The position numbers were made by a program, and so were the translations under genes. The notes below the pieces were generated by a model. That model saw only the letters and a list, made by a program, of their open reading frames with translations. It did no database searches and was not told the DNA's origin. This document shows, piece after piece, positions 1-64,000 of a stretch of DNA of 64,000 bases. Origin of the DNA: Armatimonadota bacterium (GTDB lineage: Bacteria; Armatimonadota; Fimbriimonadia; Fimbriimonadales; Fimbriimonadaceae). The DNA lies in NCBI GenBank assembly GCA_018268375.1, contig JAFDWS010000003.1:1-64000 (forward strand). The letters are read 5' to 3'. The first letter of the stretch is position 1, and every line of letters begins with the position of its first letter.

Positions 1-134
1 GGATCGTCGGCACCCGAGTTGATGCGGAGGCCGGTGGACAGGCGTGTGATCGACTTCGCAATCTCGTCCCCGGTGGCGGAGAGGTTGCGGTAGGCGCTCA
101 TAGCGACGACGTTGTTATTGACGCGAAAGGACAT
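1..134 (-). CDS. Flagellin, N-terminal part (cut by window edge)
   Basis: The reverse strand from the ATG at 132-134 encodes MSFRVNNNVVAMSAYRNLSA, followed by the flagellin D0/D1 signature ITRLSTGLRINSGADD. This is the conserved N-terminal helix that packs in the filament core and is recognised for flagellar export. Only 44 codons are in the window, so length and central domains are unknown. An SD-like AAGGA lies about 10 nt upstream of the ATG. It is clearly a paralogue of the complete flagellin at 61392-62795, with the same N-terminal motif but different residues, so the organism has at least two flagellins. The start methionine is supported by alignment with the other copy. Confidence 0.93.
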   Translation of the reverse strand, partial: MSFRVNNNVVAMSAYRNLSATGDEIAKSITRLSTGLRINSGADD

Positions 135-144
135 TTCCGTATCT

Positions 145-199
145 TCCTTGAAGGCTGGTCCGCCGTCCGTCCTGGACAGCACAGCCGTTCCTTCAAGGA
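145..199 (-). promoter_or_regulatory. Inverted repeat in the flagellin leader that covers the SD
   Basis: TCCTTGAAGG at 145-154 and CCTTCAAGGA at 190-199 are perfect 10-bp complements separated by 35 nt. In the flagellin mRNA (minus strand) the arm nearer the start holds the AAGGA Shine-Dalgarno-like sequence. A folded leader would therefore hide the ribosome site. Each arm is also nearly palindromic by itself, so alternative folds exist. The rest of 135-346 shows no gene. It must hold the divergent promoters of flagellin and the permease, but I cannot place them with confidence. Confidence 0.45.
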
Positions 200-346
200 G
201 CTTCTTCCCTGTCAGGATTGCCGGTACACCCAGTAAAATTACCTGACATACGTGTTTTTGCGGGGATTTTCATTTACCCGTACATTTCATGGCCCGAATT
301 GAACTTGCGGGCAATCGCGAAGGGTGGTCGGGAACAATGGCGATGA

Positions 347-1930
347 ATGTCGCTGGTCGGCAAAGTGGGACGAAAGCGGGCAAGAGCGAGGTTGGCGATG
401 GCCTTCCTCTATCTTGTGCTTTGCGTCGGTGCACTGACGACCATCTACCCCTTCCTCTTCATGGCGACGACCGGCTTCAAGGGGCCCACCGACCAGAACG
501 ACAACCGCCTTGTCCCCGCGTTCTGGACGGACGACGAGGAACTGGTCAAGAAGTGCGTCGACGACAAGTACGCCGGCGACCTGAACATGATCGCTTCGTA
601 CACCCAGGGCGAGGCGGTCAGTTCGGTGGAATTGAAGGAGTACCAGGCGTTCCTGGAGTCGCTGCCGATCAACAAGTGGCGGGCGGGATTCCGGGTTCCT
701 CCGAACGGGGTGACGAGCCGGTTGGCGGTGCGGTGGCAAGCGTTCTTGCGACAGAAGTACGGGACGATCGACGCCCTGAACAAAGCCTACGTGGACCTGA
801 ACAACGCGTTCCAACAGGTGCCGGTGCCGTTCGAGGCCTGGGAGCGCAAGGCCTGGGTGCAGCCGGACAGCCAGAAGTTCAAGGACTGGCTCGAGTTCAA
901 GGTGACGCTGCCGGCGGAGTTTCGCATCCCCATCCGAACGGAGTGGATGTGGCAGGAGTTCTTGCGGACGAAGTTCAAGAACCGGTTTGGCGACGTACCC
1001 CATAACGTCAGAGGTGAGAGCGCTACCAGCTTTGCTGAACTCAAATACTTCTCCCCGACCTACACCCGCTACCATGGCACTGGTCTGATGCCGCGGATGG
1101 ACGAGTACGCAAAGGAGTTCGAGTACCAGCTCCCAAAGCAGTTCCAGCGCACCGCTGGAATGGGCGACCGAAGCCTGGAGGCCTCATTTGGCTGGCGAGG
1201 TCTTCCCTTCGCTGCGTTTGACCGCAATTGGGCGCTCACCCACGCCGCCGAGCTCAAGACGGAGTTCACGGGCAGGAACTACGCGTATTCGTTCGACTAC
1301 ATGGCGCTCCACGGCAACGCACTGTGGAACACGGTGATCTTCTGCCTCTTGGCGATCGTCACCCAACTCACGGTGAACCCGTTGGCCGCGTACGCGCTCT
1401 CGCGCTTCCCCATGCGGTCGACCGCAAGAATCCTCTTGTTCCTGCTGGCGACGATGGCGTTCCCGGCAGAGGTGGCGATGATCCCCTCCTTCCTTTTGCT
1501 CAAGAACCTGGGCCTACTGAACACCTTCGCAGCTCTCGTGCTGCCCACTGCGGCCAGCGGCTATACGATCTTCCTTTTGAAGGGCTTTTTCGACTCGCTG
1601 CCTCAGGAGGTCTTCGATTCAGGACAGGTGGACGGCGCGCCGGAATGGCTGATGATGGTTCGGTTGGCGTTTCCGCTCTCCAAACCGGTTCTGGGCTACA
1701 TCGCCCTGCTCGCGTTTATGGGCGCATATGGGTCGTTCATCTATGCCTTCCTGGTTTGCCAGGACTCCAGGGTCTGGACGCTGATGGTCTTCGTGTACCA
1801 GATGCAGGTGACGTCACCGAAGGCGGTCGTCATGGCGGCCGTCACATTGGCTGCCCTGCCCACGTTGATCGTCTTCCTCGCCTGCCAGCGAGTGATCATG
1901 CGGGGCATCGTCTTGCCAGGAGAGCGATAG
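347..1930 (+). CDS. Carbohydrate ABC transporter permease (MalG type) with large extracytoplasmic insert
   Basis: Inner-membrane permease subunit of a binding-protein-dependent sugar importer. TM1 is about residues 17-40 and the other membrane segments run from about 325 to the end. The EAA-like cytoplasmic loop that docks on the ATPase is FDSGQVDGAPEW at 423-434, followed by FPLSKP. MalG-type permeases are usually about 275 residues; this one is 527. About 270 residues (roughly 45-320) lie between TM1 and TM2, where the family has a short loop, and topology places them outside the membrane. The insert has two similar stretches, WQAFLRQKYGTIDALNKAY (130-148) and WQEFLRTKFKNRFG (202-215). The first resembles a pattern seen in GH42-type glycosidases. 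No binding protein, MalF partner or ATPase is nearby. The start is the ATG at 347. Confidence 0.85.
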   Translation: MSLVGKVGRKRARARLAMAFLYLVLCVGALTTIYPFLFMATTGFKGPTDQNDNRLVPAFWTDDEELVKKCVDDKYAGDLNMIASYTQGEAVSSVELKEYQAFLESLPINKWRAGFRVPPNGVTSRLAVRWQAFLRQKYGTIDALNKAYVDLNNAFQQVPVPFEAWERKAWVQPDSQKFKDWLEFKVTLPAEFRIPIRTEWMWQEFLRTKFKNRFGDVPHNVRGESATSFAELKYFSPTYTRYHGTGLMPRMDEYAKEFEYQLPKQFQRTAGMGDRSLEASFGWRGLPFAAFDRNWALTHAAELKTEFTGRNYAYSFDYMALHGNALWNTVIFCLLAIVTQLTVNPLAAYALSRFPMRSTARILLFLLATMAFPAEVAMIPSFLLLKNLGLLNTFAALVLPTAASGYTIFLLKGFFDSLPQEVFDSGQVDGAPEWLMMVRLAFPLSKPVLGYIALLAFMGAYGSFIYAFLVCQDSRVWTLMVFVYQMQVTSPKAVVMAAVTLAALPTLIVFLACQRVIMRGIVLPGER

Positions 1931-1931
1931 G

Positions 1932-2651
1932 GTGGAGGCAAGGGAGCGTCCGCGCCTAGAGCGGACCGAAAAATCGGAACTGGCGTTCTATTGCACTTAT
2001 TTCGGGATGACGATCCTTGGATCTTTGATCCTCCTGCGACTTCCAGAGGCCAGGCCAGGCCATTACTTGGAACAGTCCACCAGTCGCATTGTGCAGAGCA
2101 TTGGCAAGATTTCAGTGGTTGGGTTCATCCTCCTGTTGTATGGCCGACCGCTCGCAGAGTTCGGACTCGGTAAGCCAAGATTGGTCCCTTTCCTCGTTTC
2201 CTTATTTGGCCTCGCAATCGTATGGGTCGCGTGCCAGCTCGGGATCACAGCACCATTGGTGGGCGCCTTGTGGGCGAATGGCTTTCGCGGCCTCCCGTGG
2301 TTGGGCTCCGCCTTTTCCGTCGGCTTCGGCACCAATCTGTTCGAGCTATCGGTTGCCGCTCTCTCGACCTTGCTGGCCGCGTTCTACGAGGAACTTGCTT
2401 ATCGAGGCCTGTTGACGACGAGGTTTGCTGAGATCTCGGAGAGCAAGTGGATCGGTGTCCTGGTTCCGGGTGTCTTCTTTTCCCTCGCCCATCTGTACCA
2501 AGGAATTGCGGCCATTCCCGGTCACCTCATTTTCGGATGTGCCACCGGATGGCTGTTCCTGAAGTACCGACAAGTTTGGGCCCTTGCCCTTGCGCACTTT
2601 GCCGTCAACTTCTTCTTACTGGTTCACTTGTACTTGCAGTACAGGCCGTGA
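1932..2651 (+). CDS. CPBP family intramembrane metalloprotease
   Basis: Multi-pass membrane protein of 239 residues with the three signature motifs of the CPBP/Abi (type II CAAX protease-like) family: EELAYRG (153-159, paired glutamates plus Arg), FSLAH (183-187) and HFAVN (222-226). These residues form the intramembrane active site in family members. The GTG start at 1932 lies one base after the stop of the permease gene, so the two are probably co-transcribed. The substrate cannot be read from the sequence; the family includes bacteriocin-immunity and protein-processing members. The last 47 nt overlap the 3' end of the convergent pyrD. Confidence 0.85.
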   Translation: MEARERPRLERTEKSELAFYCTYFGMTILGSLILLRLPEARPGHYLEQSTSRIVQSIGKISVVGFILLLYGRPLAEFGLGKPRLVPFLVSLFGLAIVWVACQLGITAPLVGALWANGFRGLPWLGSAFSVGFGTNLFELSVAALSTLLAAFYEELAYRGLLTTRFAEISESKWIGVLVPGVFFSLAHLYQGIAAIPGHLIFGCATGWLFLKYRQVWALALAHFAVNFFLLVHLYLQYRP

Positions 2652-3603
2652 GGTCAGAAACGAACTTCGGGCCACCGTAAACCCAGCCCGAGTACACCTG
2701 CACGAGGTCGGCACCCAGTTCGAACTTCCTTGCGGCATCCTTGCCGCTCATGATGCCCCCGACCCCGATGAGAACGAGGCTGGGATCGCCCTGAGTGCGG
2801 AGGTATTCCAAGGTTCCGTCGGCGATGCCGGTCAAGGGGGCTCCCGACAGCCCGCCTTCGATGTCAGGATCCTTCGTCAGTCCATCGCGGGAAAGGGTGG
2901 TGTTGGTGGCGACGATTCCCGTGAGTTTGTTCTTGGCCACGACCTCGAGCACGTCGTCGAGCTGTCCTAAGGTCAGGTCAGGCGCCACCTTGACAAACAA
3001 GGGCTTCTTCCAATCCTGGTCACGCAACGCAGCGAGCAGCGCGTCGAGGGGCTCTTTGTCCTGCAGGCCCCTCAGGCCGGGCGTGTTAGGCGAGCTGACG
3101 TTGACCACCACATAGTCGGCCAAGGGCGCGAGGAGCCGAAAGGAGTACTCGTAGTCGGAGCCAGCTTCCTCGATTGGGGTTACTTTCGATTTGCCGATGT
3201 TGATCCCAACTGGGATTTCTGGGTGTGCCGCCTCTAGCCGCTTGGCGACTGCGTCGGCACCCTCGTTGTTGAATCCCATTCGGTTGATCAGTGCCCTGTC
3301 TTCCGGCAGGCGGAAGAGCCTGGGCTTTGGGTTTCCTGGTTGGGCGTAGCGCGTCACCGTCCCCACCTCGATGAAGCCGAAGCCAAGGTCTTTCCATCGG
3401 TTGAGGGCGACCCCGTTCTTGTCAAAGCCCGCGGCGAGGCCGATCCTGTTCGGAAACGTGACGCCGAAATGGATGCTTGGCTCCTGCTTTGTGCTTTGCG
3501 CCTTGACGAGCCCATTGGCCACCGCCCGGAGCGCAAGGTTGTGGGCGGCCTCAGCGTCCAGATTGAAGAGGGCGGGGCGAAGCAGAGACTCGTAAAGCCC
3601 CAT
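2605..3603 (-). CDS. pyrD: Dihydroorotate dehydrogenase (quinone), class 2
   Basis: Oxidises dihydroorotate to orotate in pyrimidine synthesis, passing electrons through FMN to the quinone pool at the membrane. The N-terminus (MGLYESLLRPALFNLDAEAA) is the membrane-associating helical extension typical of class 2 enzymes. NVSSPNTPGLRG contains the serine that serves as catalytic base in this class, and LIGVGGI with the following GADLVQVYSG forms the phosphate end of the FMN site. Length 332 is normal. The last dozen residues after the usual end are unlike other PyrD tails and lie in the 47-nt overlap with the convergent CPBP gene. The ATG directly abuts the stop of the ChaN-like gene (TAGATG), so the two form an operon. 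Confidence 0.95.
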   Translation of the reverse strand: MGLYESLLRPALFNLDAEAAHNLALRAVANGLVKAQSTKQEPSIHFGVTFPNRIGLAAGFDKNGVALNRWKDLGFGFIEVGTVTRYAQPGNPKPRLFRLPEDRALINRMGFNNEGADAVAKRLEAAHPEIPVGINIGKSKVTPIEEAGSDYEYSFRLLAPLADYVVVNVSSPNTPGLRGLQDKEPLDALLAALRDQDWKKPLFVKVAPDLTLGQLDDVLEVVAKNKLTGIVATNTTLSRDGLTKDPDIEGGLSGAPLTGIADGTLEYLRTQGDPSLVLIGVGGIMSGKDAARKFELGADLVQVYSGWVYGGPKFVSDLTACTASTSEPVRRS

Positions 3604-4470
3604 CTAGCCTTTTGCGGGAGGAGCGGCGAACACGAAGTCGCCGAGCCCCTTACTGACTTCACGGGGTTGGTCGGTGTCGATGCAGGTCACGGTCAAGACC
3701 TTCTCACCGGTCCGCTTCTGGATCCGCCAGTTGATGCCTTGTCCGTACATGACGTGCCCCGATCCGGCGCAGACCACCATGACGGCCTTGGGGCTCTTCG
3801 AATCGGCCATAAAGTCCAGAGCGCTGTTCGCCATGCCTGTGTCCCAGGTGACTTGGCCGGCATACATGCCGTCAGCGCCCGTGGAAGGGTGCCCTCCGAT
3901 CAGCGCGTCAAAGATCGAGCGGTGCTCCTTGTTGCCCAGGTCGAGCGGGGCGGGAACCCACTTCTTCTGCTCATCGGTCAACGAGTCGGCGCCTTGTCGG
4001 GAGACTTGCCTGACCCAGTCGCGCGGCACGTTGAGGGCTGCCATGGGCAGTTGGTTCTGCTTAACGACGTCGAAGATGGGCTTATAGAGCCGGTATGGGA
4101 AGCCCCACTGCTTCTTCCAATCGGCGTTGGTTTGGAACTCCTCGTCGCTCCACCAGCCCATCGTAAAGGGATTGAGATTGGCCTGGTTGTCCCTGGTGAA
4201 CATCTCGAAGCCAACCGAGACATTCCTTCCTCGCTTGATGAGCGCAGAAATGATGTCGGCCTGGGCTTGGTGGTGGTCGGGATTGTCGTGCGACTCGCCG
4301 ACGAAGACGAACCGAACGCCGTCTGCCGCCTTGGCGATGTCCTCGGCGGTCGAGGGCCGGCCAGACTTGGTCTCCACATAGCCGCGAGAGACCGACACGC
4401 GGCCGGGTGCCCCGATGTCGAGCAGATAGGGGTCACCGTCTGTGAGTAGCGCTGCCACAAGACCGAACAT
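3604..4470 (-). CDS. ChaN-like (haem-binding/TIKI superfamily) protein
   Basis: 288 residues with the ChaN family motif FVGESHDNPDHH (55-66), then VGFEMF and a C-terminal VMVVCAGSGHVMYGQG. ChaN-like proteins belong to the EreA/ChaN/TIKI superfamily. Some bind haem and others are proposed metallohydrolases, so the exact reaction is uncertain. No clear signal peptide is present, unlike lipoprotein ChaN of Campylobacter. It is the first gene of an operon with pyrD, and its stop touches the pyrD start. A TAAAAT box lies 6 nt before the ATG, which suggests a leaderless transcript. Confidence 0.8.
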   Translation of the reverse strand: MFGLVAALLTDGDPYLLDIGAPGRVSVSRGYVETKSGRPSTAEDIAKAADGVRFVFVGESHDNPDHHQAQADIISALIKRGRNVSVGFEMFTRDNQANLNPFTMGWWSDEEFQTNADWKKQWGFPYRLYKPIFDVVKQNQLPMAALNVPRDWVRQVSRQGADSLTDEQKKWVPAPLDLGNKEHRSIFDALIGGHPSTGADGMYAGQVTWDTGMANSALDFMADSKSPKAVMVVCAGSGHVMYGQGINWRIQKRTGEKVLTVTCIDTDQPREVSKGLGDFVFAAPPAKG

Positions 4471-4476
4471 GGCCTC

Positions 4477-4482
4477 ATTTTA
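4477..4482 (-). promoter_or_regulatory. -10 box for the ChaN-like gene (leaderless)
   Basis: The minus strand reads TAAAAT, six bases before the ATG at 4470. Transcription would start at or beside the start codon. No SD is visible. Confidence 0.5.
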
Positions 4483-4519
4483 GCCTCGGCTCAAGGCAGT
4501 GCAGGTACCCTCAAGAGCC

Positions 4520-5095
4520 GTGAAAGTCTCAGCCGCCTTCCTGACCGCACTGTGCTTCATGGTGCTGGGAGCCGGGTGCCAGAAGAAACAGGAGTTCGTC
4601 TACAACGCACCGCAGGAAACCTCCTACTCGAGGGAGCCGGACAACCCGGACGCGGCACTTGAGGAGCAGTTGAGGTCCGGTAGCGTGCAAATGGCGGCGG
4701 CGAGCGATTCGATCCAAGCCGCTTTGGACGAGGCTAAGCGTGTGGTCAAGAAACTGTCTGGCGACGCTAAAGAGTCAGCCCAAGACGTCGTCGACTTCTT
4801 GGACAGTGCCGGAGAGGGAGTGGCGGATGCGGCCGCCGAGCCACCTGACGGAGCCGCCATCAAGAAGGACTTTTCCGCCGCCGACGACGAACGGAAGAAG
4901 CGCATCGCCACCGGCAACGACGCTTACAAGGACATGGAGGAGGCGCTGGGGACGGTCACCGACATGAAGGGGCAGGTCGACGGGCTCTCCTCGCTCGAAA
5001 AGCTGGTTACGCTGGCGATCGACGACCTGGGCGACGCGATCGAAGCCTATGGCGGCAAGGTGGAGAGCGAAGCCGACTCCGAGCCATCGAAGTGA
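4520..5095 (+). CDS. Hypothetical lipoprotein
   Basis: No recognised family. From the GTG at 4520 the protein starts MKVSAAFLTALCFMVLGAGC, a short lipoprotein signal peptide ending in a lipobox (LGAGC), so it should be lipidated on Cys20 and anchored outside the inner membrane. The mature part is small, acidic, Ala/Asp/Glu-rich and probably helical (SVQMAAASDSIQAALDEAKR). An upstream in-frame GTG at 4499 would add seven residues and spoil the signal peptide, so I prefer 4520. The stop overlaps the start of the GH2 gene (GTGA), which implies translational coupling. Confidence 0.65.
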   Translation: MKVSAAFLTALCFMVLGAGCQKKQEFVYNAPQETSYSREPDNPDAALEEQLRSGSVQMAAASDSIQAALDEAKRVVKKLSGDAKESAQDVVDFLDSAGEGVADAAAEPPDGAAIKKDFSAADDERKKRIATGNDAYKDMEEALGTVTDMKGQVDGLSSLEKLVTLAIDDLGDAIEAYGGKVESEADSEPSK

Positions 5096-7326
5096 GCTTG
5101 GTCGCCGACTGGACGGTCGATTATGGCGACGGCCCACGGCCGTGCACAGTGCCCCACGCTTGGCGCCAAGACGTCGATGTCCGGTGGGAAGGGCCCGCCG
5201 TCTACGAGACCGAGGTCGAAGTAGTCGAACCCGGCCAATGGCTCCAGTTCGACGGCGTCAGCTACCACGCCCGGGTCTTCTTGAACGGTTCGCTGGCGCT
5301 CGAGCACCGTGGAATTTGGGACGCCTTCGCCGTGCCGTTGCCGACTGGTCAGACAAAGGTCAGGGTCGAGGTGACCAAGAACGGAGGTGCGTCGTTCCCG
5401 GTCAAAAACGTCCTCAGCGGCTTCTTGCCCTACGTCTTCAACACCTTTGGCGGGATATTCCGTGAAGTTCGGATCACCGGCGCTCCACCCCCTGCCCTCC
5501 CCGCCAGGGGCGACGGGATCGAGACCTCCCCAGACTTGGCAGCACAACCATCTGCCAGGTCCAAGGAGAGGGCCCCCAACTCGCGAATGAGCGTGGAAGG
5601 GACCAAGCTCTTCATCGACGGCCGGCCTTGGTACATGCGCGGCGTGCTGAGCTGGGGATGGTATCCGGACATCGGCTCGCCGCACCCCCCGATCGAGGTT
5701 GTCCGAGACGAGGTGCGAAAGATCAGGGCCCTCGGTTTCAACCTGGTTAAGTTCTGCCTTTGGCTTCCGCCTCACCACTACTTCCAAGTCCTTGAAGAGG
5801 AGGACATGTGGGCGTGGGTCGAACTGCCGCTATGGATGCCTTCGGAGGAAATGGACTTGGAGCTTGCCTTTGCCGAGGTCGAGCGGATTGTCTGGCAGTA
5901 TCGGCACCATGACCGGATCGTGTGCTGGACGTGCGGCTGTGAGCTTTCGGAGTCAACGCCTCACGAGTTCCGCAAGCGATTGTTCGAGATGGTCTCTGAG
6001 TTGACGGGGTGCCCGTTGGTGAAGGACAACTCGGGCGGGTCGGAGATGTATGGCGGCGACCTCCGCGAGTACGGCACCTTCTACGACTTCCACCCCTACT
6101 GCGACACGATGTTCTATCCGCCGGTGTTGGAGTCGCTGCAGATCGGGCCGCGGAAGAAGATGCCGGTCCTGCTGGGAGAGTTCAACGACTACGACGTGTA
6201 CCGGCCGCTCGGCCCACTGAGGAAGGACACACCCTACTGGGCGTCATCAGATCCAGCGTTGAACGACCAAGGCGTCCGATGGCAGCACGACTTGCCGGGC
6301 GTGCTTGCGGACAAGACGAAGGTGCTGGCGGATGATATAGAGGAGCATCTCAGAAACCTCTCCCAGGTAAAAAGCGGGTGGATTCGATTGTACGTGACAA
6401 GGCTGGTCGCCGCAGTAGACGACATCGCTGGCTACGTGGTGACGGGGCTGTCGGATACGCCCATCTCTATGTCGGGGGCCCTGTCGGCGCAGTGTCTCGA
6501 GAACATCTTCACAGACACGACCTACTTTCTGAACCCTTATCGCATGCCTCCTTGGATTAATGGGGGCAATCGCCCTGGTTGGCATGATCCCCACAACCAC
6601 TTTTGCGGAGTTGCCTCGCCGTCGCTGGGCTGTCGCTCCGTCGGTGGCCTCGAAACGACATTGAACGTGTCCTATGGCCTTAAGCCGAGGGTGCGCATCA
6701 AAAGGGAGGTGACGGTTCCCCCGAACTTGCCGGGAGAGCTGTTCAAGATAAGCCATGAATGGAAGACACGCTACGATCTCCTGTCGATTGTCGACGAAAG
6801 TCTACAACCATCCTCTCACTTCTCCCTCTCGTTCTTCGAGCCACTGGACTGGCGACTCTATCCGCAGTGGCATGTGTCGGATCCCCACGGCATCCTCGGT
6901 GGCCAGAGGAGAGGAGGAAACTTGGAAGTGTCAACTGCTTGGACAGGCACGCTGCAAGGCGGAATCGTCTTCTTGACTGATCACGGGACGGAGCCAGTGC
7001 CTTTCTGGCGCGAGTGCGTGACCTGGAATCGGGCCGGCGAGGACCTTTTTGACTCTTGGGACTTCCTGTTCCCCGTCTCCACCGACCGTGTCATCGATCC
7101 AGTCTGGCTGGATTCCGAGCTTCCTGGCGCAGAGTGGCTTCTGACCCGGGTGGACACCCGGACCTATCAGCGCCACCCGTATGTCGCGCGGAAAGGAAAT
7201 GTCGTCGTCACGACCCTGAGGCCTTGGGGCGGCCTTGGGGCGCAGCCGCCCAACTTCGAGAGCAACCCGGCTGGGCACGAGCTCATGAGGATTCTGATGC
7301 GGCTCGTCGAGGATCCGACGCCCTAG
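5092..7326 (+). CDS. Glycoside hydrolase family 2-like protein
   Basis: 744 residues. The N-terminal 1-130 resembles the GH2 sugar-binding jelly roll (WLQFDGVSYHARVFLNG, then GIFREVRI). It is followed by a TIM barrel with FIDGRPWYMRGVLSWGWYPD. The expected acid/base glutamate is E284 in WTCGCELSES, where GH2 enzymes usually have a Gly-Asn-Glu. The likely nucleophile is E363 in LLGEFNDYD. No signal peptide is seen, so it is probably cytoplasmic, acting on imported beta-glycosides; the sugar is unknown. It overlaps the preceding lipoprotein gene by 4 nt, and its stop shares a CTAG palindrome with the stop of the convergent SARP gene. Confidence 0.82.
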   Translation: MSLVADWTVDYGDGPRPCTVPHAWRQDVDVRWEGPAVYETEVEVVEPGQWLQFDGVSYHARVFLNGSLALEHRGIWDAFAVPLPTGQTKVRVEVTKNGGASFPVKNVLSGFLPYVFNTFGGIFREVRITGAPPPALPARGDGIETSPDLAAQPSARSKERAPNSRMSVEGTKLFIDGRPWYMRGVLSWGWYPDIGSPHPPIEVVRDEVRKIRALGFNLVKFCLWLPPHHYFQVLEEEDMWAWVELPLWMPSEEMDLELAFAEVERIVWQYRHHDRIVCWTCGCELSESTPHEFRKRLFEMVSELTGCPLVKDNSGGSEMYGGDLREYGTFYDFHPYCDTMFYPPVLESLQIGPRKKMPVLLGEFNDYDVYRPLGPLRKDTPYWASSDPALNDQGVRWQHDLPGVLADKTKVLADDIEEHLRNLSQVKSGWIRLYVTRLVAAVDDIAGYVVTGLSDTPISMSGALSAQCLENIFTDTTYFLNPYRMPPWINGGNRPGWHDPHNHFCGVASPSLGCRSVGGLETTLNVSYGLKPRVRIKREVTVPPNLPGELFKISHEWKTRYDLLSIVDESLQPSSHFSLSFFEPLDWRLYPQWHVSDPHGILGGQRRGGNLEVSTAWTGTLQGGIVFLTDHGTEPVPFWRECVTWNRAGEDLFDSWDFLFPVSTDRVIDPVWLDSELPGAEWLLTRVDTRTYQRHPYVARKGNVVVTTLRPWGGLGAQPPNFESNPAGHELMRILMRLVEDPTP

Positions 7327-10300
7327 GCGACCACTGCTTGGCCGAAGACTCGGGCGACGAGTGCGTCGTCCGGTGCCTGTTGCCCCCACGCCTGGGCTTC
7401 GGCAAAGGCCGTTGGGCCGAGGGCTTCCTTGACACGCGCGACTTCTCGTTGAAAGTCCTTATCGAGAGTCGGGAAGATCTTCATGCCGTACTTCTTCCGG
7501 CTTGCGTCAGCGCGTCCCCAAAGGACAGCGGCATCTTGCCATCTTCCCGCTCCGGCCATGACGTTGCCACAGATGGTCAAAGGGGTCTGTCCCAGGGCGA
7601 TTCCGTTCTCGACAAAGGTCGTCATCGCTCGCCTGGCGCTTTCGACCGCCCGTTCGGTCCAACCTTGGCGGTACTCGACGAGGCTGCGATAGTAAGCCGT
7701 GTGGGCGGTTTGATCCGGAATGTTGCGGTCGCTGAGGAGGGCCTCTGCACGGTCGAACAAACGCATCGCCTCATCACCATCGCGCTCGCCGACCGCACAC
7801 GCGAGACCGACAAGCGCTGAGACAATGGCCGACTGATCTCCCGAAGCCTCGGCATGCGCCAGCGAGTTCGCGAAAATAGGCTCAGACTCTGCTTCATCGC
7901 CGCGGTCGAAGTAAAGCCAAGCGAGGTTGACCTCGGCGCTTGAGACGGCCAAGGGATCACCCTCCTCCCGAAGGATTTCAAGGGCCTTCTGAACGCTCTG
8001 CTGGGCTTGGTCAAAGTTACCAAGGAGTGAGCCTGGGACAGCAATGTCGATGCGGCAACGAGCCTGGAGGGCGATATCTCCTGTCTGGTCGGCACAGCCG
8101 ATGGCAGAGAGATAGTGGCGATAGGTCGCGCCGATGTCCCTCATCCCGTAGCAGACGCGTCCCACTGCACGGTGGGCGAGCGTGGCCTCTCGTGAGTCAA
8201 GGGCGTCCCTCGTCCTTTCGATGAGTTCGGTGAGAGGTTCTGCCCACATGGCGTAACGGCCCTTGCTGCGCACCAAGACGCTGACTCCTTCGACCACTTG
8301 CCAGGCTCTTTTAGGATCCACCTCTCCTCGCGAGGCCGCCTTGATGACCGCGAGCAGGTTGGGTTTCTCTGCGTCCATGCGCTTCAGCCAGGCTTCGTCC
8401 CTCGGACTCCCGTCGCCTGCCAGTTCGGCGAAGAACTCGGCATGGCGAGCCAAAGCGTCGGACCGTTCCCCCGGAGAGCCGGAGAGATGCTCGGCGGCAT
8501 ATTCGCGAACGGTTTCCAGCATGTCGAACCGGACTTCGTCCTGGTTCTCGGACCAGTTGACGAGGGCGGAGCGGACGAGCTCGGCGATAAGCGAATCGGA
8601 ATCTGCTCCAAGGATCGCCCGGCCCAAGTCCTCGAGCCAGCCACCATGGCAGACACTCAGGGATCCGAAGGCGCGGGAACACTCGGGGTCGAGCACGCTG
8701 ACGCTCCACTCAACAATGCTCCTTAGGCTGCGATGGCGCTCGGGAACACGCTGGCTCTCAGTGGACAGGTCAACCGTCCGTCCGAACGACGCAAGTACCT
8801 GGACCGGGCTCTTTGTCGCCATGCGGCTGGCGGCGATTTCGACTGCGAGCGGGACCCCCTCCAGGCGGTGGCACAGCTCGAACACTCCAAGGGCGTTGAT
8901 TGGGCTGACCTCGAACCCCGGCCGTACCGCTCTCGCACGTTCGGACAACAGCTGGACGCACGGGTTCGCTCGGAGGGAGGCGATATCACGGTGGTCGCTT
9001 GGCAAAGGCAAGGGCTTGACCGCCCAGACGGTCTCCGTCGCAGCTCCGGTTGGCATTCGGGAGGTTGCCAGGATAGAAACTTGCGGAAGCATTGTCGAGA
9101 TACTTTCAATCGTCCTAGCGACGGAAGGAAGCAAGTGCTCGAGGTTGTCAAGCACGAGCAGGGCCCGTTCGTCACCAAGGATCCTGGCCAGGTCCCCCAG
9201 TGGCTCGGGACCGGGAACCAGAGAAGGCTGGACGCAACTGAGCAATGTGTCGACCACCTGGTTGTGAGCGCTCGTTCCGACCAGCGAGACGAACCAAACC
9301 CGACCGTCGAACTCTTGATCCAAGCTTTGGGCGACAGCTTGCGCGAGCCTCGTCTTGCCGCTGCCTCCGAGACCGGTCAGGGTCAGCAACAAGGAGCGGT
9401 CGTTTGGCGCCAAGAGTTGGCGGATGTCGGCAATGTCCTCGTCCCTACCGAAGAGTGTGCCTGCCTCTTGTCCGATTCGCTTTTCGGCAGGAGCTAATGA
9501 CACGGCGTCCTCCTGATCAATGCTGATCTCTCCGATGGCCACATGGGTCCGGTCTGGCCGGCGCGGAAGTGAATCGAGAATTTCGTGCGCCTCGTCTGAC
9601 GGGGACTCTCCCCACTCCTCGTCGAGCATTTTCTCGAGTTTCTCGAACTGAGCGACGACTGAAGCGGGCTTTTTCGCCGCGGCATACGCCCTCATGAGAG
9701 CGATGTGGGGCTCCTCCCGGCTGGGACAGATGGAAAGCGACCGACTTGCAAACTCGATGGCTCCGGCCGAGTCTCCCGCTGAGCACAAATCGACGACGAG
9801 CTCGGCCACTGCCTGGACAAAGGCTTCCTCCAAGTCGAGCGACTGCGGCAATATCCACTCCTCCGTGAATCCGGGAAGCAAAGTTCCGGAATAGAGGTTG
9901 CAAGCTGCGGCGAGATGCCTGACGCGGTCGGTTTGAGCCGTCTCGTTTCGCCTTGCTATTGCCAAGTGCTCTCGAAACTCCCTGACATCCACAGTGAAGT
10001 GCTCCGGACAGAGTTCTATGGTGGAGTGGTCCGAAAGGAACAGTAGGTCCCCGGGAAGGTCTTCGGCGTCGAAAGACGTGCGAATCGAAGACAGGGCTGT
10101 CCGAAGCGACTGCCGCCCTTGCGCCGAACCGCCTTCTGGCCAAAAGGTCTCGACGAGCGCGTCCTTTGGAACGGCCCGGCCCGAGTAGTACGCGAGGTGT
10201 GCGAAGACGCCGGCCGTCTTCTTGGTCCTGAACGTGGCGACTGCGATCCCTCGCTGGACCTTGAACGATCCGAGCGTGGTGACCGCCCAGCGAGCGGAAC

Positions 10301-10328
10301 CTCCGTTCTCGCGTGAAAGCTCGCCCAT
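7323..10328 (-). CDS. SARP/BTAD transcriptional activator with NB-ARC ATPase and TPR domains (AfsR-like)
   Basis: 1001-residue regulator with three parts. Residues about 15-95 are an OmpR-like winged helix for DNA binding. About 105-250 form the bacterial transcriptional activation domain, a helical repeat. The STAND/NB-ARC ATPase follows, with P-loop GLGGSGKTR at 319-327, Walker B ALLVLDNLEHL and the sensor ILATSR. The C-terminal third is helical TPR-like repeats that usually sense a ligand or partner. The layout matches AfsR-type regulators. The ligand is unknown. It is transcribed alone; a GATAAT box lies 8 nt before the ATG. A repeated motif at 10442-10474 upstream, shared with the beta-propeller gene, suggests those two genes may be its targets. 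Confidence 0.88.
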   Translation of the reverse strand: MGELSRENGGSARWAVTTLGSFKVQRGIAVATFRTKKTAGVFAHLAYYSGRAVPKDALVETFWPEGGSAQGRQSLRTALSSIRTSFDAEDLPGDLLFLSDHSTIELCPEHFTVDVREFREHLAIARRNETAQTDRVRHLAAACNLYSGTLLPGFTEEWILPQSLDLEEAFVQAVAELVVDLCSAGDSAGAIEFASRSLSICPSREEPHIALMRAYAAAKKPASVVAQFEKLEKMLDEEWGESPSDEAHEILDSLPRRPDRTHVAIGEISIDQEDAVSLAPAEKRIGQEAGTLFGRDEDIADIRQLLAPNDRSLLLTLTGLGGSGKTRLAQAVAQSLDQEFDGRVWFVSLVGTSAHNQVVDTLLSCVQPSLVPGPEPLGDLARILGDERALLVLDNLEHLLPSVARTIESISTMLPQVSILATSRMPTGAATETVWAVKPLPLPSDHRDIASLRANPCVQLLSERARAVRPGFEVSPINALGVFELCHRLEGVPLAVEIAASRMATKSPVQVLASFGRTVDLSTESQRVPERHRSLRSIVEWSVSVLDPECSRAFGSLSVCHGGWLEDLGRAILGADSDSLIAELVRSALVNWSENQDEVRFDMLETVREYAAEHLSGSPGERSDALARHAEFFAELAGDGSPRDEAWLKRMDAEKPNLLAVIKAASRGEVDPKRAWQVVEGVSVLVRSKGRYAMWAEPLTELIERTRDALDSREATLAHRAVGRVCYGMRDIGATYRHYLSAIGCADQTGDIALQARCRIDIAVPGSLLGNFDQAQQSVQKALEILREEGDPLAVSSAEVNLAWLYFDRGDEAESEPIFANSLAHAEASGDQSAIVSALVGLACAVGERDGDEAMRLFDRAEALLSDRNIPDQTAHTAYYRSLVEYRQGWTERAVESARRAMTTFVENGIALGQTPLTICGNVMAGAGRWQDAAVLWGRADASRKKYGMKIFPTLDKDFQREVARVKEALGPTAFAEAQAWGQQAPDDALVARVFGQAVVA

Positions 10329-10336
10329 TGGGGAGG

Positions 10337-10342
10337 ATTATC
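10337..10342 (-). promoter_or_regulatory. -10 box for the SARP gene
   Basis: The minus strand reads GATAAT ending 8 nt before the ATG at 10328; no SD lies between. The leader would be only a base or two long. Confidence 0.4.
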
Positions 10343-10441
10343 CCATCAAGGCGGACAGATGGATCAGATTGTGAGAGTGTGTTTCCGGCCATTCGCCCCT
10401 GCCCCCGCTGACGCCGAACAATTCGGTTGGCCGGCAACAAG

Positions 10442-10474
10442 CATTGAAGCGGGAGGCTCGTTACAGAATCGTTA
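10442..10474 (-). promoter_or_regulatory. Conserved 33-bp motif, copy 1 (possible SARP operator)
   Basis: On the minus strand it reads TAACGATTCTGTAACGA and then continues to GCTTCAATG. TAACGA occurs twice with an 11-bp period, the spacing seen for direct-repeat sites of SARP-type activators. It lies about 115 nt before the SARP start. A diverged copy is found at 11910-11942. Binding by the neighbouring regulator is inference. Confidence 0.4.
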
Positions 10475-10479
10475 AACGG

Positions 10480-10512
10480 AAATCGGCGCCCCTCGGGAGG
10501 GAGCGCCGATTT
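10480..10512 (-). terminator. Rho-independent terminator after the beta-propeller gene
   Basis: AAATCGGCGC at 10480-10489 pairs perfectly with GCGCCGATTT at 10503-10512, and the inner CCCTC/GAGGG extends the stem. It starts 16 nt past the stop of the minus-strand propeller gene and could work in both directions. Confidence 0.8.
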
Positions 10513-10528
10513 GCCGTCGTTCCGGTCC

Positions 10529-11866
10529 TTACCAAAGGTCGGCACCAGTTGTCGGGTCGTACTTTCCAGTGGCCCAGTCGAATCCTGTGCCCACGCCTTC
10601 TGACCGGCCGGTCACGACAGGCGCGCCGCTCAGGTCGAGCGCCATGTCGGCGGCCTCGTCATGGTTGGAGTAGTTGTATCGGCTCACCCAGGTGGTCGTT
10701 CCGCCGTTTATCCGTGCGACGCCATAGTCGTGTCCGTACATTCCGTCGGTATAGAGCATGGCGTAGAGATTGCCCGCCGCATCCAAGCAAAGGTCGCGGA
10801 CTTCATCGTGGTCCATGAAGTTGTACGTCCAGATCGGGACGGGCCGCAAGGCGCCGGTCGCCGGATCGAAATCAACGACGACCGCGTCCGCCGCTAGGCC
10901 CGTGATTCCGAAGGAGGCTCCGCCAACGTAAAGGTCGGTTCCGGTCAGGACCATCTTGTTCGCGAAGTCGCGGTTGTATCCGGCTGTGGCTGCCCAGGGC
11001 ACCGCCCAATTGAAGATGCCCAGCGTCGGGTTGCACTTGGCGACGATCATGTCGTCGTCGTACGTGGTCGAATGGATCGTTCCGCAAACGTACACCGATC
11101 CGGCTGCGTCTAAGGCCACGTCGGTCAACCAGTCGTCGTACCCCACGGCTCCGGTCACCGCCCGGTTGCCAAGCGCGATCCCCGTCATGAGCGAGAACCG
11201 GACGACCACGCCGTCCTTGTTCCCCGACGAGTTTGTCATCGACCCGGCAAGATAGGCACCGTTCGGTCCGATCGCCATGGCAGCAGGCTCATCGTCACCG
11301 TAAGTTCCTCCCCACCAAGCGGAGAAGGTCGGTACGAGGCTCGGCGAGAACTTGAGGAGCAGAAAGTCTTTCGCTGAACCGGCCTGTGTCGTATAGCCAG
11401 CGACGATCACGTTGCCGATGCTGTCGAGCACGATCTTCTTTCCGGCATCGTCAAGGGCGCCGCCCCAAGTCCGGTTCGCTAGCAACGCACCGGCCGAGTT
11501 ATAGAGAAGGGTGACGGACTCGGTCTGACCACCGACCACCGCTCTCGAGTAGCCAGTCACGTAGATATCGCCCGAGGTGGAGTTCACGGCTACGCCAAGG
11601 GCAGAGTCGTCGCCAGCCCCGCCGTAATAGCGGCTCCACATGAAAGTTCCAGCCGAGTTGTACTTGACGACGCACAAATCGTTGTGGAGCATGGCGTTGT
11701 GATAAGCGGCTCCGACCACATATGTGTCTCCTGTCGTTTGGTTGACGGCCACTGCTGTCGCCTCGTCGGGCATGCCCGATCCGAAGCGGACTGGTGTCGC
11801 GGAAGCTGAGGCTGTTAGGGCCAGACCCAGCAGTCCAAGTGTCAGTTTTGTTTGCTTGTTGAACAT
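10529..11866 (-). CDS. Secreted beta-propeller (SBBP-type repeat) protein
   Basis: From the ATG at 11866 (SD GGAG, 7 nt spacing) the 445-residue product begins MFNKQTKLTLGLLGLALTAS with a typical Sec signal peptide cleaved near ASA-TP. The mature part is built of repeats of about 45-50 residues such as NQTTGDTYVVGAA, NSTSGDIYVTGYS and DAAGSVYVCGTI, the pattern of SBBP/NHL-like beta-propellers. No enzyme motif and no C-terminal sorting signal are visible; it ends GADLW. The likely place is the periplasm or outside the cell, with an unknown binding role. It has its own terminator downstream. A copy of the 33-bp motif lies 44 nt before its start. Confidence 0.8.
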   Translation of the reverse strand: MFNKQTKLTLGLLGLALTASASATPVRFGSGMPDEATAVAVNQTTGDTYVVGAAYHNAMLHNDLCVVKYNSAGTFMWSRYYGGAGDDSALGVAVNSTSGDIYVTGYSRAVVGGQTESVTLLYNSAGALLANRTWGGALDDAGKKIVLDSIGNVIVAGYTTQAGSAKDFLLLKFSPSLVPTFSAWWGGTYGDDEPAAMAIGPNGAYLAGSMTNSSGNKDGVVVRFSLMTGIALGNRAVTGAVGYDDWLTDVALDAAGSVYVCGTIHSTTYDDDMIVAKCNPTLGIFNWAVPWAATAGYNRDFANKMVLTGTDLYVGGASFGITGLAADAVVVDFDPATGALRPVPIWTYNFMDHDEVRDLCLDAAGNLYAMLYTDGMYGHDYGVARINGGTTTWVSRYNYSNHDEAADMALDLSGAPVVTGRSEGVGTGFDWATGKYDPTTGADLW

Positions 11867-11909
11867 GTCTTTCTCCAAGGTCGGTGGGGCTCTGCGCCTC
11901 GCCTGGAGA

Positions 11910-11942
11910 CATTGAAGCGGAGGTCCCGTGACACCATCGTAA
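11910..11942 (-). promoter_or_regulatory. Conserved 33-bp motif, copy 2
   Basis: The forward strand starts CATTGAAGCGG and is roughly 75-80 percent identical by eye to 10442-10474 with single-base gaps. On the minus strand TTACGA and TCACGG stand 11 bp apart. It lies just upstream of the beta-propeller gene, in or near its promoter. Confidence 0.4.
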
Positions 11943-11993
11943 CGGGCGCTCTGTAACGCTTCTTTCACGTTAGAAACACGGGGCGCCATTGAA

Positions 11994-11999
11994 TACAAT
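11994..11999 (+). promoter_or_regulatory. -10 box for the GH13 gene (leaderless)
   Basis: TACAAT ends six bases before the ATG at 12006, with TTAGAA 18 bp upstream as a weak -35. There is no room for an SD. Confidence 0.6.
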
Positions 12000-12005
12000 G
12001 TGCCT

Positions 12006-13997
12006 ATGGTCGCAGCTTTCGTCGCGATGGGGCTTCTTCAAGAGCGGGAGGTGGCGTTCAGTTACAAGCCCAAGACGAAGGTCTCGACCGTCCACGTCGT
12101 CGGCCCTTTCAATGCATGGGACAAGGCTCGCAATCCTCTCGTAGTCGGCAAGGACGGGACTTGGAGGGCGACCGTAAAGATCGCACCGGGTGTCTATCCC
12201 TACTTGTTCGTCGAGGACGGTCAGCGCTGGATTCCTGATCCGGGAAAGAAGACCGACGTTGACGCCAATGGCAACAAGGCGTCCATCCTCGTCGTGCAGC
12301 CGACCGAGTTCGACAAGTACCCGGCCAAAGTCGGTGACGGAGTATTAACGTTAGGGGCGATCAAGCACGAACCTAAGAACATGACCATTCGCCGAAACCA
12401 GGACGAGTTCGTGCTCCAGGTGCGGACGAGGGCCAACGATGTCCAACGGGTGCACTTAGTCACCTCAGGCAACAGGATCGCGATGCGGCCGGTCAGCAAG
12501 GACCAGCTCTACTGGCTGTGGCAATCTCCACCTTTCGTCGTGCACGGCGAGACCCTGAGCTATTCGTTCCAGGTCGACGATTTTAACTCCTCTGCGATGA
12601 CGACGCTTTATCGCCAACGGATCTCCAAGTATGCGGTTCCTTCACCACCTGGTTGGGTCGAGGACGCCGTCTTCTATCAGATCTTCCCAGACCGGTTTGC
12701 GGACGGCGACAGGAACGCTTCCTCCGACTTTACAAAAGCGCCCGCGCCCAGAGGCTGGCTGGGTGGAGACTTGAAGGGCGTCTCGCAACACGTTGACCAC
12801 CTGAAGAACCTCGGTGTGAACGCGGTCTACCTCAACCCGATTTTCACCGCTCAGAGCTATCACGGATACGACACAACTGATTACATGACGGTCGACCCTC
12901 ACTTTGGGACGAACGATCAATTCCACCAGTTGGTTGAAGATTTGCACGACCGTGGTGTTCGAATCGTCCTCGACGGCGTCTTCAACCACACGAGCCCCGA
13001 CTTCTTCGCCTTCAAGGACATTGTTGAGAAGGGGGCAAGTTCGGCTTACAACGATTGGTACACGATTTACAAACACCCGGTCGAAGTCAAGGAAGGGCAG
13101 CAGACTTATCTCGGATGGGCGGGTGTCTACAACATGCCCAAACTACGGACCGACCAACCAGAAGTCCAGACGTACATCTTGGGCGTGGCCGAGAACTGGA
13201 TCAAGAGCTACGGGATCGACGGATGGCGCTTGGATGTCGCCGACGAGGTCTACCCGCCGTTTTGGATCGACTTCCGGAAGGCCGTGAAGAAGGCAAACCC
13301 GGAAGCGTGGATCGTGGGTGAGGAGTGGGGTGACGCCCACCAATACCTCCAGGGCGACAAGCACGACAGTGTCATGAACTATCGGTGGCGGACGATGGCC
13401 CTTGACTTCTTCGTTGACCACAAGACGTCGCCGTGGGAGTTCTCTTTGCGCCTCGGTGCGGTCCGGCAGCAATACCCAGAAGCGGTCGAGCGATCTGTCT
13501 ACAACCTCTTAGGCAGCCATGACACGCCTCGGATCAAGACACTCTGTAAGGGCGATGGCGACCTCTTGCGCCAGCTTGTCGCGTTCCAGTTCACCTATCC
13601 CGGTGTACCCAGCATCTACTACGGCGACGAAGTTGGCATGGAAGGCGGGTACGACCCCGATTGCCGTCGCGGGATGGATTGGTCACAGAAGACATGGGAT
13701 CTGGGCCTCCTCGATTTCTACAGGCGGTTGATTGCATTGCGGAAGTCAGAGCCTGCCCTGCGCCACGGCAAGTTCAACACCTACACGGAAGACCGGGCCA
13801 AGGTGTTCGCCTTCACGCGCGAACTCGGGAACGAGCAGGTGTTCGCAGCCTTTAACGCGTCAAGAAGGAAGCAGGGCCTTCCTTACTCCCTGAAAGATTG
13901 GGAAACACTTATGGAAGGCCATGTGGAGCGAAAGGGCGATAAGGTTTGGCTCGGTTCCAAGGGCTTCATCGTGGCGAAGCGGCATCTGAAAGACTAG
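12006..13997 (+). CDS. Alpha-amylase family (GH13) glycosidase, neopullulanase/maltogenic-amylase-like
   Basis: 663 residues. An N-terminal CBM48-like module (VHVVGPFNAWDK) and a second beta-sandwich precede the barrel, which starts DAVFYQIFPDRFADG. The four GH13 regions are present: DGVFNH (region I), GWRLDVADE with nucleophile D410, VGEEWGD with acid/base E439, and LGSHDT with D506. The enzyme should cleave alpha-1,4 (perhaps alpha-1,6) glucans, and the N-terminal domain favours the cyclomaltodextrinase/neopullulanase group. The start is chosen at 12006 because TACAAT sits 6 nt upstream. The N-terminus MVAAFVAMGLLQEREVAF is only weakly hydrophobic, so export is uncertain. Confidence 0.9.
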   Translation: MVAAFVAMGLLQEREVAFSYKPKTKVSTVHVVGPFNAWDKARNPLVVGKDGTWRATVKIAPGVYPYLFVEDGQRWIPDPGKKTDVDANGNKASILVVQPTEFDKYPAKVGDGVLTLGAIKHEPKNMTIRRNQDEFVLQVRTRANDVQRVHLVTSGNRIAMRPVSKDQLYWLWQSPPFVVHGETLSYSFQVDDFNSSAMTTLYRQRISKYAVPSPPGWVEDAVFYQIFPDRFADGDRNASSDFTKAPAPRGWLGGDLKGVSQHVDHLKNLGVNAVYLNPIFTAQSYHGYDTTDYMTVDPHFGTNDQFHQLVEDLHDRGVRIVLDGVFNHTSPDFFAFKDIVEKGASSAYNDWYTIYKHPVEVKEGQQTYLGWAGVYNMPKLRTDQPEVQTYILGVAENWIKSYGIDGWRLDVADEVYPPFWIDFRKAVKKANPEAWIVGEEWGDAHQYLQGDKHDSVMNYRWRTMALDFFVDHKTSPWEFSLRLGAVRQQYPEAVERSVYNLLGSHDTPRIKTLCKGDGDLLRQLVAFQFTYPGVPSIYYGDEVGMEGGYDPDCRRGMDWSQKTWDLGLLDFYRRLIALRKSEPALRHGKFNTYTEDRAKVFAFTRELGNEQVFAAFNASRRKQGLPYSLKDWETLMEGHVERKGDKVWLGSKGFIVAKRHLKD

Positions 13998-14034
13998 GCT
14001 AGCCCGGCACCAACCGTCACAATCATAAACGCCT

Positions 14035-15852
14035 ATGGCGATGATGGGATACGGCGTCCCGACCGGTGACGCCCCGAAGAAGATGGACCGCGTCACCCTG
14101 CGGCGGATTGGAAAGCTCTTCCTGCCGCACAAGGGTCTCGTCACGAAAACGCTCGTGGCGATGGCGTTCGGCACCGTCCTTGGGGTCGTTCCTCCCTATT
14201 TGCTTCGCGAACTCTTCGACCACGGCATCCTCGCCAAGAACATGTCGATGGTGACCGAGATGTCGCTGGCAACGATCGCAGTGACCTTGGTCGCGGCCGG
14301 GCTCACCCTGCTTTACGGCTACTTCAGCGTGCTGATGGGCCAGGAGATCATGTGCGACATGCGGCACAAGCTCTTTGTCCACCTGCAAGGCATGCCGCTA
14401 GCCTTCTTTACGGGCACCAAGACCGGCGAAATCCAAACGCGCATGATCAGCGATGTCGGAGGCGTGCAAAGCGTGGTGAGCAACACCTTTACCGACGCGC
14501 TCTCGAACATCAGCATTCTCGTCACGACTTTGACCGCGATGGCGCTTATGGATTGGCGCTTGACGCTCGTGAGCGTCGCTCTCGTTCCGTTGATCGGGTT
14601 CCTTGGGGGCAAGGTCGGTCAAGCGGGCCGCAAGATACGGACGGGCGTTCAGGAGCAGACCTCGGAGGTCAACTCCATGATCCAGGAGACGCTCTCGGTC
14701 TCTGGCGTACTTCTGACGAAGACGACCGGACGCCTCGACGTCGTCACCGAGAAGTTCGACCGGGAGAACCGCAAGCTCGCTGACTGGCAGATCAAGGCGC
14801 AAGTACTGATGTACTCCATGTTCGGCCTGTTCCGGATGATCATGTCCTTGTCGCCCGCCATCGTGTATTGGGTGGCCGGCTATCTGCTGATCAGCAGAGG
14901 CGACACGTCCCTCACCGTTGGCACATTGATCGCATTCACTGGACTCCAGACGCGCATGTTCTTCCCCTTGACGGGCCTTGCCAACACCCAGGTCGAGTTG
15001 ATCTCCTCGTATGCCCTCTTCGCCCGCATCTTCGAATACGAAGACTTGGAGCAGGACATCCGAAACAAGCCGAACTGCATTGAGCTCAATCCTGACGAGG
15101 TGCAGGGGGCCGTCGAATTCGACAACGTGACGTTCAAGTACTCGTCTGAGCAGGAAGAACCGACGTTGGAGCACATCAGCTTCGTCGCTGATCCAGGACA
15201 ACTTGTAGCTTTGGTCGGTCCCTCTGGAGCCGGCAAGACAACGTTGACGTACCTCATTCCAAGGCTCTGGGACGTCGAGGCGGGTTCGGTGAAGATCGAC
15301 GGCCATGACGTTCGGGATGTTTCGCTCGAGTCGCTCCAGCAGTGCATCGGTGCGGTCACCCAGGAGACGTACTTGCTCCATGACACCATCCGGGCGAACC
15401 TGCAGGTCGCGAATTCGAACGCGAACGACGAAGACTTGGAGCATGCTTGTCGGTTGGCCGCCATTCACGAGCACATCGCGTCGTTGCCTGAGGGCTATGA
15501 CACGGTCGTCGGCGAGCGTGGCTACAAGTTGAGTGGTGGTGAGAAGCAGAGGTTGGCGATCGCGCGCGCGATCCTCAAGAACCCGCGGATCCTCATATTG
15601 GACGAAGCCACGTCGGCGCTCGACACTGAGACTGAGCGTCTCATCCAAGGCTCGTTGAACTCGCTCATGAAGGGCAGGACGACTTTCGCGATCGCCCACC
15701 GCCTCTCCACGATCGTGGCGGCAGACCAAATCCTCGTCATCGACGACGGGCAGCTGGTCGAGCATGGAAGGCACCGCGACCTGCTTGCAAGAAACGGTGT
15801 TTACAAGCGGTTGCACGACGAGCAGTTCCAAGCCCAAGTTGCCCTGAGTTGA
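14035..15852 (+). CDS. ABC transporter, fused permease-ATPase (MsbA/MDR-like exporter)
   Basis: 605-residue half-transporter that would act as a dimer. Six membrane segments fill about residues 40-320. The ATPase domain has Walker A GPSGAGKTT (about 395-403), signature LSGGEKQR (about 499), Walker B ILILDEATSALD (about 519) and the H-loop AHRLST. Such proteins export lipids, drugs or peptides; the substrate cannot be told here. It stands alone between the amylase and metG. A CATAAA box 5 nt upstream of the ATG suggests a very short leader. Confidence 0.9.
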   Translation: MAMMGYGVPTGDAPKKMDRVTLRRIGKLFLPHKGLVTKTLVAMAFGTVLGVVPPYLLRELFDHGILAKNMSMVTEMSLATIAVTLVAAGLTLLYGYFSVLMGQEIMCDMRHKLFVHLQGMPLAFFTGTKTGEIQTRMISDVGGVQSVVSNTFTDALSNISILVTTLTAMALMDWRLTLVSVALVPLIGFLGGKVGQAGRKIRTGVQEQTSEVNSMIQETLSVSGVLLTKTTGRLDVVTEKFDRENRKLADWQIKAQVLMYSMFGLFRMIMSLSPAIVYWVAGYLLISRGDTSLTVGTLIAFTGLQTRMFFPLTGLANTQVELISSYALFARIFEYEDLEQDIRNKPNCIELNPDEVQGAVEFDNVTFKYSSEQEEPTLEHISFVADPGQLVALVGPSGAGKTTLTYLIPRLWDVEAGSVKIDGHDVRDVSLESLQQCIGAVTQETYLLHDTIRANLQVANSNANDEDLEHACRLAAIHEHIASLPEGYDTVVGERGYKLSGGEKQRLAIARAILKNPRILILDEATSALDTETERLIQGSLNSLMKGRTTFAIAHRLSTIVAADQILVIDDGQLVEHGRHRDLLARNGVYKRLHDEQFQAQVALS

Positions 15853-15866
15853 GTTCAGAGGGCCGG

Positions 15867-15872
15867 TACAAT
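15867..15872 (+). promoter_or_regulatory. -10 box for metG
   Basis: TACAAT ends 10 nt before the metG ATG at 15883, so the leader would be about three bases. Confidence 0.5.
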
Positions 15873-15882
15873 CGGCCTTCCG

Positions 15883-17832
15883 ATGGCCAGGAAGACCTCG
15901 ATCATGACGGCGATACCGTACGTCAACAGCACGCCGCACATCGGCAACGTGCTGACGACGTTGAGCGGCGACATCACCGCCCGGTACTTCCGCATGACGG
16001 GCCACGACGTCTTTTTCCAGGCCGGCACGGACGAGAACGGGCTCAAAATCAAGGAGGCGGCGGAGAAGGCTGGCCAAGATCCTCACGCCTTCACGGATCA
16101 GATCGCGCAACGGTTCATCGACATCTTCCGCGGGCTCAAGATCAGCTACGACGGATTCGTTCGGACTACAGAACCGCGCCACGTGCAGGCCGCCCAAGCC
16201 CTCTTTTCGAAATTGAGGGAGAACGGCCATATCTACGAAGGCACGTATGAGGGCTGGTACGACGTTTCGACGGAGACGTTCTTCAAAGAGGACGAACTCG
16301 TCGATGGCAAGTCGCCCGACGGCAATGAGGTGAGGTGGGTCAGCGAGCAGAACTATTTCTTCCGCTTGAGCGCCTTTGAACAGCCCTTGCTCGAGGCTTA
16401 TGCCAACGGTCAGTTGCGGGTTGTGCCCGAAACTCGGCAGAACGAAGTGCTGAGTTTCATCAAGCAAGGATTGCGCGACATTTGCGTCTCACGCTCGAAC
16501 CCCGGTTGGGGCATCCCCGTGCCTGGGGACGACTCTCAAGTCATCTACGTCTGGTTCGACGCCTTGATCAACTACCTAACGTCGACGGGTTGGCCCGACG
16601 CCGGGTGGGAGGACGAGTGGCCGCCGATCGTGCAGTGGCTCGGAAAGGACATCTTGACCCGGTTCCACGCCACACTTTGGCCGGCCATGCTGATGGGGAT
16701 CGGTGTTGGACTCCCGGCAACGATCGTGGGGCATGGCTGGATCCTGCTCGGGCAAGACAAGATTTCCAAGTCAAAGGGCAACGTTATCGAGCCTCTGGTC
16801 TTGGCCGGCGAACTGGCAGAACGAGCTGGCGTCAGTCAAGAAATCGCGGTGGACGCCTTGCGTTGGTACGAAGCCTCGACAATGGGTTTCGAGAACGATT
16901 CGACCTTCACGTACGAGGACTTCGACAAGCGTTACAACAGCGACCTTGCAAATGACCTTGGCAATGCTTTGAACCGGTCGCTCAGCATGGCCCACAAGTT
17001 TCTTGGTGAGTCCGGCGGAGGCGCGGCCATACCGTCCGACCATCCCGACCCCGAGGCTCTCAAGGCGATCGCAGAGGCCAAGTCTGGTTGTGAGGCGGCG
17101 ATGACCGATTTTCGCATCGACCGCTATTCAGAGTCGGCGATCGGGTTGATCCGCTATTTGAACAAGGCCATTGACTCGTGGGCGCCCTGGGCCCTCGCTA
17201 AGAGCGGCGACCCTCGGCTCGCCGGGGTCTTACGGTCGATGCTCCTGTGCCTTCGTTCGGCAGAGGGACTCGTAAGGCCCATAGTGCCAGACGCCGCCGA
17301 CGCCATCGCCAGCCAACTCGGGCTCGACCCGTTGACGGAGTGGAGGGTGATCGGGTTGGAGGAGAGCCTTCCCGCCGGCGTTGCCCTTGGCCAGCCCCAA
17401 CCGATATTCCCCCGACTGGAGATCAAACCTGTGACCGAAGAGAAGAAAGAATCTGCCGTTGCTCCGACGAAGACTGAGGCCCGGAAGCCTCAGGCTGAGC
17501 CACCCGCCCAGATCGAGTTTCCAGACTTCATGAAAGTGAACTTGCGGGTAGCAAGGATCATCGAGGCAGAGCGGATCGAGGGGAGCGAGAAGCTGATGAA
17601 GCTGCAAGTGCGGATCGGCGACGAACCCAGACAAATCGTGGCCGGCATCGCCAAGAAGTACGCTCCGATCGACCTCATTGGGCGACAGATCATCGTAGTG
17701 GCGAACCTGAAACCAGCGAAATTGATGGGGCACGAGAGCCAGGGGATGCTCCTTGCCGCCGACGATGTCGACGGCGCACCGATCCTGCTCCAGCCCGAGC
17801 ACGAGGCTCCCGACGGCACCAGCGTCCACTAG
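15883..17832 (+). CDS. metG: Methionyl-tRNA synthetase with C-terminal tRNA-binding domain
   Basis: Class I synthetase that charges tRNA-Met. HIGN at 19-22 in TPHIGNVLTTLSGD is the first signature and KISKSKGN at 293-300 the second. The connective region lacks zinc cysteines, as in the Bacillus-type MetG1 group. After a Lys/Pro/Ala linker near 515-540, the C-terminal 105 residues (PDFMKVNLRVARIIEAERIE to the end) form the EMAP-II/Trbp111-like tRNA-binding and dimerisation domain. Length 649 is normal. It is followed by the rpmH cluster with a 76-nt gap. Confidence 0.97.
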   Translation: MARKTSIMTAIPYVNSTPHIGNVLTTLSGDITARYFRMTGHDVFFQAGTDENGLKIKEAAEKAGQDPHAFTDQIAQRFIDIFRGLKISYDGFVRTTEPRHVQAAQALFSKLRENGHIYEGTYEGWYDVSTETFFKEDELVDGKSPDGNEVRWVSEQNYFFRLSAFEQPLLEAYANGQLRVVPETRQNEVLSFIKQGLRDICVSRSNPGWGIPVPGDDSQVIYVWFDALINYLTSTGWPDAGWEDEWPPIVQWLGKDILTRFHATLWPAMLMGIGVGLPATIVGHGWILLGQDKISKSKGNVIEPLVLAGELAERAGVSQEIAVDALRWYEASTMGFENDSTFTYEDFDKRYNSDLANDLGNALNRSLSMAHKFLGESGGGAAIPSDHPDPEALKAIAEAKSGCEAAMTDFRIDRYSESAIGLIRYLNKAIDSWAPWALAKSGDPRLAGVLRSMLLCLRSAEGLVRPIVPDAADAIASQLGLDPLTEWRVIGLEESLPAGVALGQPQPIFPRLEIKPVTEEKKESAVAPTKTEARKPQAEPPAQIEFPDFMKVNLRVARIIEAERIEGSEKLMKLQVRIGDEPRQIVAGIAKKYAPIDLIGRQIIVVANLKPAKLMGHESQGMLLAADDVDGAPILLQPEHEAPDGTSVH

Positions 17833-17868
17833 GCTCCGAGAAGTCCCTTCGAGCAGTAGAGCCCTGGG

Positions 17869-17874
17869 TATCAT
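17869..17874 (+). promoter_or_regulatory. Probable -10 box for the rpmH-rnpA operon
   Basis: TATCAT, preceded by GGG, 34 nt before the rpmH ATG. The same TATCAT stands before rplA. The -35 is weak. Confidence 0.4.
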
Positions 17875-17908
17875 TTGCGGTCAGACCTTTGAGTAGAGGG
17901 CCAGTACG

Positions 17909-18043
17909 ATGAAAAGGACATTCCAGCCCAACAACCGCAAGCGCAGCAAAACGCACGGCTTCCGGATCCGCATGCGCACGACGGACGGGCAGAACGTGCT
18001 GAAGCGGCGCCGGGCCAGGGGTCGAAAACGGCTGGCCGCCTAA
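17909..18043 (+). CDS. rpmH: Ribosomal protein L34 (bL34)
   Basis: 44 residues, [20 protein letters not shown] then [12 protein letters not shown]: the full, very conserved L34 of the large subunit. The SD-like GAGGG lies 8 nt upstream. It is the first gene of the classic order rpmH-rnpA-yidD-yidC-khpB. Unlike many genomes no dnaA lies upstream; metG does. The rnpA frame stays open through the whole of this gene. Confidence 0.98.
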
Positions 18044-18366
18044 AGGGCCCTAGCCGAGCGCGATTCGACGAACTCTTCTCCCAGGGCCAGCGGGCCAACG
18101 GCCGCTATTTCCGCGTCTGCTCGTTGCCGGGATCAGGGCTCGTAGGGGTCGCCACAGCAAGAGCGATAGGAAACCACCCGAGGCGCAATAGACAAAAGAG
18201 ACGGGCCCGGGAAGCCTACAACGCGCTGGGGACAGGAACCGTAGAGCTAGACGTCGCGATCGTGGTCAAGACCGAGGCCGACCAGGCGGACTGGAAAGAA
18301 TTGCAGGAGGATTTGGGACGACTGTTGGAGGAAACGAAACGGCGGTGGGCCGAAGGTTCGGAATGA
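18043..18366 (+). CDS. rnpA: RNase P protein component (start codon unresolved)
   Basis: Protein subunit of RNase P, which trims the 5' leaders of tRNAs. Recognisable sequence begins just after rpmH with [19 protein letters not shown], and the conserved basic motif [13 protein letters not shown] follows. The only ATG/GTG/TTG in frame is the TTG at 18124, which would cut off the conserved N-terminal helix and strand, so it is unlikely to be the true start. Upstream the frame has no stop back to 17893 and runs through all of rpmH, but without a standard start; rarer options such as ATT (17920) exist. Thermus is known for an extended RnpA overlapping rpmH. The boundary given is the start of clear homology. 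The stop overlaps yidD (ATGA). Confidence 0.85.
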
Positions 18367-18554
18367 TGATGATCCGCGCCTATCAGCGATCCACTCGGTG
18401 GATGCCGGCGACGTGCCGTTTCACGCCTTCGTGCTCTCAATACACGCTTGAAGCGGTCGAAAAGTACGGCCTCTTCAAAGGATCGTGGATGGGGTTTCTC
18501 CGAATCCTGCGTTGCAATCCGTTCCACCCTGGTGGCCATGATCCCGTCCCCTAA
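18363..18554 (+). CDS. yidD: Membrane protein insertion efficiency factor YidD
   Basis: 63 residues with the family pattern [29 protein letters not shown] and the ending [14 protein letters not shown]. YidD assists YidC-dependent insertion at the inner membrane. The ATG at 18363 overlaps the rnpA stop; two further in-frame ATGs follow at once (MMM), so the exact start is uncertain by two codons. It is an operon member between rnpA and yidC, as in most bacteria. Confidence 0.95.
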
Positions 18555-18563
18555 AAATCTCCC

Positions 18564-20018
18564 ATGAGCCAACCGCAGTCACCCCGAGGCCAGTTCTTCA
18601 CCACGTTGTTGTTGATGACGACGATTTGGCTGGCCTTCATGCTGCTTTTCCCACGCCAACCAGCAGACACCCGCAGCTCGCAGGAGTTGGCCACGAAGCT
18701 GCGGGAAGCGGAGGCCGGTGGCAACGACGTCGACGCGATGCAGCTCTTCAACGCGTACACGCAGAAGCTGAACGCGGAGCGCGGGCCAGCGAAATGGACG
18801 CAGGATCAGTTCGACCAGCGTGAGATGGAAGGGGCGATCCTGGTTGCTCACGCCAAGTACAAGTCAGCACTTGCCAGGATCGACGATCCGACCAAGGCGG
18901 CTCTTGCACAAAAGAAGCTCAACGATGGGCTGATGATCTTGCAGCAGCGCTTCGAGCGGCTGCACAACCAGCCTGTGTGGCAGATTCCCGTCAAGGTTTC
19001 GCCCGATTCGAAGCTACAGGCATCCAATATCACCCCTGACCAGCTCTACGACACTTTCGTCGGCGACCTCAGCGTTCACAACAAATCGTCCTTGGTGTGG
19101 GGAATGATCCCGGGCTACCAGTTGATCGACGCCTTGGTCAAGATGACTGGGGCGACGCCAGGGTTCAGTTACTGGTTCGCAGCGTTCCTTTTGGCGCTTG
19201 CGGTCAGGCTGGTCATCCTTCCGATCTCCTCAAAGCAGTACCGGGCGAGCCGCCAGATGCTGCAGTTGATGCCGTACGTCAAGGAGATCCAGGAGAAGTT
19301 TAAGGATAAGCGTACGGGTCAGATCCCGCCTGCCAAACAAGCGCAAGCATCGGCTGAGACGATGGCGCTCTATCGGGAATACGGGATCAATCCGTTCCGC
19401 GGGTGCAGCCTGGTCTTGGTGCAGTTGCCGTTCTTCTGGGCGGTCTACAGCTGCATGCAGCTCTACCGGTTCGAGTTCGTCAAAGGCACGTTCCTTTGGA
19501 TCCAACCGGGCGCGACGAAATTTGCGGGGCTCATGCTGGCTCCGAACCTGGGCCACACCGACCACCTGCTCATCGTCATCTACGGCATCAGCATGATCTT
19601 CAGCCAGTTGCTCATGCCTATCAGCGATCCTTCCCAGCTTAAGCAACAGCGGATGATCGGCCTGTTCACGGCCGTCATGGTGACGGTGATGATGTTCGGC
19701 TATCCGCTGCCTTCTGCCTTCACCCTCTACTGGACGTTCGCCAACTTCCTGGCGACCGCCCAGGCTCTATACGCCTACCGTGTGATGACCGTGCCCCCAA
19801 TCGAGAAGGTTCAGACGGTCAAAGGAGGCGCACTGCCGAAGAAGGGATTTTTCGAGGTCCTTCAGGGGTACATGGAAGAGCAGGCGAAGAACCAACCCCG
19901 TCCGGGAAGCGACGATGACTCCCGGAACGGGTCGACCAAGAACGGTGCGACCGATATGCCGACCGACCCCGGGTTCTTCGGCAAGACCGGTTCGCCGAGG
20001 TCGAAAAAGAGAAAGTAA
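18564..20018 (+). CDS. yidC: Membrane protein insertase YidC
   Basis: 484 residues. A first TM (about 10-30) anchors an extracytoplasmic domain that is helical and much shorter than the Gram-negative P1 beta-domain. The conserved insertase core begins with FSYWFAAFLLALAVRLVILP and continues with FRGCSLVLVQLPFFWAVYSC and PSAFTLYWTFANFLATAQAL. The arginine in AVRLVILP matches the hydrophilic-groove arginine. The C-terminal tail is charged and ends RSKKRK, suited to ribosome contact. It inserts membrane proteins alone or with SecYEG. Confidence 0.96.
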   Translation: MSQPQSPRGQFFTTLLLMTTIWLAFMLLFPRQPADTRSSQELATKLREAEAGGNDVDAMQLFNAYTQKLNAERGPAKWTQDQFDQREMEGAILVAHAKYKSALARIDDPTKAALAQKKLNDGLMILQQRFERLHNQPVWQIPVKVSPDSKLQASNITPDQLYDTFVGDLSVHNKSSLVWGMIPGYQLIDALVKMTGATPGFSYWFAAFLLALAVRLVILPISSKQYRASRQMLQLMPYVKEIQEKFKDKRTGQIPPAKQAQASAETMALYREYGINPFRGCSLVLVQLPFFWAVYSCMQLYRFEFVKGTFLWIQPGATKFAGLMLAPNLGHTDHLLIVIYGISMIFSQLLMPISDPSQLKQQRMIGLFTAVMVTVMMFGYPLPSAFTLYWTFANFLATAQALYAYRVMTVPPIEKVQTVKGGALPKKGFFEVLQGYMEEQAKNQPRPGSDDDSRNGSTKNGATDMPTDPGFFGKTGSPRSKKRK

Positions 20019-20051
20019 CGTTTTTGCCCTTTGGGCAGAAGGAGACAAGCC

Positions 20052-20864
20052 ATGGAATCGATAGAGATTGTTGCGGGCAGCTTGGACGAGGCGATCGCCA
20101 AGGCCGCGGCTGAACTTGGTGTTGAAGCCAAGCAGGTTGAACATGAGGTTCTGGAGGAGACGAAGGGGCTGTTCGGGAAGGGCCAGGTCAGGATCCGGGC
20201 CAACGCCAAGAAGCCAAAGGCTCGACCAGTAAAGGCTGCTGCCGCCGTTGAGGAGGCGCCCAAGGCCAAACCGGTCAAGGAGAAGCCAGTCAAAGCAGCT
20301 GCCCCAGCGAAGCCTGCGAAGGAACCCAAGGCGCCGAGGGCGGCCAAGGCTGAGAAACCCGTCGACGTTGATGAAGAAGGATCGTCTGACGTCGTCGCGA
20401 CTCGCGCCGACGCCGATGCGGTGATGGAAGTCGTCGATACTCTTCTCGACTCGTCCGGACTCGATGTCCGGGCCGAGGTCGCCGATATGACGGGCAAGTA
20501 CATCAACCTCCGCTTCAGCGGCCGCGATGTGAGCTACCTTGTCGGGCGCAGGGGTGAGGTGCTCAACGCCTTCCAGTACCTGATGAACGTGATTTGCTCG
20601 CGGCAGTTCGAGAGCGGGGTGCGGGTCGTGATCGACGGTGACGACTATCGCCGTCGCCGACAGGAAGTGCTGGAAAAGCTGGCCCTGGATATCGCAGCGG
20701 AAGTGAAGAAGCGGGGCGAGGAGGCGGTCCTTGATGCGCTTCCCGCGTTCGAGCGACGGGTGATCCACCAAGCCTTGACCGGGTTCGACGGCGTCCTGAC
20801 CTACAGCGAAGGCGAAGAGCCGGAGCGCAGGGTCGTCATCGCTCCTGCAGAAGTCGCGAGCTGA
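20052..20864 (+). CDS. khpB: RNA-binding protein KhpB (Jag/SpoIIIJ-associated)
   Basis: 270 residues with the Jag_N domain (1-50, including KGLFGKGQ), a long Lys/Ala/Pro-rich linker (51-110), a KH domain (about 120-195, with YLVGRRGEVLNAFQYL as the GxxG loop region) and an R3H domain (about 200-265, with ERRVIHQAL). KhpB binds RNA, usually together with KhpA, and is linked to cell-envelope control. The ATG at 20052 is chosen because AAGGAG lies 8 nt upstream; an earlier TTG at 20031 has no support. It is the last gene of the core cluster. Confidence 0.93.
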   Translation: MESIEIVAGSLDEAIAKAAAELGVEAKQVEHEVLEETKGLFGKGQVRIRANAKKPKARPVKAAAAVEEAPKAKPVKEKPVKAAAPAKPAKEPKAPRAAKAEKPVDVDEEGSSDVVATRADADAVMEVVDTLLDSSGLDVRAEVADMTGKYINLRFSGRDVSYLVGRRGEVLNAFQYLMNVICSRQFESGVRVVIDGDDYRRRRQEVLEKLALDIAAEVKKRGEEAVLDALPAFERRVIHQALTGFDGVLTYSEGEEPERRVVIAPAEVAS

Positions 20865-20866
20865 AC

Positions 20867-21784
20867 GTGCGCAAGCCGCGCGCGCTCATGGCCGGTGACC
20901 AGGTCAGGATCGTCGCGCCCGCGTCACCGACCACCAAGGAGTCCATCGAGGGCGGCATCGCCTTCCTCGAGGGGCTCGGTTTCAAGGTGGCATTGGGCGA
21001 AAGCGTCTTTGACCGGGACGGCTACTTGGCCGGCAGCGACGAAGATCGGGCTGCCGACCTTCAGCAGGCGTTTGCAGACCCCGACGTCGCCGCTGTCGTC
21101 TGTGCGCGGGGCGGCTATGGCTGCGCGCGCCTTTTGAGGCACCTCGACCTTGACGCCATGGCCGCCTCGGACAAGATGTTTGTTGGCTTCAGCGACATCA
21201 CGACCCTCCACTTGGCCCTGAACCGTCGCGGATTGGCCACCTACCACGCGCCAATGCTGCTGACTTTCTCCGTCGAGCGGGAGCCTTGGGTCTACGAGTC
21301 CTTCAGACGGTTGCTGTCCGGTGAAGATCCCATAGTGGATGGGGCACCGCGCGGCAAAACTCTCAGGCAGGGTGTCGCCGAAGGGCCATTGACAGGCGGT
21401 TGCCTGTGCTTGTTGACCGACAGCTTGGCCACTCCCGACGCTGTGGACTGCAAGGGAAGGATCGTCCTGATCGAGGATGTCGACGAGAACCCGCACCGTG
21501 TCGACGCCATGCTTACCCACCTGGAGAACGCGGGTGTCCTCAACGAAGCGGCGGGGATCGTCGTGGGCGAAATGACGGGGACGGACGAACGGTCTGATCC
21601 GAAGATCGGGACTTGGCCCTGGCTTCGGATCGTTGAGGACCGTCTCGCCTGCTGGAACGTCCCAATCATCGTGGACTACCCGATCGGGCACAAGAAGAAC
21701 ATGTTGAGTCTGCCTCTGGGATTACGCGTCCGCCTCAACGCGGACGCCGGTACACTGACCCTCTTGGAGGATCCATGCGCCTGA
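20867..21784 (+). CDS. LD-carboxypeptidase (peptidase family S66)
   Basis: 305 residues. The S66 triad is visible: Ser in VGFSDITTLH, Glu in LIEDVDENPHRVD and His in YPIGHKKNMLSLPLG. LdcA enzymes trim the terminal D-Ala from the peptidoglycan tetrapeptide in the cytoplasm during recycling; MccF relatives cleave microcin. No signal peptide is present, in keeping with LdcA. The GTG at 20867 begins two bases after the khpB stop, so it is probably read with that cluster. Its 3' end overlaps the next gene by 10 nt. Confidence 0.9.
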   Translation: MRKPRALMAGDQVRIVAPASPTTKESIEGGIAFLEGLGFKVALGESVFDRDGYLAGSDEDRAADLQQAFADPDVAAVVCARGGYGCARLLRHLDLDAMAASDKMFVGFSDITTLHLALNRRGLATYHAPMLLTFSVEREPWVYESFRRLLSGEDPIVDGAPRGKTLRQGVAEGPLTGGCLCLLTDSLATPDAVDCKGRIVLIEDVDENPHRVDAMLTHLENAGVLNEAAGIVVGEMTGTDERSDPKIGTWPWLRIVEDRLACWNVPIIVDYPIGHKKNMLSLPLGLRVRLNADAGTLTLLEDPCA

Positions 21785-23160
21785 CAGCCATCTTGCTCGT
21801 CCTGGTGCCTCTCTCAGCACCGGCACAGGTCTGGGAAAAGCCACTTTGTCCTGGTGTCGTCTACCGCATGGAGGTCGACACGGCGACGCCACGAATCATT
21901 CATGCGATCAGGTTTGCCCGCGAAGCGGCGACCGTCGTCGCGACGCCAGAACTTGCGCAAGGGATCGTTTTCGGCCGGCCCGACGACCGCAAAGGCCGCG
22001 AAGCCTTGAGCGAGACCCTTGAAAGGTCAACGGCGGTGGCGGCCATCAACGGCGACTTTTTCCCATGGACGGGCGACCCCCTGGGTGCCATGGTGCGGGA
22101 TGGAGAACTGATCAGCAGGCCGTTCAAAGGCCGATCGGTGTTCGCTTGGGGATCCCAATACGGTGCCGTAGCCCGCTTGAACTGGTCGGGTTCCGTGAAC
22201 GTTTACGGCAAGGAGAAAATCAAGCTCGACGGCTTCAACGAGCAGTGTGGGAAGGACATGGCCGTCTTGAACACGAGCTCAGCCGGATATGCAGTGAGCG
22301 ACGGCAAGGGTGTCACGGCAATTTTCGCTCTTGACGAGAAGATCGCTCCGACCTGCAAGTGCAAAGCGAAGTTCGTCACGCTCGTCAACGACGACCCACG
22401 GGTGCCAGTCGGAAAGGGCCAAATCGCCCTGACCGTTTCGGGCCAAGAAGCGGAGAAGCTGAAAGACCTGTCCAAGGGCGAGGAGGTCACTGTGGACATC
22501 GCTACCACTGGACTTGATTGGAACAAGGCCAAGAACGTCGTCGGTGGCGGGCCCGTCATCGTGCAGAACTCGAAGACGCTCCAGGCGTGGGACGCTGAGG
22601 ACTTCAACTCAGAGTTCGCCTTGAAGCGTCATCCGCGAACAGCCGTTGGCTACACGGCTTTGGGTGATGTTTGGCTGGTGATCGTCGAAGGCCGCCAAGC
22701 GATGAGCGTGGGAGCGACGGTCGATGAACTGGCTGGGGTCATGGTCAGGCTCGGCTGCGTCGAGGCGCTCAATCTTGATGGTGGCGGAAGTAGCGAGTTG
22801 GCGGTCCGCGGCTTGGTCGTGAACCGGCCGAGCGACGGAGCAGAGCGGCCCATCTCGAACTCGATCATGATTTACGGACACTTGCCCGAGCAGCAAGGAG
22901 AAGGTGAGTACCTGATCCAGGGGAAGCCCAGGCTGAATGTCGGGTCAGCGACCGACTACCGCGTGTCCGATTCGAACGGTCGGCCCGTCCCAAATTCGAG
23001 CATCGTGTGGTCGGCCTCGGGCGATGCCTGGATCGATCAAGGCGGCCGGCTCCGGCCCATACAAGCGGGCAAGGCCACGGTCAAGGCTTGGATCGCAGGG
23101 AGGACGGTGTCCTTGGACGTGATCGTCGAAGCCCCAACAGCCCCGAAAGACGGCAGGTAA
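21775..23160 (+). CDS. Secreted phosphodiester glycosidase (NAGPA domain) protein
   Basis: 461 residues. The signal peptide MRLTAILLVLVPLSAPAQVW is cleaved near APA. The NAGPA-domain signatures are INGDFF early and LNLDGGGSSELAV late. Domain members act on N-acetylglucosamine-1-phosphodiesters or related cell-wall and exopolysaccharide links. The last 80 residues look like a bacterial Ig-like module (SSIVWSASGDAWIDQGG...GKATVKA). CGK and CKCK give scattered cysteines typical of an exported protein. The start overlaps the LD-carboxypeptidase gene and has GGAGG 7 nt upstream. The neighbour suggests a peptidoglycan-related role; the true substrate is unknown. Confidence 0.82.
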   Translation: MRLTAILLVLVPLSAPAQVWEKPLCPGVVYRMEVDTATPRIIHAIRFAREAATVVATPELAQGIVFGRPDDRKGREALSETLERSTAVAAINGDFFPWTGDPLGAMVRDGELISRPFKGRSVFAWGSQYGAVARLNWSGSVNVYGKEKIKLDGFNEQCGKDMAVLNTSSAGYAVSDGKGVTAIFALDEKIAPTCKCKAKFVTLVNDDPRVPVGKGQIALTVSGQEAEKLKDLSKGEEVTVDIATTGLDWNKAKNVVGGGPVIVQNSKTLQAWDAEDFNSEFALKRHPRTAVGYTALGDVWLVIVEGRQAMSVGATVDELAGVMVRLGCVEALNLDGGGSSELAVRGLVVNRPSDGAERPISNSIMIYGHLPEQQGEGEYLIQGKPRLNVGSATDYRVSDSNGRPVPNSSIVWSASGDAWIDQGGRLRPIQAGKATVKAWIAGRTVSLDVIVEAPTAPKDGR

Positions 23161-23213
23161 GGTCAGACTCTGCCTTCTCGGGGCCATGTCCTTGAGGGGG
23201 AGGGACTCTGTTT

Positions 23214-26200
23214 ATGTTGGTAACGACCCTCGCTGTCGTCGCCATGGGGCAGTTGTCGGGGGTCGAGATGAAGCTCCTCCGCTACCCTGCCGTCCATGGT
23301 GAGACGCTCGCCTTCGTTTATGGCGGTGACATTTGGACGGCCGACCTCAAGGGCGGCCCTGCCCGGAGGCTCACTTCCAGCCCAGGCTCGGAATCCTGGC
23401 CACGATTCTCCCCTGACGGCAAATGGATCGCTTTCAGCGGTCAGTACGACAGTGCCGTGCCCCAAGTCTATGTCATGCCCGCTGATGGTGGCGAGCCTGT
23501 CCGATTGACCTTTGAGTCGAAGCCCTGCAACGTGGTCGGCTGGACTCCAGACGGAAAGGTGGCTTATGCCTCCACGTATGGTTCTGCCTTCACTGGCCGC
23601 CTTTGGCTCGTGAGTCCGCGGGGAGGGATGCCAGAGCGCACCGATCTTGGAGAGTTCACAAACGGCAGTTTCTCTCCCGACGGCAAGCAGATCGCCTACA
23701 ACCGCAACAACTCGTATGCGTTCAACTGGCGGCGCTACCGGGGAGGCACTCAAGGGCGAGTGTGCTTCTACGATTTCACTGAGCGGAAGTACTGGGAAGC
23801 GCCGACGGGCCGCGAGCAGAACTACTGGCCGATGTGGTTCGGCGACACCGTGTACTACCTCTCGGACAAGTCGGACACCAATGTGAACCTCTACGCGTTG
23901 GACACAAAGTCCAAGAACTCGCGCAAGCTCACCGAGTTTAACGACGGAGACATCAAGAATCCGAGCGGGGACGGGGGCCACATCGTATTCGAGAGAAATG
24001 GCGCTCTGTCGTCATTTGACGTCAGCACTGGTGCCGTGAGCCCGATTTCGATCACTGTCGGGACTGACGCTCTCTTGGCCCGGACAAAATACCGTCGCTT
24101 TGGCGACATGGTCACCACGGGCGATATCTCCCCGAGTGGAAAGCGCGCCGTCCTCGGCGCTAGGGGCGAAATTTACAGCGTCCCGGCTCGCTCGGGAGAG
24201 ACCCGGAACCTGACGAACGCGAGCAAATCGCGCGAGAAGAACCCGTCATGGAGTCCAGACGGTCAGACCATTGCTTTTCTCAGTGACCGGACGGGTGAGT
24301 ACCGGATTTATACGGTTCCGCAGATGGGAGGCGACACGACGGAAGTTCCCACGCCCAGGGACATCAAGATCGCCCAGTTCGGATACACGCCGGACGGTAA
24401 GAAGTTCTGGATTGTTGCGGTCGGTCAGACCCTCTACCTGTACGACATCACCCTGAAGACGGCGGACAAGGTGTTCAGTAACGCCGGGTTCAACATGAAC
24501 TTCGACATCTCGGCGGACGGTACGTGGGTCGCTTACACCCAGGCTCAGCCGAACCTCTACTCTGCCCTGTACCTGTACGACGTCAAGACGAAGACGTCGA
24601 CCAAGGTCACGGAGGGTTATTACGACGACGGCGCGGTGGCTTTCGATTTGAACGGGAAGTACCTCTATGCAGCCTCCGGACGCACGTTTTCGGTCAACCA
24701 AGGCGCGTTTGATCCGAGTCTGTTCCAGCAAGACATTCAGAAGGTCTACGCCTTCATCTTGAGCAAGGATCAGACGAGTCCGTTCATGCCGGCGGGCGAT
24801 GAAGAGCCGGTGAAGGACGATGGCAAGAAGGCGGACACTCCCAAGGAAGAGGGAATGAAGGTGGATCTCGACGGCCTCGACCAGAGGGCGTTGCCGCTGC
24901 CTTGGCCCCCTGGCACCTACACGTCGCTGACAGGCGGCGAGAATGGCGTGTTCACTTTGGCGGGTGGCACCCTGATGAAGTTCGACATGGGTTCTCGGCA
25001 GTCGCAGAACATCATGAGCGGCGTCGGTGGTGTGACGTTCACACCGAAGCGCAACAAGATGATGTACTTCGGCGGCGGCGGGATCGGCATTGCTGATGTC
25101 CAGCCCGGCGTTGAGCCTGGCACGGGGCGCCTTAACTTGAACGACGTGGCCACCGACTGGAACCCGCGCGACGAGTGGGCCCAAATGTATTGGGAAGCCT
25201 GGCGTCACGAGCGCGACAACTTCTATGACCCGCAAATGCTCGGCTTGGATTGGAAAGCGATCGGCGATAAGTACGCCGCCTTGCTTCCCTACGTGTCCAA
25301 CCGAACCGACCTCACTTATCTGACCGGTCTGATGATCGGTGAGTTGGGCACGGGCCACGCCTATGTGCAAGGAGGCGAGACTAACCTCCAAGCTCCGGCC
25401 GTCAACACCGGCATGCTCGGAGCCGACTACGACATGACGGGCGACCATGTCCGCTTTGCCAAGGTCTTCAAGGGCTTGAACTTCGAACCTGAGCGCAGGG
25501 GGCCGCTAGGAGCTCCTGGCATCAACGTGAACGATGGCGACTACCTCCTCGAGATCAATGGCCATAAGGTGACGGCGAAGGAAGACCTGCACCGGTGGCT
25601 GGTCGACAAGGTTGAAAAGAACGTTACTTTGACGGTCAACTCCAAATCGAGCATGGATGGATCGCGCAAGGTCGTCGTGCGGCCCATCGCGGACGAGACG
25701 AACCTACGGTACATCAGCTGGGTGGAAGCGAACCGAGCCTACGTAGCAAAGGTGTCGGGTGGCAAGATCGGCTATATGCACGTCCCTGACACGAACGTGC
25801 AAGGCATCATCGAGTTCGTCAAGGGCTTCTACTCTAACGCTGGCGCGGAGGCGGTCATCGTGGACGAGCGCTACAACGGCGGCGGTTGGATCCCCACTTT
25901 CTTCATCGAGGCATTGATGCAGGCTCCCCAAACCGGGTTCTTGCCCCGTTATGGCCCCGATGTGCCGCTGCCCGGCCAGACTCTCGCCGGCCCCAAAGCC
26001 ATGCTTATCAATGAGTTCGCGGGTTCTGGCGGAGACATGTTCCCGTGGCTCTTTAAGCGAAACAAGGTCGGCCCATTGATCGGCACCCGGACTTGGGGCG
26101 GCTTGGTCGGCATCAACGGTGGGGTCGACTTGGTGGACGGAGGTTCGGTGACGGCTCCGGCCTTCGGCATCTACGACCGAGACAACGGCCAGTGGATCGC

Positions 26201-26366
26201 TGAGAACAAGGGCATCGACCCTGACATCCAGGTCGATGCAAGGCCTGACCTTGTGGCACAAGGCAAGGATCCCGTCTTGGACAAGGCCATCGAGTACCTG
26301 ACCGGCGAACTGAAGAAGGTCAAGCGCGACAATCCGAAGCCGCAGTTCCCCAAGGTCAAAAAGTAG
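23214..26366 (+). CDS. Tricorn-like protease, peptidase family S41
   Basis: 1050 residues. After a weak signal sequence come WD40/PD40-like blades (IWTADLKGGPARRLTS, WSPDGQTIAFLSDR) forming beta-propellers up to about 600. A linker with acidic repeats follows, then the helical core, a PDZ domain (INVNDGDYLLEING, about 760-830) and the S41 domain. The nucleophile is probably Ser938 in EFAGSGGDMFPW, and GTGHAYVQGG probably supplies the histidine. The closing ENKGIDPDI is typical of tricorn C-termini. Tricorn proteases degrade oligopeptides, and exported relatives act in the periplasm. The ATG at 23214 has a strong GGGGAGGG SD. A terminator follows directly. Confidence 0.92.
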   Translation: MLVTTLAVVAMGQLSGVEMKLLRYPAVHGETLAFVYGGDIWTADLKGGPARRLTSSPGSESWPRFSPDGKWIAFSGQYDSAVPQVYVMPADGGEPVRLTFESKPCNVVGWTPDGKVAYASTYGSAFTGRLWLVSPRGGMPERTDLGEFTNGSFSPDGKQIAYNRNNSYAFNWRRYRGGTQGRVCFYDFTERKYWEAPTGREQNYWPMWFGDTVYYLSDKSDTNVNLYALDTKSKNSRKLTEFNDGDIKNPSGDGGHIVFERNGALSSFDVSTGAVSPISITVGTDALLARTKYRRFGDMVTTGDISPSGKRAVLGARGEIYSVPARSGETRNLTNASKSREKNPSWSPDGQTIAFLSDRTGEYRIYTVPQMGGDTTEVPTPRDIKIAQFGYTPDGKKFWIVAVGQTLYLYDITLKTADKVFSNAGFNMNFDISADGTWVAYTQAQPNLYSALYLYDVKTKTSTKVTEGYYDDGAVAFDLNGKYLYAASGRTFSVNQGAFDPSLFQQDIQKVYAFILSKDQTSPFMPAGDEEPVKDDGKKADTPKEEGMKVDLDGLDQRALPLPWPPGTYTSLTGGENGVFTLAGGTLMKFDMGSRQSQNIMSGVGGVTFTPKRNKMMYFGGGGIGIADVQPGVEPGTGRLNLNDVATDWNPRDEWAQMYWEAWRHERDNFYDPQMLGLDWKAIGDKYAALLPYVSNRTDLTYLTGLMIGELGTGHAYVQGGETNLQAPAVNTGMLGADYDMTGDHVRFAKVFKGLNFEPERRGPLGAPGINVNDGDYLLEINGHKVTAKEDLHRWLVDKVEKNVTLTVNSKSSMDGSRKVVVRPIADETNLRYISWVEANRAYVAKVSGGKIGYMHVPDTNVQGIIEFVKGFYSNAGAEAVIVDERYNGGGWIPTFFIEALMQAPQTGFLPRYGPDVPLPGQTLAGPKAMLINEFAGSGGDMFPWLFKRNKVGPLIGTRTWGGLVGINGGVDLVDGGSVTAPAFGIYDRDNGQWIAENKGIDPDIQVDARPDLVAQGKDPVLDKAIEYLTGELKKVKRDNPKPQFPKVKK

Positions 26367-26372
26367 ACCCTT

Positions 26373-26405
26373 AAGAGGGGCCCCTCAAGCGATCGGGCCC
26401 CTCTT
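26373..26405 (+). terminator. Rho-independent terminator after the tricorn gene
   Basis: AAGAGGGGCCC (26373-26383) pairs perfectly with GGGCCCCTCTT (26395-26405) around an 11-nt loop. It starts 7 nt past the stop codon. Confidence 0.85.
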
Positions 26406-26489
26406 CCTTAATCCCCGTATTCGTACCGTCTACCCCTGTCTTTCGCCGTCCCAACAATTCCCATTGAGTCCTGGAGGGGGCTTCGTTTC

Positions 26490-28250
26490 ATGGGTTATGT
26501 GCGCAAACAACTGGGTGAGATTCTGCTCGGCCACAAGATCATCACTCCGAGTCAACTTGAGGAGGCACTTGAGGAACAGAAGCTGACCCAACAGCCGCTA
26601 GGCAAGATTCTGATCGCCAAGGGCTGGGTGACAGACAAGCTGCTGATTCAGGCCCTGGCTGCCCAGAAGGGCGTTTCAGCCTGGTTCTTTGAGAACGATC
26701 CGCCTCAACCCAATGCGATCCAAAAGCTGAATAAGGAGGTCTGCGCAGCGAACAACATGCTGCCCGTCATGGTGAAGGCCGACCTTTTGGTGTTGGCGAT
26801 GGCCAACCCGGACGACATTGAGGCCATCGACCTTGCCCGCAACATTTCGGGCAACAGAATCGAGCCAGTCATGGCCGACGAGCGTCGTCTGAAGGAGCAG
26901 GTGGAGAAGGCTTACCGCGATGCGCCGAGGGAAGTTTCGCCCTCCAAGGCGTCCGACGCCTACCTACAGAAGGCCCTTCAGTCGGTCAAAGAAGGCAACA
27001 ACGTCAAGGCAGAGAAGGCGATCCTCACGGAAGAGGACACGAGGCCGGTCGTCGGCCTCGTCAACCAGATCCTTTCGGAGGCTATCAGCTCTGGCTCAAG
27101 CGACATCCACGTCGAGCCGATGGAGAGCAGGATCGATATCCGGCACCGCGTGGACGGCCAGCTTCTCAAGGTGATGGAAGTGCCGGATGCGCTTGGACCG
27201 ATGTTGACGACGCGCATCAAGATCATGGCGGGGATCGACATCGTCGAAACGCGCATTCCCCAGGACGGCCGCATCACCGCCGAACTGGACGATCGGACGA
27301 TCGATCTGCGCGTGTCGGTGCTGCCTGGTTACCACGGCCCGCGCATCGTTCTCAGGATTCTTGATAAAGAGTTCGGTTTGAAGGCGTTGGACGAGATCGG
27401 GTTCGACCCCGACAACTACAAGCTCTTCAAGAACTTGGTCAGCCGGCCCTATGGTTTGTTCTTGGTGACGGGCCCGACGGGTAGCGGCAAAACGACCACC
27501 CTCTATGCGGCACTGAACGAGATCCGCAATGGTGAGAACAACGTCTTGACTTGCGAAGACCCGGTCGAGTACCTGATCGACGGGATCGGCCAATCGCAGA
27601 TCAACGAAAAGGTCGGACTCACGTTCGCCAGCCAATTGCGCGCCATCCTGCGGCAAGACCCCGACGTCGTGCTTGTGGGCGAGATTCGAGACCAAGACAC
27701 TGCCGAGACCGCGATCCGCGCCTCCATGACCGGTCACATGGTCTTGAGCACGTTGCACACGAACGACGCGCCCGCTGCTATTCCGCGGTTGACGGACATG
27801 GGTATCGACCCGTTCTTGCTCAGCACTTCATTGGTCGGTGTGCTTTCTCAGCGGCTATTGCGCAGGCTGTGCGACGACTGCAAGCGCGAGATCGAGCCGA
27901 GTGCAGAGGAGATCGAAGTCTTGAACTCAGTGTTCTCGGCAGGAAGCGCTGAGTCTGTGTTCCGAGCGCCAGGCTGTCCCAGTTGCCGGCACACCGGCTA
28001 TCGAGGCCGCATCGCCGTGCACGAACTGATGCCGGTGACTTCCGAAATCCGGAAGATGATCGCGGAGCGCGTGCCCGTCGAAGCGATCCGCGAGACGGCC
28101 GGGTTCTACGGATACCGGACCATGCAGGAAGACGCTTTCAAGCGGATCCAGCGCGGAGAGACGTCGGTTCAGGAAGCAAAGCGCCTGATCGCGTTCGAAA
28201 CGATCGAGCGGAAAGAGGAGCACTCGGGCTCGATCAAGCTGGCTGCCTAG
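26490..28250 (+). CDS. Type II secretion/type IV pilus assembly ATPase, GspE/PilB family
   Basis: 586 residues. The MshEN/T2SSE N-terminal domain (1-140, QLGEILLGHKIITPSQLEEA) is followed by the ATPase: GPTGSGKTTT at 328-337 (Walker A), the Asp-box region, LRQDPDVVLVGEIRDQDTAE (Walker B) and HTNDAPAAI (His box). A zinc-type tetracysteine loop is seen as CDDC and CPSC. It powers pilin or pseudopilin assembly from the cytoplasm. PilT, PilC and pilins are not in the window, so pilus and secretion roles cannot be told apart. SD GGAGGGGG lies before the ATG at 26490. Confidence 0.93.
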   Translation: MGYVRKQLGEILLGHKIITPSQLEEALEEQKLTQQPLGKILIAKGWVTDKLLIQALAAQKGVSAWFFENDPPQPNAIQKLNKEVCAANNMLPVMVKADLLVLAMANPDDIEAIDLARNISGNRIEPVMADERRLKEQVEKAYRDAPREVSPSKASDAYLQKALQSVKEGNNVKAEKAILTEEDTRPVVGLVNQILSEAISSGSSDIHVEPMESRIDIRHRVDGQLLKVMEVPDALGPMLTTRIKIMAGIDIVETRIPQDGRITAELDDRTIDLRVSVLPGYHGPRIVLRILDKEFGLKALDEIGFDPDNYKLFKNLVSRPYGLFLVTGPTGSGKTTTLYAALNEIRNGENNVLTCEDPVEYLIDGIGQSQINEKVGLTFASQLRAILRQDPDVVLVGEIRDQDTAETAIRASMTGHMVLSTLHTNDAPAAIPRLTDMGIDPFLLSTSLVGVLSQRLLRRLCDDCKREIEPSAEEIEVLNSVFSAGSAESVFRAPGCPSCRHTGYRGRIAVHELMPVTSEIRKMIAERVPVEAIRETAGFYGYRTMQEDAFKRIQRGETSVQEAKRLIAFETIERKEEHSGSIKLAA

Positions 28251-28292
28251 CTGGGCTTGAACCTAAGAGTCGGGCTGAGTACGGGGTAAAGT

Positions 28293-28321
28293 CCGTCGTG
28301 CGGGATTTTCCTGCACGACGG
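28293..28321 (+). terminator. Strong hairpin between the GspE/PilB gene and tRNA-His
   Basis: CCGTCGTGC pairs with GCACGACGG, extended by GGGA/TCCT around a TTT loop, and is followed by CATTTCCC. It is most likely a terminator for the ATPase gene. It ends only 5 nt before the mature tRNA, so it could also lie in the leader of the tRNA-hisS transcript. Confidence 0.6.
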
Positions 28322-28326
28322 CATTT

Positions 28327-28402
28327 CCCTGGATAGCTCAGCTGGTAGAGCGTCGCTCTGTGGAAGCGAAGGTCATGGGTTCGAGACCCGTTCCAGGGAC
28401 CA
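28327..28402 (+). tRNA. tRNA-His (GTG) lacking G-1 and C73
   Basis: Full cloverleaf: acceptor CCCTGGA/TCCAGGG, D-arm GCTC/GAGC, anticodon arm TCGCT-CTGTGGA-AGCGA with anticodon GTG at 28360-28362, T-arm ATGGG-TTCGAGA-CCCGT, discriminator A at 28399 and encoded CCA at 28400-28402. Nearly all bacterial tRNA-His genes encode G at -1 and C at 73. Here -1 is T and 73 is A. hisS begins 16 nt after the CCA, so both are probably on one transcript. Confidence 0.96.
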
Positions 28403-28418
28403 TTCCATGGAGGATCGG

Positions 28419-29786
28419 ATGCTCACGAACTACCCAGGCACACAGGACAGGTTCACAGACGACATCCTGCTGCGCCAGTGGATCCTGTCCAAGTTCCAGG
28501 AGGTGTACCGCCTGCTCGGTTTCAGCCTCCTTGAGACACCGTGCTTGGAGCCGGTCGAGATACTGGCCAAGTCGGGCGGTGTCGGCGACCAGCCGACCTT
28601 TGTCTTCACCGACAAGCACCGCGATCAAGTGTGTCTAAAACCCGACCAGACCGTTTCGTTGCGACGGGTCGTTGAGCAGCACCGGTTGCGCCTGCCTTTC
28701 CCGAGGCACCAGGTGGGCTTGAGCTTCCGTCAGGACAAGCCAGAGAAGGGGCGATGGCGCGAGTTCTTGCAGTGTGACGCCGACTTTGTCGGCGCGCCCC
28801 TCGGCACCGCCGACGCCGAGACCGCACTCTGGCTCCTCAAGGGGTTCGAGGCGGTGGGGCTGCCGGAGACGGTGCTTTACGTCAACACGAGGGCCATTCT
28901 CAAAGGGCTCTATGCCTCTCTTGCTGACGCTACGTTCGACGAATTGACGTTCACCCGAGCGGTTGATAAAGTTCCGACAAACGGCGACCTCCAACCGGTG
29001 CTCCAGTACTTGTCGGGCGGAGACGAGGAAGGCAAAACAGCCGTCGACCCCGCCAGACGAACTGCGGCTGAGCGGGTGGCCAAGTTGATTTCTGGACTTC
29101 GAGATTTCCGCGAGTTGGCGTGCCGAGAAGCTTTGGCGAAGTTCGCGGCGGCTTATCCGGACCTTGCGGAGGAAGCGGCCCAGCTTGGTGCGCTCATCGA
29201 TTGCGCGGCCGAGGCTGGCGCACCAGTCGACCGGATGGTTTTCGATCCGTGCCTAGCTCGAGGGATGGATTACTACACAGGCCCCGTCTTCGAGGCGCAC
29301 TGCCCGGCTTGGCCCTATGGCAGCATAGCCGGCGGCGGGCGCTACGACAATATGATCAAAGTGGACGACGAGCCCCAACCTTCGGTCGGTGCGTCGTTCG
29401 GCCTCGACCGTATCGAGCAGGCGCTCAAAGACTTGGGCCGAGTACCTGCCGAGTGTACGCAACGGATCGCTGACGCCCTCGTCGTGGTCAAGCCGGACTG
29501 GTTGCCGGGCGCGATGCGGGTGGCGAAGCAGTTGAGGGACGCGGGAGTCCGCACGATCGTCTACCCCGATCCAGCCGAGACGTTCAAACTGCAGACGCGG
29601 TATGCGGCCAAAAACGGTATCCCGTGTGCGGTCTTCTTCGGCCCGGACGAGCAGGCGGAGGGAAAGGTGACGGTGCGCGAAATCACTCCCGAGCGAGAGG
29701 TCTTCGACAAGGATGCCGCACGCGCGGCAAAGAACGTGACGGTGCCGCTTGACCAGTTGGTTGAGACGGTTCGTTCCCTGGGGTGA
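28419..29786 (+). CDS. hisS: Histidyl-tRNA synthetase, eukaryote/alphaproteobacteria-like type
   Basis: Class II synthetase charging tRNA-His. Motif 2 region FRQDKPEKGRWREF (103-116) is followed by LQCDADFVGAP instead of the common bacterial form. The histidine-A site is ARGMDYYTGPVFE (280-292), motif 3 is VGASFGLDRIEQAL, and an anticodon-binding domain fills the C-terminus. These intact sites and the C-terminal domain argue against HisZ, the non-catalytic paralogue. KPDQT replaces the usual RPEGT. The start is the ATG at 28419 with GGAGG 5 nt before it; the ATG at 28407 lies only 4 nt after the tRNA end and has no SD. The gene overlaps hutH by 4 nt. Confidence 0.93.
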   Translation: MLTNYPGTQDRFTDDILLRQWILSKFQEVYRLLGFSLLETPCLEPVEILAKSGGVGDQPTFVFTDKHRDQVCLKPDQTVSLRRVVEQHRLRLPFPRHQVGLSFRQDKPEKGRWREFLQCDADFVGAPLGTADAETALWLLKGFEAVGLPETVLYVNTRAILKGLYASLADATFDELTFTRAVDKVPTNGDLQPVLQYLSGGDEEGKTAVDPARRTAAERVAKLISGLRDFRELACREALAKFAAAYPDLAEEAAQLGALIDCAAEAGAPVDRMVFDPCLARGMDYYTGPVFEAHCPAWPYGSIAGGGRYDNMIKVDDEPQPSVGASFGLDRIEQALKDLGRVPAECTQRIADALVVVKPDWLPGAMRVAKQLRDAGVRTIVYPDPAETFKLQTRYAAKNGIPCAVFFGPDEQAEGKVTVREITPEREVFDKDAARAAKNVTVPLDQLVETVRSLG

Positions 29787-31417
29787 GCATGGACGAATCC
29801 AACCATTTGGACGTGTCGAAGGATTGGAACCTCGACGATGTCGTCGCGGCGTCCCGGTTTTCGGTCCGACTCGATCTTCCGGAAGCGAGGGCCAAGATGC
29901 TCGACGAGTCCCGGCAACGCGTCTTGACGAAGCTCGAAGGGTCTCACGAGCGCCTGTACGGGTTCAACACCGGGTTTGGCGATAACCGCAACCGCAAAAC
30001 CGTTTCGCCCGAGGCGAGAGGGGTCATACAAGACAATTTGATCAAGAGCCACGCGTCGGGGTTTGGCGACGCACTGCCTGTGGAAGTGGTCCGGGCCGCG
30101 TTAGCCGTGCGCGTGAAGGCACTGGCGCTAGGGCACTCTGCTGTTCGGTCAGAAGTGGTCGGGGCTCTTTGCGATCTTTACAACAATGGGTTGGTCCCTC
30201 ATGTGCCGACCTACGGAAGTGTGGGCGCCAGCGGTGACCTCGCTCCTCTGTCGCATCTCGCGCTGCCCTTGCTGGGGCAGGGGAGAGTCCTCCGAGATGG
30301 CGAATGGGTCGAGGTTTCGAAGGAACTCATGGAGTCAGAAGGCGTGCGATCGCTCCGGTACGACGACCACTCTGTGCTCGGATCGAAAGAAGGGCTCGCG
30401 CTCAATAATGGGACGGCGTTCATGACTGCCTGGCTGTGTCTTGCTGCCGAGGATGCCCGAGGGACACTGGCTACGGCGGACCTAGCCTTAGCCCTTGGAA
30501 TCGAGGCTATGTGCGGCGTCATGGACGCTTATGACGAACGTGTCCAAGCATTACGCCACCATCATGGGGTTGCCAAAGTGGCGAGCCGAGTCCGGTCCCT
30601 CCTTCAGGACTCCGACCTTGTGATTCGAAACGGAGCAGCGAGCGACGCCGCGCGTAGAGCCCGCACCGTTGGGGACGATGGAGTGCTCGACAGTGTGCAA
30701 GACGACTACAGCCTTCGGGCCGGATCTGTCGTGCATGGGACGGCCAGCGACGCAATCGGAACAGTAGCGGCGACGGCGTTCGTCGAGATCAATTCCGTCA
30801 CCGACAACCCCGTTGTGGTCGACTCCGACACGATCCTCTCGGGTGCGCATTTCCACGGCATGCCCCTCGCCTTTGCTGCCGACCAACTCCGCACGGCGAT
30901 GGCGATTGTCGCTGGAATCAGTGAGAGACGAGTGGCCAAGCTGATGAACGACAAGCGCAACTATGGCCTGCCACGCCACCTCGTCATGGATGACCCCGAT
31001 GGCGTCAAATCGGGCTGGATGATCGCCCAGTACTGCGCGGCCTCCATGGTGAACGAGCTTAAGACGCGCTCGATGCCCTACTGTGTCGGCAATGTGACGA
31101 CCGGCAACGAAAGCGAAGACTTCGTGAGTATGGGGGCCAACGCCTGCCGCGCCGCCTACGAGTGTGCCTCCGTGTTCCGCGGAATTGTGGCGATCGAACT
31201 GGCAGCAGCGGTCAGGGCGTTGCTCATACGGGTCGGGTGCCCGTCACCGGATGACGACCTGTCGGGCACGGGTCTGTCTGCAGCCGCGCAACATACGATC
31301 GAGGCCTTCTGGAGAGCCGGGATTCCGGTCTCGCACACGGACGATCGCCCTCTAGAACCGATCTTTGCCCAGACCGCGGAGCTCATCGAGGGTGGCGACC
31401 TGACGGCTTGGGCCTAA
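29783..31417 (+). CDS. hutH: Histidine ammonia-lyase (MIO family)
   Basis: 544 residues. GSVGASGDLAPLSH holds the Ala-Ser-Gly (149-151) that cyclises to the MIO prosthetic group. YGFNTGFGD and NLIKSHASG match the substrate region, where the His after Ser is typical of histidine lyases rather than Phe/Tyr lyases. NESEDFVSMG keeps the Glu of the HAL motif, though His is replaced by Phe. The reaction is histidine to urocanate plus ammonia. No hutU, hutI or hutG is nearby; instead it overlaps hisS (GTGA). A start at the GTG 29783 or the ATG 29789 is possible. An MIO aminomutase is the main alternative. Confidence 0.87.
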   Translation: MSMDESNHLDVSKDWNLDDVVAASRFSVRLDLPEARAKMLDESRQRVLTKLEGSHERLYGFNTGFGDNRNRKTVSPEARGVIQDNLIKSHASGFGDALPVEVVRAALAVRVKALALGHSAVRSEVVGALCDLYNNGLVPHVPTYGSVGASGDLAPLSHLALPLLGQGRVLRDGEWVEVSKELMESEGVRSLRYDDHSVLGSKEGLALNNGTAFMTAWLCLAAEDARGTLATADLALALGIEAMCGVMDAYDERVQALRHHHGVAKVASRVRSLLQDSDLVIRNGAASDAARRARTVGDDGVLDSVQDDYSLRAGSVVHGTASDAIGTVAATAFVEINSVTDNPVVVDSDTILSGAHFHGMPLAFAADQLRTAMAIVAGISERRVAKLMNDKRNYGLPRHLVMDDPDGVKSGWMIAQYCAASMVNELKTRSMPYCVGNVTTGNESEDFVSMGANACRAAYECASVFRGIVAIELAAAVRALLIRVGCPSPDDDLSGTGLSAAAQHTIEAFWRAGIPVSHTDDRPLEPIFAQTAELIEGGDLTAWA

Positions 31418-31431
31418 GGGACGACGAAAGT

Positions 31432-31741
<310 letters not shown>

Positions 31742-31776
31742 AATCAAGGATTGTGGCACGACCATAATCCTACGTT

Positions 31777-32970
31777 GTGCGCGTGAGCCCCCTTGTCGCT
31801 GTGTTCCTTACGGTCTTCTTCGACCTCATGTCCTTCGGTTCCGTGATCCCGGACGTCCAACTAAGGGCCGAGAGGCTGGGAGCCACGGGCTGGATCGCTG
31901 GTCTTGTCATCGCGATGTTCAGCATCACCCAGTTCTGCTGCGCGCCGTTCCTGGGCAGGTTGAGCGACCGGATCGGTCGCCGGAAGGTACTCGTCGTGAC
32001 TTCAGCCCTCGCCGTGGCAGCGAGCCTGCTCTACGGCCATTCCGACACGCTTGCAATCATGCTCGCCTCGCGCGCCGTCCTGGGCATGGCGGGCGCGAAC
32101 CTGGGTGTCGCTTATGCATACGTCTCGGACGTGACGAAGCCCGAAGACCGGGCCGCAGCGATGGGCAAGATCGGAATGGCCTTCGGCCTGGGTTTCGTCT
32201 TCGGGCCGCCGCTCGGGGCGAAGATGGTCGAGCTTGGGGGCGGCCAGCCGTTGCTGCTGAGCTATGTTTCCGCGGCGTTTGCGCTCGTGAACTTGGCCTT
32301 CGTCCTCTTCTTCATGCCAGAGGTGCCTGTGCAACCGGAAAGCTCGTCGGAGAGGAGCCTTAACCCCTTTGCGAAGCTGCTCTACGCAATGAGGACGCCG
32401 GGCCTTGGCTTCCTCCTGGCTCTGTTCTTCGTCGCGAACTTTGCCTTTGCGAATCTGGAAAGCACGTATTTCCGGCTCGCTCATGACACTTTGGGCATCG
32501 ACCAGTTCGCCACGTCGCTCGTTCTTGTGTTCGTCGGGATCGTGGCGGCGGTGATGCAAGGAGCGCTCATCCCGATCCTCGCGAAGCGTTTTGGCGAAGC
32601 GAGCTTGCTCAGGGTCGCCTACGTCCTCCAGGGCCCCGTCCTCGCCGCCATGCCTTTCTCGCCAGTGTGGGGGCCCCAGCTCTTCCTTTGCCTGCTTCTG
32701 GGAACGAGTAACGGCTTGGCCCAGCCCAACTTGTCCAGCCTCATCTCGCGCGCCGCCCCCGCCACGATGGTGGGCGGCATTTTTGGTGTGACCCAATCCT
32801 TGGGCGCCTTGGCCCGCATCATCGGGCCGATCGTTGGGAACTCGATGTACGACTGGCGGCACTGGATGCCCTACGCCTTTGCCGGCGGGCTCATGTTGGT
32901 GCCTTTGGTCATGTCCCAGTTCGTCCGTATGCCTCAGGGCACGAGACAGGCAGAGGCTCCGGTATCCTAG
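31777..32970 (+). CDS. MFS transporter, TetA-like drug/metabolite efflux group
   Basis: 397 residues with 12 predicted membrane segments. Motif A is GRLSDRIGRRKVLV (about 59-72), and the motif C-like GLGFVFGPPLG lies in TM5. The shape fits the DHA1/TetA branch of proton-coupled exporters; the substrate is unknown. The GTG at 31777 is 8 nt after a CATAAT box; a second in-frame GTG at 31783 is possible. It is divergent from rnpB, with a shared promoter region of about 35 nt. Confidence 0.88.
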   Translation: MRVSPLVAVFLTVFFDLMSFGSVIPDVQLRAERLGATGWIAGLVIAMFSITQFCCAPFLGRLSDRIGRRKVLVVTSALAVAASLLYGHSDTLAIMLASRAVLGMAGANLGVAYAYVSDVTKPEDRAAAMGKIGMAFGLGFVFGPPLGAKMVELGGGQPLLLSYVSAAFALVNLAFVLFFMPEVPVQPESSSERSLNPFAKLLYAMRTPGLGFLLALFFVANFAFANLESTYFRLAHDTLGIDQFATSLVLVFVGIVAAVMQGALIPILAKRFGEASLLRVAYVLQGPVLAAMPFSPVWGPQLFLCLLLGTSNGLAQPNLSSLISRAAPATMVGGIFGVTQSLGALARIIGPIVGNSMYDWRHWMPYAFAGGLMLVPLVMSQFVRMPQGTRQAEAPVS

Positions 32971-33007
32971 TCCAAGCTTTGGGCGTTTGTACAAGGAAGG
33001 AGCACGT

Positions 33008-33352
33008 TTGACGGTGGCTAGGACGAGGAGGGACGGTTTTGCATCGATACTCGGTGCCGTCGTGTTCCTCGCAGGGCTCGCTCTGATCGTCTGGACCTTC
33101 TCGCAAGCCTATGGACTGTTTACAAAGGCGCCCCAGTTGAACCTCGGCATCCAGCCCGGTCAGCCCATTGATTTCGCAGTGGTCGGAAGGAATTTCGTGC
33201 GGTTGCTCCTGCAAGTCCTTTTGCTGGTGGTCATGGCTGGGATCGGCTCGGCCATCGCCAATCGCGGTGCCAAGATGTACGGTTCCGGGCGGGATGTCGT
33301 CCAGCCGTCTGAGCCCGAGCGAGACCTTGGCCAACCTGATTCGCAGGTATAA
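33008..33352 (+). CDS. Small hypothetical membrane protein
   Basis: 114 residues with no recognised family. Two membrane helices are seen: SILGAVVFLAGLALIVWTFS near the N-terminus and FVRLLLQVLLLVVMAGIGSA in the middle, with a 45-residue extracytoplasmic loop and a charged C-terminal tail (SEPERDLGQPDSQV). The TTG at 33008 is preferred because AAGGAAGGAG lies 5 nt before it; a GTG at 33014 is an alternative. The stop codon lies inside the TATAAT promoter of the tRNA region that follows. Confidence 0.65.
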   Translation: MTVARTRRDGFASILGAVVFLAGLALIVWTFSQAYGLFTKAPQLNLGIQPGQPIDFAVVGRNFVRLLLQVLLLVVMAGIGSAIANRGAKMYGSGRDVVQPSEPERDLGQPDSQV

Positions 33353-33353
33353 T
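33348..33353 (+). promoter_or_regulatory. -10 box for the tRNA-Pro region
   Basis: A perfect TATAAT overlaps the stop codon of the preceding gene, 14 nt before the first tRNA-like sequence. TTGGCC 15 bp upstream could be a -35 with short spacing. Confidence 0.5.
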
Positions 33354-33366
33354 TCCGGCTCGAACT

Positions 33367-33415
33367 CGGGATGTGGCTCAGCTTGGTAGAGCGTCCCGAT
33401 GAGATCGGGAAGGTC
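33367..33415 (+). pseudogene. tRNA-Pro-like 5' fragment
   Basis: CGGGATG, the D-arm GCTC...GAGC and an anticodon arm TCCCG-ATGAGAT-CGGGA copy the tRNA-Pro body at 33453 up to the variable loop (AGGTC). The T-arm and 3' acceptor strand are absent. The triplet at the anticodon position would be GAG, not a proline anticodon, and this stem is nearly palindromic. I read it as a broken tRNA gene copy, not a working tRNA. Confidence 0.75.
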
Positions 33416-33452
33416 GTGGCCTTGGATCTTTCCACGCAGAGAAAGACAGTAT

Positions 33453-33529
33453 CGGGATGTGGCTCAGCTTGGTAGAGCGCCTCGTTCGGGACGAGGAGGT
33501 CGTAGGTTCAAATCCTATCATCCCGACCA
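33453..33529 (+). tRNA. tRNA-Pro (CGG)
   Basis: Complete cloverleaf: acceptor CGGGATG/CATCCCG, D-arm GCTC/GAGC, anticodon arm CCTCG-TTCGGGA-CGAGG with anticodon CGG, T-arm GTAGG-TTCAAAT-CCTAT, A73 and encoded CCA. C1:G72 with A73 is normal for bacterial tRNA-Pro. The two GIY-YIG units begin in its variable loop. Confidence 0.96.
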
Positions 33530-33816
33530 AGTTTGGTAAGGAGGAGAGACGTGTGGATGGTTTACATCCTGCGCAGCACAAAAACCGGTCGCCACTACAT
33601 TGGTTTCACGAATGACATCAACCGCCGCCTCGCGGAGCACAACGGCGGATTGAATCGTTCGACCAAAGGACGCGGGCCATGGGAAGTGGTTCACACCGAA
33701 GGTCATGGGTCGAAGGAGGCCGCAGTTCGCAGAGAGCTCCAGATCAAGTCGTGGAAATCAGCACGGGCGATTTGTCGCCTCGTTGACTTCGGTCGTCCTT
33801 GGTAGAGCTTTCGGGA
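33497..33816 (+). repeat. Tandem GIY-YIG/tRNA unit, copy 1
   Basis: 320 bp from the variable loop of tRNA-Pro through the GIY-YIG gene to the anticodon-arm remnant of the next tRNA piece. Copy 2 is offset by exactly 320 bp and nearly identical. By eye only two substitutions occur, near 33763-33765 and its counterpart. After each tRNA end comes ACCAAGTTTGGT, a small inverted repeat. Confidence 0.9.
33551..33805 (+). CDS. GIY-YIG nuclease family protein, copy 1
   Basis: 84-residue single-domain endonuclease of the UvrC-N/UPF0213 type: VYILRSTKTGRHYIG holds the GIY-YIG strands, NDINRRLAEHN the arginine helix and RRELQIKSWK the catalytic glutamate helix. Its target is unknown; relatives include homing and mobile-element nucleases as well as housekeeping ones. 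GGAGG lies 6 nt before the GTG at 33551. The gene starts 21 nt after tRNA-Pro, and its stop TAG is part of GGTAGAGC, the D-arm of the next tRNA remnant. It is almost identical to the copy at 33871. Confidence 0.88.
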   Translation: MWMVYILRSTKTGRHYIGFTNDINRRLAEHNGGLNRSTKGRGPWEVVHTEGHGSKEAAVRRELQIKSWKSARAICRLVDFGRPW

Positions 33817-33849
33817 AGGTCGTAGGTTCAAATCCTATCATCCCGACCA
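33798..33849 (+). pseudogene. tRNA-Pro 3' remnant between the GIY-YIG copies
   Basis: Starts inside the D-loop (CTTGGTAGAGC), lacks the 5' half of the anticodon arm, then follows tRNA-Pro exactly from AGGTCGTAGG to CCA. No 5' acceptor strand exists, so it cannot fold as a tRNA. Confidence 0.85.
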
Positions 33850-34146
33850 AGTTTGGTAAGGAGGAGAGACGTGTGGATGGTTTACATCCTGCGCAGCACA
33901 AAAACCGGTCGCCACTACATTGGTTTCACGAATGACATCAACCGCCGCCTCGCGGAGCACAACGGCGGATTGAATCGTTCGACCAAAGGACGCGGGCCAT
34001 GGGAAGTGGTTCACACCGAAGGTCATGGGTCGAAGGAGGCCGCAGTTCGCAGAGAGCTCCAGATCAAGTCGTGGAAATCAGCGCCGGCGATTTGTCGCCT
34101 CGTTGACTTCGGTCGTCCTTGGTAGAGCGTCCCGATTCTTTCGGGA
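33817..34146 (+). repeat. Tandem GIY-YIG/tRNA unit, copy 2
   Basis: The same unit as copy 1 with two substitutions in the gene and 10 extra bases (GTCCCGATTC) in the tRNA anticodon arm at its end. A partial third repeat (34147-34200) covers the tRNA 3' end and the GGAGGAGAG leader, then stops. Confidence 0.9.
33871..34125 (+). CDS. GIY-YIG nuclease family protein, copy 2
   Basis: 84 residues, differing from copy 1 by one residue (Pro for Arg in SARAICRL). All catalytic motifs are kept, including the YIG strand, the Arg of NRRLAEHN and the Glu of RRELQIK, and so are its SD and GTG start. Both copies therefore look functional and the duplication recent. The stop codon again lies in a tRNA D-arm remnant. 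Confidence 0.88.
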   Translation: MWMVYILRSTKTGRHYIGFTNDINRRLAEHNGGLNRSTKGRGPWEVVHTEGHGSKEAAVRRELQIKSWKSAPAICRLVDFGRPW

Positions 34147-34179
34147 AGGTCGTAGGTTCAAATCCTATCATCCCGACCA
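34118..34179 (+). pseudogene. tRNA-Pro 3' remnant after GIY-YIG copy 2
   Basis: Runs from the D-loop through an anticodon arm TCCCG-ATTCTTT-CGGGA and the normal T-arm to the acceptor end and CCA. The anticodon position would read TCT. The 5' acceptor strand and half of the D-arm are missing, replaced by the end of the nuclease gene. Confidence 0.85.
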
Positions 34180-34208
34180 AGTTTTGGTAAGGAGGAGAGT
34201 CGTATCGG

Positions 34209-34214
34209 TACCAT
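34209..34214 (+). promoter_or_regulatory. -10 box for the M61 peptidase gene (leaderless)
   Basis: TACCAT ends six bases before the ATG at 34221. Confidence 0.4.
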
Positions 34215-34220
34215 CGTTCC

Positions 34221-35615
34221 ATGAGGCGCGCCAGCCTTCTTGCTCTTCTCCTGTTCGCTCCGCTGTCTGCTCTGTGCTCCGATTACAAACTTACGGTCGG
34301 GGACGGGAGCGCGACCGTCGAGCTCAGTGTCAAGCGGCCGTCGAAGGTCTTCCGAATGCCAGCATGGATTCCCGGAGACTACGACCTGGCCAACTATGGC
34401 CGCGTCGTGGTGGACCCTCAGTTCTTCGCCGGCGATCGAAAAGTGAAAGCGGCTCAAGGCGACGACGGCAACTCTTGGATCATTGCCGAGGGTGCCACGC
34501 GGGTCGTCTACGGGGTCAAGCCCAGTGCCGGTAACTTTGGACCCAACCTCCAGATCAGGGGTGAAGAGACCTTCATCAGCGGCGGTGGAGTGTTCGGTTA
34601 CTTCGAAGGTCACTCGGATGAGTCCGTCTCCTTGTCACTGCCAGGGAAGGTCTACACCGAACTGAAGGGAGAAGGAGCCCGCTGGTCCGCTCAAAACTAC
34701 GATGAGCTCATTGACTCACCGATCGTCATCGGGCCGAACGTCAAGGTAGGCGAAACTTTGGTTCGCGGCAAGCGGCACGGGGTCGTCGCGTTCGGCCGAA
34801 ACGAAAATGCCGACGTCGACGGATTCGCGAAGCTTGGCGGTCAAGTTGCCGAGCAGTGCTTCCTGCTCTTTGGCGAGTTGCCCTACGACAGCTATACGTT
34901 CTTTCTTGATTTCGGCGGCCGAGGGGGCGGTCTCGAGCACCGTAACGGAACCCGGATTGGTATCTCGGCCAACGCGGTACCCGAGAGGTCCGTGGGAATC
35001 CTTTTCCACGAGTACTTCCATTGCTTCAACGTGAAGAGGATTCGGGCCAAGGTCCTCGGCCCGTTCGACTACTCGAAACCAGCCGTCACTGGCACCCTAT
35101 GGTGGCTCGAGGGCGTCACGGACTACTACGCTTCAAAACTGGCAGTCCGCGCGCAACTGGAGACGAGAGAAGGGCTCCTTGGCGAAGCTGGGCGCTCGGC
35201 CTTTCAGATGAATCGCCCTGCCTATCAAAGGGTCTCTGCAGACGAATCGAGCCGGCGCGTGTGGGAGGTGCACGGCAGCCAGGGCTACGGAATGAGCTAT
35301 TACAGCAAGGGATGGGCCATCGGTTTCTTCCTCGACATGGCCATCATGGGCGAGACGCACGGAAGGAAGTCGCTGGACGACGTGATGAAGGCTCTCTGGA
35401 AGGAAACGAAGCCGCCAAAACCGGGCTACCGAGATGAGCGCTTGCGTGAACTGGTCGTCGAAACCGGCGGAGAGAAGTGTGGCGGCTGGTATGACACCGT
35501 GGTTCAAACGACGAACCCAATGCCGTGGGAGGCGGTGCTGCCTGAGGTCGGTCTGACGCTTCAGGAGCGCTCAATTTCTGTCGCGGATCCAAAGCCGCTC
35601 GAACGCTGGCCCTAA
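34221..35615 (+). CDS. Secreted peptidase, family M61 (glycyl aminopeptidase-like)
   Basis: 464 residues. The signal peptide MRRASLLALLLFAPLSALCS is followed by the M61 N-terminal beta domain (MPAWIPGDYDLANYGR). The zinc site HEYFH at 263-267 with downstream WLEGVTDYYASK (third ligand Glu) marks a gluzincin. GGGLEHRNG is typical for the family. M61 enzymes remove N-terminal Gly or Ala residues. The C-terminal PDZ domain of longer members is absent. It starts just after the tRNA/GIY-YIG array. Confidence 0.88.
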   Translation: MRRASLLALLLFAPLSALCSDYKLTVGDGSATVELSVKRPSKVFRMPAWIPGDYDLANYGRVVVDPQFFAGDRKVKAAQGDDGNSWIIAEGATRVVYGVKPSAGNFGPNLQIRGEETFISGGGVFGYFEGHSDESVSLSLPGKVYTELKGEGARWSAQNYDELIDSPIVIGPNVKVGETLVRGKRHGVVAFGRNENADVDGFAKLGGQVAEQCFLLFGELPYDSYTFFLDFGGRGGGLEHRNGTRIGISANAVPERSVGILFHEYFHCFNVKRIRAKVLGPFDYSKPAVTGTLWWLEGVTDYYASKLAVRAQLETREGLLGEAGRSAFQMNRPAYQRVSADESSRRVWEVHGSQGYGMSYYSKGWAIGFFLDMAIMGETHGRKSLDDVMKALWKETKPPKPGYRDERLRELVVETGGEKCGGWYDTVVQTTNPMPWEAVLPEVGLTLQERSISVADPKPLERWP

Positions 35616-35671
35616 GTCAAGTTGGGTCTGTTGGAAACCTGAGCACGCGGCTCGGAGGTACTTCCTGCGTT

Positions 35672-37306
35672 ATGCGCGTGTTTGCGTCTTGCTTGTTAAG
35701 TCTCTCACTGTGCCTGGTCGCCTCTGCCCAGACACCACCGGACCTCGAAAAGAAGGTCGACGAAATCTGCAAGGGTTGGGACAAACCTGACGCACCGGGC
35801 GGCGTCGTCGGCATCGCGAAAGACGGGAAGTTCCTGCTCGCCAAGGGCTATGGCTTGGCGAACATTGAGCTCAAAGTGCCGAATACTGTCGACACAGTCA
35901 TGGACGTGGGCAGTGTGAGCAAGCAGTTCACGGCGATGTGCGTGCTGCTGCTCGAAGAAGATGGGAAGTTGAGTCTCGATGACGATATCAACAAGTATCT
36001 TCCAGAGATCCCGACGTTCGGTAAGAAGGTCGCGATCCGCAACTTGCTCAACCACACATCCGGGCTCCGCGACTACCTGACGATCATGGCGGTACAAGGG
36101 TGGAACGTCGTCGACCGGCGCACCTTCAACGACGCGCTGGCCGTCATGGCCCGACAGCAGGGGCCGAACTTCGCGCCGGGTGAGCGCTACCTCTACTGCA
36201 ACTCGGGCTACATGCTCGCCGCAGTACTCGTCGAGCGGGTGAGCGGCATGGATCTTGGCTCGTTCGCAGAAAAGAGCATTTTCAAGCCCCTCGGTATGGA
36301 CCACACACGTTTCGTCACAGACGACTCGGCGATCGTGCCCAACCGTGCGCTCAGCTACTCAAGAACGCCGACCGGCCAATTCGAGAACGCGTTTTCCGCT
36401 CTCGCCATTTATGGCGACGGCGGTGTTCACACGACTCTCGGCGACATGCTCAAGTGGCATGAGAATTTCTACGCGAACAAACTTGGCAAAGCCAACCCGG
36501 GCCTCATCGCGAAGATGACCGAGGTCGGGGTCTTCAATGACGGCAAGAAGTCGAACTATGCGCTCGGTCTCGTGGTGGACGACATCGGCGGCATCAAACG
36601 GATCCAGCACAACGGTAATTGGCTGGGCTACAACGCGGCGACGGCGAGGTTCCCCGACCAGCACATTTCCGTCTTCGCCTTCGGCAATGACGGAACGAAC
36701 AACTGCATGCCTTATTCCGAAGCGATCGAGAAGCTGATGCTCGGCGTTAAGGACGTCGAACAGAAGGAAGTTAAGCTCGAGGCGGAGAAGCTACGACCTT
36801 ACGCTGGTACCTACGCTTTGCCCGACGGTCGGATCATGACGATCACGCTCGACGGCAGCCAATTGTCGGCACAAGTGTCCGGCCAGCAGGCCTTCCCAAT
36901 CTTTCCTGAGTCCCCGAGCAAGTTCTTCTATAAGGCTTTGAAGGCCAGCATCGAGTTCAGCGGGTTTGAGAAGCCCGGCGAAGGAACGGCGACGCTGCAC
37001 CAGGGAGCGGCCGTGATCGCGATGCCCCGGTCAGTCCCTTATAAGCCGAGCGAAGACGACATGAAGCGTTGGGTCGGCGCCTTCCGCTCGGACGAAATGG
37101 ACATGAACATCTCCTTCAAGCTTTCAGGAGACCACCTGACCGCTGTGCTGGGAAGGGATGAGGTTCCGGCACAAATGGTGACCGCCAACAAATGCATGGC
37201 GGGCGGCATGACGCTGGAGGCGATGGCTGACGCCCAGAGCCGGGTGCGCGGATTTACCCTGAACGCTGGCCGCGCTTACGGAATGCGCTTCGTCAAGCAG
37301 GACTGA
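35672..37306 (+). CDS. Secreted serine hydrolase, beta-lactamase class C/penicillin-binding family
   Basis: 544 residues. The signal peptide MRVFASCLLSLSLCLVASAQ precedes the beta-lactamase-related fold: catalytic SVSK at 81-84 and YCN at 175-177, with IQHNGNWLGY in place of the KTG box. A C-terminal domain of about 180 residues with lipocalin-like repeats (LRPYAGTYALPDG) follows. Members act as D-aminopeptidases, esterases or DD-peptidases; resistance activity is unlikely. The stop abuts that of the convergent gene (TGATCA). Confidence 0.87.
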   Translation: MRVFASCLLSLSLCLVASAQTPPDLEKKVDEICKGWDKPDAPGGVVGIAKDGKFLLAKGYGLANIELKVPNTVDTVMDVGSVSKQFTAMCVLLLEEDGKLSLDDDINKYLPEIPTFGKKVAIRNLLNHTSGLRDYLTIMAVQGWNVVDRRTFNDALAVMARQQGPNFAPGERYLYCNSGYMLAAVLVERVSGMDLGSFAEKSIFKPLGMDHTRFVTDDSAIVPNRALSYSRTPTGQFENAFSALAIYGDGGVHTTLGDMLKWHENFYANKLGKANPGLIAKMTEVGVFNDGKKSNYALGLVVDDIGGIKRIQHNGNWLGYNAATARFPDQHISVFAFGNDGTNNCMPYSEAIEKLMLGVKDVEQKEVKLEAEKLRPYAGTYALPDGRIMTITLDGSQLSAQVSGQQAFPIFPESPSKFFYKALKASIEFSGFEKPGEGTATLHQGAAVIAMPRSVPYKPSEDDMKRWVGAFRSDEMDMNISFKLSGDHLTAVLGRDEVPAQMVTANKCMAGGMTLEAMADAQSRVRGFTLNAGRAYGMRFVKQD

Positions 37307-38113
37307 TCACTTCGCAGGGAACCTGGCCATCTCGTCCTTGCCGTCGAGAATGGTCAGGTACCCGCTTTTCGCGTCTCCTTCGAGGCGTGCCAACGGGGTT
37401 CCGTCTTGGCGCTGCACGATAATGCGTCCGGTGTCGCCGTCGTCGTTGCTCGTCAGCCATGCCCCGCGGTTACCGTTACGGGCGTGGGCGACGACCGTGC
37501 CGTCTCCTTTGTCGTTGTGGCCGAGCGACGCCACCTGCTTGCCCGAGGCGCCGAAGGTGGTGATCAGGCCGGTCTTATCGTCCGACGAGACCTCGATGGC
37601 GTTCCAACCGCCTTTGGCGCCCATGCGCAACAACGAACCGTTCTCGCCTCCCGAGAGGTTCATGACGGCGCGCCCGCTGCCATCCGTGAAAGTCAGCGCG
37701 GCACCGTTTCCAGCCGGAACAAGGCTCGCCACATTGGCGCCGTTTCCGCCTCGGAGGTCGTACTGGTTCGAAAGCACTTGCCCGAAGGCGGCCGACTGGC
37801 TCGCCATGGCTTTGTTGCGCAGGTTGTTGATGGCGAGGCTCTCTGCCGCCCCGTCCTGCACAGCAACGTACTGGATCGTCGCACGGTTTGAACCCAATTG
37901 GTTGATAGTTCCGCTGTAAGCGGTGATCGACTGGGCGGAAATGGTGTCGACGACAAGATTGCGCGGCCAAGTCTGCTGGCCCTGCTGTTGTCCGACTTGT
38001 CCGAAGCCGGCAAGGCAGACGATGGACAGCAGTGCGGTCGAGACCGTCAGGCCGAGGCGATACCGGCGGTTCGTTCTCTCCAACGCTGCGACACGGGTTT
38101 CTAGGTCTTGCAT
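37307..38113 (-). CDS. Membrane-anchored repeat protein of unknown function
   Basis: 268 residues. A short coiled coil (MQDLETRVAALERTN), one membrane helix (LGLTVSTALLSIVCLAGFG) and a long outer part rich in Gly/Asn/Asp with short beta repeats: GSGRAVMNLSGGENGSLLRM, ASGKQVASLGHNDKG, GDTGRIIVQRQDG, KSGYLTILDGKDE. This pattern resembles trimeric fibre or beta-helix proteins such as phage tail fibres, but no family can be named. The N-terminus faces the cytoplasm. It is a single gene; both neighbours are divergent or convergent to it. Confidence 0.6.
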   Translation of the reverse strand: MQDLETRVAALERTNRRYRLGLTVSTALLSIVCLAGFGQVGQQQGQQTWPRNLVVDTISAQSITAYSGTINQLGSNRATIQYVAVQDGAAESLAINNLRNKAMASQSAAFGQVLSNQYDLRGGNGANVASLVPAGNGAALTFTDGSGRAVMNLSGGENGSLLRMGAKGGWNAIEVSSDDKTGLITTFGASGKQVASLGHNDKGDGTVVAHARNGNRGAWLTSNDDGDTGRIIVQRQDGTPLARLEGDAKSGYLTILDGKDEMARFPAK

Positions 38114-38188
38114 GCAACCTAAAAGACGCCCCAGGGGGCCGGATCGTTAGTGGCTCCCTGTCGGATCAGGTACACGTCTTGAGGATCA

Positions 38189-39319
38189 GTGCGGTACGCG
38201 TCGTTCTTTTCTGGGGCAGGCGGGCTCGACCTTGGCTTAGAGCAAGCGGGTTGGGAGTGCGTGTACCTGAACGAGTTCGACCGCCGGGCCTGCGAGACAC
38301 TGAGAGCGAACCGGCCCTCCTGGCCACTTCACGAGGGCGATGTCCGTGAATGGGACGGCAACGGCGTCAGGCAGGCATCCGGGCACGTGGATGCGGTCGT
38401 TGGCGGGCCCCCTTGCCAGGCGTTCTCTACCGCGGGCAAGCGCCTCGGTCTCAATGACGAACGGGGCAACGTCTTCCTCCACTTCCTCGATATCGCCATC
38501 GCGCTGAGACCGCGTTTGATCGTGATCGAAAACGTGCGCGGACTTCTCTCGGCACCATTGAGCCATCGTCCGCACTCCGAGCGGGGATTTGGATTCGCTC
38601 CACTCTCACCGGACGAACTCAGGGGCGGTGCCCTGGCTCATATCCTGCATCGGCTGAAAGGGGAAGGCTACGGCGTGAGCTTCGACCTCTACGACACCGC
38701 CAACTTCGGTGTTCCCCAGCGAAGAGAGAGGCTGGTCCTCGTGGCCGCGTCGGACGGTTCGCGCCCGCCTCACCTCCTGCCGACTCACTGCGAACATGGG
38801 CCAACCAAATGGTTGACATTCAAGGACGCCGTGAACGGATTGTCGCACGTCCAGGAGCACTCCGAGCTTCGTCCGAACCAGAGGCGCTATCTGGAGAAGC
38901 TGGCTGCGGGGCAGAATTGGAGAGATCTGCCTGAGAAGGAGCAGCGCGAAGCACTCGGCAAGGCGTTCGAGTGCTCGGGTGGCCGGACCGGGTTCTTGCG
39001 ACGGTTGGCTTGGGACAAGCCTGCTCCGACCTTGATGACCTCCCCGACGATGCCGGCGACTCTTCTCGCCCATCCTGTGGACCTGAGGCCCTTGGGCGTG
39101 CAGGAATATGCGCGTGTTCAAACCTTTCCCGACAGTTGGCGGTTCTCAGGCAAGACTTCGGACAAGTACCGTCTGATCGGGAACGCCGTCCCTGTCCGGT
39201 TCGCGCGGGCGGTCGGAGAGCAGATCGGAGGATGGAGCAAGGGGCTTCGCGTCCATTCGGCCCCCGCCTCGAAAAGCCGTTACTCAGAAACCTGCGACGA
39301 AACGTGGAGCACGCACTAG
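38189..39319 (+). CDS. DNA (cytosine-5)-methyltransferase
   Basis: 376 residues with the ordered C5-MTase motifs: FSGAGGLDLGLE (I, SAM binding), VVGGPPCQAFS (IV, catalytic Cys76), VIENVRG (VI), NFGVPQRRERLVLV (VIII), then the target-recognition region, EYARVQTFPDSW (IX) and GNAVPV (X). It methylates cytosine at C5; the recognition site is unknown. No restriction enzyme, vsr or helicase gene is adjacent, so it looks solitary. The GTG at 38189 has AGGA 3-4 nt upstream. The last 20 residues after the core are unusual in composition. Confidence 0.93.
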   Translation: MRYASFFSGAGGLDLGLEQAGWECVYLNEFDRRACETLRANRPSWPLHEGDVREWDGNGVRQASGHVDAVVGGPPCQAFSTAGKRLGLNDERGNVFLHFLDIAIALRPRLIVIENVRGLLSAPLSHRPHSERGFGFAPLSPDELRGGALAHILHRLKGEGYGVSFDLYDTANFGVPQRRERLVLVAASDGSRPPHLLPTHCEHGPTKWLTFKDAVNGLSHVQEHSELRPNQRRYLEKLAAGQNWRDLPEKEQREALGKAFECSGGRTGFLRRLAWDKPAPTLMTSPTMPATLLAHPVDLRPLGVQEYARVQTFPDSWRFSGKTSDKYRLIGNAVPVRFARAVGEQIGGWSKGLRVHSAPASKSRYSETCDETWSTH

Positions 39320-39324
39320 CTGAC

Positions 39325-41121
39325 TCACTCTGCGACCTTCAGCACGCTCAAGAACGCTTCTTGCGGAACTTCGATACTGCCGATGTTCTTCATGCGCTTC
39401 TTGCCCGCTTTCTGCTTTTCGAGAAGCTTGCGTTTGCGCGTCACGTCTCCACCGTAGCACTTGGCGATGACGTTCTTGCGATAGGGCTTGATCGTGTCCG
39501 CGGCGATGATCTTCGCGCCGACTGAGGCTTGGATTCTGACTTCGAACTGCTGCCTCGGGACGACCTTACGCAGTTGTTCCACGATGGCTCGACCGCGAGG
39601 ATAGGCGAACTGCTTGTTCACGATGAACGAGAGCGCGTCGACCATGTCGCCGTTGAGCAAGATGTCCACTTTGACCAGGTCTGACGGTGCGTACGAGGCC
39701 AGCTCGTAATCGAAGGAGGCATAGCCCTTTGTCTGTGACTTCAGCTTGTCAAAGAAGTCGAGGAGGATCTCGGCGAGGGGCAAGGAGTAATAGAGGATCG
39801 CCCGGTTGTGCGACGGATATTCGGTCTTCTTGTAAACACCGCGCCGCTCTTGGCAGAGAGTCATGACGGTACCGACGAACTCGTTCGGCACCATCACCGT
39901 AGCGTCAACCATCGGTTCTTCGACCTTGGCGATTCGGGTCGTTTCCGGCATGTCGCTGGGGTTGTTGACGTCCACCACGTCGCCGTTCGAAAGCTGGACG
40001 ACATAGTCGACGCTTGGCGCCGTCAAGATCAGGTCGAGGTTGAACTCGCGCTCCAGACGCTCGCGGGCGATGTCCATGTGGAGCAGTCCAAGGAAACCGC
40101 AACGGAAGCCAAATCCAAGAGCGGCGGAGGTTTCGGGCTCAAACGAGATGGAGGCATCGTTCATCTGAAGCTTCTCGATCGCGTCCCGCAGTTCGGTGTA
40201 CTGATCGGCATCGGTTGGATAGAGCCCGCAGAAGACCATTGGCTTTGCCTTGCGGTACCCCGCCAGGGGCGTCTCGGCAGGATCGGACGCGCTCGTGACG
40301 GTGTCGCCGACCGAAGCGTCTCCGATCGATTTGATGGCTCCTGTGAGAAACCCGACCTCCCCCGCTGAAAGCTCTTGTCCCCTCTCGAGGTAAGGGCGGA
40401 ACACTCCGACCTCGTCCACATCGAAGACCTTTCCGGTCGACATCATCTTAATCTTGTCGCCAGGCTTGACCGAACCGTCCACCACTCGGACGTAAGCGAC
40501 GGCGCCTTGGTACGTGTCGAAGTGCGAATCGAAGATGAGTGCCCGAAGTGGCGCGCGGCGGGCTCCTTTTGGGGGTGGCACGCGCTGGACGACCGCCTCT
40601 AAGATCTCTTCGATACCGAGGCCGCTCTTCGCGGAGGCAGGGATCGCGTCGGTAGCGTCGATGACGAGCGCGTTCTCGATCTCTTCACGCGCCATTTCGA
40701 TGTCCGCGTGGGGCAAGTCGATCTTGTTGATCACGGGAATGATCTCAAGGTTTTGGTTCATCGCCATGCTCGCATTGGCAATGGTTTGCGCTTCGACGCC
40801 TTGGGTCGCGTCCACCAGGAGCAAAGCTCCCTCGCAAGCGGCCAGGGCCCGGCTCACCTCATAGGTGAAATCGACGTGACCCGGGGTGTCGATCAGGTTG
40901 AACTCGTATTCGTTCCCATCCTTGGCGCGGTACGCCAAACGGACGGCCGTCATCTTGATGGTGATGCCTCGCTCACGCTCGAGGTCCATCGTGTCGAGCA
41001 TCTGCTCCTGAGCTTCCCCGCGCACGGCGCCCGTCCGTTCCAAGATACGGTCGGCCAGCGTCGACTTTCCATGGTCGATGTGCGCGATGATGCAGAAGTT
41101 ACGAATGTGGGACTGGTCCAT
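39325..41121 (-). CDS. lepA: Elongation factor 4 (LepA) GTPase
   Basis: 598 residues. P-loop AHIDHGKST at 12-20, switch [10 protein letters not shown] and NKIDLPHAD. The EF4-specific C-terminal domain is present ([18 protein letters not shown], then [20 protein letters not shown]). LepA is a ribosome-associated GTPase that affects initiation and back-translocation. Length and motifs are normal. It is transcribed alone; TAAACT on the minus strand near 41145 may be the -10. Confidence 0.97.
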
Positions 41122-41268
41122 ACCGGCGGGTGGCGGAGAGCGGAGTTTACCGGGCGGCGCAGCGGCGTACCGAGCCCCTCATTTGCAAGCAAGGGCGCGC
41201 CAGTTTTTGGCCGCCCTGCTGCGATGAACCAAGCCTGGGGCCAACGGTGTTCTGCGGACGACAGGTGA

Positions 41269-41282
41269 TTCCGCCTGCGGAA
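41269..41282. repeat. Inverted repeat, 6-bp arms
   Basis: TTCCGC-CT-GCGGAA in the 254-nt gene-free stretch between lepA and the dehydrogenase gene. A possible operator or part of a terminator. Confidence 0.4.
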
Positions 41283-41297
41283 GCGCTGGCCCTATTC

Positions 41298-41315
41298 GTA
41301 CACTGAAAAGTGTAC
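41298..41315. repeat. Inverted repeat with GAAA loop
   Basis: GTACACT-GAAA-AGTGTAC, perfect 7-bp arms. It could be a hairpin ending the minus-strand dehydrogenase transcript (60 nt past its stop) or a protein binding site. No T-run follows on either strand, so a plain terminator is not certain. Confidence 0.5.
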
Positions 41316-41375
41316 ATGGGTCGGGCCGTATCTTTTGCTCTTTGTTAATGATTCCGGTAGGAATACAGGCAAACG

Positions 41376-42548
41376 CTACTGGAGTTCGACGGTTTCTTTG
41401 ATGCGCACGTCGAAGTCCCGCCTCTGCAGTTCTCGGACGAAGGCTCGGCCACTCATCGCGCTTTCGTAACGGACGCAACCCTTGGCCACCCTGCCGTTCA
41501 CCACTTCCTGGGCGATGATCGACATTGAGAAGCCAGTCAGCCGCTCCATGGAGGTGAATCCAGTCTCGTTGCATTGGCGGTCGAAGATGTCGATCTGGAC
41601 GGTCACGGGCTTGTCGTCCCGGAGCCCCTTGCCCCATCCGCGGACGGCGCACTGGTCCAAGTCGACGAACTTCGCCAACTCGGGTTCGAACACCGCATTG
41701 AAGACGTCTTTGGGCACGATCATCTTGTCCTTGACCCTGATTTCAGACTCGTTCCAGAAACCAAAGTCCTTGAAGATCTTCATCAAGGCCGCATGGCCGG
41801 GCCACCGGATGGTCTTGTACTCGTAGTTCTGTACCTTGCCCTGGAAAGTGTAGGGGGCGGTGCTCGTGCCGCCGCTGGTCACGAAGGCTTCCATCGTTCC
41901 AAGCTGGTCGATCCAGATTTCCTCGACTTCAGTGAGGGTCGGCACCTTGATGATTTGACCCTCGCGCAGGGCAACCGCCTCATAGTCGTACTCGGTGACC
42001 AAGCCTTCGACGTTGAACGTGAGCTTGTAGTTGAACGGCGGTTGAGGGTTTTGGGGAAGGACGCCGCAGTACAGCTTGATGCTCTCGCACACGTCCATCG
42101 ATTCGAAGATGTAACAGCCCAGGTTGTTGACGAGCCCGGGCGCGAGGCCCGTGTCCGGAACGATCGTGACGTCGGCGGCGACGGCCCGGTCGTTAAGGTC
42201 AAGGGTGCGCATCGTCACGTCCGTGTTGCCGCCCAAGTCGACCATGTCCGTCATGGTCTCGATCGCGACCTCAGCGATCCTCGGGTGCATCCAATAAGGC
42301 ACGCAGGACAAGACGATGTCGGTGTTGTTCAGAAAAGCGGCCAGCGCCTTGGGATCGAGGGCATTGACTTCCACTGGCTCGCAGACCAAGTCGCCGACCA
42401 AGCCGTTGACGCGGTCAGCACTCTTTTGAGCCTGTTTGATGTCGACGTCGCCTACGTAAATCCGGGCCGGTTCGGCAAATTTTGCGAGGTCGAAAGCGGC
42501 CGCAGTGCCCTGCATGCCGGAGCCAAGAATCCCAAAAGAGTTTTGCAT
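41376..42548 (-). CDS. Saccharopine dehydrogenase family oxidoreductase
   Basis: 390 residues from the ATG at 42548. N-terminal Rossmann fold FGILGSGMQGTAAA binds NAD(P). DIVLSCVPYWMHPRIAE and VPDTGLAPGLVNNLG are typical of the saccharopine/lysine-6-dehydrogenase group. The C-terminal catalytic domain is present (GTSTAPYTFQGKVQNYEYKT). It probably acts on a lysine-type or carboxynorspermidine-type amino acid, but the substrate is not decided by sequence. An in-frame TTG at 42566 is a less likely start. It stands between lepA and the second SARP gene, in the same direction as both. Confidence 0.82.
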   Translation of the reverse strand: MQNSFGILGSGMQGTAAAFDLAKFAEPARIYVGDVDIKQAQKSADRVNGLVGDLVCEPVEVNALDPKALAAFLNNTDIVLSCVPYWMHPRIAEVAIETMTDMVDLGGNTDVTMRTLDLNDRAVAADVTIVPDTGLAPGLVNNLGCYIFESMDVCESIKLYCGVLPQNPQPPFNYKLTFNVEGLVTEYDYEAVALREGQIIKVPTLTEVEEIWIDQLGTMEAFVTSGGTSTAPYTFQGKVQNYEYKTIRWPGHAALMKIFKDFGFWNESEIRVKDKMIVPKDVFNAVFEPELAKFVDLDQCAVRGWGKGLRDDKPVTVQIDIFDRQCNETGFTSMERLTGFSMSIIAQEVVNGRVAKGCVRYESAMSGRAFVRELQRRDFDVRIKETVELQ

Positions 42549-42628
42549 AGAGACGCCTTTGTCCAAGTGGAGCGGAGTTCAGAGGATACCTATGTATCGG
42601 TCGCTCGCCCCGGGGCATTCAGGGTCGC

Positions 42629-45580
42629 TCAGGCAGACCGGTTGGCCAGTCTCGTAGGTTCAAATTCCTCGATCTCTTGCAGGATCTCAGACGGCAGGAG
42701 GTCGCGATAGCGGGCGGTCGCCGCCTTGAACCTCTCGGGGTTGAGGCGCTCGCGCAGGGACGAAAGCCTTGACTCTGGAGTGGGGCTGTCGTCTGCGGCG
42801 GACCGCTGTCTCGGGCGGTCAAGTCGCTTTAGGCTCGAAAGGAGAGCGACGGCCTCTTCGTACTCTCCCGCCGCTTCGCAACACTCGGCCATTGCTTCGA
42901 AACATTCGGCGTATTGTTCCTGGCCGCGGGCAGACCGAATGCCCTCGGCTCCCTGCTTCAAGAGCTGGAGGGCGTCGCTCAGCCTTCCTTGGCGGGTGAC
43001 GACGACCGCCTCCTCTGAGAGCCAGCCTCTCGTCGCCGGGTTCAGTCCAAACGGCTCGATAATGCCTCTGGCCCGGACGAACCTTCTTTCTGCCTCCGCG
43101 AGGTCGCCCTTCACCATCGCGACAAGTCCGCTGTTGTGGGTGAAATAGGCCAGCCAGTCGTCATTGCCGCCGTTCTTGAGCCTTTCGACGACCTCGTTGA
43201 TCATCCGCTCGGCTTCATCGAGATTGCCCGCGAGATAGTGGGCGAAGCCAGCATTGCCCTCAAAAGAGGCGACAATGCGGTTCCAAACGTCTGGGTCTGC
43301 CTCGATGGCGTCATGGCAGAGTTCGACCGCAGCCTCAAAGTGACGGATCGCCTCTGACGGGTTGAAATTCAGAATGACGTTGCCCATGGAATTCAAAAAC
43401 CGGGCACGTTGAACCGGGTCAGTGTCATCGGGCAGGAGAAGCAGGCCCCTCTCAAGTTGTGCGAACGACTCTTCGTAGTGGCTGAGCCCAGTCAGCATCG
43501 TCGCGAGGGCGCGGCGGGCCATAGCGGTCTCCTCGCCGGGTACGTCCGGCACCGCGGAGATCGCCCGTTCGAGCCAGGTACGGCCCTCGGCGTGCATGTC
43601 TCGGCTGAACCAGTAGTAGGCCAGCCCGTTCGCGATCTCGAGAGCGAGTTTCGGCTCGTTTTGGAGTGCCCATTCAAAGGCTCGGCGGAAGTTCTCGTAT
43701 TCGCTCACCCTTTCTGCGATGTATCCCGAATTGAAGCTTCGAGAGACGTGCTGTGCCTCTCTGAACCACTCCGCGATCGCATGGGCGTGAGCGGCCTGGC
43801 AATCTTCCCACTCCGCCGTCGTGCATTGAGCCTCCGCGAACTCGCGGATCGATTCGAACATGGAGAAGCGAACCGTGTCCGATCGGCCCACCTCGTGCAC
43901 CAGAGACGCCCGGAGGAGGCCAGTCAAGGCGCCACGAACGTTCTCGCCAGGGCAAGCCCACTGGGCTAGTTTCAGAGTCCAGCCTCCGCGAAAGGCCGCA
44001 AGGACCTTCAGGAGCCGATGGGCCTCCGGTTGCATTCTGTAGCTCCAATCGATGCATGACCAAAGCCTTTGATGCCGCTCCGGCAGGTCAGGATGCTCGG
44101 AAACGAGAACTTGGAACCGGTCTTCCAAGCCTTTCAGGATCTCCTTGACCGTGAGGAGGTCCGTCTGAGCGGCTGCGAGGCAAAGAGCAAGCGGCAAGCC
44201 TTCGAGCTTGGTCACGAGGTCAGCCAAGAGGTGCGGTTCAGTGTCTTGAATTTGAGGATTGATGTGCTTGGCGCGATCGAGGAACAGCCTAACGCTGGCT
44301 GACCGCATTGTTTCTCCTGCGCTCGCCGGGAGAGGCAATGGTGGTACTCGGAGCGTCTGCTCGCCGGGGATGCCGATGGGTACGCGGGATGTTGCGAGGA
44401 TCCGCAATCCTGGACAAGCCTGGAGGAGCTCCAAAACAATCGCACCCAGTCCCATGGCGATCTGCTCAAGGTTGTCCATGACCAAGAGCACTGGCCGCGA
44501 TCCGATGCTGGCCGCCAGGTGGGCCACGGTATGAGGGGCGTCTTCGCCGAAGCCAATGGTCTCGATCAATCGGGGCACGATTTCGGAGGCCTCAGTGATG
44601 GAGTCCAGTTCGAGGAACCACACGTGAGCTTGGTACTGTTCGGCGAGCCGGTCGCCGGCTTCAAGGGCGAGCCTGGTCTTTCCGATACCGCCGGTGCCAA
44701 GAAGGGTCAAGAGCCGGGCCCCCGGTGAAACCGTGCCGTACCACTTGTCGATTGCTCCGAGCTCGCTGGCGCGGCCAAAAAACTGGGTGTGAGCGGCAGG
44801 TAGGTTCGAGGGTGGAAGTTCGCGGCCGGAACCTGCTTTCCGGGCTTCTCGAGCCAATTGGATGGTTGCCTCGGCCGGGGCCATTGAGAGGCGTTCCCTC
44901 AGGTTTCGCTCGAACTTACGGTACAGCTTGACTCCTTCGGCCCCTTTTCCGGTTGCGAGAGCGACCCGAAGCGCGGCCTGAAGCACGGGTTCGCTCTGTG
45001 GCAGGGCGGCAGCTGCTTGGAGGGCCAAACTGAACGGCTCGCACCCTGGCGGCACCGACGCGGGGCTTTCTGCAACGAGGCTGAGCGCCTTGAGAATGGT
45101 CTGCTCGACCTTCGATCGTTCCCCTTCGGCCCATTCGAGGTCGACGCCTTTGAGGAGCTCGTCCGTGAGCACCTCGAACAAGCTGGGCAAGGCAGACAGT
45201 GCCTGTTCAGGGCTTGTGGCCAAGTCCAACCTCTTTGAGCTGCGGCCGAACTCAGATCGGTCAGAAAGGACGTTCTCGCCGAACGAGATGTGGGTCTTGT
45301 CGCTCCGCAGCACGCCGTCCGGGTCAATTTCGCTGGCTGCCAGATCGCGCCGCAGCAAGTTCAGGCCGTTCCTTAGGCTGGCGAGCGCGGCCTGAGGGTC
45401 AGCGTCCGGCCATACGGAGCGAGCGACGACGGTTCGGTCGATCGACGACCCCGCTCGCAACCCCAGGTAAGCACACAACAAAGCGACCTTGCGGTTCGAA
45501 AACACCACAAGGTCGCCCTTGGTGTTGGCTGCCTTGAACTCACCGAAGAGCGTGAGCCTGAGCGCGGGGCCACTGGCCAT
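42629..45580 (-). CDS. SARP/BTAD transcriptional activator with NB-ARC ATPase and TPR domains, second copy
   Basis: 983 residues with the same layout as the regulator at 7323: winged helix (about 7-95, LRLTLFGEFKAANT), BTAD helices (to about 245), NB-ARC ATPase (P-loop GTGGIGKTR at 295-303, Walker B VLLVMDNLEQIA, ILATSR) and TPR-like C-terminus from about 650. Sequence outside the motifs differs widely, so the two are old paralogues. It lies 26 nt after the S41 protease gene, probably one operon, though TACACT 10 nt before its ATG may give it its own start. A CGGAG-like SD is present. Confidence 0.88.
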   Translation of the reverse strand: MASGPALRLTLFGEFKAANTKGDLVVFSNRKVALLCAYLGLRAGSSIDRTVVARSVWPDADPQAALASLRNGLNLLRRDLAASEIDPDGVLRSDKTHISFGENVLSDRSEFGRSSKRLDLATSPEQALSALPSLFEVLTDELLKGVDLEWAEGERSKVEQTILKALSLVAESPASVPPGCEPFSLALQAAAALPQSEPVLQAALRVALATGKGAEGVKLYRKFERNLRERLSMAPAEATIQLAREARKAGSGRELPPSNLPAAHTQFFGRASELGAIDKWYGTVSPGARLLTLLGTGGIGKTRLALEAGDRLAEQYQAHVWFLELDSITEASEIVPRLIETIGFGEDAPHTVAHLAASIGSRPVLLVMDNLEQIAMGLGAIVLELLQACPGLRILATSRVPIGIPGEQTLRVPPLPLPASAGETMRSASVRLFLDRAKHINPQIQDTEPHLLADLVTKLEGLPLALCLAAAQTDLLTVKEILKGLEDRFQVLVSEHPDLPERHQRLWSCIDWSYRMQPEAHRLLKVLAAFRGGWTLKLAQWACPGENVRGALTGLLRASLVHEVGRSDTVRFSMFESIREFAEAQCTTAEWEDCQAAHAHAIAEWFREAQHVSRSFNSGYIAERVSEYENFRRAFEWALQNEPKLALEIANGLAYYWFSRDMHAEGRTWLERAISAVPDVPGEETAMARRALATMLTGLSHYEESFAQLERGLLLLPDDTDPVQRARFLNSMGNVILNFNPSEAIRHFEAAVELCHDAIEADPDVWNRIVASFEGNAGFAHYLAGNLDEAERMINEVVERLKNGGNDDWLAYFTHNSGLVAMVKGDLAEAERRFVRARGIIEPFGLNPATRGWLSEEAVVVTRQGRLSDALQLLKQGAEGIRSARGQEQYAECFEAMAECCEAAGEYEEAVALLSSLKRLDRPRQRSAADDSPTPESRLSSLRERLNPERFKAATARYRDLLPSEILQEIEEFEPTRLANRSA

Positions 45581-45606
45581 CTCCGAGGGGAGTGTATCGC
45601 TTCAAC

Positions 45607-46779
45607 CTATCGTCTGACTTTCCCTAAGGCGGTTTCTATTGCTTTTTCCAGGTACAGGTCGTTCCCGTTGTCGTCATACTCGCGGGCGACTTGGACATCA
45701 GCTTGAACCGGGTTCTTCTCAAGTCTGATCCCGTCCACCGCGACGTCCACCATGGGAATCTCGACGTAAGCCCAATCTTCGACCGGGCTGGGCGAGGTGC
45801 CAAGAACGTCACCTGCGGTGTGGTTGCCGACGAGGACGGCACGTTTGGACTTCTTCATGATGTAGCTGAAGACCTCCTTAGCGCTCCTTGAACCAGGATT
45901 GATGATGACGATCAATGGCTTCTGGTATCCGAACAGCTGCTTCTGTGACCCTCCGGCCCCGATCGTCCAATCCAGCTTGACCTCGGGTCGGAAAAACGGG
46001 TCTCCGTACCCTTCTGGCCTACCGCCGAAGCCGTCGCGGACGTCGAGGATGAATGCGTCCGTGTCCTTGGCCTTGCCGTAGACGAAGCCCTCTAAGGCAT
46101 CTTTGAACGCCGAACTCGCCATGGTCCACAAGTGGAAGTATCCGAACTTCTTGCCGTCCTTCTCGATGATGCGGCCGCTCCGCCGGCTCGCGTCGAGGAA
46201 CATCTGAAGACCCTGGGTCTCGGCAACGTCGGCAGACCCAGTTGCCTGTTGCAGGCTGCCGTCCGACCGCGGGTGCATCCACTCAAGCCGGACTGTTTTA
46301 CCGATGCTTGCAGCGAGCGGCGCAACGGGAGCAAACGGCCGACCGTCGATGGTCGTCACGACATCGCCCTTCCTGAGCCCGGCCTTGGCGGCTGGCCCGT
46401 CTTCAAGGACCATTTGGACGGTGTATCCGTCCTTCGTCTTCTTGAACCAAGCACCGATGTTCGGCATCTTGACCGCCTTGTCTCCTTTTGACAAAGCGTC
46501 GAACAGATAGAAGCCCTGCTCGTCCTTGGTGAGAAAGTCAAAGTGGCTGTCGCCGAATTTGGCGATCATGTCGTCCATGGCCGCATCGAACTCGTTCGGA
46601 TCCTTCGCGGCTGTGGCACGAGGCTCCGCCTCGGCAAGGAGCCGACTCAGCTTGTCGGCCACCTTGTTGCGGGCCCAGTACATGGTTTTGATCCGCTTTG
46701 AGACCGTCTCCCACGTCTTTGGGGCGTTGAAGTCGGTCGGCTGGGTCGCAATATGGAGCCAGAGAAGGGGAGCTAGCAT
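45607..46779 (-). CDS. S41 family peptidase with PDZ domain
   Basis: 390 residues. The start MLAPLLWLHIATQP is a weak signal sequence. The S41 N-terminal helices (FDAAMDDMIAKFGDSHFDFL), a PDZ domain (VLEDGPAAKAGLRKGDVVTT) and the catalytic domain follow. VIINPGSRSAKEVFSYIMKK fits the C-terminal-processing-protease Ser/Lys arrangement. It probably cleaves exported proteins in the periplasm. A perfect TATAAT (46789-46794) lies 9 nt before the ATG. Divergent from rplA and followed by the SARP regulator. Confidence 0.88.
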   Translation of the reverse strand: MLAPLLWLHIATQPTDFNAPKTWETVSKRIKTMYWARNKVADKLSRLLAEAEPRATAAKDPNEFDAAMDDMIAKFGDSHFDFLTKDEQGFYLFDALSKGDKAVKMPNIGAWFKKTKDGYTVQMVLEDGPAAKAGLRKGDVVTTIDGRPFAPVAPLAASIGKTVRLEWMHPRSDGSLQQATGSADVAETQGLQMFLDASRRSGRIIEKDGKKFGYFHLWTMASSAFKDALEGFVYGKAKDTDAFILDVRDGFGGRPEGYGDPFFRPEVKLDWTIGAGGSQKQLFGYQKPLIVIINPGSRSAKEVFSYIMKKSKRAVLVGNHTAGDVLGTSPSPVEDWAYVEIPMVDVAVDGIRLEKNPVQADVQVAREYDDNGNDLYLEKAIETALGKVRR

Positions 46780-46788
46780 CAATGACGG

Positions 46789-46794
46789 ATTATA
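46789..46794 (-). promoter_or_regulatory. -10 box for the S41 peptidase gene
   Basis: The minus strand reads TATAAT, 9 nt before the ATG at 46779; the leader would be 2-3 nt. Confidence 0.6.
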
Positions 46795-46846
46795 GTGAAC
46801 CGGGCGCCGAAAGTTCCTTCGCCCCAGAAACTGGAGGGCTGGCTGG

Positions 46847-46852
46847 TATCAT
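46847..46852 (+). promoter_or_regulatory. -10 box for rplA
   Basis: TATCAT, 55 nt before the rplA ATG. Transcription would start near 46860, just at the hairpin of the leader. Confidence 0.5.
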
Positions 46853-46861
46853 TCGAGCCCT

Positions 46862-46892
46862 GTGGTAGGCCATGCGCGGCCACAAACACCAC
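46862..46892 (+). promoter_or_regulatory. Candidate L1 autoregulatory leader hairpin
   Basis: GTGGT (46862-46866) pairs with ACCAC (46888-46892). GGCC (46868-46871) pairs with GGCC (46878-46881). An asymmetric internal loop (A opposite ACAAAC) lies between the two helices. L1 is known to bind its own mRNA at a two-helix structure with an asymmetric internal loop. Identity as an L1 site is inference. Confidence 0.4.
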
Positions 46893-46907
46893 GGGGGTTG
46901 ATCCCAA

Positions 46908-47630
46908 ATGCGCAAACAGAACAAGAAGCAAAAGCACTCTGGTCGTTTTTCCGAAGCTGTCAAGCAGCTTGAAAAGGACAAGCTTTACGAGCCCACCGAG
47001 GCCATCGCGACCGTCAAGAAGCTAGCGAACGCTAAGTTCGTCGAAGGAGTCGACCTCAGCGTCAGGCTCGGCGTTGACCCCCGAAAAGGCGATCAGAACG
47101 TGCGTGGAGTCACAAACCTCCCCCACGGCACCGGCAAGACAAAGCGCGTCGCCGTCCTGGCGAAAGGCGACCTCGCCAAAGAGGCCCAAGCCGCTGGCGC
47201 AGACCATGTCGGTGACGAAGACCTGATCGCAAAGATCCAGGGCGGCTGGAAGGACTTCGACGTGATTCTGGCCACCAACGACATGGCGCCTCAGATCGGT
47301 AAGATCGGCAAGATCCTGGGCACCCGCACTCCCAACAAGAAGAACGGGACGGTCACTGACTCGGTCGAACAGGCAGTCAAGGAAATCAAGGGTGCGACGC
47401 GTGTCGAGTACCGCGTCGACAAAGCCGGCATCGTCCACATGCCCATCGGCAAGGTCAGCTTCTCTGAGGACCAACTTCTCGACAATTTCAAGGCGGCGGT
47501 CGACGCGCTCGTGAGGGCGAAGCCTTCCAGCGCAAAGGGCCGCTACCTAGTCTCGATGACCTTGAGCTCGACGATGGGCCCCGGCGTGCGCCTTGATTCG
47601 GGCGTCGCCTCGAAAGTCAGCGGTCACTGA
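46908..47630 (+). CDS. rplA: Ribosomal protein L1 (uL1)
   Basis: 240 residues, close to the usual 230-235. It builds the L1 stalk that helps release E-site tRNA. Clear family sequence: FVEGVDLSVRLGVDPRKGDQ, VRGVTNLPHGTGK, and the C-terminal GRYLVSMTLSSTMGPGVRLD. The signature usually written ILGPRGLMPNPK is here ILGTRTPNKKNG, two residues shorter. The gene is not in its usual place with rplK, rplJ and rplL; it stands alone with its own promoter and a 14-bp terminator. Confidence 0.97.
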   Translation: MRKQNKKQKHSGRFSEAVKQLEKDKLYEPTEAIATVKKLANAKFVEGVDLSVRLGVDPRKGDQNVRGVTNLPHGTGKTKRVAVLAKGDLAKEAQAAGADHVGDEDLIAKIQGGWKDFDVILATNDMAPQIGKIGKILGTRTPNKKNGTVTDSVEQAVKEIKGATRVEYRVDKAGIVHMPIGKVSFSEDQLLDNFKAAVDALVRAKPSSAKGRYLVSMTLSSTMGPGVRLDSGVASKVSGH

Positions 47631-47642
47631 GACCTCAAAGAA

Positions 47643-48200
47643 TCATTGGCGCAAAAGCGGCGAACTTGGTTTCGCCGCTTTTGCCATTTGCGCGTCCAAT
47701 ACCCAACGAACTGCCGTCTGGAAATCGCCTTCCGAGTCAAAGGCCTCCTTTGGGACGAACATGTGGCCAAGGCCAAGGCTGACAAGAATGCCGTCTGGCC
47801 TCGGTTTGTACGCGGGAACCAGGGTGTTGGGGATTCGGACGCTCGCTCCCGCTTCAGACTCATACTCAAGCGCTTCGGGCCTGAATGTGACGACCACCAT
47901 CGTCGCGCCAGGGATCGACCTTTGAAGCTTCCGAATTCGGGTGATCCGCCGGTAGGCGCCTGAGCCAAACACCCACGCGAGGTAGGTCGGGGCCCCTACG
48001 AGGAAGACCAGGGCGAAAGTCGCCCTCTGTGGAGGAGCGATGCTGTGTCGGAAGTAAAGGCCAGCCGCCGCAAAGAGGAAGACGACCAAGATCCAGAGCA
48101 CACCGACTTGGGTCACTGCGGTCGCGTAGAGCTGTTGCCGGGAAGTCTTGTTGTCCGAGTTGAACGTCCTGGTCTTGACGAACTCGGGCGCTGTGCTCAT
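47643..48200 (-). CDS. Hypothetical membrane protein, 185 residues
   Basis: No family recognised. Two membrane helices, QVGVLWILVVFLFAAAGLYF and RATFALVFLVGAPTYLAWVF, are followed by a soluble domain of about 95 residues (VTFRPEALEYESEAGASVRI, PDGILVSLGLGHMFVPKEAF). This layout resembles YcxB-like or bacterial PH-type membrane proteins. The ATG at 48200 overlaps the stop of the nitrilase gene (ATGA), so it is the last gene of the addB-addA-nitrilase operon. The last codons overlap the terminator shared with rplA. Confidence 0.7.
   Translation of the reverse strand: MSTAPEFVKTRTFNSDNKTSRQQLYATAVTQVGVLWILVVFLFAAAGLYFRHSIAPPQRATFALVFLVGAPTYLAWVFGSGAYRRITRIRKLQRSIPGATMVVVTFRPEALEYESEAGASVRIPNTLVPAYKPRPDGILVSLGLGHMFVPKEAFDSEGDFQTAVRWVLDAQMAKAAKPSSPLLRQ
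47651..47684. terminator. Bidirectional terminator between rplA and the minus-strand operon
   Basis: GCAAAAGCGGCGAA (47651-47664) pairs perfectly with TTCGCCGCTTTTGC (47671-47684) around a 6-nt loop. It ends both converging transcripts and lies inside the last codons of the minus-strand gene. Confidence 0.85.
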
Positions 48201-49048
48201 TGCTGCACCAAGCGGACGATGTCGCTCCAGACCGACCTGAGGTCTCCGACCAGCGGGGTCTGCGTCCGGGCCATTTCGACGTTGGCAAGGTCGATCGTGG
48301 CTATGACCATCCCGTCTTCGCCGACCGGGCACTGGGCGAGCATGTTCCCGAACGGGTCGTAGATCATTGACCCTCCGCTGAAGCCCTTTCCTCCCTCGAA
48401 ACCGGTGAGCATGGCGGCCGCGGAGTACATCCCGTGCTCCTCGCTGAGCGAGCGGAGCATGCGTTCGTAGCGCAAGACATTGCCCGGCTTGTCGTTTGCA
48501 AAGCCCCGGGCAGGCGAGGCACTTGGCACAAGAAGTATCTGGGCGCCGTTTACGGCGAGCAAAGTCGAGAGGACTGAGTGCCACACGTCCTCGCAGATGA
48601 GCACGCCAAATCGACCCAGCCGGCAATCGTAGACTCCGAGTTCACGCCCGCGTGTATGAAAGCGCTCCTCGTCGAACACGCCGTATGTCGGCAGGAAGAA
48701 CTTCCTGTAAACGTGCACGATCGAACTGCCCTCGGGGCCAAACGACATGTGCGCGGCCGAGTTGAACGGCTGCCCGTCCGTCCGCTCGTAGAATCCCACC
48801 AAAAGGTCAAGTTGAGACTTTACGCCACCCAACCTTCTGGCGAGTTCTTCGCAGAGGGCCGGGGTTGTCATGGCCACCTGTGCGGCACCGCCTTCAAGGA
48901 TGTATCCCGAGGCTGAAGACTCGGGATAAAGGCAGAGGTCCGCGCCATGAGCCAGCGCTTCGCGTGCACTCTCGGCTATCCTGTCCAGGTTTGCCGAAAC
49001 GTCGCCTTTGTCAGGCGAGACCTGGATCGTGGCCAAGGTGAAGGGCAT
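48197..49048 (-). CDS. Carbon-nitrogen hydrolase (nitrilase superfamily)
   Basis: 283 residues with the complete triad: Glu43 in LCLYPESSAS, Lys116 in YRKFFLPTYGVFDE and Cys152 in VLICEDVWHS. Members are amidases, N-carbamoylases or the glutaminase part of NAD synthetase. YGVFDEERFHTRG resembles the NadE-linked and beta-ureidopropionase-like groups, but the substrate is open. TAGACT lies 6 nt before the ATG, so it may also be transcribed as a leaderless message from a promoter at the end of addA. It follows addA by 9 nt. Confidence 0.88.
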   Translation of the reverse strand: MPFTLATIQVSPDKGDVSANLDRIAESAREALAHGADLCLYPESSASGYILEGGAAQVAMTTPALCEELARRLGGVKSQLDLLVGFYERTDGQPFNSAAHMSFGPEGSSIVHVYRKFFLPTYGVFDEERFHTRGRELGVYDCRLGRFGVLICEDVWHSVLSTLLAVNGAQILLVPSASPARGFANDKPGNVLRYERMLRSLSEEHGMYSAAAMLTGFEGGKGFSGGSMIYDPFGNMLAQCPVGEDGMVIATIDLANVEMARTQTPLVGDLRSVWSDIVRLVQQ

Positions 49049-49054
49049 CGATCG

Positions 49055-49060
49055 AGTCTA
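49055..49060 (-). promoter_or_regulatory. -10 box for the nitrilase gene (internal operon promoter)
   Basis: The minus strand reads TAGACT, six bases before the ATG at 49048, overlapping the addA stop. Confidence 0.4.
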
Positions 49061-51358
49061 CCTATCGGGCAGTCTGCGCACCCTCAAGCCAGAGTGGGGC
49101 GGGTTAGGGAGGCCTGCTAGGCGGGCCACATTGGAGGCAAGGGACTCGTACCCGCCCTCCTCGGCCACTTCGATGCAGAGGCGCTTCCTTGCCCGGGTCA
49201 TGGCCACATAGAGCGCACGTTGCTCCTCTTCGATCTCCCTTTGGCCAGTCTCGGCCCGGAGCCAGCTGTAAGCTGCCGAGATCCGTCTATCGAACTTGGC
49301 GACGACGAGCCCCTTGGGAGCATCGATGACCACGTCGACCCTCCGCGGTTCGAGCTTTCGCTGCGTCTCAGCCACAACCACGACATCGAACTCGAGGCCC
49401 TTGGCAGAATGCACGGTCATCAAGGTGACGGCAGGCTCGCCCTCGTCGATCACGGGAGCTTCTCCCTCTTTATGGCGGAGACTGCGTATGTCTCGAATTC
49501 GGTTTGCAAAATCACGGGCCGTCATGTCGGGCTCGCGTGTCGCGAGGTCAAGGAGCTTACGAACGTTCGCCACCGCTTGCAGCCCATTGGGGGTCTTGGC
49601 GATCCGCTCCAGATAGCCCGTCTCGTTGAGCAGCTTGGCGGTTGTCTCCCACGCGGGGAGGCCATCGATCGAGTCCCTCAGCCTTTCAAACCAAGGCCAA
49701 GCAGACCGGAGTTTCAGCCCGTCGTCGTAGGGCCAATCTTGCTCTCGGCCGAGGGCCTCGTAGACGGGAGACTGGGACACAGCGATGACAGCCGAATCGA
49801 GAGAAATGCCGATAAACGGGCTGCGTGCGAGGGCCAGCATCGCGTAGTCGTTGTAGGGGTCGCTCAAGGCTTCGAGGGCGTTCGCGATGTCCCTGACTTC
49901 AAGGCGGGCAAAGAAGGTCTCGGCAGCACCGACGATGCGATAGGCCACTCCAAGGCTCCTCAACTTCGTTGCAAGGACTTGGATGGTCGCGTGGGTGCGA
50001 CACAGGACGGCGAGCTCGTTCGGCTCGGTGCCCTCGTCGATGAGGCTCTTGACCAGCTTGGCGAGTGAGGTCGTGTCGCGGTGAGGCATGGGCCAGAGTT
50101 CAACACCTTCAAAGCCATCGGCCGGGAGGGTGGCAAACGGGTCGTCAGGATCCTCCATCCGCTCGGCAGCCGGCTCGTAGTGCCCCGACCAAAGGGCTCC
50201 GAACACATGGTCGACAAAGCGCAAAAGCGGAGGCTCAGACCGGAAATTCCGGGAAAGAGAGAGCACTTCTGCTTCCTCGCAACGCGCGACGAAGAGGGCG
50301 GGTTCGGCGAACCGGAAACTATAGATGGACTGCTTGGCGTCACCAACGAGCATTTCGCTTGGCACACCGAGGTACTGGAATAGCCGGTATTGAGCAGGGT
50401 TGAGGTCCTGCGCTTCGTCGACAAGCAGCATCTTCCATCTGCGGCGCAATTTGGCGACAGTCTCGGGCGAGTCCTTCAGGAGCGAGAGCGCTTTGGATTC
50501 GAGGAGGGCAAAGTCGAACTCCATGTCTCGCAACATCCGCCCCTCGAGGAGATCCCAAGCGGTGGTGGCGAGCCATACGAGGCCGACGGTGTCCTCGGCA
50601 AGGGCCCTGTCGCTTTCTCCGGGCCCCAGGTTGACCCAGCCTGGAGCCTTGACGGACGAGTTCTTCAACACCATTTGCAGCTTCACTCCCCAATCCGCCT
50701 CGTGATAGTTCTCGGGCTGGCCGATCGGACCGGGTAGTGACGCCAACATGTGTTGCTTCCAGTGGGCCATGGCGGCGTCCGCGTTCGCATAGATCTCCTG
50801 AAAGTCACCGCGGTCTCGACCAGAGTTGCGGAGTTTGTCCAGGCAATCCTCGACGGCCTTTCTGATGCGACCGTGGCTCCAAGCCGCCTCCTGATAAGAA
50901 CCTTTGCCGGAGAGGCCCTCTACCAAGCGCCGGGCTGGCGTCTCTTCTTCGATTGCGGTCAACAGTGCGTCTCGGATCGCTTCCTCGCGGAGAATCGTCG
51001 CCCGAGCGCCTTCAAGAATCTCAAAGTCTGGACTCACGAGGGCGGTGACCGCGTTCTCGCGAAGGATGCGCTCGCATAGGCTGTGAATGGTCTGGACGGG
51101 GCCCGTCTCGGCCGTCTGTGCTTCCTCAAAAAGGCCAAGTTCCCGCAACCGCGCGACGATCCGTGACTTCATCTCGGCGGCGGCCTTTCGGGTGAAGGTG
51201 ACGGTGACGATCTCATCGGGCGTCAAACCGTGCTCGACGACCTGAGCGATGTACCGCTCGACGAGCACACTGGTCTTTCCCGACCCAGCCGAAGCACGTA
51301 CTGTGAACCGGCTCGCCCTCGATTCGACGACCGCCTTCTGTTCGTCGGTCAGGTTCAC
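49058..51358 (-). CDS. addA: AddA-like UvrD/Rep-type helicase without nuclease domain
   Basis: 766 residues, superfamily 1A helicase. Walker A is ASAGSGKTSV (22-31), then TFTRKAAAEMKSRI (Ia), LVDEAQDLNPAQYRLF (II), GDAKQSIYSFR (III), LMTVHSAKGLEFDVVVV (V) and ALYVAMTRARKRL (VI). The protein stops about 30 residues after motif VI. AddA proteins are normally about 1200 residues with a C-terminal RecB-like nuclease; here that domain is missing. It would unwind DNA ends for recombination repair together with the AddB-like partner, whose stop overlaps this GTG start (GTGA). Confidence 0.88.
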   Translation of the reverse strand: MNLTDEQKAVVESRASRFTVRASAGSGKTSVLVERYIAQVVEHGLTPDEIVTVTFTRKAAAEMKSRIVARLRELGLFEEAQTAETGPVQTIHSLCERILRENAVTALVSPDFEILEGARATILREEAIRDALLTAIEEETPARRLVEGLSGKGSYQEAAWSHGRIRKAVEDCLDKLRNSGRDRGDFQEIYANADAAMAHWKQHMLASLPGPIGQPENYHEADWGVKLQMVLKNSSVKAPGWVNLGPGESDRALAEDTVGLVWLATTAWDLLEGRMLRDMEFDFALLESKALSLLKDSPETVAKLRRRWKMLLVDEAQDLNPAQYRLFQYLGVPSEMLVGDAKQSIYSFRFAEPALFVARCEEAEVLSLSRNFRSEPPLLRFVDHVFGALWSGHYEPAAERMEDPDDPFATLPADGFEGVELWPMPHRDTTSLAKLVKSLIDEGTEPNELAVLCRTHATIQVLATKLRSLGVAYRIVGAAETFFARLEVRDIANALEALSDPYNDYAMLALARSPFIGISLDSAVIAVSQSPVYEALGREQDWPYDDGLKLRSAWPWFERLRDSIDGLPAWETTAKLLNETGYLERIAKTPNGLQAVANVRKLLDLATREPDMTARDFANRIRDIRSLRHKEGEAPVIDEGEPAVTLMTVHSAKGLEFDVVVVAETQRKLEPRRVDVVIDAPKGLVVAKFDRRISAAYSWLRAETGQREIEEEQRALYVAMTRARKRLCIEVAEEGGYESLASNVARLAGLPNPPHSGLRVRRLPDR

Positions 51359-54231
51359 TCTGCAGCCTCCTCATCAAAAGGTGAATCGCTACCGGAATTC
51401 GTCGCGGACCTTCGGCACACGTCCCCAAAGAGGCATGTCTCGCAGTGCTTGCCTGGCGTTGCCCTCGCATCGGCCGACTCAAGCGCCCTGACCGACTCCT
51501 TCAACCGCTCCTTTACGCTTCGGTTAAAGCTGTCCTTGGAGGTCGAAATGCCGGCGTTGGTGAGGCCAGCGTCGTGGCGGCTGGGAACTCGAGCGCTTCC
51601 CGTGGGCAGGCTTGCGATCACTCTGCGCCCGAATCCGCCATCGACCTCAATTCCCGTACCCTTGGGCCCCATCGCGACCTGAGACAGCAGAACGATGCCC
51701 AGTTCAAAAGCGCCGGGGTCGGCATCGAACCCGTTCGAAAGCTCATTGACGCCAGCGTCGCTGGGTAGGTACACCTGAGCGACCGAGACACCATTGATCT
51801 TGTAGATTCCTGCCAGTCGGTCAATGAACCTTTTGGTTTGACCATCAAGCTTGAATTCGTTCTTCAGGCCATGCTCATTGAGGGCGACGTCAGCGAACAC
51901 GGACCCCTCGTCCCTTGGCCAAACCTGGCGGGCGGCAAACTCTCGGTCGGCCCACTCCTCGATGTACCTTTCTCCCGTGGCTTGCAGCAAGGCGTATTCC
52001 CACGACTCGAGCCGGCCGCTGAACCGGTCGAGCAAGGCATTGAGTTCTCCGCGAAGTCGGACCGACGCTTCCTCGCGCGATGGCGCCTCGACGAGACGCG
52101 CCCGGCGTGGGATGTCGAGCAGGGCGCCAAATCCGCGGCCCAGCGCGGGCACCCTCAACCGGAGCCTGTACCTGAATGCCGAGTGGAACGGGCAGACCAA
52201 GACGTGAGCGAGCTCGGCTGGCGATGCGCCTTCATCCCAGTCGGGATGCAAGAGCGCTACCGCGCGCGGGTCGGTCGCCTTCTCGAGGGCGGGCCATTCG
52301 CGCGGTCCCTCAAGCCCATTTCGGAGCGCGAGGTCCGGCGACAAGTTGCATTCGGCAAGTGGCGGCGCGGGCACGCCCCGGGGATAGTTACGGCGCTCGA
52401 CCTTGCCTCCGAGGGCCCGGTCCAACTCTTCTAAGTAATACGCCGGCACATTGTCCCGGTCGTCGTTCGTCAGCGGATAGCTCAAGGCCAGGTGATGAGT
52501 GACCGACGCACAGAGCCGGACAAAGTCGTCCCGCTCACGTCGAGCCTCGTCTTTCGAGTCCTGGAGCCGGATACCAAGCAAATCGCCAAGTTCCCGACGG
52601 TCGTCGTCATCGAGCAGCGGGTCTTCTCGGCGACGCCTTGGCATAGAGCCCTCGAGCATGCCCAGCACGAACAGCACACGGACTTCCGGCAAGGAGTCGT
52701 AGTTCGTCGTGACACGTACGCCGGACTTTGGGCTTTCGAACGTCACGGTCTCCGCCTTCCAAATCTCCTCCGCGATAGAGATGAACCGGCTGAGAGGCAT
52801 TTCATTCTGCCCAGCTTGATCGTAGATGAACGCGTGGTCGGCCAGAGAGCGCTGGAGAACCGCCTGGGCGCGCATGTCCCTCGCGGAAACGTCTGGATCC
52901 TTGCCCATCGTGTCGGCAAGGCCCGTCTCGCCGACGATCTGCCGGAGACTCTCGAGCCAAGCCGACAGGCTCTTGTGGCTACGGGCATGTTCGCGCCTCC
53001 AGGAAAGCAGTGAACGTAGCCACTCTAGGTTCGCGCCGTCCGTCTCAGCCCAGACCTCGACCCGCTCCCATCGGTCGGTCGACTGCCCGCCTCCGAGGAG
53101 GACCGCTTCCATACCGACGTAGTCGTCCCTGCTGACATTGAAGTACTGGTTCTCGGCGAGCCTGAGGAGCTTTCTGGCGTCTGGGTGGGCCATGGTGGTC
53201 AGCATGCTCAAGACACTTGCCGCTAACCCGCAGGAGAGAAGAGGAACGGTCCGAGAAAAGTCGAGGGAAAGCCCGAAGCGAGCGGCCGCGTAAGACAGCA
53301 AGGGTGCATAGCTTTCGCTTTCGCGCGTCGTGATGCCGATCGACGACGCTGGAGTGCCTTCTTCGATGAGGGCCAAACACTCACGGACGACCCATTCGCA
53401 CTCGGAAAGGGGGTCGCTGCTCGTCGTGACCGAGACACGAGGGGCGTCGTCGGCTGTGAGCGGTGTGAAAAGGGCCTCATACCACCTCGAGCCTCCGACC
53501 ACCCGACGCTTGTACTTCTTCAATCGCGCGAGGGTTCGCTGTCCGTCGCGAAAGAGGTCTTCGCGGACGGGTACGAGGTCAACAAGCAATTGGACCTCGA
53601 CGCCGGAGGAAGCGAGCCACTCGAGCCAAGCGTCGTACAAGGGCTTCTCCTCATGCGCGGCCAGGACAACCAAATGGTTGAGTGGTGTGTCTTGATCGAG
53701 TTTTGCCCCCCAGCAAGCCTGGATCCGGTGCACCAGCGTTTCGCGTCGGGTGACGTCCATCGAATCCTGCACAAGGTCATGGATTTCGACCAATGCCTCG
53801 AGCTTCTCGGCGAGGGCAGTCGACGCCCTTGCCGCGACTGATCGGAGAAGAGGAGCGTCGACTCCGAAGACGGCGAGTTCGTCGAGCCTGTCCGAGAAGA
53901 GACGGTGGGTACCCTTTGTCGAAGCGGCCTCTGCCAGCGGCAAGGTGGGGTCAAGGTCCGCACAGGCGAGCGAAGCCATCGCATACCGCTGTGAACGGCT
54001 TGCAAGGCGCCGTTGCTCCATGCCGGCCATCCGCATCACCCTGCCGACCAGGTCTCCAAACGGCAGGAACTCAACGTCCTCCTTGTCTTGGCAAACGGTG
54101 TGGGCGGCGAGCAGCCTCGCATCGTCATAGGCGGTGACGACCGAGCCTTCTCGGACGACGTCGGAAAGGGCTTCGCGCAGCCCCGCTCCTCCAGGTGGCA
54201 TGGCGACCACTTGAAGGCGGGCATCTGCCAT
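51355..54231 (-). CDS. addB: AddB-like protein with Fe-S cysteines
   Basis: 958 residues from the ATG at 54231. The long N-terminal part is a degenerate helicase without a Walker A. VCPFHSAFRYRLRL (about 680) plus HCETCLFGDVCRR near the C-terminus give the four cysteines of the AddB iron-sulfur cluster (one upstream Cys plus CX2CX5C). In place of the nuclease Asp-x-Lys motif, the region after KRFIDRLAGI reads VAQVYLPSD, so the PD-(D/E)XK site looks lost. Start: TAATAT lies 7 nt before the 54231 ATG; the more upstream codons lack homology. First gene of a four-gene operon. Confidence 0.82.
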   Translation of the reverse strand: MADARLQVVAMPPGGAGLREALSDVVREGSVVTAYDDARLLAAHTVCQDKEDVEFLPFGDLVGRVMRMAGMEQRRLASRSQRYAMASLACADLDPTLPLAEAASTKGTHRLFSDRLDELAVFGVDAPLLRSVAARASTALAEKLEALVEIHDLVQDSMDVTRRETLVHRIQACWGAKLDQDTPLNHLVVLAAHEEKPLYDAWLEWLASSGVEVQLLVDLVPVREDLFRDGQRTLARLKKYKRRVVGGSRWYEALFTPLTADDAPRVSVTTSSDPLSECEWVVRECLALIEEGTPASSIGITTRESESYAPLLSYAAARFGLSLDFSRTVPLLSCGLAASVLSMLTTMAHPDARKLLRLAENQYFNVSRDDYVGMEAVLLGGGQSTDRWERVEVWAETDGANLEWLRSLLSWRREHARSHKSLSAWLESLRQIVGETGLADTMGKDPDVSARDMRAQAVLQRSLADHAFIYDQAGQNEMPLSRFISIAEEIWKAETVTFESPKSGVRVTTNYDSLPEVRVLFVLGMLEGSMPRRRREDPLLDDDDRRELGDLLGIRLQDSKDEARRERDDFVRLCASVTHHLALSYPLTNDDRDNVPAYYLEELDRALGGKVERRNYPRGVPAPPLAECNLSPDLALRNGLEGPREWPALEKATDPRAVALLHPDWDEGASPAELAHVLVCPFHSAFRYRLRLRVPALGRGFGALLDIPRRARLVEAPSREEASVRLRGELNALLDRFSGRLESWEYALLQATGERYIEEWADREFAARQVWPRDEGSVFADVALNEHGLKNEFKLDGQTKRFIDRLAGIYKINGVSVAQVYLPSDAGVNELSNGFDADPGAFELGIVLLSQVAMGPKGTGIEVDGGFGRRVIASLPTGSARVPSRHDAGLTNAGISTSKDSFNRSVKERLKESVRALESADARATPGKHCETCLFGDVCRRSATNSGSDSPFDEEAAE

Positions 54232-54238
54232 AGTCGCC

Positions 54239-54244
54239 ATATTA
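54239..54244 (-). promoter_or_regulatory. -10 box for addB (leaderless)
   Basis: The minus strand reads TAATAT, ending 7 nt before the ATG at 54231. The divergent gene starts only 3 nt away on the other strand. Confidence 0.45.
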
Positions 54245-54246
54245 CT

Positions 54247-54843
54247 ATGCCGAGTGAGGGACGACCGATCTGGACACTGGGCCGGCAGCTGGTCGGCAAC
54301 ATTGTGCCTCTCCTGATCGCTCTTCCCCTGCTCGTCCTTGGGGGGATCAAAGCTCAGACCGAAGGGTTCTTTGGGCAAGCACTCTTGCTCCTTCTGGGAT
54401 CGGTTTCAGTGGCTTGGCTGGCGACCAACTTCATTGGCCTTGCTGGAGGTTGGGGCCTGAAGGCTGAGATGGGGCGTCGTCTCCACCAGGAGAGGCCGTT
54501 TGACAAGAGCGAGAAGCTGTTCGTTGGGTTCAGCCGGCCCCAGTTCAGCGGCTGGCTTGATCCTCACGAGGACGTCGGCTTCTTGATCATTCATGCCGAC
54601 CGCCTTGAGTTCTTCGGAGGTGGGCGTCGGGTTGAACTCTCAAAGTCCAACGTTGAGAAGATTCGGTTCAAGCCCAACATCCACACCTGGGTCGGTCTAG
54701 GAGGATGGACGGCGATCGAAGGGCAGGCAGACGGGACGCCCGTTCGAATGTTGGTCGAACCTCGAGAGCGTCCAACTCACCTTGGAAACGCAGTGCTTGG
54801 TCGCAGACTCAGAAAGCGGCTTGCAGAATGGCTTTCGGCTTGA
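54247..54843 (+). CDS. Hypothetical membrane protein, 198 residues
   Basis: No family recognised. Two membrane helices at about 13-35 (LVGNIVPLLIALPLLVLGGI) and 44-66 (ALLLLLGSVSVAWLATNFIG) are followed by a cytoplasmic domain with beta strands (VGFLIIHADRLEFFGGGRRV, EKIRFKPNIHTWVGLGG) suggesting a PH-like fold. It is divergent from addB with almost no spacer and ends one base before the convergent methyltransferase gene. Confidence 0.65.
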   Translation: MPSEGRPIWTLGRQLVGNIVPLLIALPLLVLGGIKAQTEGFFGQALLLLLGSVSVAWLATNFIGLAGGWGLKAEMGRRLHQERPFDKSEKLFVGFSRPQFSGWLDPHEDVGFLIIHADRLEFFGGGRRVELSKSNVEKIRFKPNIHTWVGLGGWTAIEGQADGTPVRMLVEPRERPTHLGNAVLGRRLRKRLAEWLSA

Positions 54844-54844
54844 G

Positions 54845-55585
54845 TCAGGCAGCCTTCTTGCCATGGCAGAACCCGCGGCAGTGAGCGATTTCGCGGGGCT
54901 GGTCCACAAGCTTCCAAACGCTCACGTCCGGAAAGCCTGCCGCGATCGTCATGAGCCCAAGGCAACTGACGGACGGCGCCCACCAGTTGGTCTCGTTGTT
55001 CCCATACTCGTTGTTCGGATAGAACTCCATGACGGGCTGAGCCCCGGAATAGCCGTTGCCGAGTCCACCCTGGTAGGGGCTGAAGTCGTCGAGAATGGCT
55101 GTCTCGACAAAGATCTCGCCGTCACAGATGCTTGAGAGGACGTCCAGCGCGAGCAGGGGATAGCGGAGGTGATAGAGGGTGCCGAAGAAGAAGACCACGT
55201 CAAAGCGGCCCAACTCGTCTTCCGTCGCGTTGTAGACGGACAGCTCACGCCGTTGGCAGACCTCTTCCGAGTACCCGAAGGCTCCACGGCACAAGTCGAA
55301 CGTCTCCCAAGCATGCCGGTCCTTGTTCTCGAGCAGGCCGAGATAGTCGCTGAAATCGTCGATCGCCACGACCTGGCTCGCGCCCCTCTTGAGGGCTTCA
55401 AAGCTCCAGAACCCGTCCCATGCCCCAACGTCGAGGACTCGCTTGCCAGTCAGGTCTTCGGGGATCCTGTATGCCTCGGGCGACAGCGGTGCCCAGCCGG
55501 GGGTCGTGATTCCTCCAGGAAGCTCGATCCTGTGGTACCAGAACGGGAAGGAGTCGACTTGAGCCTGAAGGTCGATCGTCTGCAT
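54845..55585 (-). CDS. SAM-dependent methyltransferase, CmoB-like
   Basis: 246 residues. Motif I VLDVGAWDGFWSFEALKRGA is the class I SAM site. FPFWYHRIELPGG and FGTLYHLRYPLLALD match the CmoB/DUF1698-like group, and NNETNWWAPSVSCLGLM is also typical. CmoB itself modifies tRNA wobble uridine, but many relatives act on sugars or natural products. It lies beside three GT41 genes and a flagellin, so modification of the flagellin glycan is a reasonable guess. It is divergent from them, with 91 nt between. Confidence 0.78.
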   Translation of the reverse strand: MQTIDLQAQVDSFPFWYHRIELPGGITTPGWAPLSPEAYRIPEDLTGKRVLDVGAWDGFWSFEALKRGASQVVAIDDFSDYLGLLENKDRHAWETFDLCRGAFGYSEEVCQRRELSVYNATEDELGRFDVVFFFGTLYHLRYPLLALDVLSSICDGEIFVETAILDDFSPYQGGLGNGYSGAQPVMEFYPNNEYGNNETNWWAPSVSCLGLMTIAAGFPDVSVWKLVDQPREIAHCRGFCHGKKAA

Positions 55586-55676
55586 AGGTCAATTCTCGGC
55601 CCCTGGGTGAATTACCTGCAGCACTTCAGGTTTCTAGCCTACAAACTTCGACCGAAATGCCAAGAATCAGGGCAGG

Positions 55677-57419
55677 ATGTCCGTCGCGCACATCGCTTTG
55701 GATCCGCTCGCGGAAGCGGTTCAGCTGCACTGCTCTGGCCAGACAGAGGCGGCCGAGGCGCTCTACAGGTCGGTTCTTGAACACACGCCGAACCGTCCCC
55801 GGGCGGCTCAGTATCTCGGTGTTTTGCTGTTCCAAGGGAACCGCCGCCAAGAAGGTCTCGCACTGTTGCGCCGCTCCGTCGAGGTCAATCCGGGAGATGC
55901 AGAAGGTTGGAGCAATCTCGGCAATGCCCTACGCGTCACCGAAGACCGCGGCGGCGCTATCCAGGCCCTCCAGAAGGCGATTGAACTCGACCCCCGGAAC
56001 GCTGCTGCCTATTGCACTCTCAGCGCCTGCTTGCGCCATCCTGGTTCGCTGATCGCCTCCATCGAGGCGGCACGGGCCGCTGTACGACTCCAGCCGCAGA
56101 TGCCCCAGGCCCACTGTAACCTTGGCCTGGCCCTGCTGGACTTGGGCGATGTCAAGGCGGCCGTCTCTGCCTTTGAACAAGCACGCTATATCGCGCCGCA
56201 GTTCGTAGAGGCTCTCCAGGGCCTCCTCTTCGCCGCCCACTACTCGGAGCGCCACAGCGCTGCCGACATTTGCTCAATCGCACGCGAGTTTGAACTCCTC
56301 TCGCAGCGGCAGGCAGGATTCAGCCGTATCGGAGTGAGCGTGGTCGGCTTTGTCTCCGGAGACTTCAAGCAGCATCCGGTCGCTTACTTCCTTGAACCCC
56401 TTCTGAGAGGGCTCGCAGACCGGGACATCAAGGCGATCCTCTACTCGAGCTCCACAAAGAGCGATTCCTGGACTGACCGGCTGATCGCCGCCGGTGGAGA
56501 ACTGGTCTCTATCGCTGACATGGGCACACCTCAGGTCTTGCAGCAGATTCGAGACGATGGCGTCGACGTCCTGATCGACCTGGCCGGCCACACGGCCAAC
56601 AACAGGTGGGACATCTTCGCCAACCGGGCAGCACCGGTGCAAGCATCTTGGCTCGGCTATTCAGGGACGACCGGCCTTCCGAACATGGATCTCCTCCTTG
56701 CGGACGAGGCGACGGTGCCTTCGGGCGATGAGCGCTTTTACACCGAAGCTGTCGTGAGACTTCCGCAAAGCTTGTTCTGCTTTGACCCGGCGAGGCTGCC
56801 AAGCCCATCCGGGAACCTTCCCAGCGTGGCTAAGGGGCACGTCACCTTCGGCTCGTTCAACAATGTCTCGAAGCTCAGCCCGAAGACGGTCGCCCTGTGG
56901 TCGCAAGTCCTGACCGCGGTTCCGGAATCAGTCATGCGAGTGAAATCCTTCCATCTCTCTGAGCAGGGCGTGGCCGATCGCCTCCTCCGGCTCTTTGCCC
57001 AGAACGGTGTCAGTTCAGACAGGATCGAGGTTCGGGGTTGGACTCCGGAGGGCGCCCAGTTCGCAGATTACAACGAAGTCGACATTGCACTCGATAGCCA
57101 CCCCTATTCGGGAGCCACAACGACGATCGAGGCCCTGGCGATGGGTGTGCCTGTCGTGAGCTTGACTGGCGACCGGTACGCGTCGCGCATGTCTCATAGC
57201 CTGATGACTGCGGTCGGAAGAGGCGAATGGTCGTGCGAAACGGACGAGCAGTTCGTCGACACCGCCGTCTCTCTCGCCAGTGACCCGGTTGCCTTGACGC
57301 AGATTCGTAGCAGCTTGAGAGGAGAGGTCGAGGCGTCACCCCTCTGCGACCACGAGGCCTACACCGAAGCGTTTCTGAGTGCACTGGTTGGCGGCAAGGA
57401 AATGAGAAAAGGGGCCTGA
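55677..57419 (+). CDS. TPR/GT41 O-GlcNAc transferase-like protein 1
   Basis: 580 residues. Residues 1-205 are about five TPRs (WSNLGNALRVTEDRGGAIQ). The GT41 catalytic domain begins VVGFVSGDFKQHPVAYF with the catalytic-type histidine. DVLIDLAGHTANNRWDIFA, VQASWLGYSGTTGLPNMD and FGSFNNVSKLSP (lysine of the UDP site) follow, then DIALDSHPYSGATTTIEALA. These match the SPINDLY/OGT family that puts GlcNAc or fucose on Ser/Thr. First of three tandem genes pointing at flagellin. Start: ATG 55677 with GGCAGG just upstream. Confidence 0.92.
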   Translation: MSVAHIALDPLAEAVQLHCSGQTEAAEALYRSVLEHTPNRPRAAQYLGVLLFQGNRRQEGLALLRRSVEVNPGDAEGWSNLGNALRVTEDRGGAIQALQKAIELDPRNAAAYCTLSACLRHPGSLIASIEAARAAVRLQPQMPQAHCNLGLALLDLGDVKAAVSAFEQARYIAPQFVEALQGLLFAAHYSERHSAADICSIAREFELLSQRQAGFSRIGVSVVGFVSGDFKQHPVAYFLEPLLRGLADRDIKAILYSSSTKSDSWTDRLIAAGGELVSIADMGTPQVLQQIRDDGVDVLIDLAGHTANNRWDIFANRAAPVQASWLGYSGTTGLPNMDLLLADEATVPSGDERFYTEAVVRLPQSLFCFDPARLPSPSGNLPSVAKGHVTFGSFNNVSKLSPKTVALWSQVLTAVPESVMRVKSFHLSEQGVADRLLRLFAQNGVSSDRIEVRGWTPEGAQFADYNEVDIALDSHPYSGATTTIEALAMGVPVVSLTGDRYASRMSHSLMTAVGRGEWSCETDEQFVDTAVSLASDPVALTQIRSSLRGEVEASPLCDHEAYTEAFLSALVGGKEMRKGA

Positions 57420-57421
57420 AA

Positions 57422-59509
57422 ATGAGCAAGCTGTTGAAACAAGCCATGGGTAACGCTGCCGCGCTGCGGCCCGGGGGCGCTGCGCCCGACCTGAGCGCGC
57501 TGATTGAAAGAGCACTGGACGAGCACCAGAAGGGGAACCTTGGAGCGGCCGCCATGCTCTATGGACAGATCCTTGATCGCGATCCAGATAACTTTGACGC
57601 TCAACACCTGTTGGGCGTCGCCGCCTATCAGTCTGGCAATCACAGCGAAGCGCTTGACCTTTTGACGAAGGCGATCAAAGTCCACCCCGGTGCTGCCGAC
57701 GCGTACTCGAACCGGAGTGCAGTATTCATGGCCCTTGGTCGGTTCGAAGAGGCTCTAACAGATTGCCTCATGGCGCTCCAGATCGCCCCTGGCAGCCCTG
57801 ACGTCGAATTCAATGCGGGCAATGCCTTGGCCATGCTTGGTCGCCGTGAGGAGGCCGTGGAGCACTATCGCCGAGCCTTGGCGACACGGCCCTTCTTCGT
57901 GGCATGTCTCACGAACCTCGGAAGCGAGCTTCTGGATCTTGATCAACTGGAGGAGGCACGCGAACTGCTTGAGAAAGCGATCGAACAGGACGCGCATCAC
58001 ACGAAGGCCCTTCTGAACCTTGGCGTGTATTACCAACAGATCGGCCGGCCCGACATGGCCAAGAGGTACATGGAGGAGGCGGTCAAGGTCGAACCCCGCT
58101 ATTCGCGCGCACACGCCAATCTTTCCAACCTTGCCCTTTCGCACGGCGACGTGACGAGTGCACTGCGCTCCGGACTGTCCGCGGTAGCCCACGGCGCAAA
58201 CACCACCGAGGGCCACAACTGCCTCGGCAATGTTTACCGAGCGATGGGCATGCCCCGCGAGGCGTGTGTAGAGTTCGAAGCGGCCATCGGAGCCGACCCG
58301 TCGGCGACGGCGTGCCACAGCAACCTTGTCTTGTCCATGTTGGCTGATCCCACTCGGACACGAGAGCAGATCGGGCGCGAAGCTGTTCGGTACGGCACAC
58401 TTCACGCTCCCTGGCGCCCAGCGCCTCCTCGTCCTTCAGGATCACCAGAGCGGATCGGCTTCGTCTCTCCAGACTTTCGAACCCATCCAGTGGGCTTCTT
58501 CCTCGAGCCCCTGCTGGCCAATTGGAAGGGCCCCGACGTGGTGCTCTATTCCAACTCGCGGCAGGAGGACGGCCAGACGAGGAAGCTCAGGTCTCTGACT
58601 TCGGAATGGCGTGACATCCGGCACCTCGACTCGGCTCAAGCCTCCGAGCTCGTGAGGCAAGACGGGATCGACATCCTCATCGACTTGGCTGGCCACACGG
58701 CGGACGGGCGCCTTGATGTTTTCGCACAACGGCCCGCACCTGTCCAACTTTCTTGGCTGGGTTACAGCGGCACGACGGGGCTGAGCCAATTCGACGCCCT
58801 CATCGCTGACCCGACCGTTATTCCGGTTGCCCACGAAGACGACTACTCGGAGCCGATTTATCGGCTGCCCCACAGCTTTGCCTGCTTGTACGACCTTGGC
58901 GCGCCCGATTTGGACAGGCCGAAACAATCTGCCGGGCCGGTGACGTTCGGCTCGTTCAACGCCACTTCAAAGGTCAATAGTGTGGTCGTAGAGGCTTGGT
59001 CGAGAATTCTGGCCGAAGTGGAAGGATCCCGCCTGCTGCTCAAGAACATTTACTTTGGGGACGAGACGGTCCGCCAGCACTACGCCCGGGCGTTCGAGAG
59101 CAACGGGCTCGACGCGGACAGGCTCACCTTCGTGGGCCAGACTTCGCGCGAGGCCCACTGGGAAGACATCGTCCGTGCCGACATCGCCCTCGACAGCTTC
59201 CCTTACACCGGTGCGACGACAGCTCTGGACTGCCTCTGGATGGGGGTTCCCATGGTGACCCTTTTGGGAGAGCATTACGCGGCTCGCATGGCGGCATCGT
59301 TCATCCGGACCGCGGGTCATCCCGAACTGGTCACGAATTCAGTCGAGGACTATGTTGCGACAGCGGTCGCCCTCGCCCGCGACCCAGTTGGGTTGGGCGC
59401 AGTCCGGTCGAGCTTGCGTTCGAAAATCATGGACAGTCCCCTCGGTGACGCGGAAGGGTTCTCTCGCGACTTCATAGGCCTCTTGCTTGAGATTTGGGGC
59501 AACAGATGA
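57422..59509 (+). CDS. TPR/GT41 O-GlcNAc transferase-like protein 2
   Basis: 695 residues, the longest of the three. About seven TPRs fill 25-310 (FDAQHLLGVAAYQSGNHSEA, AYSNRSAVFMALGRFEEALT). GT41 signatures: IGFVSPDFRTHPVGFFLEPL, DILIDLAGHTADGRLDVFAQ, LGYSGTTGLSQFDALIADP, FGSFNATSKVN and DIALDSFPYTGATTALD. All catalytic positions seem kept. It starts two bases after the stop of protein 1, so it is translated from the same message. The extra TPRs suggest a different partner or acceptor. Confidence 0.92.
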   Translation: MSKLLKQAMGNAAALRPGGAAPDLSALIERALDEHQKGNLGAAAMLYGQILDRDPDNFDAQHLLGVAAYQSGNHSEALDLLTKAIKVHPGAADAYSNRSAVFMALGRFEEALTDCLMALQIAPGSPDVEFNAGNALAMLGRREEAVEHYRRALATRPFFVACLTNLGSELLDLDQLEEARELLEKAIEQDAHHTKALLNLGVYYQQIGRPDMAKRYMEEAVKVEPRYSRAHANLSNLALSHGDVTSALRSGLSAVAHGANTTEGHNCLGNVYRAMGMPREACVEFEAAIGADPSATACHSNLVLSMLADPTRTREQIGREAVRYGTLHAPWRPAPPRPSGSPERIGFVSPDFRTHPVGFFLEPLLANWKGPDVVLYSNSRQEDGQTRKLRSLTSEWRDIRHLDSAQASELVRQDGIDILIDLAGHTADGRLDVFAQRPAPVQLSWLGYSGTTGLSQFDALIADPTVIPVAHEDDYSEPIYRLPHSFACLYDLGAPDLDRPKQSAGPVTFGSFNATSKVNSVVVEAWSRILAEVEGSRLLLKNIYFGDETVRQHYARAFESNGLDADRLTFVGQTSREAHWEDIVRADIALDSFPYTGATTALDCLWMGVPMVTLLGEHYAARMAASFIRTAGHPELVTNSVEDYVATAVALARDPVGLGAVRSSLRSKIMDSPLGDAEGFSRDFIGLLLEIWGNR

Positions 59510-61335
59510 ACGCGGCTGCTCTTCATTACGCTGTCGCGGACTTCGAATCGGGCTTACGCGCTTACGAGGCCAAGCGGTACGACGAGGCGCTTGCCCTGCT
59601 CTCGGATGTGACGGCCAGCGATCCCTCGCACATTGAGGCGAGGCACGTGCTCGCCCTCACACAGCGTGCCCTCAAGATGCTTGACGCTGCGGCAGTCAAT
59701 CTCTCGGAGGTCATTCGATGTCAACCCAAGAACGCCGAAGCCTGGAGCAATTTCGGCGCGATCCTCCGTGAGTCTGGGCGGTTGTTCGAGGCATTGGAGG
59801 CACTTGAAGCCTCCCTGGAATTTGATCCCAAGAGCGCCCTGGCACAAAACAATATCGGGACTGTGTTGCTCGACCTTGGTCGCGTTGAAGAGGCGCGGGA
59901 CGCCTTTCAGCGCGCGATCAATCTGCGGCCCGACTATCCAGATGCGCTGGCCAACCTTGGCAGAGCCCTTTTCGAGTGCGGCGACGTCGCCTCAGCCCGG
60001 CAAGTGACCCGGTCGGCTTTGGCGCTGAATCCGGATCATTGCGAGGCCCTCAATGGGCTCTCGTTTGTCTGCGCGGCGATCGGAGACGTCGAGTCTGCCC
60101 TCGGGCACCTGGAGGCTGCAGCCGAGCTTGATCCCACGAATGGCCGAATTCAATCCAACGTTCAGCTACGGAGCCTCGCCATGGATTCGCTCACAGCGGC
60201 GCAGATCCGTGACAGAGCCGAAGCCTGGGGGCGGGCCCAGGGGCCGAGCCGCCGAGGAAGCCTTTCGCCAAATTCCATCGCGACTATCGGTTTCGTCTCT
60301 TCGGACTTGAGGCAACACCCGGTCGGGCTCTTCGCCGAACCCGTCATTGCTCATCTTGGAAATGAGTTCCGTGTCGTTTGCTACTCGAGCAAGCCACACC
60401 ATGACGCCGTCACAGAGCGAATCAAAGGCTCGGTCGCGGAGTGGCGCGACATCGCAAAGCAAGACGCGTCAAGGGTGGCAGACCAGATTGCCGCCGACGG
60501 CGTCGATCTCTTGATTGACCTGTCAGGGCACACTGCCGACAACCGGCTCGACGTGTTCGCCCTGAAGCCGGCGCCGCTTCAGATGACCTGGCTGGGCTAC
60601 TCGGGCACGACGGGGTTGCCCCAAATGGACTTCCTCCTCGCGGATCCCGTGGTTGTTCCGGAGGAACACGAGGCACTTTATTCCGAGCGGGTCGTCCGGA
60701 TGCCGCACTCGTTTGCATGCTCGTTCCTCGAACCCCGAGACTTGCCTCGGGCCCAGAATAAAGGCGGAGTCGTCTTCGGGGTCTTTAATAACCCAAGCAA
60801 GTTTTCACGCTCCTGCTACAGGATGTGGGCCGAAATTCTCCGCCGACAGCCAGGTTCGAGGCTCCTCTTCAAGTACCAGTTGTCGGGGGACCGCTGGGTT
60901 CAGCGACAGCTCCTTGCCAAGTTCGACGCCGAAGGCATCGCCACCGACCGCATTGACTTCTCTCCCTATGTGTCCCAGGATCGGCATTTGGAGATCTTGG
61001 CGGGGGTCGACCTTGCCCTCGACACGTTCCCCTACTCGGGAGCGACGACGACCCTCGATTGCCTTATCGCCGGCACGCCTGTCGTCACATTGACGGGCGG
61101 CCGCTATTCGGCCAGAATGTCGGCCAGCTTTATGACGGCCCTGGGCGTCACCGACACGGTTTGTCAAGACGAGTCGAACTACGTTGCCACCGCCTTGGAG
61201 CTAGCCAATGATCCGCTCCGGTTGAACGACATCAGGGATCGGATTCGACGCTCCTGGAAAGGTTCGCCCTTGTGCGATGTCGCTCAGTTCCAGCTGGACT
61301 TTGCCGCACTTGTCCAGAGCCTGCCCGCCCTTTGA
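59506..61335 (+). CDS. TPR/GT41 O-GlcNAc transferase-like protein 3
   Basis: 609 residues from the ATG at 59506, which overlaps the previous stop (ATGA). About six TPRs (1-215: WSNFGAILRESGRLFEALEA, YPDALANLGRALFECGDVAS). GT41 signatures IGFVSSDLRQHPVGLFAEPV, DLLIDLSGHTADNRLDVFAL, GVFNNPSKFSRSCYRMW and DLALDTFPYSGATTTLDCLI. It ends 57 nt from the 3' end of the convergent flagellin gene, with a strong terminator between. Confidence 0.92.
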   Translation: MNAAALHYAVADFESGLRAYEAKRYDEALALLSDVTASDPSHIEARHVLALTQRALKMLDAAAVNLSEVIRCQPKNAEAWSNFGAILRESGRLFEALEALEASLEFDPKSALAQNNIGTVLLDLGRVEEARDAFQRAINLRPDYPDALANLGRALFECGDVASARQVTRSALALNPDHCEALNGLSFVCAAIGDVESALGHLEAAAELDPTNGRIQSNVQLRSLAMDSLTAAQIRDRAEAWGRAQGPSRRGSLSPNSIATIGFVSSDLRQHPVGLFAEPVIAHLGNEFRVVCYSSKPHHDAVTERIKGSVAEWRDIAKQDASRVADQIAADGVDLLIDLSGHTADNRLDVFALKPAPLQMTWLGYSGTTGLPQMDFLLADPVVVPEEHEALYSERVVRMPHSFACSFLEPRDLPRAQNKGGVVFGVFNNPSKFSRSCYRMWAEILRRQPGSRLLFKYQLSGDRWVQRQLLAKFDAEGIATDRIDFSPYVSQDRHLEILAGVDLALDTFPYSGATTTLDCLIAGTPVVTLTGGRYSARMSASFMTALGVTDTVCQDESNYVATALELANDPLRLNDIRDRIRRSWKGSPLCDVAQFQLDFAALVQSLPAL

Positions 61336-61341
61336 ATGCAA

Positions 61342-61368
61342 CGAACCCCGGGCTAGGCCCGGGGTTCG
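61342..61368. terminator. Bidirectional terminator between the GT41 operon and flagellin
   Basis: CGAACCCCGGGC (61342-61353) pairs perfectly with GCCCGGGGTTCG (61357-61368) around a 3-nt loop, placed between two converging genes. Confidence 0.85.
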
Positions 61369-61391
61369 AAGGTCGCTTGTCGGTCGGGATC

Positions 61392-62795
61392 TTAGCCGCG
61401 CAGCAGTGAGAGCACTGCTTGCGGAGCCGAGTTCGCCTGGGCGAGCATCGACAGACCGGACTGCTGCAGGATCTGCAGCTTGGTGTAGCTGGTCATTTCC
61501 TCGGCGACGTCGACGTCGGCAAGGTCGCTGAGCGTAGCGGAGAGGTTCTCCTTGGCCACGTTCATAGCGCGGACGTTGGACTCGACCGTGTTCTTCATGA
61601 ACGAACCGATGTTTCCTCGGTTGGTCGAGATGGACTGGATGGCGCTGTCCAGAGTGCTGAGAGCGCTCGTGACAGAACCCGTGATGTCCAAGTTGCTCAG
61701 GCCGAGGGCGTTCGTGCTGAAGTTGGAGAGGTTGAGGTAGGACGTCTGCCCACCGTTCGCACCCAACTGGAACGAGCTCTGACCCGCGGAGATCTGCACG
61801 GCACCGGTGAGGGTGGCGACAGAGGTACCGCCGGCGACCGTGAGCTTGACCACGTTGCCGTTCGTGTCCTTAAGGTTGAGGCCGGTGCCGCTCGAGAACG
61901 CAGCCGTGGCGGTGCTCGTGCCGTAGTTGTACGTCACGTTAGCCAGGGCGTCAGCGCCCGCGTCGGTGGCAGTCGTGCCCGCACCGAGGATGAGTCCACC
62001 AGCGCCGTCCGTGACGTTGACCGTCTGGTCGCTGCCGTAGTTGACGGAGTTGAACTCGATGTGGTCGGTGACAAACGTCGCCTGGACGCCGGTGCTTCCG
62101 GAGGCGCCATTGACCTTGTCGATGACCTGCTGGACCGTGTCGCCATTGGCCACCGAGAAGGCGTAACCATTGACGGTGAAGGTACCGGCGGACGTGACAG
62201 CGGTCGTCGTCGCGGAATAGGTGACGGTGCCGGCAACGTTAGCCTGGGCGGCAGCCTGGGTGACGTCGACGTCCAACGTACCGCTGGAAGTCATGGCCGT
62301 CGAGCCAATTGTGCCGCTGGTGAACGCGCTGGCGATCTTGTCGGTGTTAGCGACCGTCGCAGAAGTGCCGGCGCTGCCATCGAGAAGCTTGCGCGAGCCG
62401 AAGGCGGTGGTGCTGGCGATGCGATCGACCGAAGCCATGATGTTGTTCAGCTGCGTCTGGTTGGCCTGCTTCTGGTTGGCGTCGAGCGACGCGTTGCCGT
62501 TGGCGACCGCCAGGGAGCGGGCATCCCGAAGGAGGCGGCTGATCTCGTCAAGAGCACCGTCGGCGGTCTTGGCGTAGTTGATGGCGTCCTGGTTGTTGCG
62601 CAGGGCGGCGTCCATACCGCTGATCTGCTTGCGATAGCCTTCGACAGCGATCAAGCCGGCGGGGTCGTCAGCGCCTGAGTTGATTCTCAGACCGGTCGAC
62701 AACCGGTTCGTCGACTTGGAAAGTTCCGCACCCGTAGCGTTAAGGCTGCGGAACGCCGTCATGGCTGAAATGTTGGTGTTGATCCTATACGACAT
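61392..62795 (-). CDS. Flagellin
   Basis: 467 residues from the ATG at 62795 (SD GGAGGA, 5 nt spacing). Conserved N-terminal D0/D1 MSYRINTNISAMTAFRSLNA with RLSTGLRINSGADD, and C-terminal D1/D0 with NRGNIGSFMKNTVESNVRAM and SYTKLQILQQSGLSMLAQAN. The centre (about 180-390) is Thr/Ser/Ala-rich and includes a flagellin-IN-like repeat (GTFTVNGYAFSVANGDTVQQ), surface-exposed in the filament and a likely site for O-glycosylation. A longer upstream reading (62945) has no homology. It is adjacent to three GT41 genes. The symbol is left open because two flagellins are present. Confidence 0.96.
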   Translation of the reverse strand: MSYRINTNISAMTAFRSLNATGAELSKSTNRLSTGLRINSGADDPAGLIAVEGYRKQISGMDAALRNNQDAINYAKTADGALDEISRLLRDARSLAVANGNASLDANQKQANQTQLNNIMASVDRIASTTAFGSRKLLDGSAGTSATVANTDKIASAFTSGTIGSTAMTSSGTLDVDVTQAAAQANVAGTVTYSATTTAVTSAGTFTVNGYAFSVANGDTVQQVIDKVNGASGSTGVQATFVTDHIEFNSVNYGSDQTVNVTDGAGGLILGAGTTATDAGADALANVTYNYGTSTATAAFSSGTGLNLKDTNGNVVKLTVAGGTSVATLTGAVQISAGQSSFQLGANGGQTSYLNLSNFSTNALGLSNLDITGSVTSALSTLDSAIQSISTNRGNIGSFMKNTVESNVRAMNVAKENLSATLSDLADVDVAEEMTSYTKLQILQQSGLSMLAQANSAPQAVLSLLRG

Positions 62796-62901
62796 GTCTT
62801 CCTCCGTGAAGTCTTGTTGTCCTGAGACTGGCGTGCTCGTTGCCGCACACCGGCTCGTACGAGGTGATTTCCTTACCGCGAAGGATCGCTGGCTAGCAAC
62901 A

Positions 62902-62927
62902 ATGCGGGGACGTGGAGAGTCCCGCAT
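62902..62927 (-). promoter_or_regulatory. Hairpin upstream of flagellin
   Basis: The minus strand reads ATGCGGGAC, loop TCTCCAC, then GTCCCCGCAT, a 9-bp stem with one bulged C, 107-132 nt before the start. It may lie in the leader or be a protein site. In the surrounding gene-free stretch 62796-62981 I see nothing else clear; a sigma-28 promoter was not recognised. Confidence 0.35.
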
Positions 62928-62981
62928 CATTGCTGTCAGTACCATTACTGGCCAGCAAAACCACGGGTGTCAGACTCGTGC

Positions 62982-62987
62982 TACGCT
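62982..62987 (+). promoter_or_regulatory. -10 box for the gene at 62994 (leaderless)
   Basis: TACGCT ends six bases before the ATG. Confidence 0.4.
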
Positions 62988-62993
62988 GAAGAC

Positions 62994-63410
62994 ATGACCC
63001 TCAACGAATGGGCTTCGCGCCTCAAAGCTGGCATCTATGAAGACCTCTTGGCGAGGAGGGCGCCGAGGGAGGGCCAATACGACGAGGCCGCCTTGCGAGA
63101 AGCCCAGGCGAAAGGTGAACCCAAGGCTGGGCCGACCGTCTTTTCGCCCAGGCTGGCACGGTTCGAATTCATTTTCTCGAACCCTGACGGTGCGGCGAAC
63201 GTCGTGCCCGTCACCGTCGAACCACCGCAACGCATCGTGTTCCTGCCCGTCCCGGGTTGGGTCGTGGAGTCGATTTGGCAAGGCGAGGTGGACGGCTCCT
63301 ATCACTTCGAGAGCGACGCCGACTCCTTGCTTGCTGCCTTCGCTTCGGAGCTTGATGCGACGACCAACGCAAAGTACTTTGGGCCGCGACCTGCGAAGCG
63401 CAGAGAGTAG
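62994..63410 (+). CDS. Hypothetical protein, 138 residues
   Basis: No family recognised. It is soluble, without signal peptide or membrane helix. Helical charged N-terminus (TLNEWASRLKAGIYEDLLAR), then a beta-rich middle with FSPRLARFEFIFSNPDGA and RIVFLPVPGWVVESIWQGEV, then a helical tail ending KRRE. The start at 62994 is chosen for the TACGCT box and because the longer reading frame has no support. Divergent from flagellin. Confidence 0.6.
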   Translation: MTLNEWASRLKAGIYEDLLARRAPREGQYDEAALREAQAKGEPKAGPTVFSPRLARFEFIFSNPDGAANVVPVTVEPPQRIVFLPVPGWVVESIWQGEVDGSYHFESDADSLLAAFASELDATTNAKYFGPRPAKRRE

Positions 63411-63424
63411 GCAGGATCGGGATG

Positions 63425-63430
63425 TAAACT
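63425..63430 (+). promoter_or_regulatory. -10 box for the oxidoreductase gene (leaderless)
   Basis: TAAACT ends seven bases before the ATG at 63438. Confidence 0.45.
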
Positions 63431-63437
63431 GCTCAGC

Positions 63438-64000
63438 ATGATCCGGGTCGGCATGATCAGCGCCGCGCACGTCCATGCCCCCAGTTACGCGCATGCCTTG
63501 GGCGGCAGGACGGACGCCACCTGGGCGGGGCTTTATGACGAGGACGAGGGGCGCGCCGAGGCGTTCGCTGCTCGGTGGGGAGGGACGGTCTTCCCCGACG
63601 TAGATAGTCTGTTGGCCTCCTCCGATGCCATCGTGGTCTGCTCACCGAACATGCAGCACGCTGACCATATCGGGCAAGCCGCACGTGCTGGCAAACCCAT
63701 ACTTTGCGAAAAACCTCTTGCCCCGAACCGACAGCACGCCCAAGAAATCGCGGACGTGCTCAAGTCGACCGGTGTGCTTCTCATGACCGCGTTTCCCTGC
63801 CCGTTCTCGCCCGCCTTTCAGCAGCTGCAGGCTAGGATCGGTCGGGGCGAGATCGGCAAGGTCCTCGCCGTCAACGCCACGAACCGGGGGAGATGCCCTT
63901 TCGGCTGGTTCGTCGAGCCGCACCTTTCCGGTGGTGGAGCCATGGTCGACCACGCAGTCCATGTCGCGGACCTTCTGCGAAGGCTCCTTGGGGAGGATCC
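63438..64000 (+). CDS. Gfo/Idh/MocA family oxidoreductase, N-terminal part (cut by window edge)
   Basis: From the ATG at 63438 the product begins MIRVGMISAAHVHAPSYAHA, a Rossmann NAD(P)-binding start. The family motif AGKPILCEKPLAPN contains the conserved Glu-Lys-Pro, and GRGEIGKVLAVNATNRG and GGGAMVDHAVHVADLL (the Gly-Gly and Asp-x-x-x-His active-site region) follow. Enzymes of this family oxidise or reduce sugars such as inositols or amino sugars with NAD(P). About 187 residues are visible; the rest, including the specificity half, lies outside. Confidence 0.9.
   Translation, partial: MIRVGMISAAHVHAPSYAHALGGRTDATWAGLYDEDEGRAEAFAARWGGTVFPDVDSLLASSDAIVVCSPNMQHADHIGQAARAGKPILCEKPLAPNRQHAQEIADVLKSTGVLLMTAFPCPFSPAFQQLQARIGRGEIGKVLAVNATNRGRCPFGWFVEPHLSGGGAMVDHAVHVADLLRRLLGED

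Follow-up and report, generated by a model that had tools for sequence, protein, structure and literature searches.

The tRNA-His and hisS genes

The window, by which we mean the whole stretch of 64,000 nucleotides that was analysed, carries a tRNA-His gene that is followed by hisS, coding for histidyl-tRNA synthetase (HisRS), and by a hutH-like gene (Table 1). The acceptor stem of the tRNA, CCCTGGA/TCCAGGG, is an ordinary 7-bp stem that begins with the pair C1:G72, and the CCA end is encoded in the DNA (28400-28402). The pair G-1:C73 is among the most conserved tRNA identity elements. An encoded G-1 paired with C73, the canonical bacterial histidine identity, is absent here; the gene has T-1 and A73 instead, and A73 is also present in four relatives. 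The preliminary description had read T at -1 and A at 73, and this is borne out by ARAGORN, Rfam and our reading of the stem. A wrongly read canonical 8-bp stem was ruled out because U8-A9 can be placed in the 7-bp register only. In having A73 without an encoded G-1 the gene resembles the alphaproteobacterial type of tRNA-His, with the relative G200 having a G at -1 that faces A73. The U72 of that type (G1:U72) is absent, and C1:G72 was found in all five genomes that carry this tRNA. At -1 these five genomes have T (the window and two relatives), G (G200) or C (G222), and a further tRNA-His on a large element, described below, has A. None of the host's other tRNAs is clearly the parent of the tRNA-His linked to hisS: its nearest matches are the other tRNA-His genes of such tRNA-His/hisS cassettes (74-79% identity), and these are barely nearer than the host tRNA-Met or tRNA-Pro. 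Two related tRNA-His genes (L033:1408-1483 and L211:1415-1490) have G at positions 8 and 14, where U8 and A14 are almost universal, a coupled change of a tertiary pair.

Table 1. Features of the tRNA-His/hisS locus, with positions in the window
Feature	Position	Strand	Basis or remark
Strong hairpin between gspE/pilB and tRNA-His	28293..28321	+	5 nt before tRNA position 1
Nucleotide -1, T; no encoded G-1	28326	+	
tRNA-His(GUG)	28327..28402	+	ARAGORN; Rfam RF00005, 65.6 bits at 28327-28399
Discriminator base A73	28399	+	Canonical type would be C73
Ribosome-binding site GGAGG for the hisS start at 28419	28408..28412	+	Sequence
hisS, divergent HisRS of 455 aa	28419..29786	+	Pfam, NCBIfam, AlphaFold model
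HisRS motif 2 region, FRQDKPEKGRWREFLQCDADFVG	28725..28793	+	
Codon of E109, residue of the motif-2 loop	28743..28745	+	
hutH-like ammonia-lyase, GTG start	29783..31417	+	TIGR01225, 401 bits, below its cut-off

The first in-frame ATG of hisS is at 28407. Four HisRS homologues begin with (M)LTNYPG or near it and GGAGG lies just before the ATG at 28419; therefore 28419 is the preferred start, and a longer hisS from 28407 is less likely. With this start hisS begins 16 nt past the CCA of tRNA-His, which confirms the distance given in the preliminary description, and from this spacing the two genes are likely to be in one transcript. The protein scored 107.7 bits with PF13393 (cut-off 25) and 46.2 bits with PF03129 (cut-off 21). 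Its score with the NCBIfam hisS equivalog TIGR00442, 264.1 bits, is below the cut-off of 286.75, which is a naming rule and no test of function, so that the score marks a divergent member. The AlphaFold model has a pLDDT of 90 and its best match in the PDB is the HisRS 6nhi, followed by the human, Nostoc and Thermoplasma HisRS. Thus, by the Pfam scores and the structural matches the protein has the class II fold and the catalytic and anticodon-binding domains of HisRS.

The motif 2 string quoted in the preliminary description was found as quoted. In this motif, whose loop in HisRS covaries with C73 (review PMC9976931), the loop is EKGR or ERGR in the five enzymes of this type, and the form xPGR of the alphaproteobacterial type is absent. 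At residue 109 all five have E, whereas 22 of 25 other enzymes have Q; in the alphaproteobacterial type this residue is usually G, A or D, with P next to it.

The hutH-like gene and the stop of hisS overlap by 4 nt, and the two genes adjoin each other in each of the four genomes of genus g1 (the genus to which the window belongs, see below); beside the pair in G222 hutH is absent. The order pilB/gspE, tRNA-His, hisS, hutH occurs in three of them; in the fourth, G259, hutH is kept downstream and the upstream gene is different. From 28419 to 31417 hisS and the histidine ammonia-lyase-like gene thus form an operon of a histidine-charging and possibly a histidine-degrading gene. The hairpin upstream of tRNA-His, which may be the end of the upstream gene, was seen also in G236 and not clearly in the other genomes. 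Elsewhere in the window (33453-34125) a tRNA-Pro(CGG) gene is followed by two near-identical tandem GI-YIG-like ORFs of 90 aa, about 320 bases apart.

Lineage and distribution in the Fimbriimonadaceae

In the RpoB tree, in which the rows of G026 and of an Acidobacteria MAG were ignored because they seem to be wrong frames, the genome lies far from three alphaproteobacteria and, with full support, among the members of its own family. The lineage is not alphaproteobacterial; its family is most probably Fimbriimonadaceae, of the phylum Armatimonadota, and its genus, g1, is distinct from Fimbriimonas (g2). This upholds the suggestion in the preliminary description that a lineage outside the alphaproteobacteria would add another case of a switched histidine identity.

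HisRS of this type was found in 5 of 85 family genomes (32 genera), namely, the four of genus g1 and one Fimbriimonas, G222. The identity is 69-80% for genus g1 and 57% for G222. In all five carriers a tRNA-His with C1:G72 and A73 is directly upstream of hisS, whereas every readable family genome without this HisRS has C73 (55 of 55, made up of 32 + 7 + 16 genomes in which tRNA-His was read by patterns and BLAST, with G242 unread). The association of this HisRS type with an A73 tRNA-His is thus complete among the readable genomes of the family, and the arrangement, recurring as it does in the five carriers, is more than chance. Matches to the A73 pattern were also obtained in other Armatimonadota; those that were typed are variable arms of tRNA-Leu and not tRNA-His.

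The pair in the window is the only one on the chromosome. When the whole genome was searched with the protein, HisRS was matched once; a second match on contig C7 (40 residues, E 0.002) falls in no HisRS frame. Neither this search nor the typing of the genome's tRNA matches gave a canonical hisS or a C73 tRNA-His elsewhere, and the A73 pair stands. There are two tRNA-His genes in the genome and both have C1:G72 and A73, the second being on contig C5, which strengthens the reading of the window copy, the only chromosomal one. Thg1 (PF04446) was not found in the four genomes of genus g1 in a search in which control genomes gave matches. The eukaryotic arrangement, in which Thg1 adds G-1 opposite A73, is therefore not that of genus g1.

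Phylogeny of the HisRS

In trees of 100 HisRS and of a careful set of 50, the five enzymes make up a single clade with a very long stem. This clade sits within the broad bacterial type, together with enzymes of Weeksellaceae, Planctomycetota, candidate phyla and alphaproteobacteria, and outside the clade of alpha-type enzymes; neither the Trypanosoma nor the Thermoplasma enzyme groups with it. AU tests of trees in which the five enzymes and the alpha-type enzymes form one clade gave p values of 0.54, 0.26 and 0.21, and this arrangement was not rejected. From these trees the HisRS appears to be a deep, long-branched, separate lineage, with which kinship to the alpha type would be compatible. 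The enzyme had been called eukaryote/alphaproteobacteria-like, a label that fits it only loosely; the trees place it outside both types, although kinship with the alphaproteobacterial type is not rejected (p 0.2-0.5).

The supported clade of alpha-type enzymes (100/99) takes in enzymes from a Bacteroidetes MAG (L088), an Acidobacteria MAG (L146), a Hydrogenedentota MAG (L157) and the Armatimonadota genome G004 (L039). The tRNA-His of these four genomes has G1:U72 and A73 without G-1, and it adjoins hisS in L039 and L088 (related loci are L242, L246, L256 and L261). Since both the enzyme and the tRNA are of the alpha type in these four, the alpha rule extends beyond alphaproteobacteria, with the proviso that the carriers outside that group are MAGs in which mis-binning is possible. 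With G004 holding the alpha type and genus g1 its own type, Armatimonadota hold two different switched systems. A tRNA array in G004 (L268, C48, about 107,800-110,830) includes a second tRNA-His, which apparently has C73 but T at -1.

Comparison with known histidine systems

The alphaproteobacterial tRNA-His and HisRS have been described by Ardell and Andersson 2006, Wang et al. 2007 and Yuan et al. 2011, as cited in PMC9976931, PMC4284800 and PMC3875453. Common to Caulobacter and its relatives and to genus g1 are the lack of an encoded G-1, A73, the absence of Thg1 and a changed motif-2 loop. The pair described here differs in that it is in Armatimonadota, has C1:G72 and not G1:U72 (in Caulobacter U72 is a determinant), has the loop E-K/R-G-R and not G-P-G-R, has an enzyme that the trees place outside the alpha clade, and always has the tRNA gene next to hisS. 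Both pairs are expected to behave as orthogonal to their E. coli counterpart. With the eukaryotic cytosolic system it has A73 in common, but the enzyme groups elsewhere, the context is bacterial and the first pair is C1:G72. The tRNA-His of Trypanosoma brucei and Acanthamoeba likewise lack G-1 (PMC9976931, PMC4284800). The canonical pair, as in Fimbriimonas ginsengisoli, has the same class II HisRS fold, GUG anticodon and single pair per genome; unlike it, the pair in the window lacks G-1:C73, has E as the motif-2 residue, and its enzyme is only about 30% identical to the canonical enzyme of the family.

No report of this case was found in the literature, in a search that covered few of the subscription papers.

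A probable switch of the rule for histidine identity

The most likely explanation, to which we give a probability of roughly 0.8, is that the recognition rule has been switched: this tRNA-His and HisRS would be the sole histidine-charging pair of the genus and would have replaced the canonical pair once for genus g1 and once in the G222 lineage. RNase P would cut the precursor at +1, leaving a 7-bp stem and a free A73, and G-1 would be neither encoded nor added by Thg1; the bases found at -1 (T, T, G, T, C and A) are not strictly constrained, which fits such a cut. Judging from conservation and from the Caulobacter precedent, the HisRS would read A73, perhaps G72, and the anticodon, and not G-1:C73, and would not charge a G-1:C73 tRNA. 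Base 73 is probably read by the changed motif-2 loop, in which Q has given way to E109. Apart from tRNA-His, the only tRNAs of the host itself that combine C1:G72 with A73 are the three tRNA-Pro, and since tRNA-Pro shares this acceptor end it must be the anticodon that separates tRNA-Pro from tRNA-His.

Three other explanations of the tRNA and its enzyme were considered. The apparent lack of a canonical pair could be an artefact if tRNA-His and hisS of that type were missing from the assembly, which is 92.6% complete and not closed, but the same state was found in four more genomes, and no canonical tRNA-His was found in G200, G236 and G222, which are 96-99% complete, so that we consider this hardly credible. 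Another explanation is that histidine identity still uses position -1, with RNase P keeping the nucleotide there (U-1:A73) in an 8-bp stem and the enzyme being relaxed on the base. T at -1 in three of the five genomes and G in a fourth would suit this, and U-1 could pair with A73. However, U-1 beside A73 is common among ordinary precursor tRNAs that are cut at +1, and neither the C of G222 nor the A of the element tRNA pairs with A73. Even with the HisRS of the archaeon A. pernix, which tolerates other bases at -1 (PMC9976931), as a precedent, this explanation is improbable. More weight, though still that of an unlikely account, goes to the pair being a fast-evolved branch of the alpha-type A73 system that was transferred to Armatimonadota, with G-1 lost once and G1:U72 later changed to C1:G72. 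The AU tests leave a clade with the alpha type unrejected and the alpha-type pair itself occurs beyond alphaproteobacteria, including G004. On the other hand, both trees put the five enzymes outside the well-supported A73/U72 clade, G1:U72 is in every alpha-type tRNA-His that was read and in none of the five, and the xPGR of that clade is missing from the loop.

How G222 came to have the pair can be explained in two ways. G222 nests in Fimbriimonas beside G216 (RpoB identity 90%), whose tRNA-His has G-1:C73, and both flanks of its pair are unrelated to those in genus g1, one being an SGNH-like hydrolase gene and the other a transposase-like gene (names read from the sequence). The contig with the pair has a GC content of 0.50, which fits G222 (0.48-0.54) and not genus g1 (about 0.54-0.65), so that a stray genus g1 contig is unlikely. 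The differing flanks and the canonical sister G216 point to transfer of the pair, and the simplest account is that it entered the G222 lineage as one cassette, in which case the linked tRNA-His and hisS would have displaced the resident canonical pair. The preliminary description had proposed that the two genes could move or evolve together, and with linkage in five of five carriers the pair does behave as a unit. Among named genomes the best of the matches listed are 32-37% identical, so no donor is evident there, and viral contigs gave three distant HisRS and none close. Alternatively, the common ancestor of genus g1 and Fimbriimonas already had the pair, and G222 is the one Fimbriimonas that did not lose it, without any transfer between the genera. 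The divergence between the G222 and genus g1 HisRS, about 1.1 changes per site against about 0.5 for RpoB, scales with that of RpoB, and therefore the two may go back to an old common origin that was followed by many losses. This would call for long coexistence of both systems and for several losses, including one in G216, the close sister of G222, and the flanks of the pair are not common to G222 and genus g1; we regard it as doubtful.

Meaning of the probable switch

To our knowledge one bacterial group has so far been known to have dropped G-1:C73. That the pair is a further switched histidine identity outside this clade, with another base rule, is a well-supported reading of the sequences. 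It would be the second exception, of a different build and in another phylum. The enzyme is linked to its tRNA and there are close relatives with and without the switch, which makes it testable whether an essential identity rule can change when tRNA and enzyme are transferred jointly, and not by drift in steps. We put forward more tentatively, at slightly less than even odds, that this is a third, independently evolved bacterial histidine rule (C1:G72, A73, no -1), and that the linked genes spread horizontally as a cassette and displace the resident canonical pair. If so, it is an observed replacement of an essential tRNA identity by gene transfer. The pair is also a candidate orthogonal HisRS/tRNA pair, and a tRNA-His that now has the acceptor end of tRNA-Pro raises the question how ProRS and HisRS keep apart.

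A large low-GC element on contig C5

The second tRNA-His of the genome (C5:95581-95652) has C1:G72 and A73 without G-1. It lies in a low-GC stretch of about 0.5 Mb that is on the same contig as chromosomal genes (C5, 1 to about 532,000; L062-L067 and L281-L295), with a GC content of 0.53-0.56 in samples and of 0.60 thereafter. In this stretch there are about 60 tRNA genes, arranged in groups by amino acid, and genes for an endolysin-like protein and a CCA-adding enzyme (tRNA nucleotidyltransferase). It may be a huge provirus or another kind of giant element that brings along an almost full second set of tRNAs. Its tRNA-His follows the rule of the host, as expected if the host HisRS charges it, and this is independent support that these bases matter. 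The same element has a tRNA with a CUA anticodon (C5:504181-504252; L028, L066), called Pyl by ARAGORN; it is possible that this is an amber suppressor and that the element recodes TAG.

Follow-up and report, generated by a model that had tools for sequence, protein, structure and literature searches.

Which protein do three tandem GT41 genes serve that run towards a flagellin gene, and does the methyltransferase gene at their other end belong to the same system? The locus is situated in a window, i.e., the whole stretch of DNA analysed, of 64,000 nucleotides from a genome (92.6% complete) of the Fimbriimonadaceae, a family of the Armatimonadota. An operon of three TPR-GT41 genes converges here on flagellin, and a divergent methyltransferase gene (MT) borders it at the other end. 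We regard the locus as a probable flagellin-modification cassette of the Fimbriimonadaceae, in which GT41 glycosylation and methylation are combined.

Layout of the locus and its glycosyltransferases

The features, with coordinates in the window, are as follows.

54331..54843, plus strand: H54331, conserved protein, start uncertain; left cassette flank, outside the cassette
54845..55585, minus strand: MT, class I SAM-dependent methyltransferase with CmoB/EvdMO1-like fold; cassette marker
55677..57419, plus strand: GT1, TPR-GT41 glycosyltransferase, 580 aa; PF13844 E 1.7e-43, catalytic residues intact
57422..59509, plus strand: GT2, TPR-GT41, 695 aa, longest TPR region; PF13844 E 1.7e-50, catalytic residues intact
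59506..61335, plus strand: GT3, TPR-GT41 glycosyltransferase, 609 aa; PF13844 E 4.8e-55, catalytic residues intact
61342..61368, no strand: G+C-rich inverted repeat between convergent GT3 and flagellin, read directly from the sequence
61392..62795, minus strand: flagellin (FlaA), 467 aa, from MSYRINTN; proposed acceptor
62967..63410, plus strand: H62967, conserved small protein; right flank, past flagellin

Open reading frames and Pfam matches agree with the first-pass annotation, which had described three TPR-GT41 genes separated by a 2-nt gap (GT1/GT2) and a 4-nt overlap (GT2/GT3), an opposite-strand flagellin and a methyltransferase. MT and GT1 are 91 bp apart, GT3 and flagellin 56 bp. The inverted repeat in the latter interval is probably a two-way terminator; it is absent from the output of the terminator scan, which demands a T-run. 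Sigma-70 promoter predictions were discarded, with 2 sites compared to 1.2 expected, both within GT3. H54331 has no match in Pfam or NCBIfam and was found in 41 of 61 relatives, and H62967 is located past flagellin in cassette genomes (G001, G013, G090, and G107) as well as in cassette-less ones (G005, G020, G026, and G028).

GT1, GT2, and GT3 are the sole GT41 genes of the window genome. All three products carry PF13844 (149-187 bits, Pfam cut-off 25) behind N-terminal TPRs, with the catalytic His, the phosphate-binding Lys and the Thr pair intact, and the best PDB match of GT2 is SPINDLY (E 2.3e-90). The active-site His, Lys, Tyr, and Thr are conserved in 39/39 cassette GT41 domains. All seven inspected residues are retained in 36 of these; each of the other three differs at a single residue, with His495/498, Lys, Tyr744 and Thr748 unaffected. 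In a tree built from 45 domains of the Fimbriimonadaceae and 30 of the 132 from elsewhere, GT1 and GT2 represent recognisable ortholog groups across genera, and GT3 is a supported group solely inside the genus of the window. A division of labour among GT1-GT3 is plausible from these sequences. The number of three copies, to which significance had been attached, is dispensable, since cassettes with 2, 3 or 4 GT41 genes exist.

Occurrence and neighbourhood in the Fimbriimonadaceae

The order of forward H54331, reverse MT, forward GT1, GT2 and in part GT3, and reverse flagellin recurs in several genera and is unbroken in G000, G001, G010, G018, G087, and G107. The proposed link to flagellin finds support in relatives as well: except for G002, G006, G011, G035, and G088, where flagellin is non-adjacent, the last GT gene is convergent with an adjoining flagellin gene in all determinable cassettes (9/14). 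A GT gene that adjoins flagellin and is conserved there among relatives, the mark of a flagellin glycosylation island, is what is found here. In 11/11 cassette-less sites, selected by coordinates and then every one inspected, H54331 and flagellin are direct neighbours, and therefore the cassette is a unit that was gained or lost there; its history was judged from single-gene trees.

MT was assigned to Methyltransf_9 (Pfam, E 2.1e-11), its fold matches CmoB and EvdMO1, and its closest PDB sequence is CmoB. In the fold list, numerous class I methyltransferases lie within 1-2 Z of one another, so that it leaves the substrate unfixed. With 51.7 bits (cut-off 209, NF011650) and 48.6 bits (cut-off 275, TIGR00452), MT stays below the CmoB cut-offs and covers the C-terminal part of the model only. 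MT is present in 16/85 family genomes (E<1e-100) with 63-80% identity between genera; a weak match in G063 (E 1.3e-22, 38%) was left out of the counts. GT41 genes occur in 15/16 MT genomes compared to 27/69 others, often distant from flagellin in the latter (Fisher p = 6e-5, shared descent uncorrected). In genomes picked by MT alone, 2-3 GT41 genes divergent from MT were found in 5/5 cases and flagellin was next in 3. The methyltransferase as a member of the locus, suggested by the first-pass annotation, thus gains comparative support from both the co-occurrence and the MT-first prediction. In G003 the cassette is split and MT immediately follows cheX, in one row with cheC, cheD, cheB, and cheR, which is an independent tie to motility. 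The exception is G024 (72% complete), in which MT is present (65% identical), preceded by a presumable tRNA-dihydrouridine synthase gene, and GT41 was not found.

In six genomes of the sister genus g30 (G102-G106 and G108), H54331 is followed by a single GT2 orthologue (GT2*) convergent with flagellin, MT and further GT41 genes being absent. The active-site His, Tyr, and Thr of the remaining GT41 are lost in 7/7 MT-less g30 genomes. GT2* lacks catalytic Asp and His as well as donor-pocket Tyr and Thr, but full length is kept. Its dN/dS is approximately 0.01-0.02 in two close pairs and less extreme, approximately 0.07-0.16 at near-saturated dS, in the distant pairs G102/G108 and G103/G108. Of the six Asn of the TPR ladder, all seven dead copies retain three and 4/7 a fourth; two are mostly or wholly lost. 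Due to this partial loss the TPR groove is altered, and the ladder was not accepted as proving binding of the same peptide by GT2*. On sequence grounds, we see an even chance that GT2* is a flagellin-dedicated pseudo-glycosyltransferase. If so, TPR-GT41 proteins would have a catalysis-independent flagellin job as chaperone, export pilot or regulator, and this job would outlast glycosylation and methylation. As relatives carry an intact cassette, an apparently inactive GT41 or neither at the same flagellin site, they form a natural experiment in which flagellin binding can be told apart from glycosylation; for TPR glycosyltransferases this question is unsettled.

Acceptor, donor sugar and alternative readings

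The flagellin next to the cassette (Flagellin_N E 5.9e-33, Flagellin_C E 7.2e-21) is one of three in the window genome, the others being located on contigs C12 and C4. Since bases 1-1758 of the window are C12:1-1758 reversed, the partial flagellin at its left edge is the C12 gene again. The cassette-adjacent flagellin belongs to a clade whose 17 members all come from cassette genomes. For flagellin counts, the label MOD comprised ten genomes with G024 left out. Within cassette genomes, the Ser/Thr content of the middle part is 0.281 in cassette-type flagellins compared to 0.246 in the closest paralogue (9 v 9, p = 0.002), but the conserved termini also differ slightly (p = 0.04), and no significant difference to cassette-less orthologues was observed (p = 0.11; second comparison p = 0.17). 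Cassette-type flagellins also exceed those beside dead GT41 (0.277 vs 0.240, p = 0.01), the latter being six sequences of one genus that include near-copies. The description as Ser/Thr-rich holds only insofar as this flagellin is slightly richer than its relatives, which is ordinary, and a clear enrichment through the cassette was dismissed, the effect being weak and the termini shifted too.

At the positions of C917 and H920 of human OGT, GT1, GT2, and GT3 carry Tyr and Ala, the Tyr being present in 39/39 cassette domains. According to passages of PMC9715652, Tyr at this position is argued to leave too little space for GlcNAc; TtOGT and XcOGT also carry it, the former with no O-GlcNAc activity and the latter with a single plant-lysate substrate. 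Because the GlcNAc-holding residues of human OGT are not conserved, O-GlcNAc is not indicated. GT1-GT3 have the Tyr of a Tyr744-type donor pocket, with an HP motif instead of the HS of SPINDLY.

The window genome carries gmd and an fcl-like gene. In a search of 41 genomes gmd was detected in 9/9 cassette genomes, and in the full family in 14/15 compared to 42/69 without cassette (p = 0.016), as well as in the remaining genome, G024. GDP-fucose is a possible donor; as a universal one it was rejected due to cassette-bearing G107 (99% complete), where gmd was not found. In the window genome (92.6% complete) there is no full NeuB match, and the weak partial ones (best E 9.4e-10) are probably DAHP-synthase kin. 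Full-length NeuB is enriched in cassette genomes, with 5/10 compared to 3/51 others (p = 0.002), but nonulosonic acid was rejected as universal donor as well. The window genome gave no hit at E<=0.001 for PF01973 (MptE-like in the Pfam copy used), which we take to be the Maf flagellin transferase domain. A small hexose or deoxyhexose nucleotide, e.g., GDP-fucose, is a somewhat likelier donor than UDP-GlcNAc or a nonulosonic acid.

The family name and the HP motif at the catalytic His, which human OGT shares, would fit strict O-GlcNAc transferases with UDP-GlcNAc as donor, but with the invariant Tyr and the little room it leaves for GlcNAc (passages of PMC9715652) this is quite improbable. Another reading is that the GT41 enzymes act on other proteins and that the cassette landed once between H54331 and flagellin and stayed. 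Since H54331 and flagellin are old neighbours, the conserved adjacency may reflect one event, and the 11 cassette-less sites, the five cassettes without flagellin neighbour and further GT41 genes of the family situated away from flagellin, such as in G005, agree with this. We nevertheless consider it unlikely, as MT, GT, and flagellin are retained together in G013 and G090 although H54331 does not adjoin the cassette, the G003 methyltransferase is situated in a chemotaxis gene row, and the apparently inactive GT41 still adjoins flagellin in 6 genomes. Moreover, among GT41 loci of many phyla, flagellin lies within approximately 10 kb at 13 of 80; these are the best 80 of 524 relatives and hence no random sample, and the 13 include the G010 locus itself.

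Should MT be a housekeeping enzyme, e.g., a CmoB-like tRNA enzyme, it would be a mere neighbour. In favour are CmoB, which is the nearest PDB sequence and ranks with the nearest folds, and G024, which has MT without GT41; its presence in only 16/85 family genomes, and therefore not as a housekeeping gene, GT41 in 15 of these, a score of 51.7 bits, far short of the 209 required for CmoB, and the about equal fit of EvdMO1, solved with D-fucose, make it a rather poor prospect. That the TPR-GT41 proteins chiefly serve as chaperones of flagellin or regulate export, and glycosylate only in second place, would suit the g30 protein, which lacks catalytic residues and adjoins flagellin under strong purifying selection, but appears very unlikely in view of the catalytic residues kept in the cassette enzymes and of a methyltransferase left unexplained.

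The flagellin-modification reading is preferred because of the gene content, the intact catalytic residues, the operon-like spacing, the conserved flagellin neighbourhood, the near-exclusive co-occurrence of MT and GT41, and the absence of MT where the cassette GT41 lost its catalytic residues. Flagellin as acceptor, an O-glycosidic linkage, a methyl group on the sugar and the manner in which the three enzymes may share the work are inferred. The TPR superhelices of GT1-GT3 would bind unfolded flagellin in the cytoplasm, and before export the GT41 domains would add sugar to its Ser/Thr residues or to one another's products. The methyltransferase would O-methylate the sugar or its precursor.

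Comparison with known systems

Human OGT, XcOGT, and TtOGT share the TPR and GT41 architecture as well as the catalytic His and Lys with GT1-GT3. To our knowledge, GmaR of Listeria is not a GT41 protein. It is a glycosyltransferase that also regulates flagella, but acts through binding of the repressor MogR, unlike the cassette (parts of PMC9638930). C917 and H920 set human OGT apart from GT1-GT3, whose Tyr also occurs in XcOGT and TtOGT (passages of PMC9715652). The donor-pocket Lys, Tyr, and Thr of SPINDLY, a plant protein O-fucosyltransferase (PDB 8dtf; passages of PMC9715652), are shared with GT1-GT3, the HS motif in place of HP being the difference. FlmG of Caulobacter resembles GT1-GT3 as a cytoplasmic TPR and GT-B enzyme and binds flagellin through its TPR part, but it is one enzyme and needs pseudaminic acid (NeuB), as described in parts of PMC7591256; the window genome has no full NeuB match.

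A precedent for our reading, as FlmG is, comes from the enterobacterial flagellin glycosylation islands, which likewise combine GT41 genes and methyltransferase functions near flagellin. As described in parts of PMC4875605, these islands contain 1-3 GTs each, sugar-synthesis genes in several cases and a methyltransferase domain that is mostly fused to GT41. Alongside the cassette, sugar-synthesis genes are absent; it differs further by three separate TPR-GT41 genes, a separate divergent methyltransferase gene and its occurrence in another phylum. If our reading is true, the Armatimonadota possess a flagellin-modification system in which several individual TPR-GT41 enzymes are combined with a methyltransferase dedicated to it.

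Organization of the glycosyltransferase locus

In the draft window genome (Fimbriimonadaceae, phylum Armatimonadota; 3.83 Mb, 12 contigs; window at C6:1-64000), a methyltransferase gene (MT) and three TPR-GT41 glycosyltransferase genes, here termed the cassette, lie next to a flagellin gene between two conserved flanking genes of unassigned family:

54331-54843 (+): H54331, left flank
54845-55585 (-): MT, METHYLTRANSFERASE
55677-57419 (+): GT1
57422-59509 (+): GT2
59506-61335 (+): GT3
61392-62795 (-): flagellin
62967-63410 (+): H62967, right flank

GT1, GT2 and GT3, the sole GT41 genes of this genome, are separated by 2 bp and then overlap by 4 bp, as the first-pass annotation had noted, and thus probably form a single operon. 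MT is situated on the minus strand 91 bp upstream of GT1, and the flagellin gene ends 56 bp downstream of GT3; the stretch separating these convergent genes contains a G+C-rich inverted repeat. Catalytic domains start at about residue 223 in GT1, 341 in GT2 and 259 in GT3; the TPR regions are therefore unequal in length, in agreement with the earlier description. A partial flagellin gene at the window edge represents the second flagellin gene of the genome, since window positions 1-1758 are identical to the reverse of C12:1-1758 and both contigs overlap. Positions 7323-10328 (-) encode a 1001 aa regulator with BTAD, NB-ARC and TPR domains, an architecture better known from actinobacteria.

The top-scoring PDB entry for GT2 is SPINDLY, an O-fucosyltransferase of plants (E 2.3e-90). 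Catalytic His and Lys as well as donor-pocket Tyr and Thr are retained in all 39 cassette domains, which carry Tyr at the position of human C917 and Ala or Gly at that of H920. As argued in PMC9715652, Tyr at the C917 position leaves insufficient space for GlcNAc. In the GT41 tree, the GT2 group (98/97) comprises several genera and includes G004, G032 and one Nitrospirillum sequence, the GT1 group (88/97; 99/85 inside) is likewise common to several genera, and GT3 is supported within the genus of the window genome, with no resolved grouping beyond. This topology is in favour of distinct paralogues of old origin; it does not tell their individual roles, for which a division of labour had been proposed. 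In relative G005, GT41 matches fall into 14 segments, corresponding to about seven genes (L078-L080); the six domains inspected belong to another subtype, which shares its HS and GTTT motifs with SPINDLY, and none is located in the H54331-flagellin site.

The methyltransferase as marker of the cassette

Judged by its distribution, MT is a marker of the cassette. Of 61 relatives, 57 encode flagellin, 20 encode GT41 and 11 show a strong MT match; 10 of these 11 possess GT41 genes. In the family set of 85 genomes, MT (counted at E<1e-100) occurs in 16 and GT41 in 42 (20 among the 61 relatives plus 22 of 48); GT41 accompanies MT in 15 of 16 genomes versus 27 of 69 others (Fisher p = 6e-5, overstated because the genomes are related). 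Five of these 15 genomes were found by MT alone, and the predicted adjoining GT41 genes were present in all five. The one exception is G024, which is 72% complete and has MT without GT41. Between genera, MT shares 63-80% identity, GT41 proteins mostly 30-50%; on one reading, the substrate of MT would be small and constant, and the GT41 enzymes would track a changing acceptor. CmoB and EvdMO1, an everninomicin sugar methyltransferase solved with D-fucose, are fold matches of the MT structure model (mean pLDDT 76); the fold alone does not determine the substrate.

H54331 occurs in 41 of the 61 relatives. At 11 of 11 inspected sites in cassette-less genomes it directly adjoins flagellin with no cassette gene between, and in four of these (G005, G020, G026, G028) H62967 follows, oriented as in the window. 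By this comparison of gene order, the cassette is a unit gained or lost at one precise place. Of 14 determinable cassettes, 9 converge directly on flagellin, and the other five do not. The cassette of G101 reaches a contig edge and was left out of the 14.

Cassette composition and position relative to flagellin
Convergent: G000, G001, G003, G010, G013, G018, G087, G090, G107
Not convergent: G002, G006, G011, G035, G088
Two GT41 genes: G006, G018, G035, G087, G088, G107
Three GT41 genes: G000, G001, G002, G010, G011, G090, G101
Four GT41 genes: G013

In G002, H54331-MT-GT1-GT2-GT3 and flagellin-H62967 are about 130 kb apart. G003 is split, with GT2-GT3-flagellin on one contig lacking GT1 and MT on another (L196:82-846), directly behind cheX and in line with cheC, cheD, cheB and cheR. 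This chemotaxis row is a second, independent tie of the cassette to motility.

Conserved, apparently inactive GT41 proteins

The related genus g30 provides a natural experiment. Its genome G107 carries H54331-MT-two intact GT41 genes-flagellin, whereas seven congeners (G032, G102-G106, G108) lack MT and possess a single GT41 gene, which is related to GT2 and encodes 734-742 aa. In all seven, catalytic Asp (R/Q/K/N) and His (T/S) as well as donor-pocket Tyr (A/V/S/C) and Thr (M/I/Q) are replaced. The damaged gene is situated between H54331 and flagellin in six (G102-G106, G108; L239-L244); in G032 (L193) it adjoins H54331 alone. Substitution rates (Nei-Gojobori, TPR and catalytic parts separately) were dN 0.004, dS 0.545 and dN 0.004, dS 0.455 for the G102/G103 pair, and dN 0.008, dS 0.446 and dN 0.015, dS 0.73 for G105/G106. 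Two more distant damaged pairs gave dN/dS of about 0.07-0.16 with near-saturated dS, and three active pairs 0.20-0.55. By these rates the damaged proteins are under strong purifying selection. The TPR-GT41 scaffold thus probably has a function beside flagellin that does not depend on catalysis; an altered chemistry of these proteins is also conceivable. G004 also encodes a similarly damaged GT2-like protein and lacks MT; catalytic competence and MT thus go together, which supports one pathway.

Donor, acceptor and known systems

In the window genome, neither a full NeuB nor a PF01973 match was found, which makes a nonulosonic acid donor unlikely here. Among the 61 relatives, cassette genomes encode full-length NeuB more often than the others (5/10 versus 3/51). 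In the window genome, gmd precedes a gene resembling GDP-fucose synthase, whose score of 408.8 bits falls short of the curated cut-off of 500. Since gmd is present in 14 of 15 cassette genomes versus 42 of 69 without cassette or MT, and absent from cassette genome G107, GDP-fucose is a possible donor.

On the acceptor side, 17 flagellins, all from cassette genomes, form one clade (100/96) of cassette-adjacent flagellins and close paralogues, partly reflecting shared descent. The Ser/Thr richness previously ascribed to the flagellin holds against the close paralogue (middle region 0.281 versus 0.246, p = 0.002) but not as a significant excess over cassette-less orthologues (0.264; p = 0.11, and p = 0.17 for 12 versus 11).

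In Enterobacteriaceae, flagellin islands that combine GT41 genes and methyltransferase functions have been described (PMC4875605), as has flagellin binding by the TPR-glycosyltransferase FlmG (PMC7591256). Searches of openly licensed literature, judged by title or beginning of abstract, yielded no description of such an Armatimonadota flagellin/GT41 or inactive TPR-glycosyltransferase system. The cassette is thus a variation on a known theme, and the proposed pseudo-enzyme branch of g30 is the more novel of the two.
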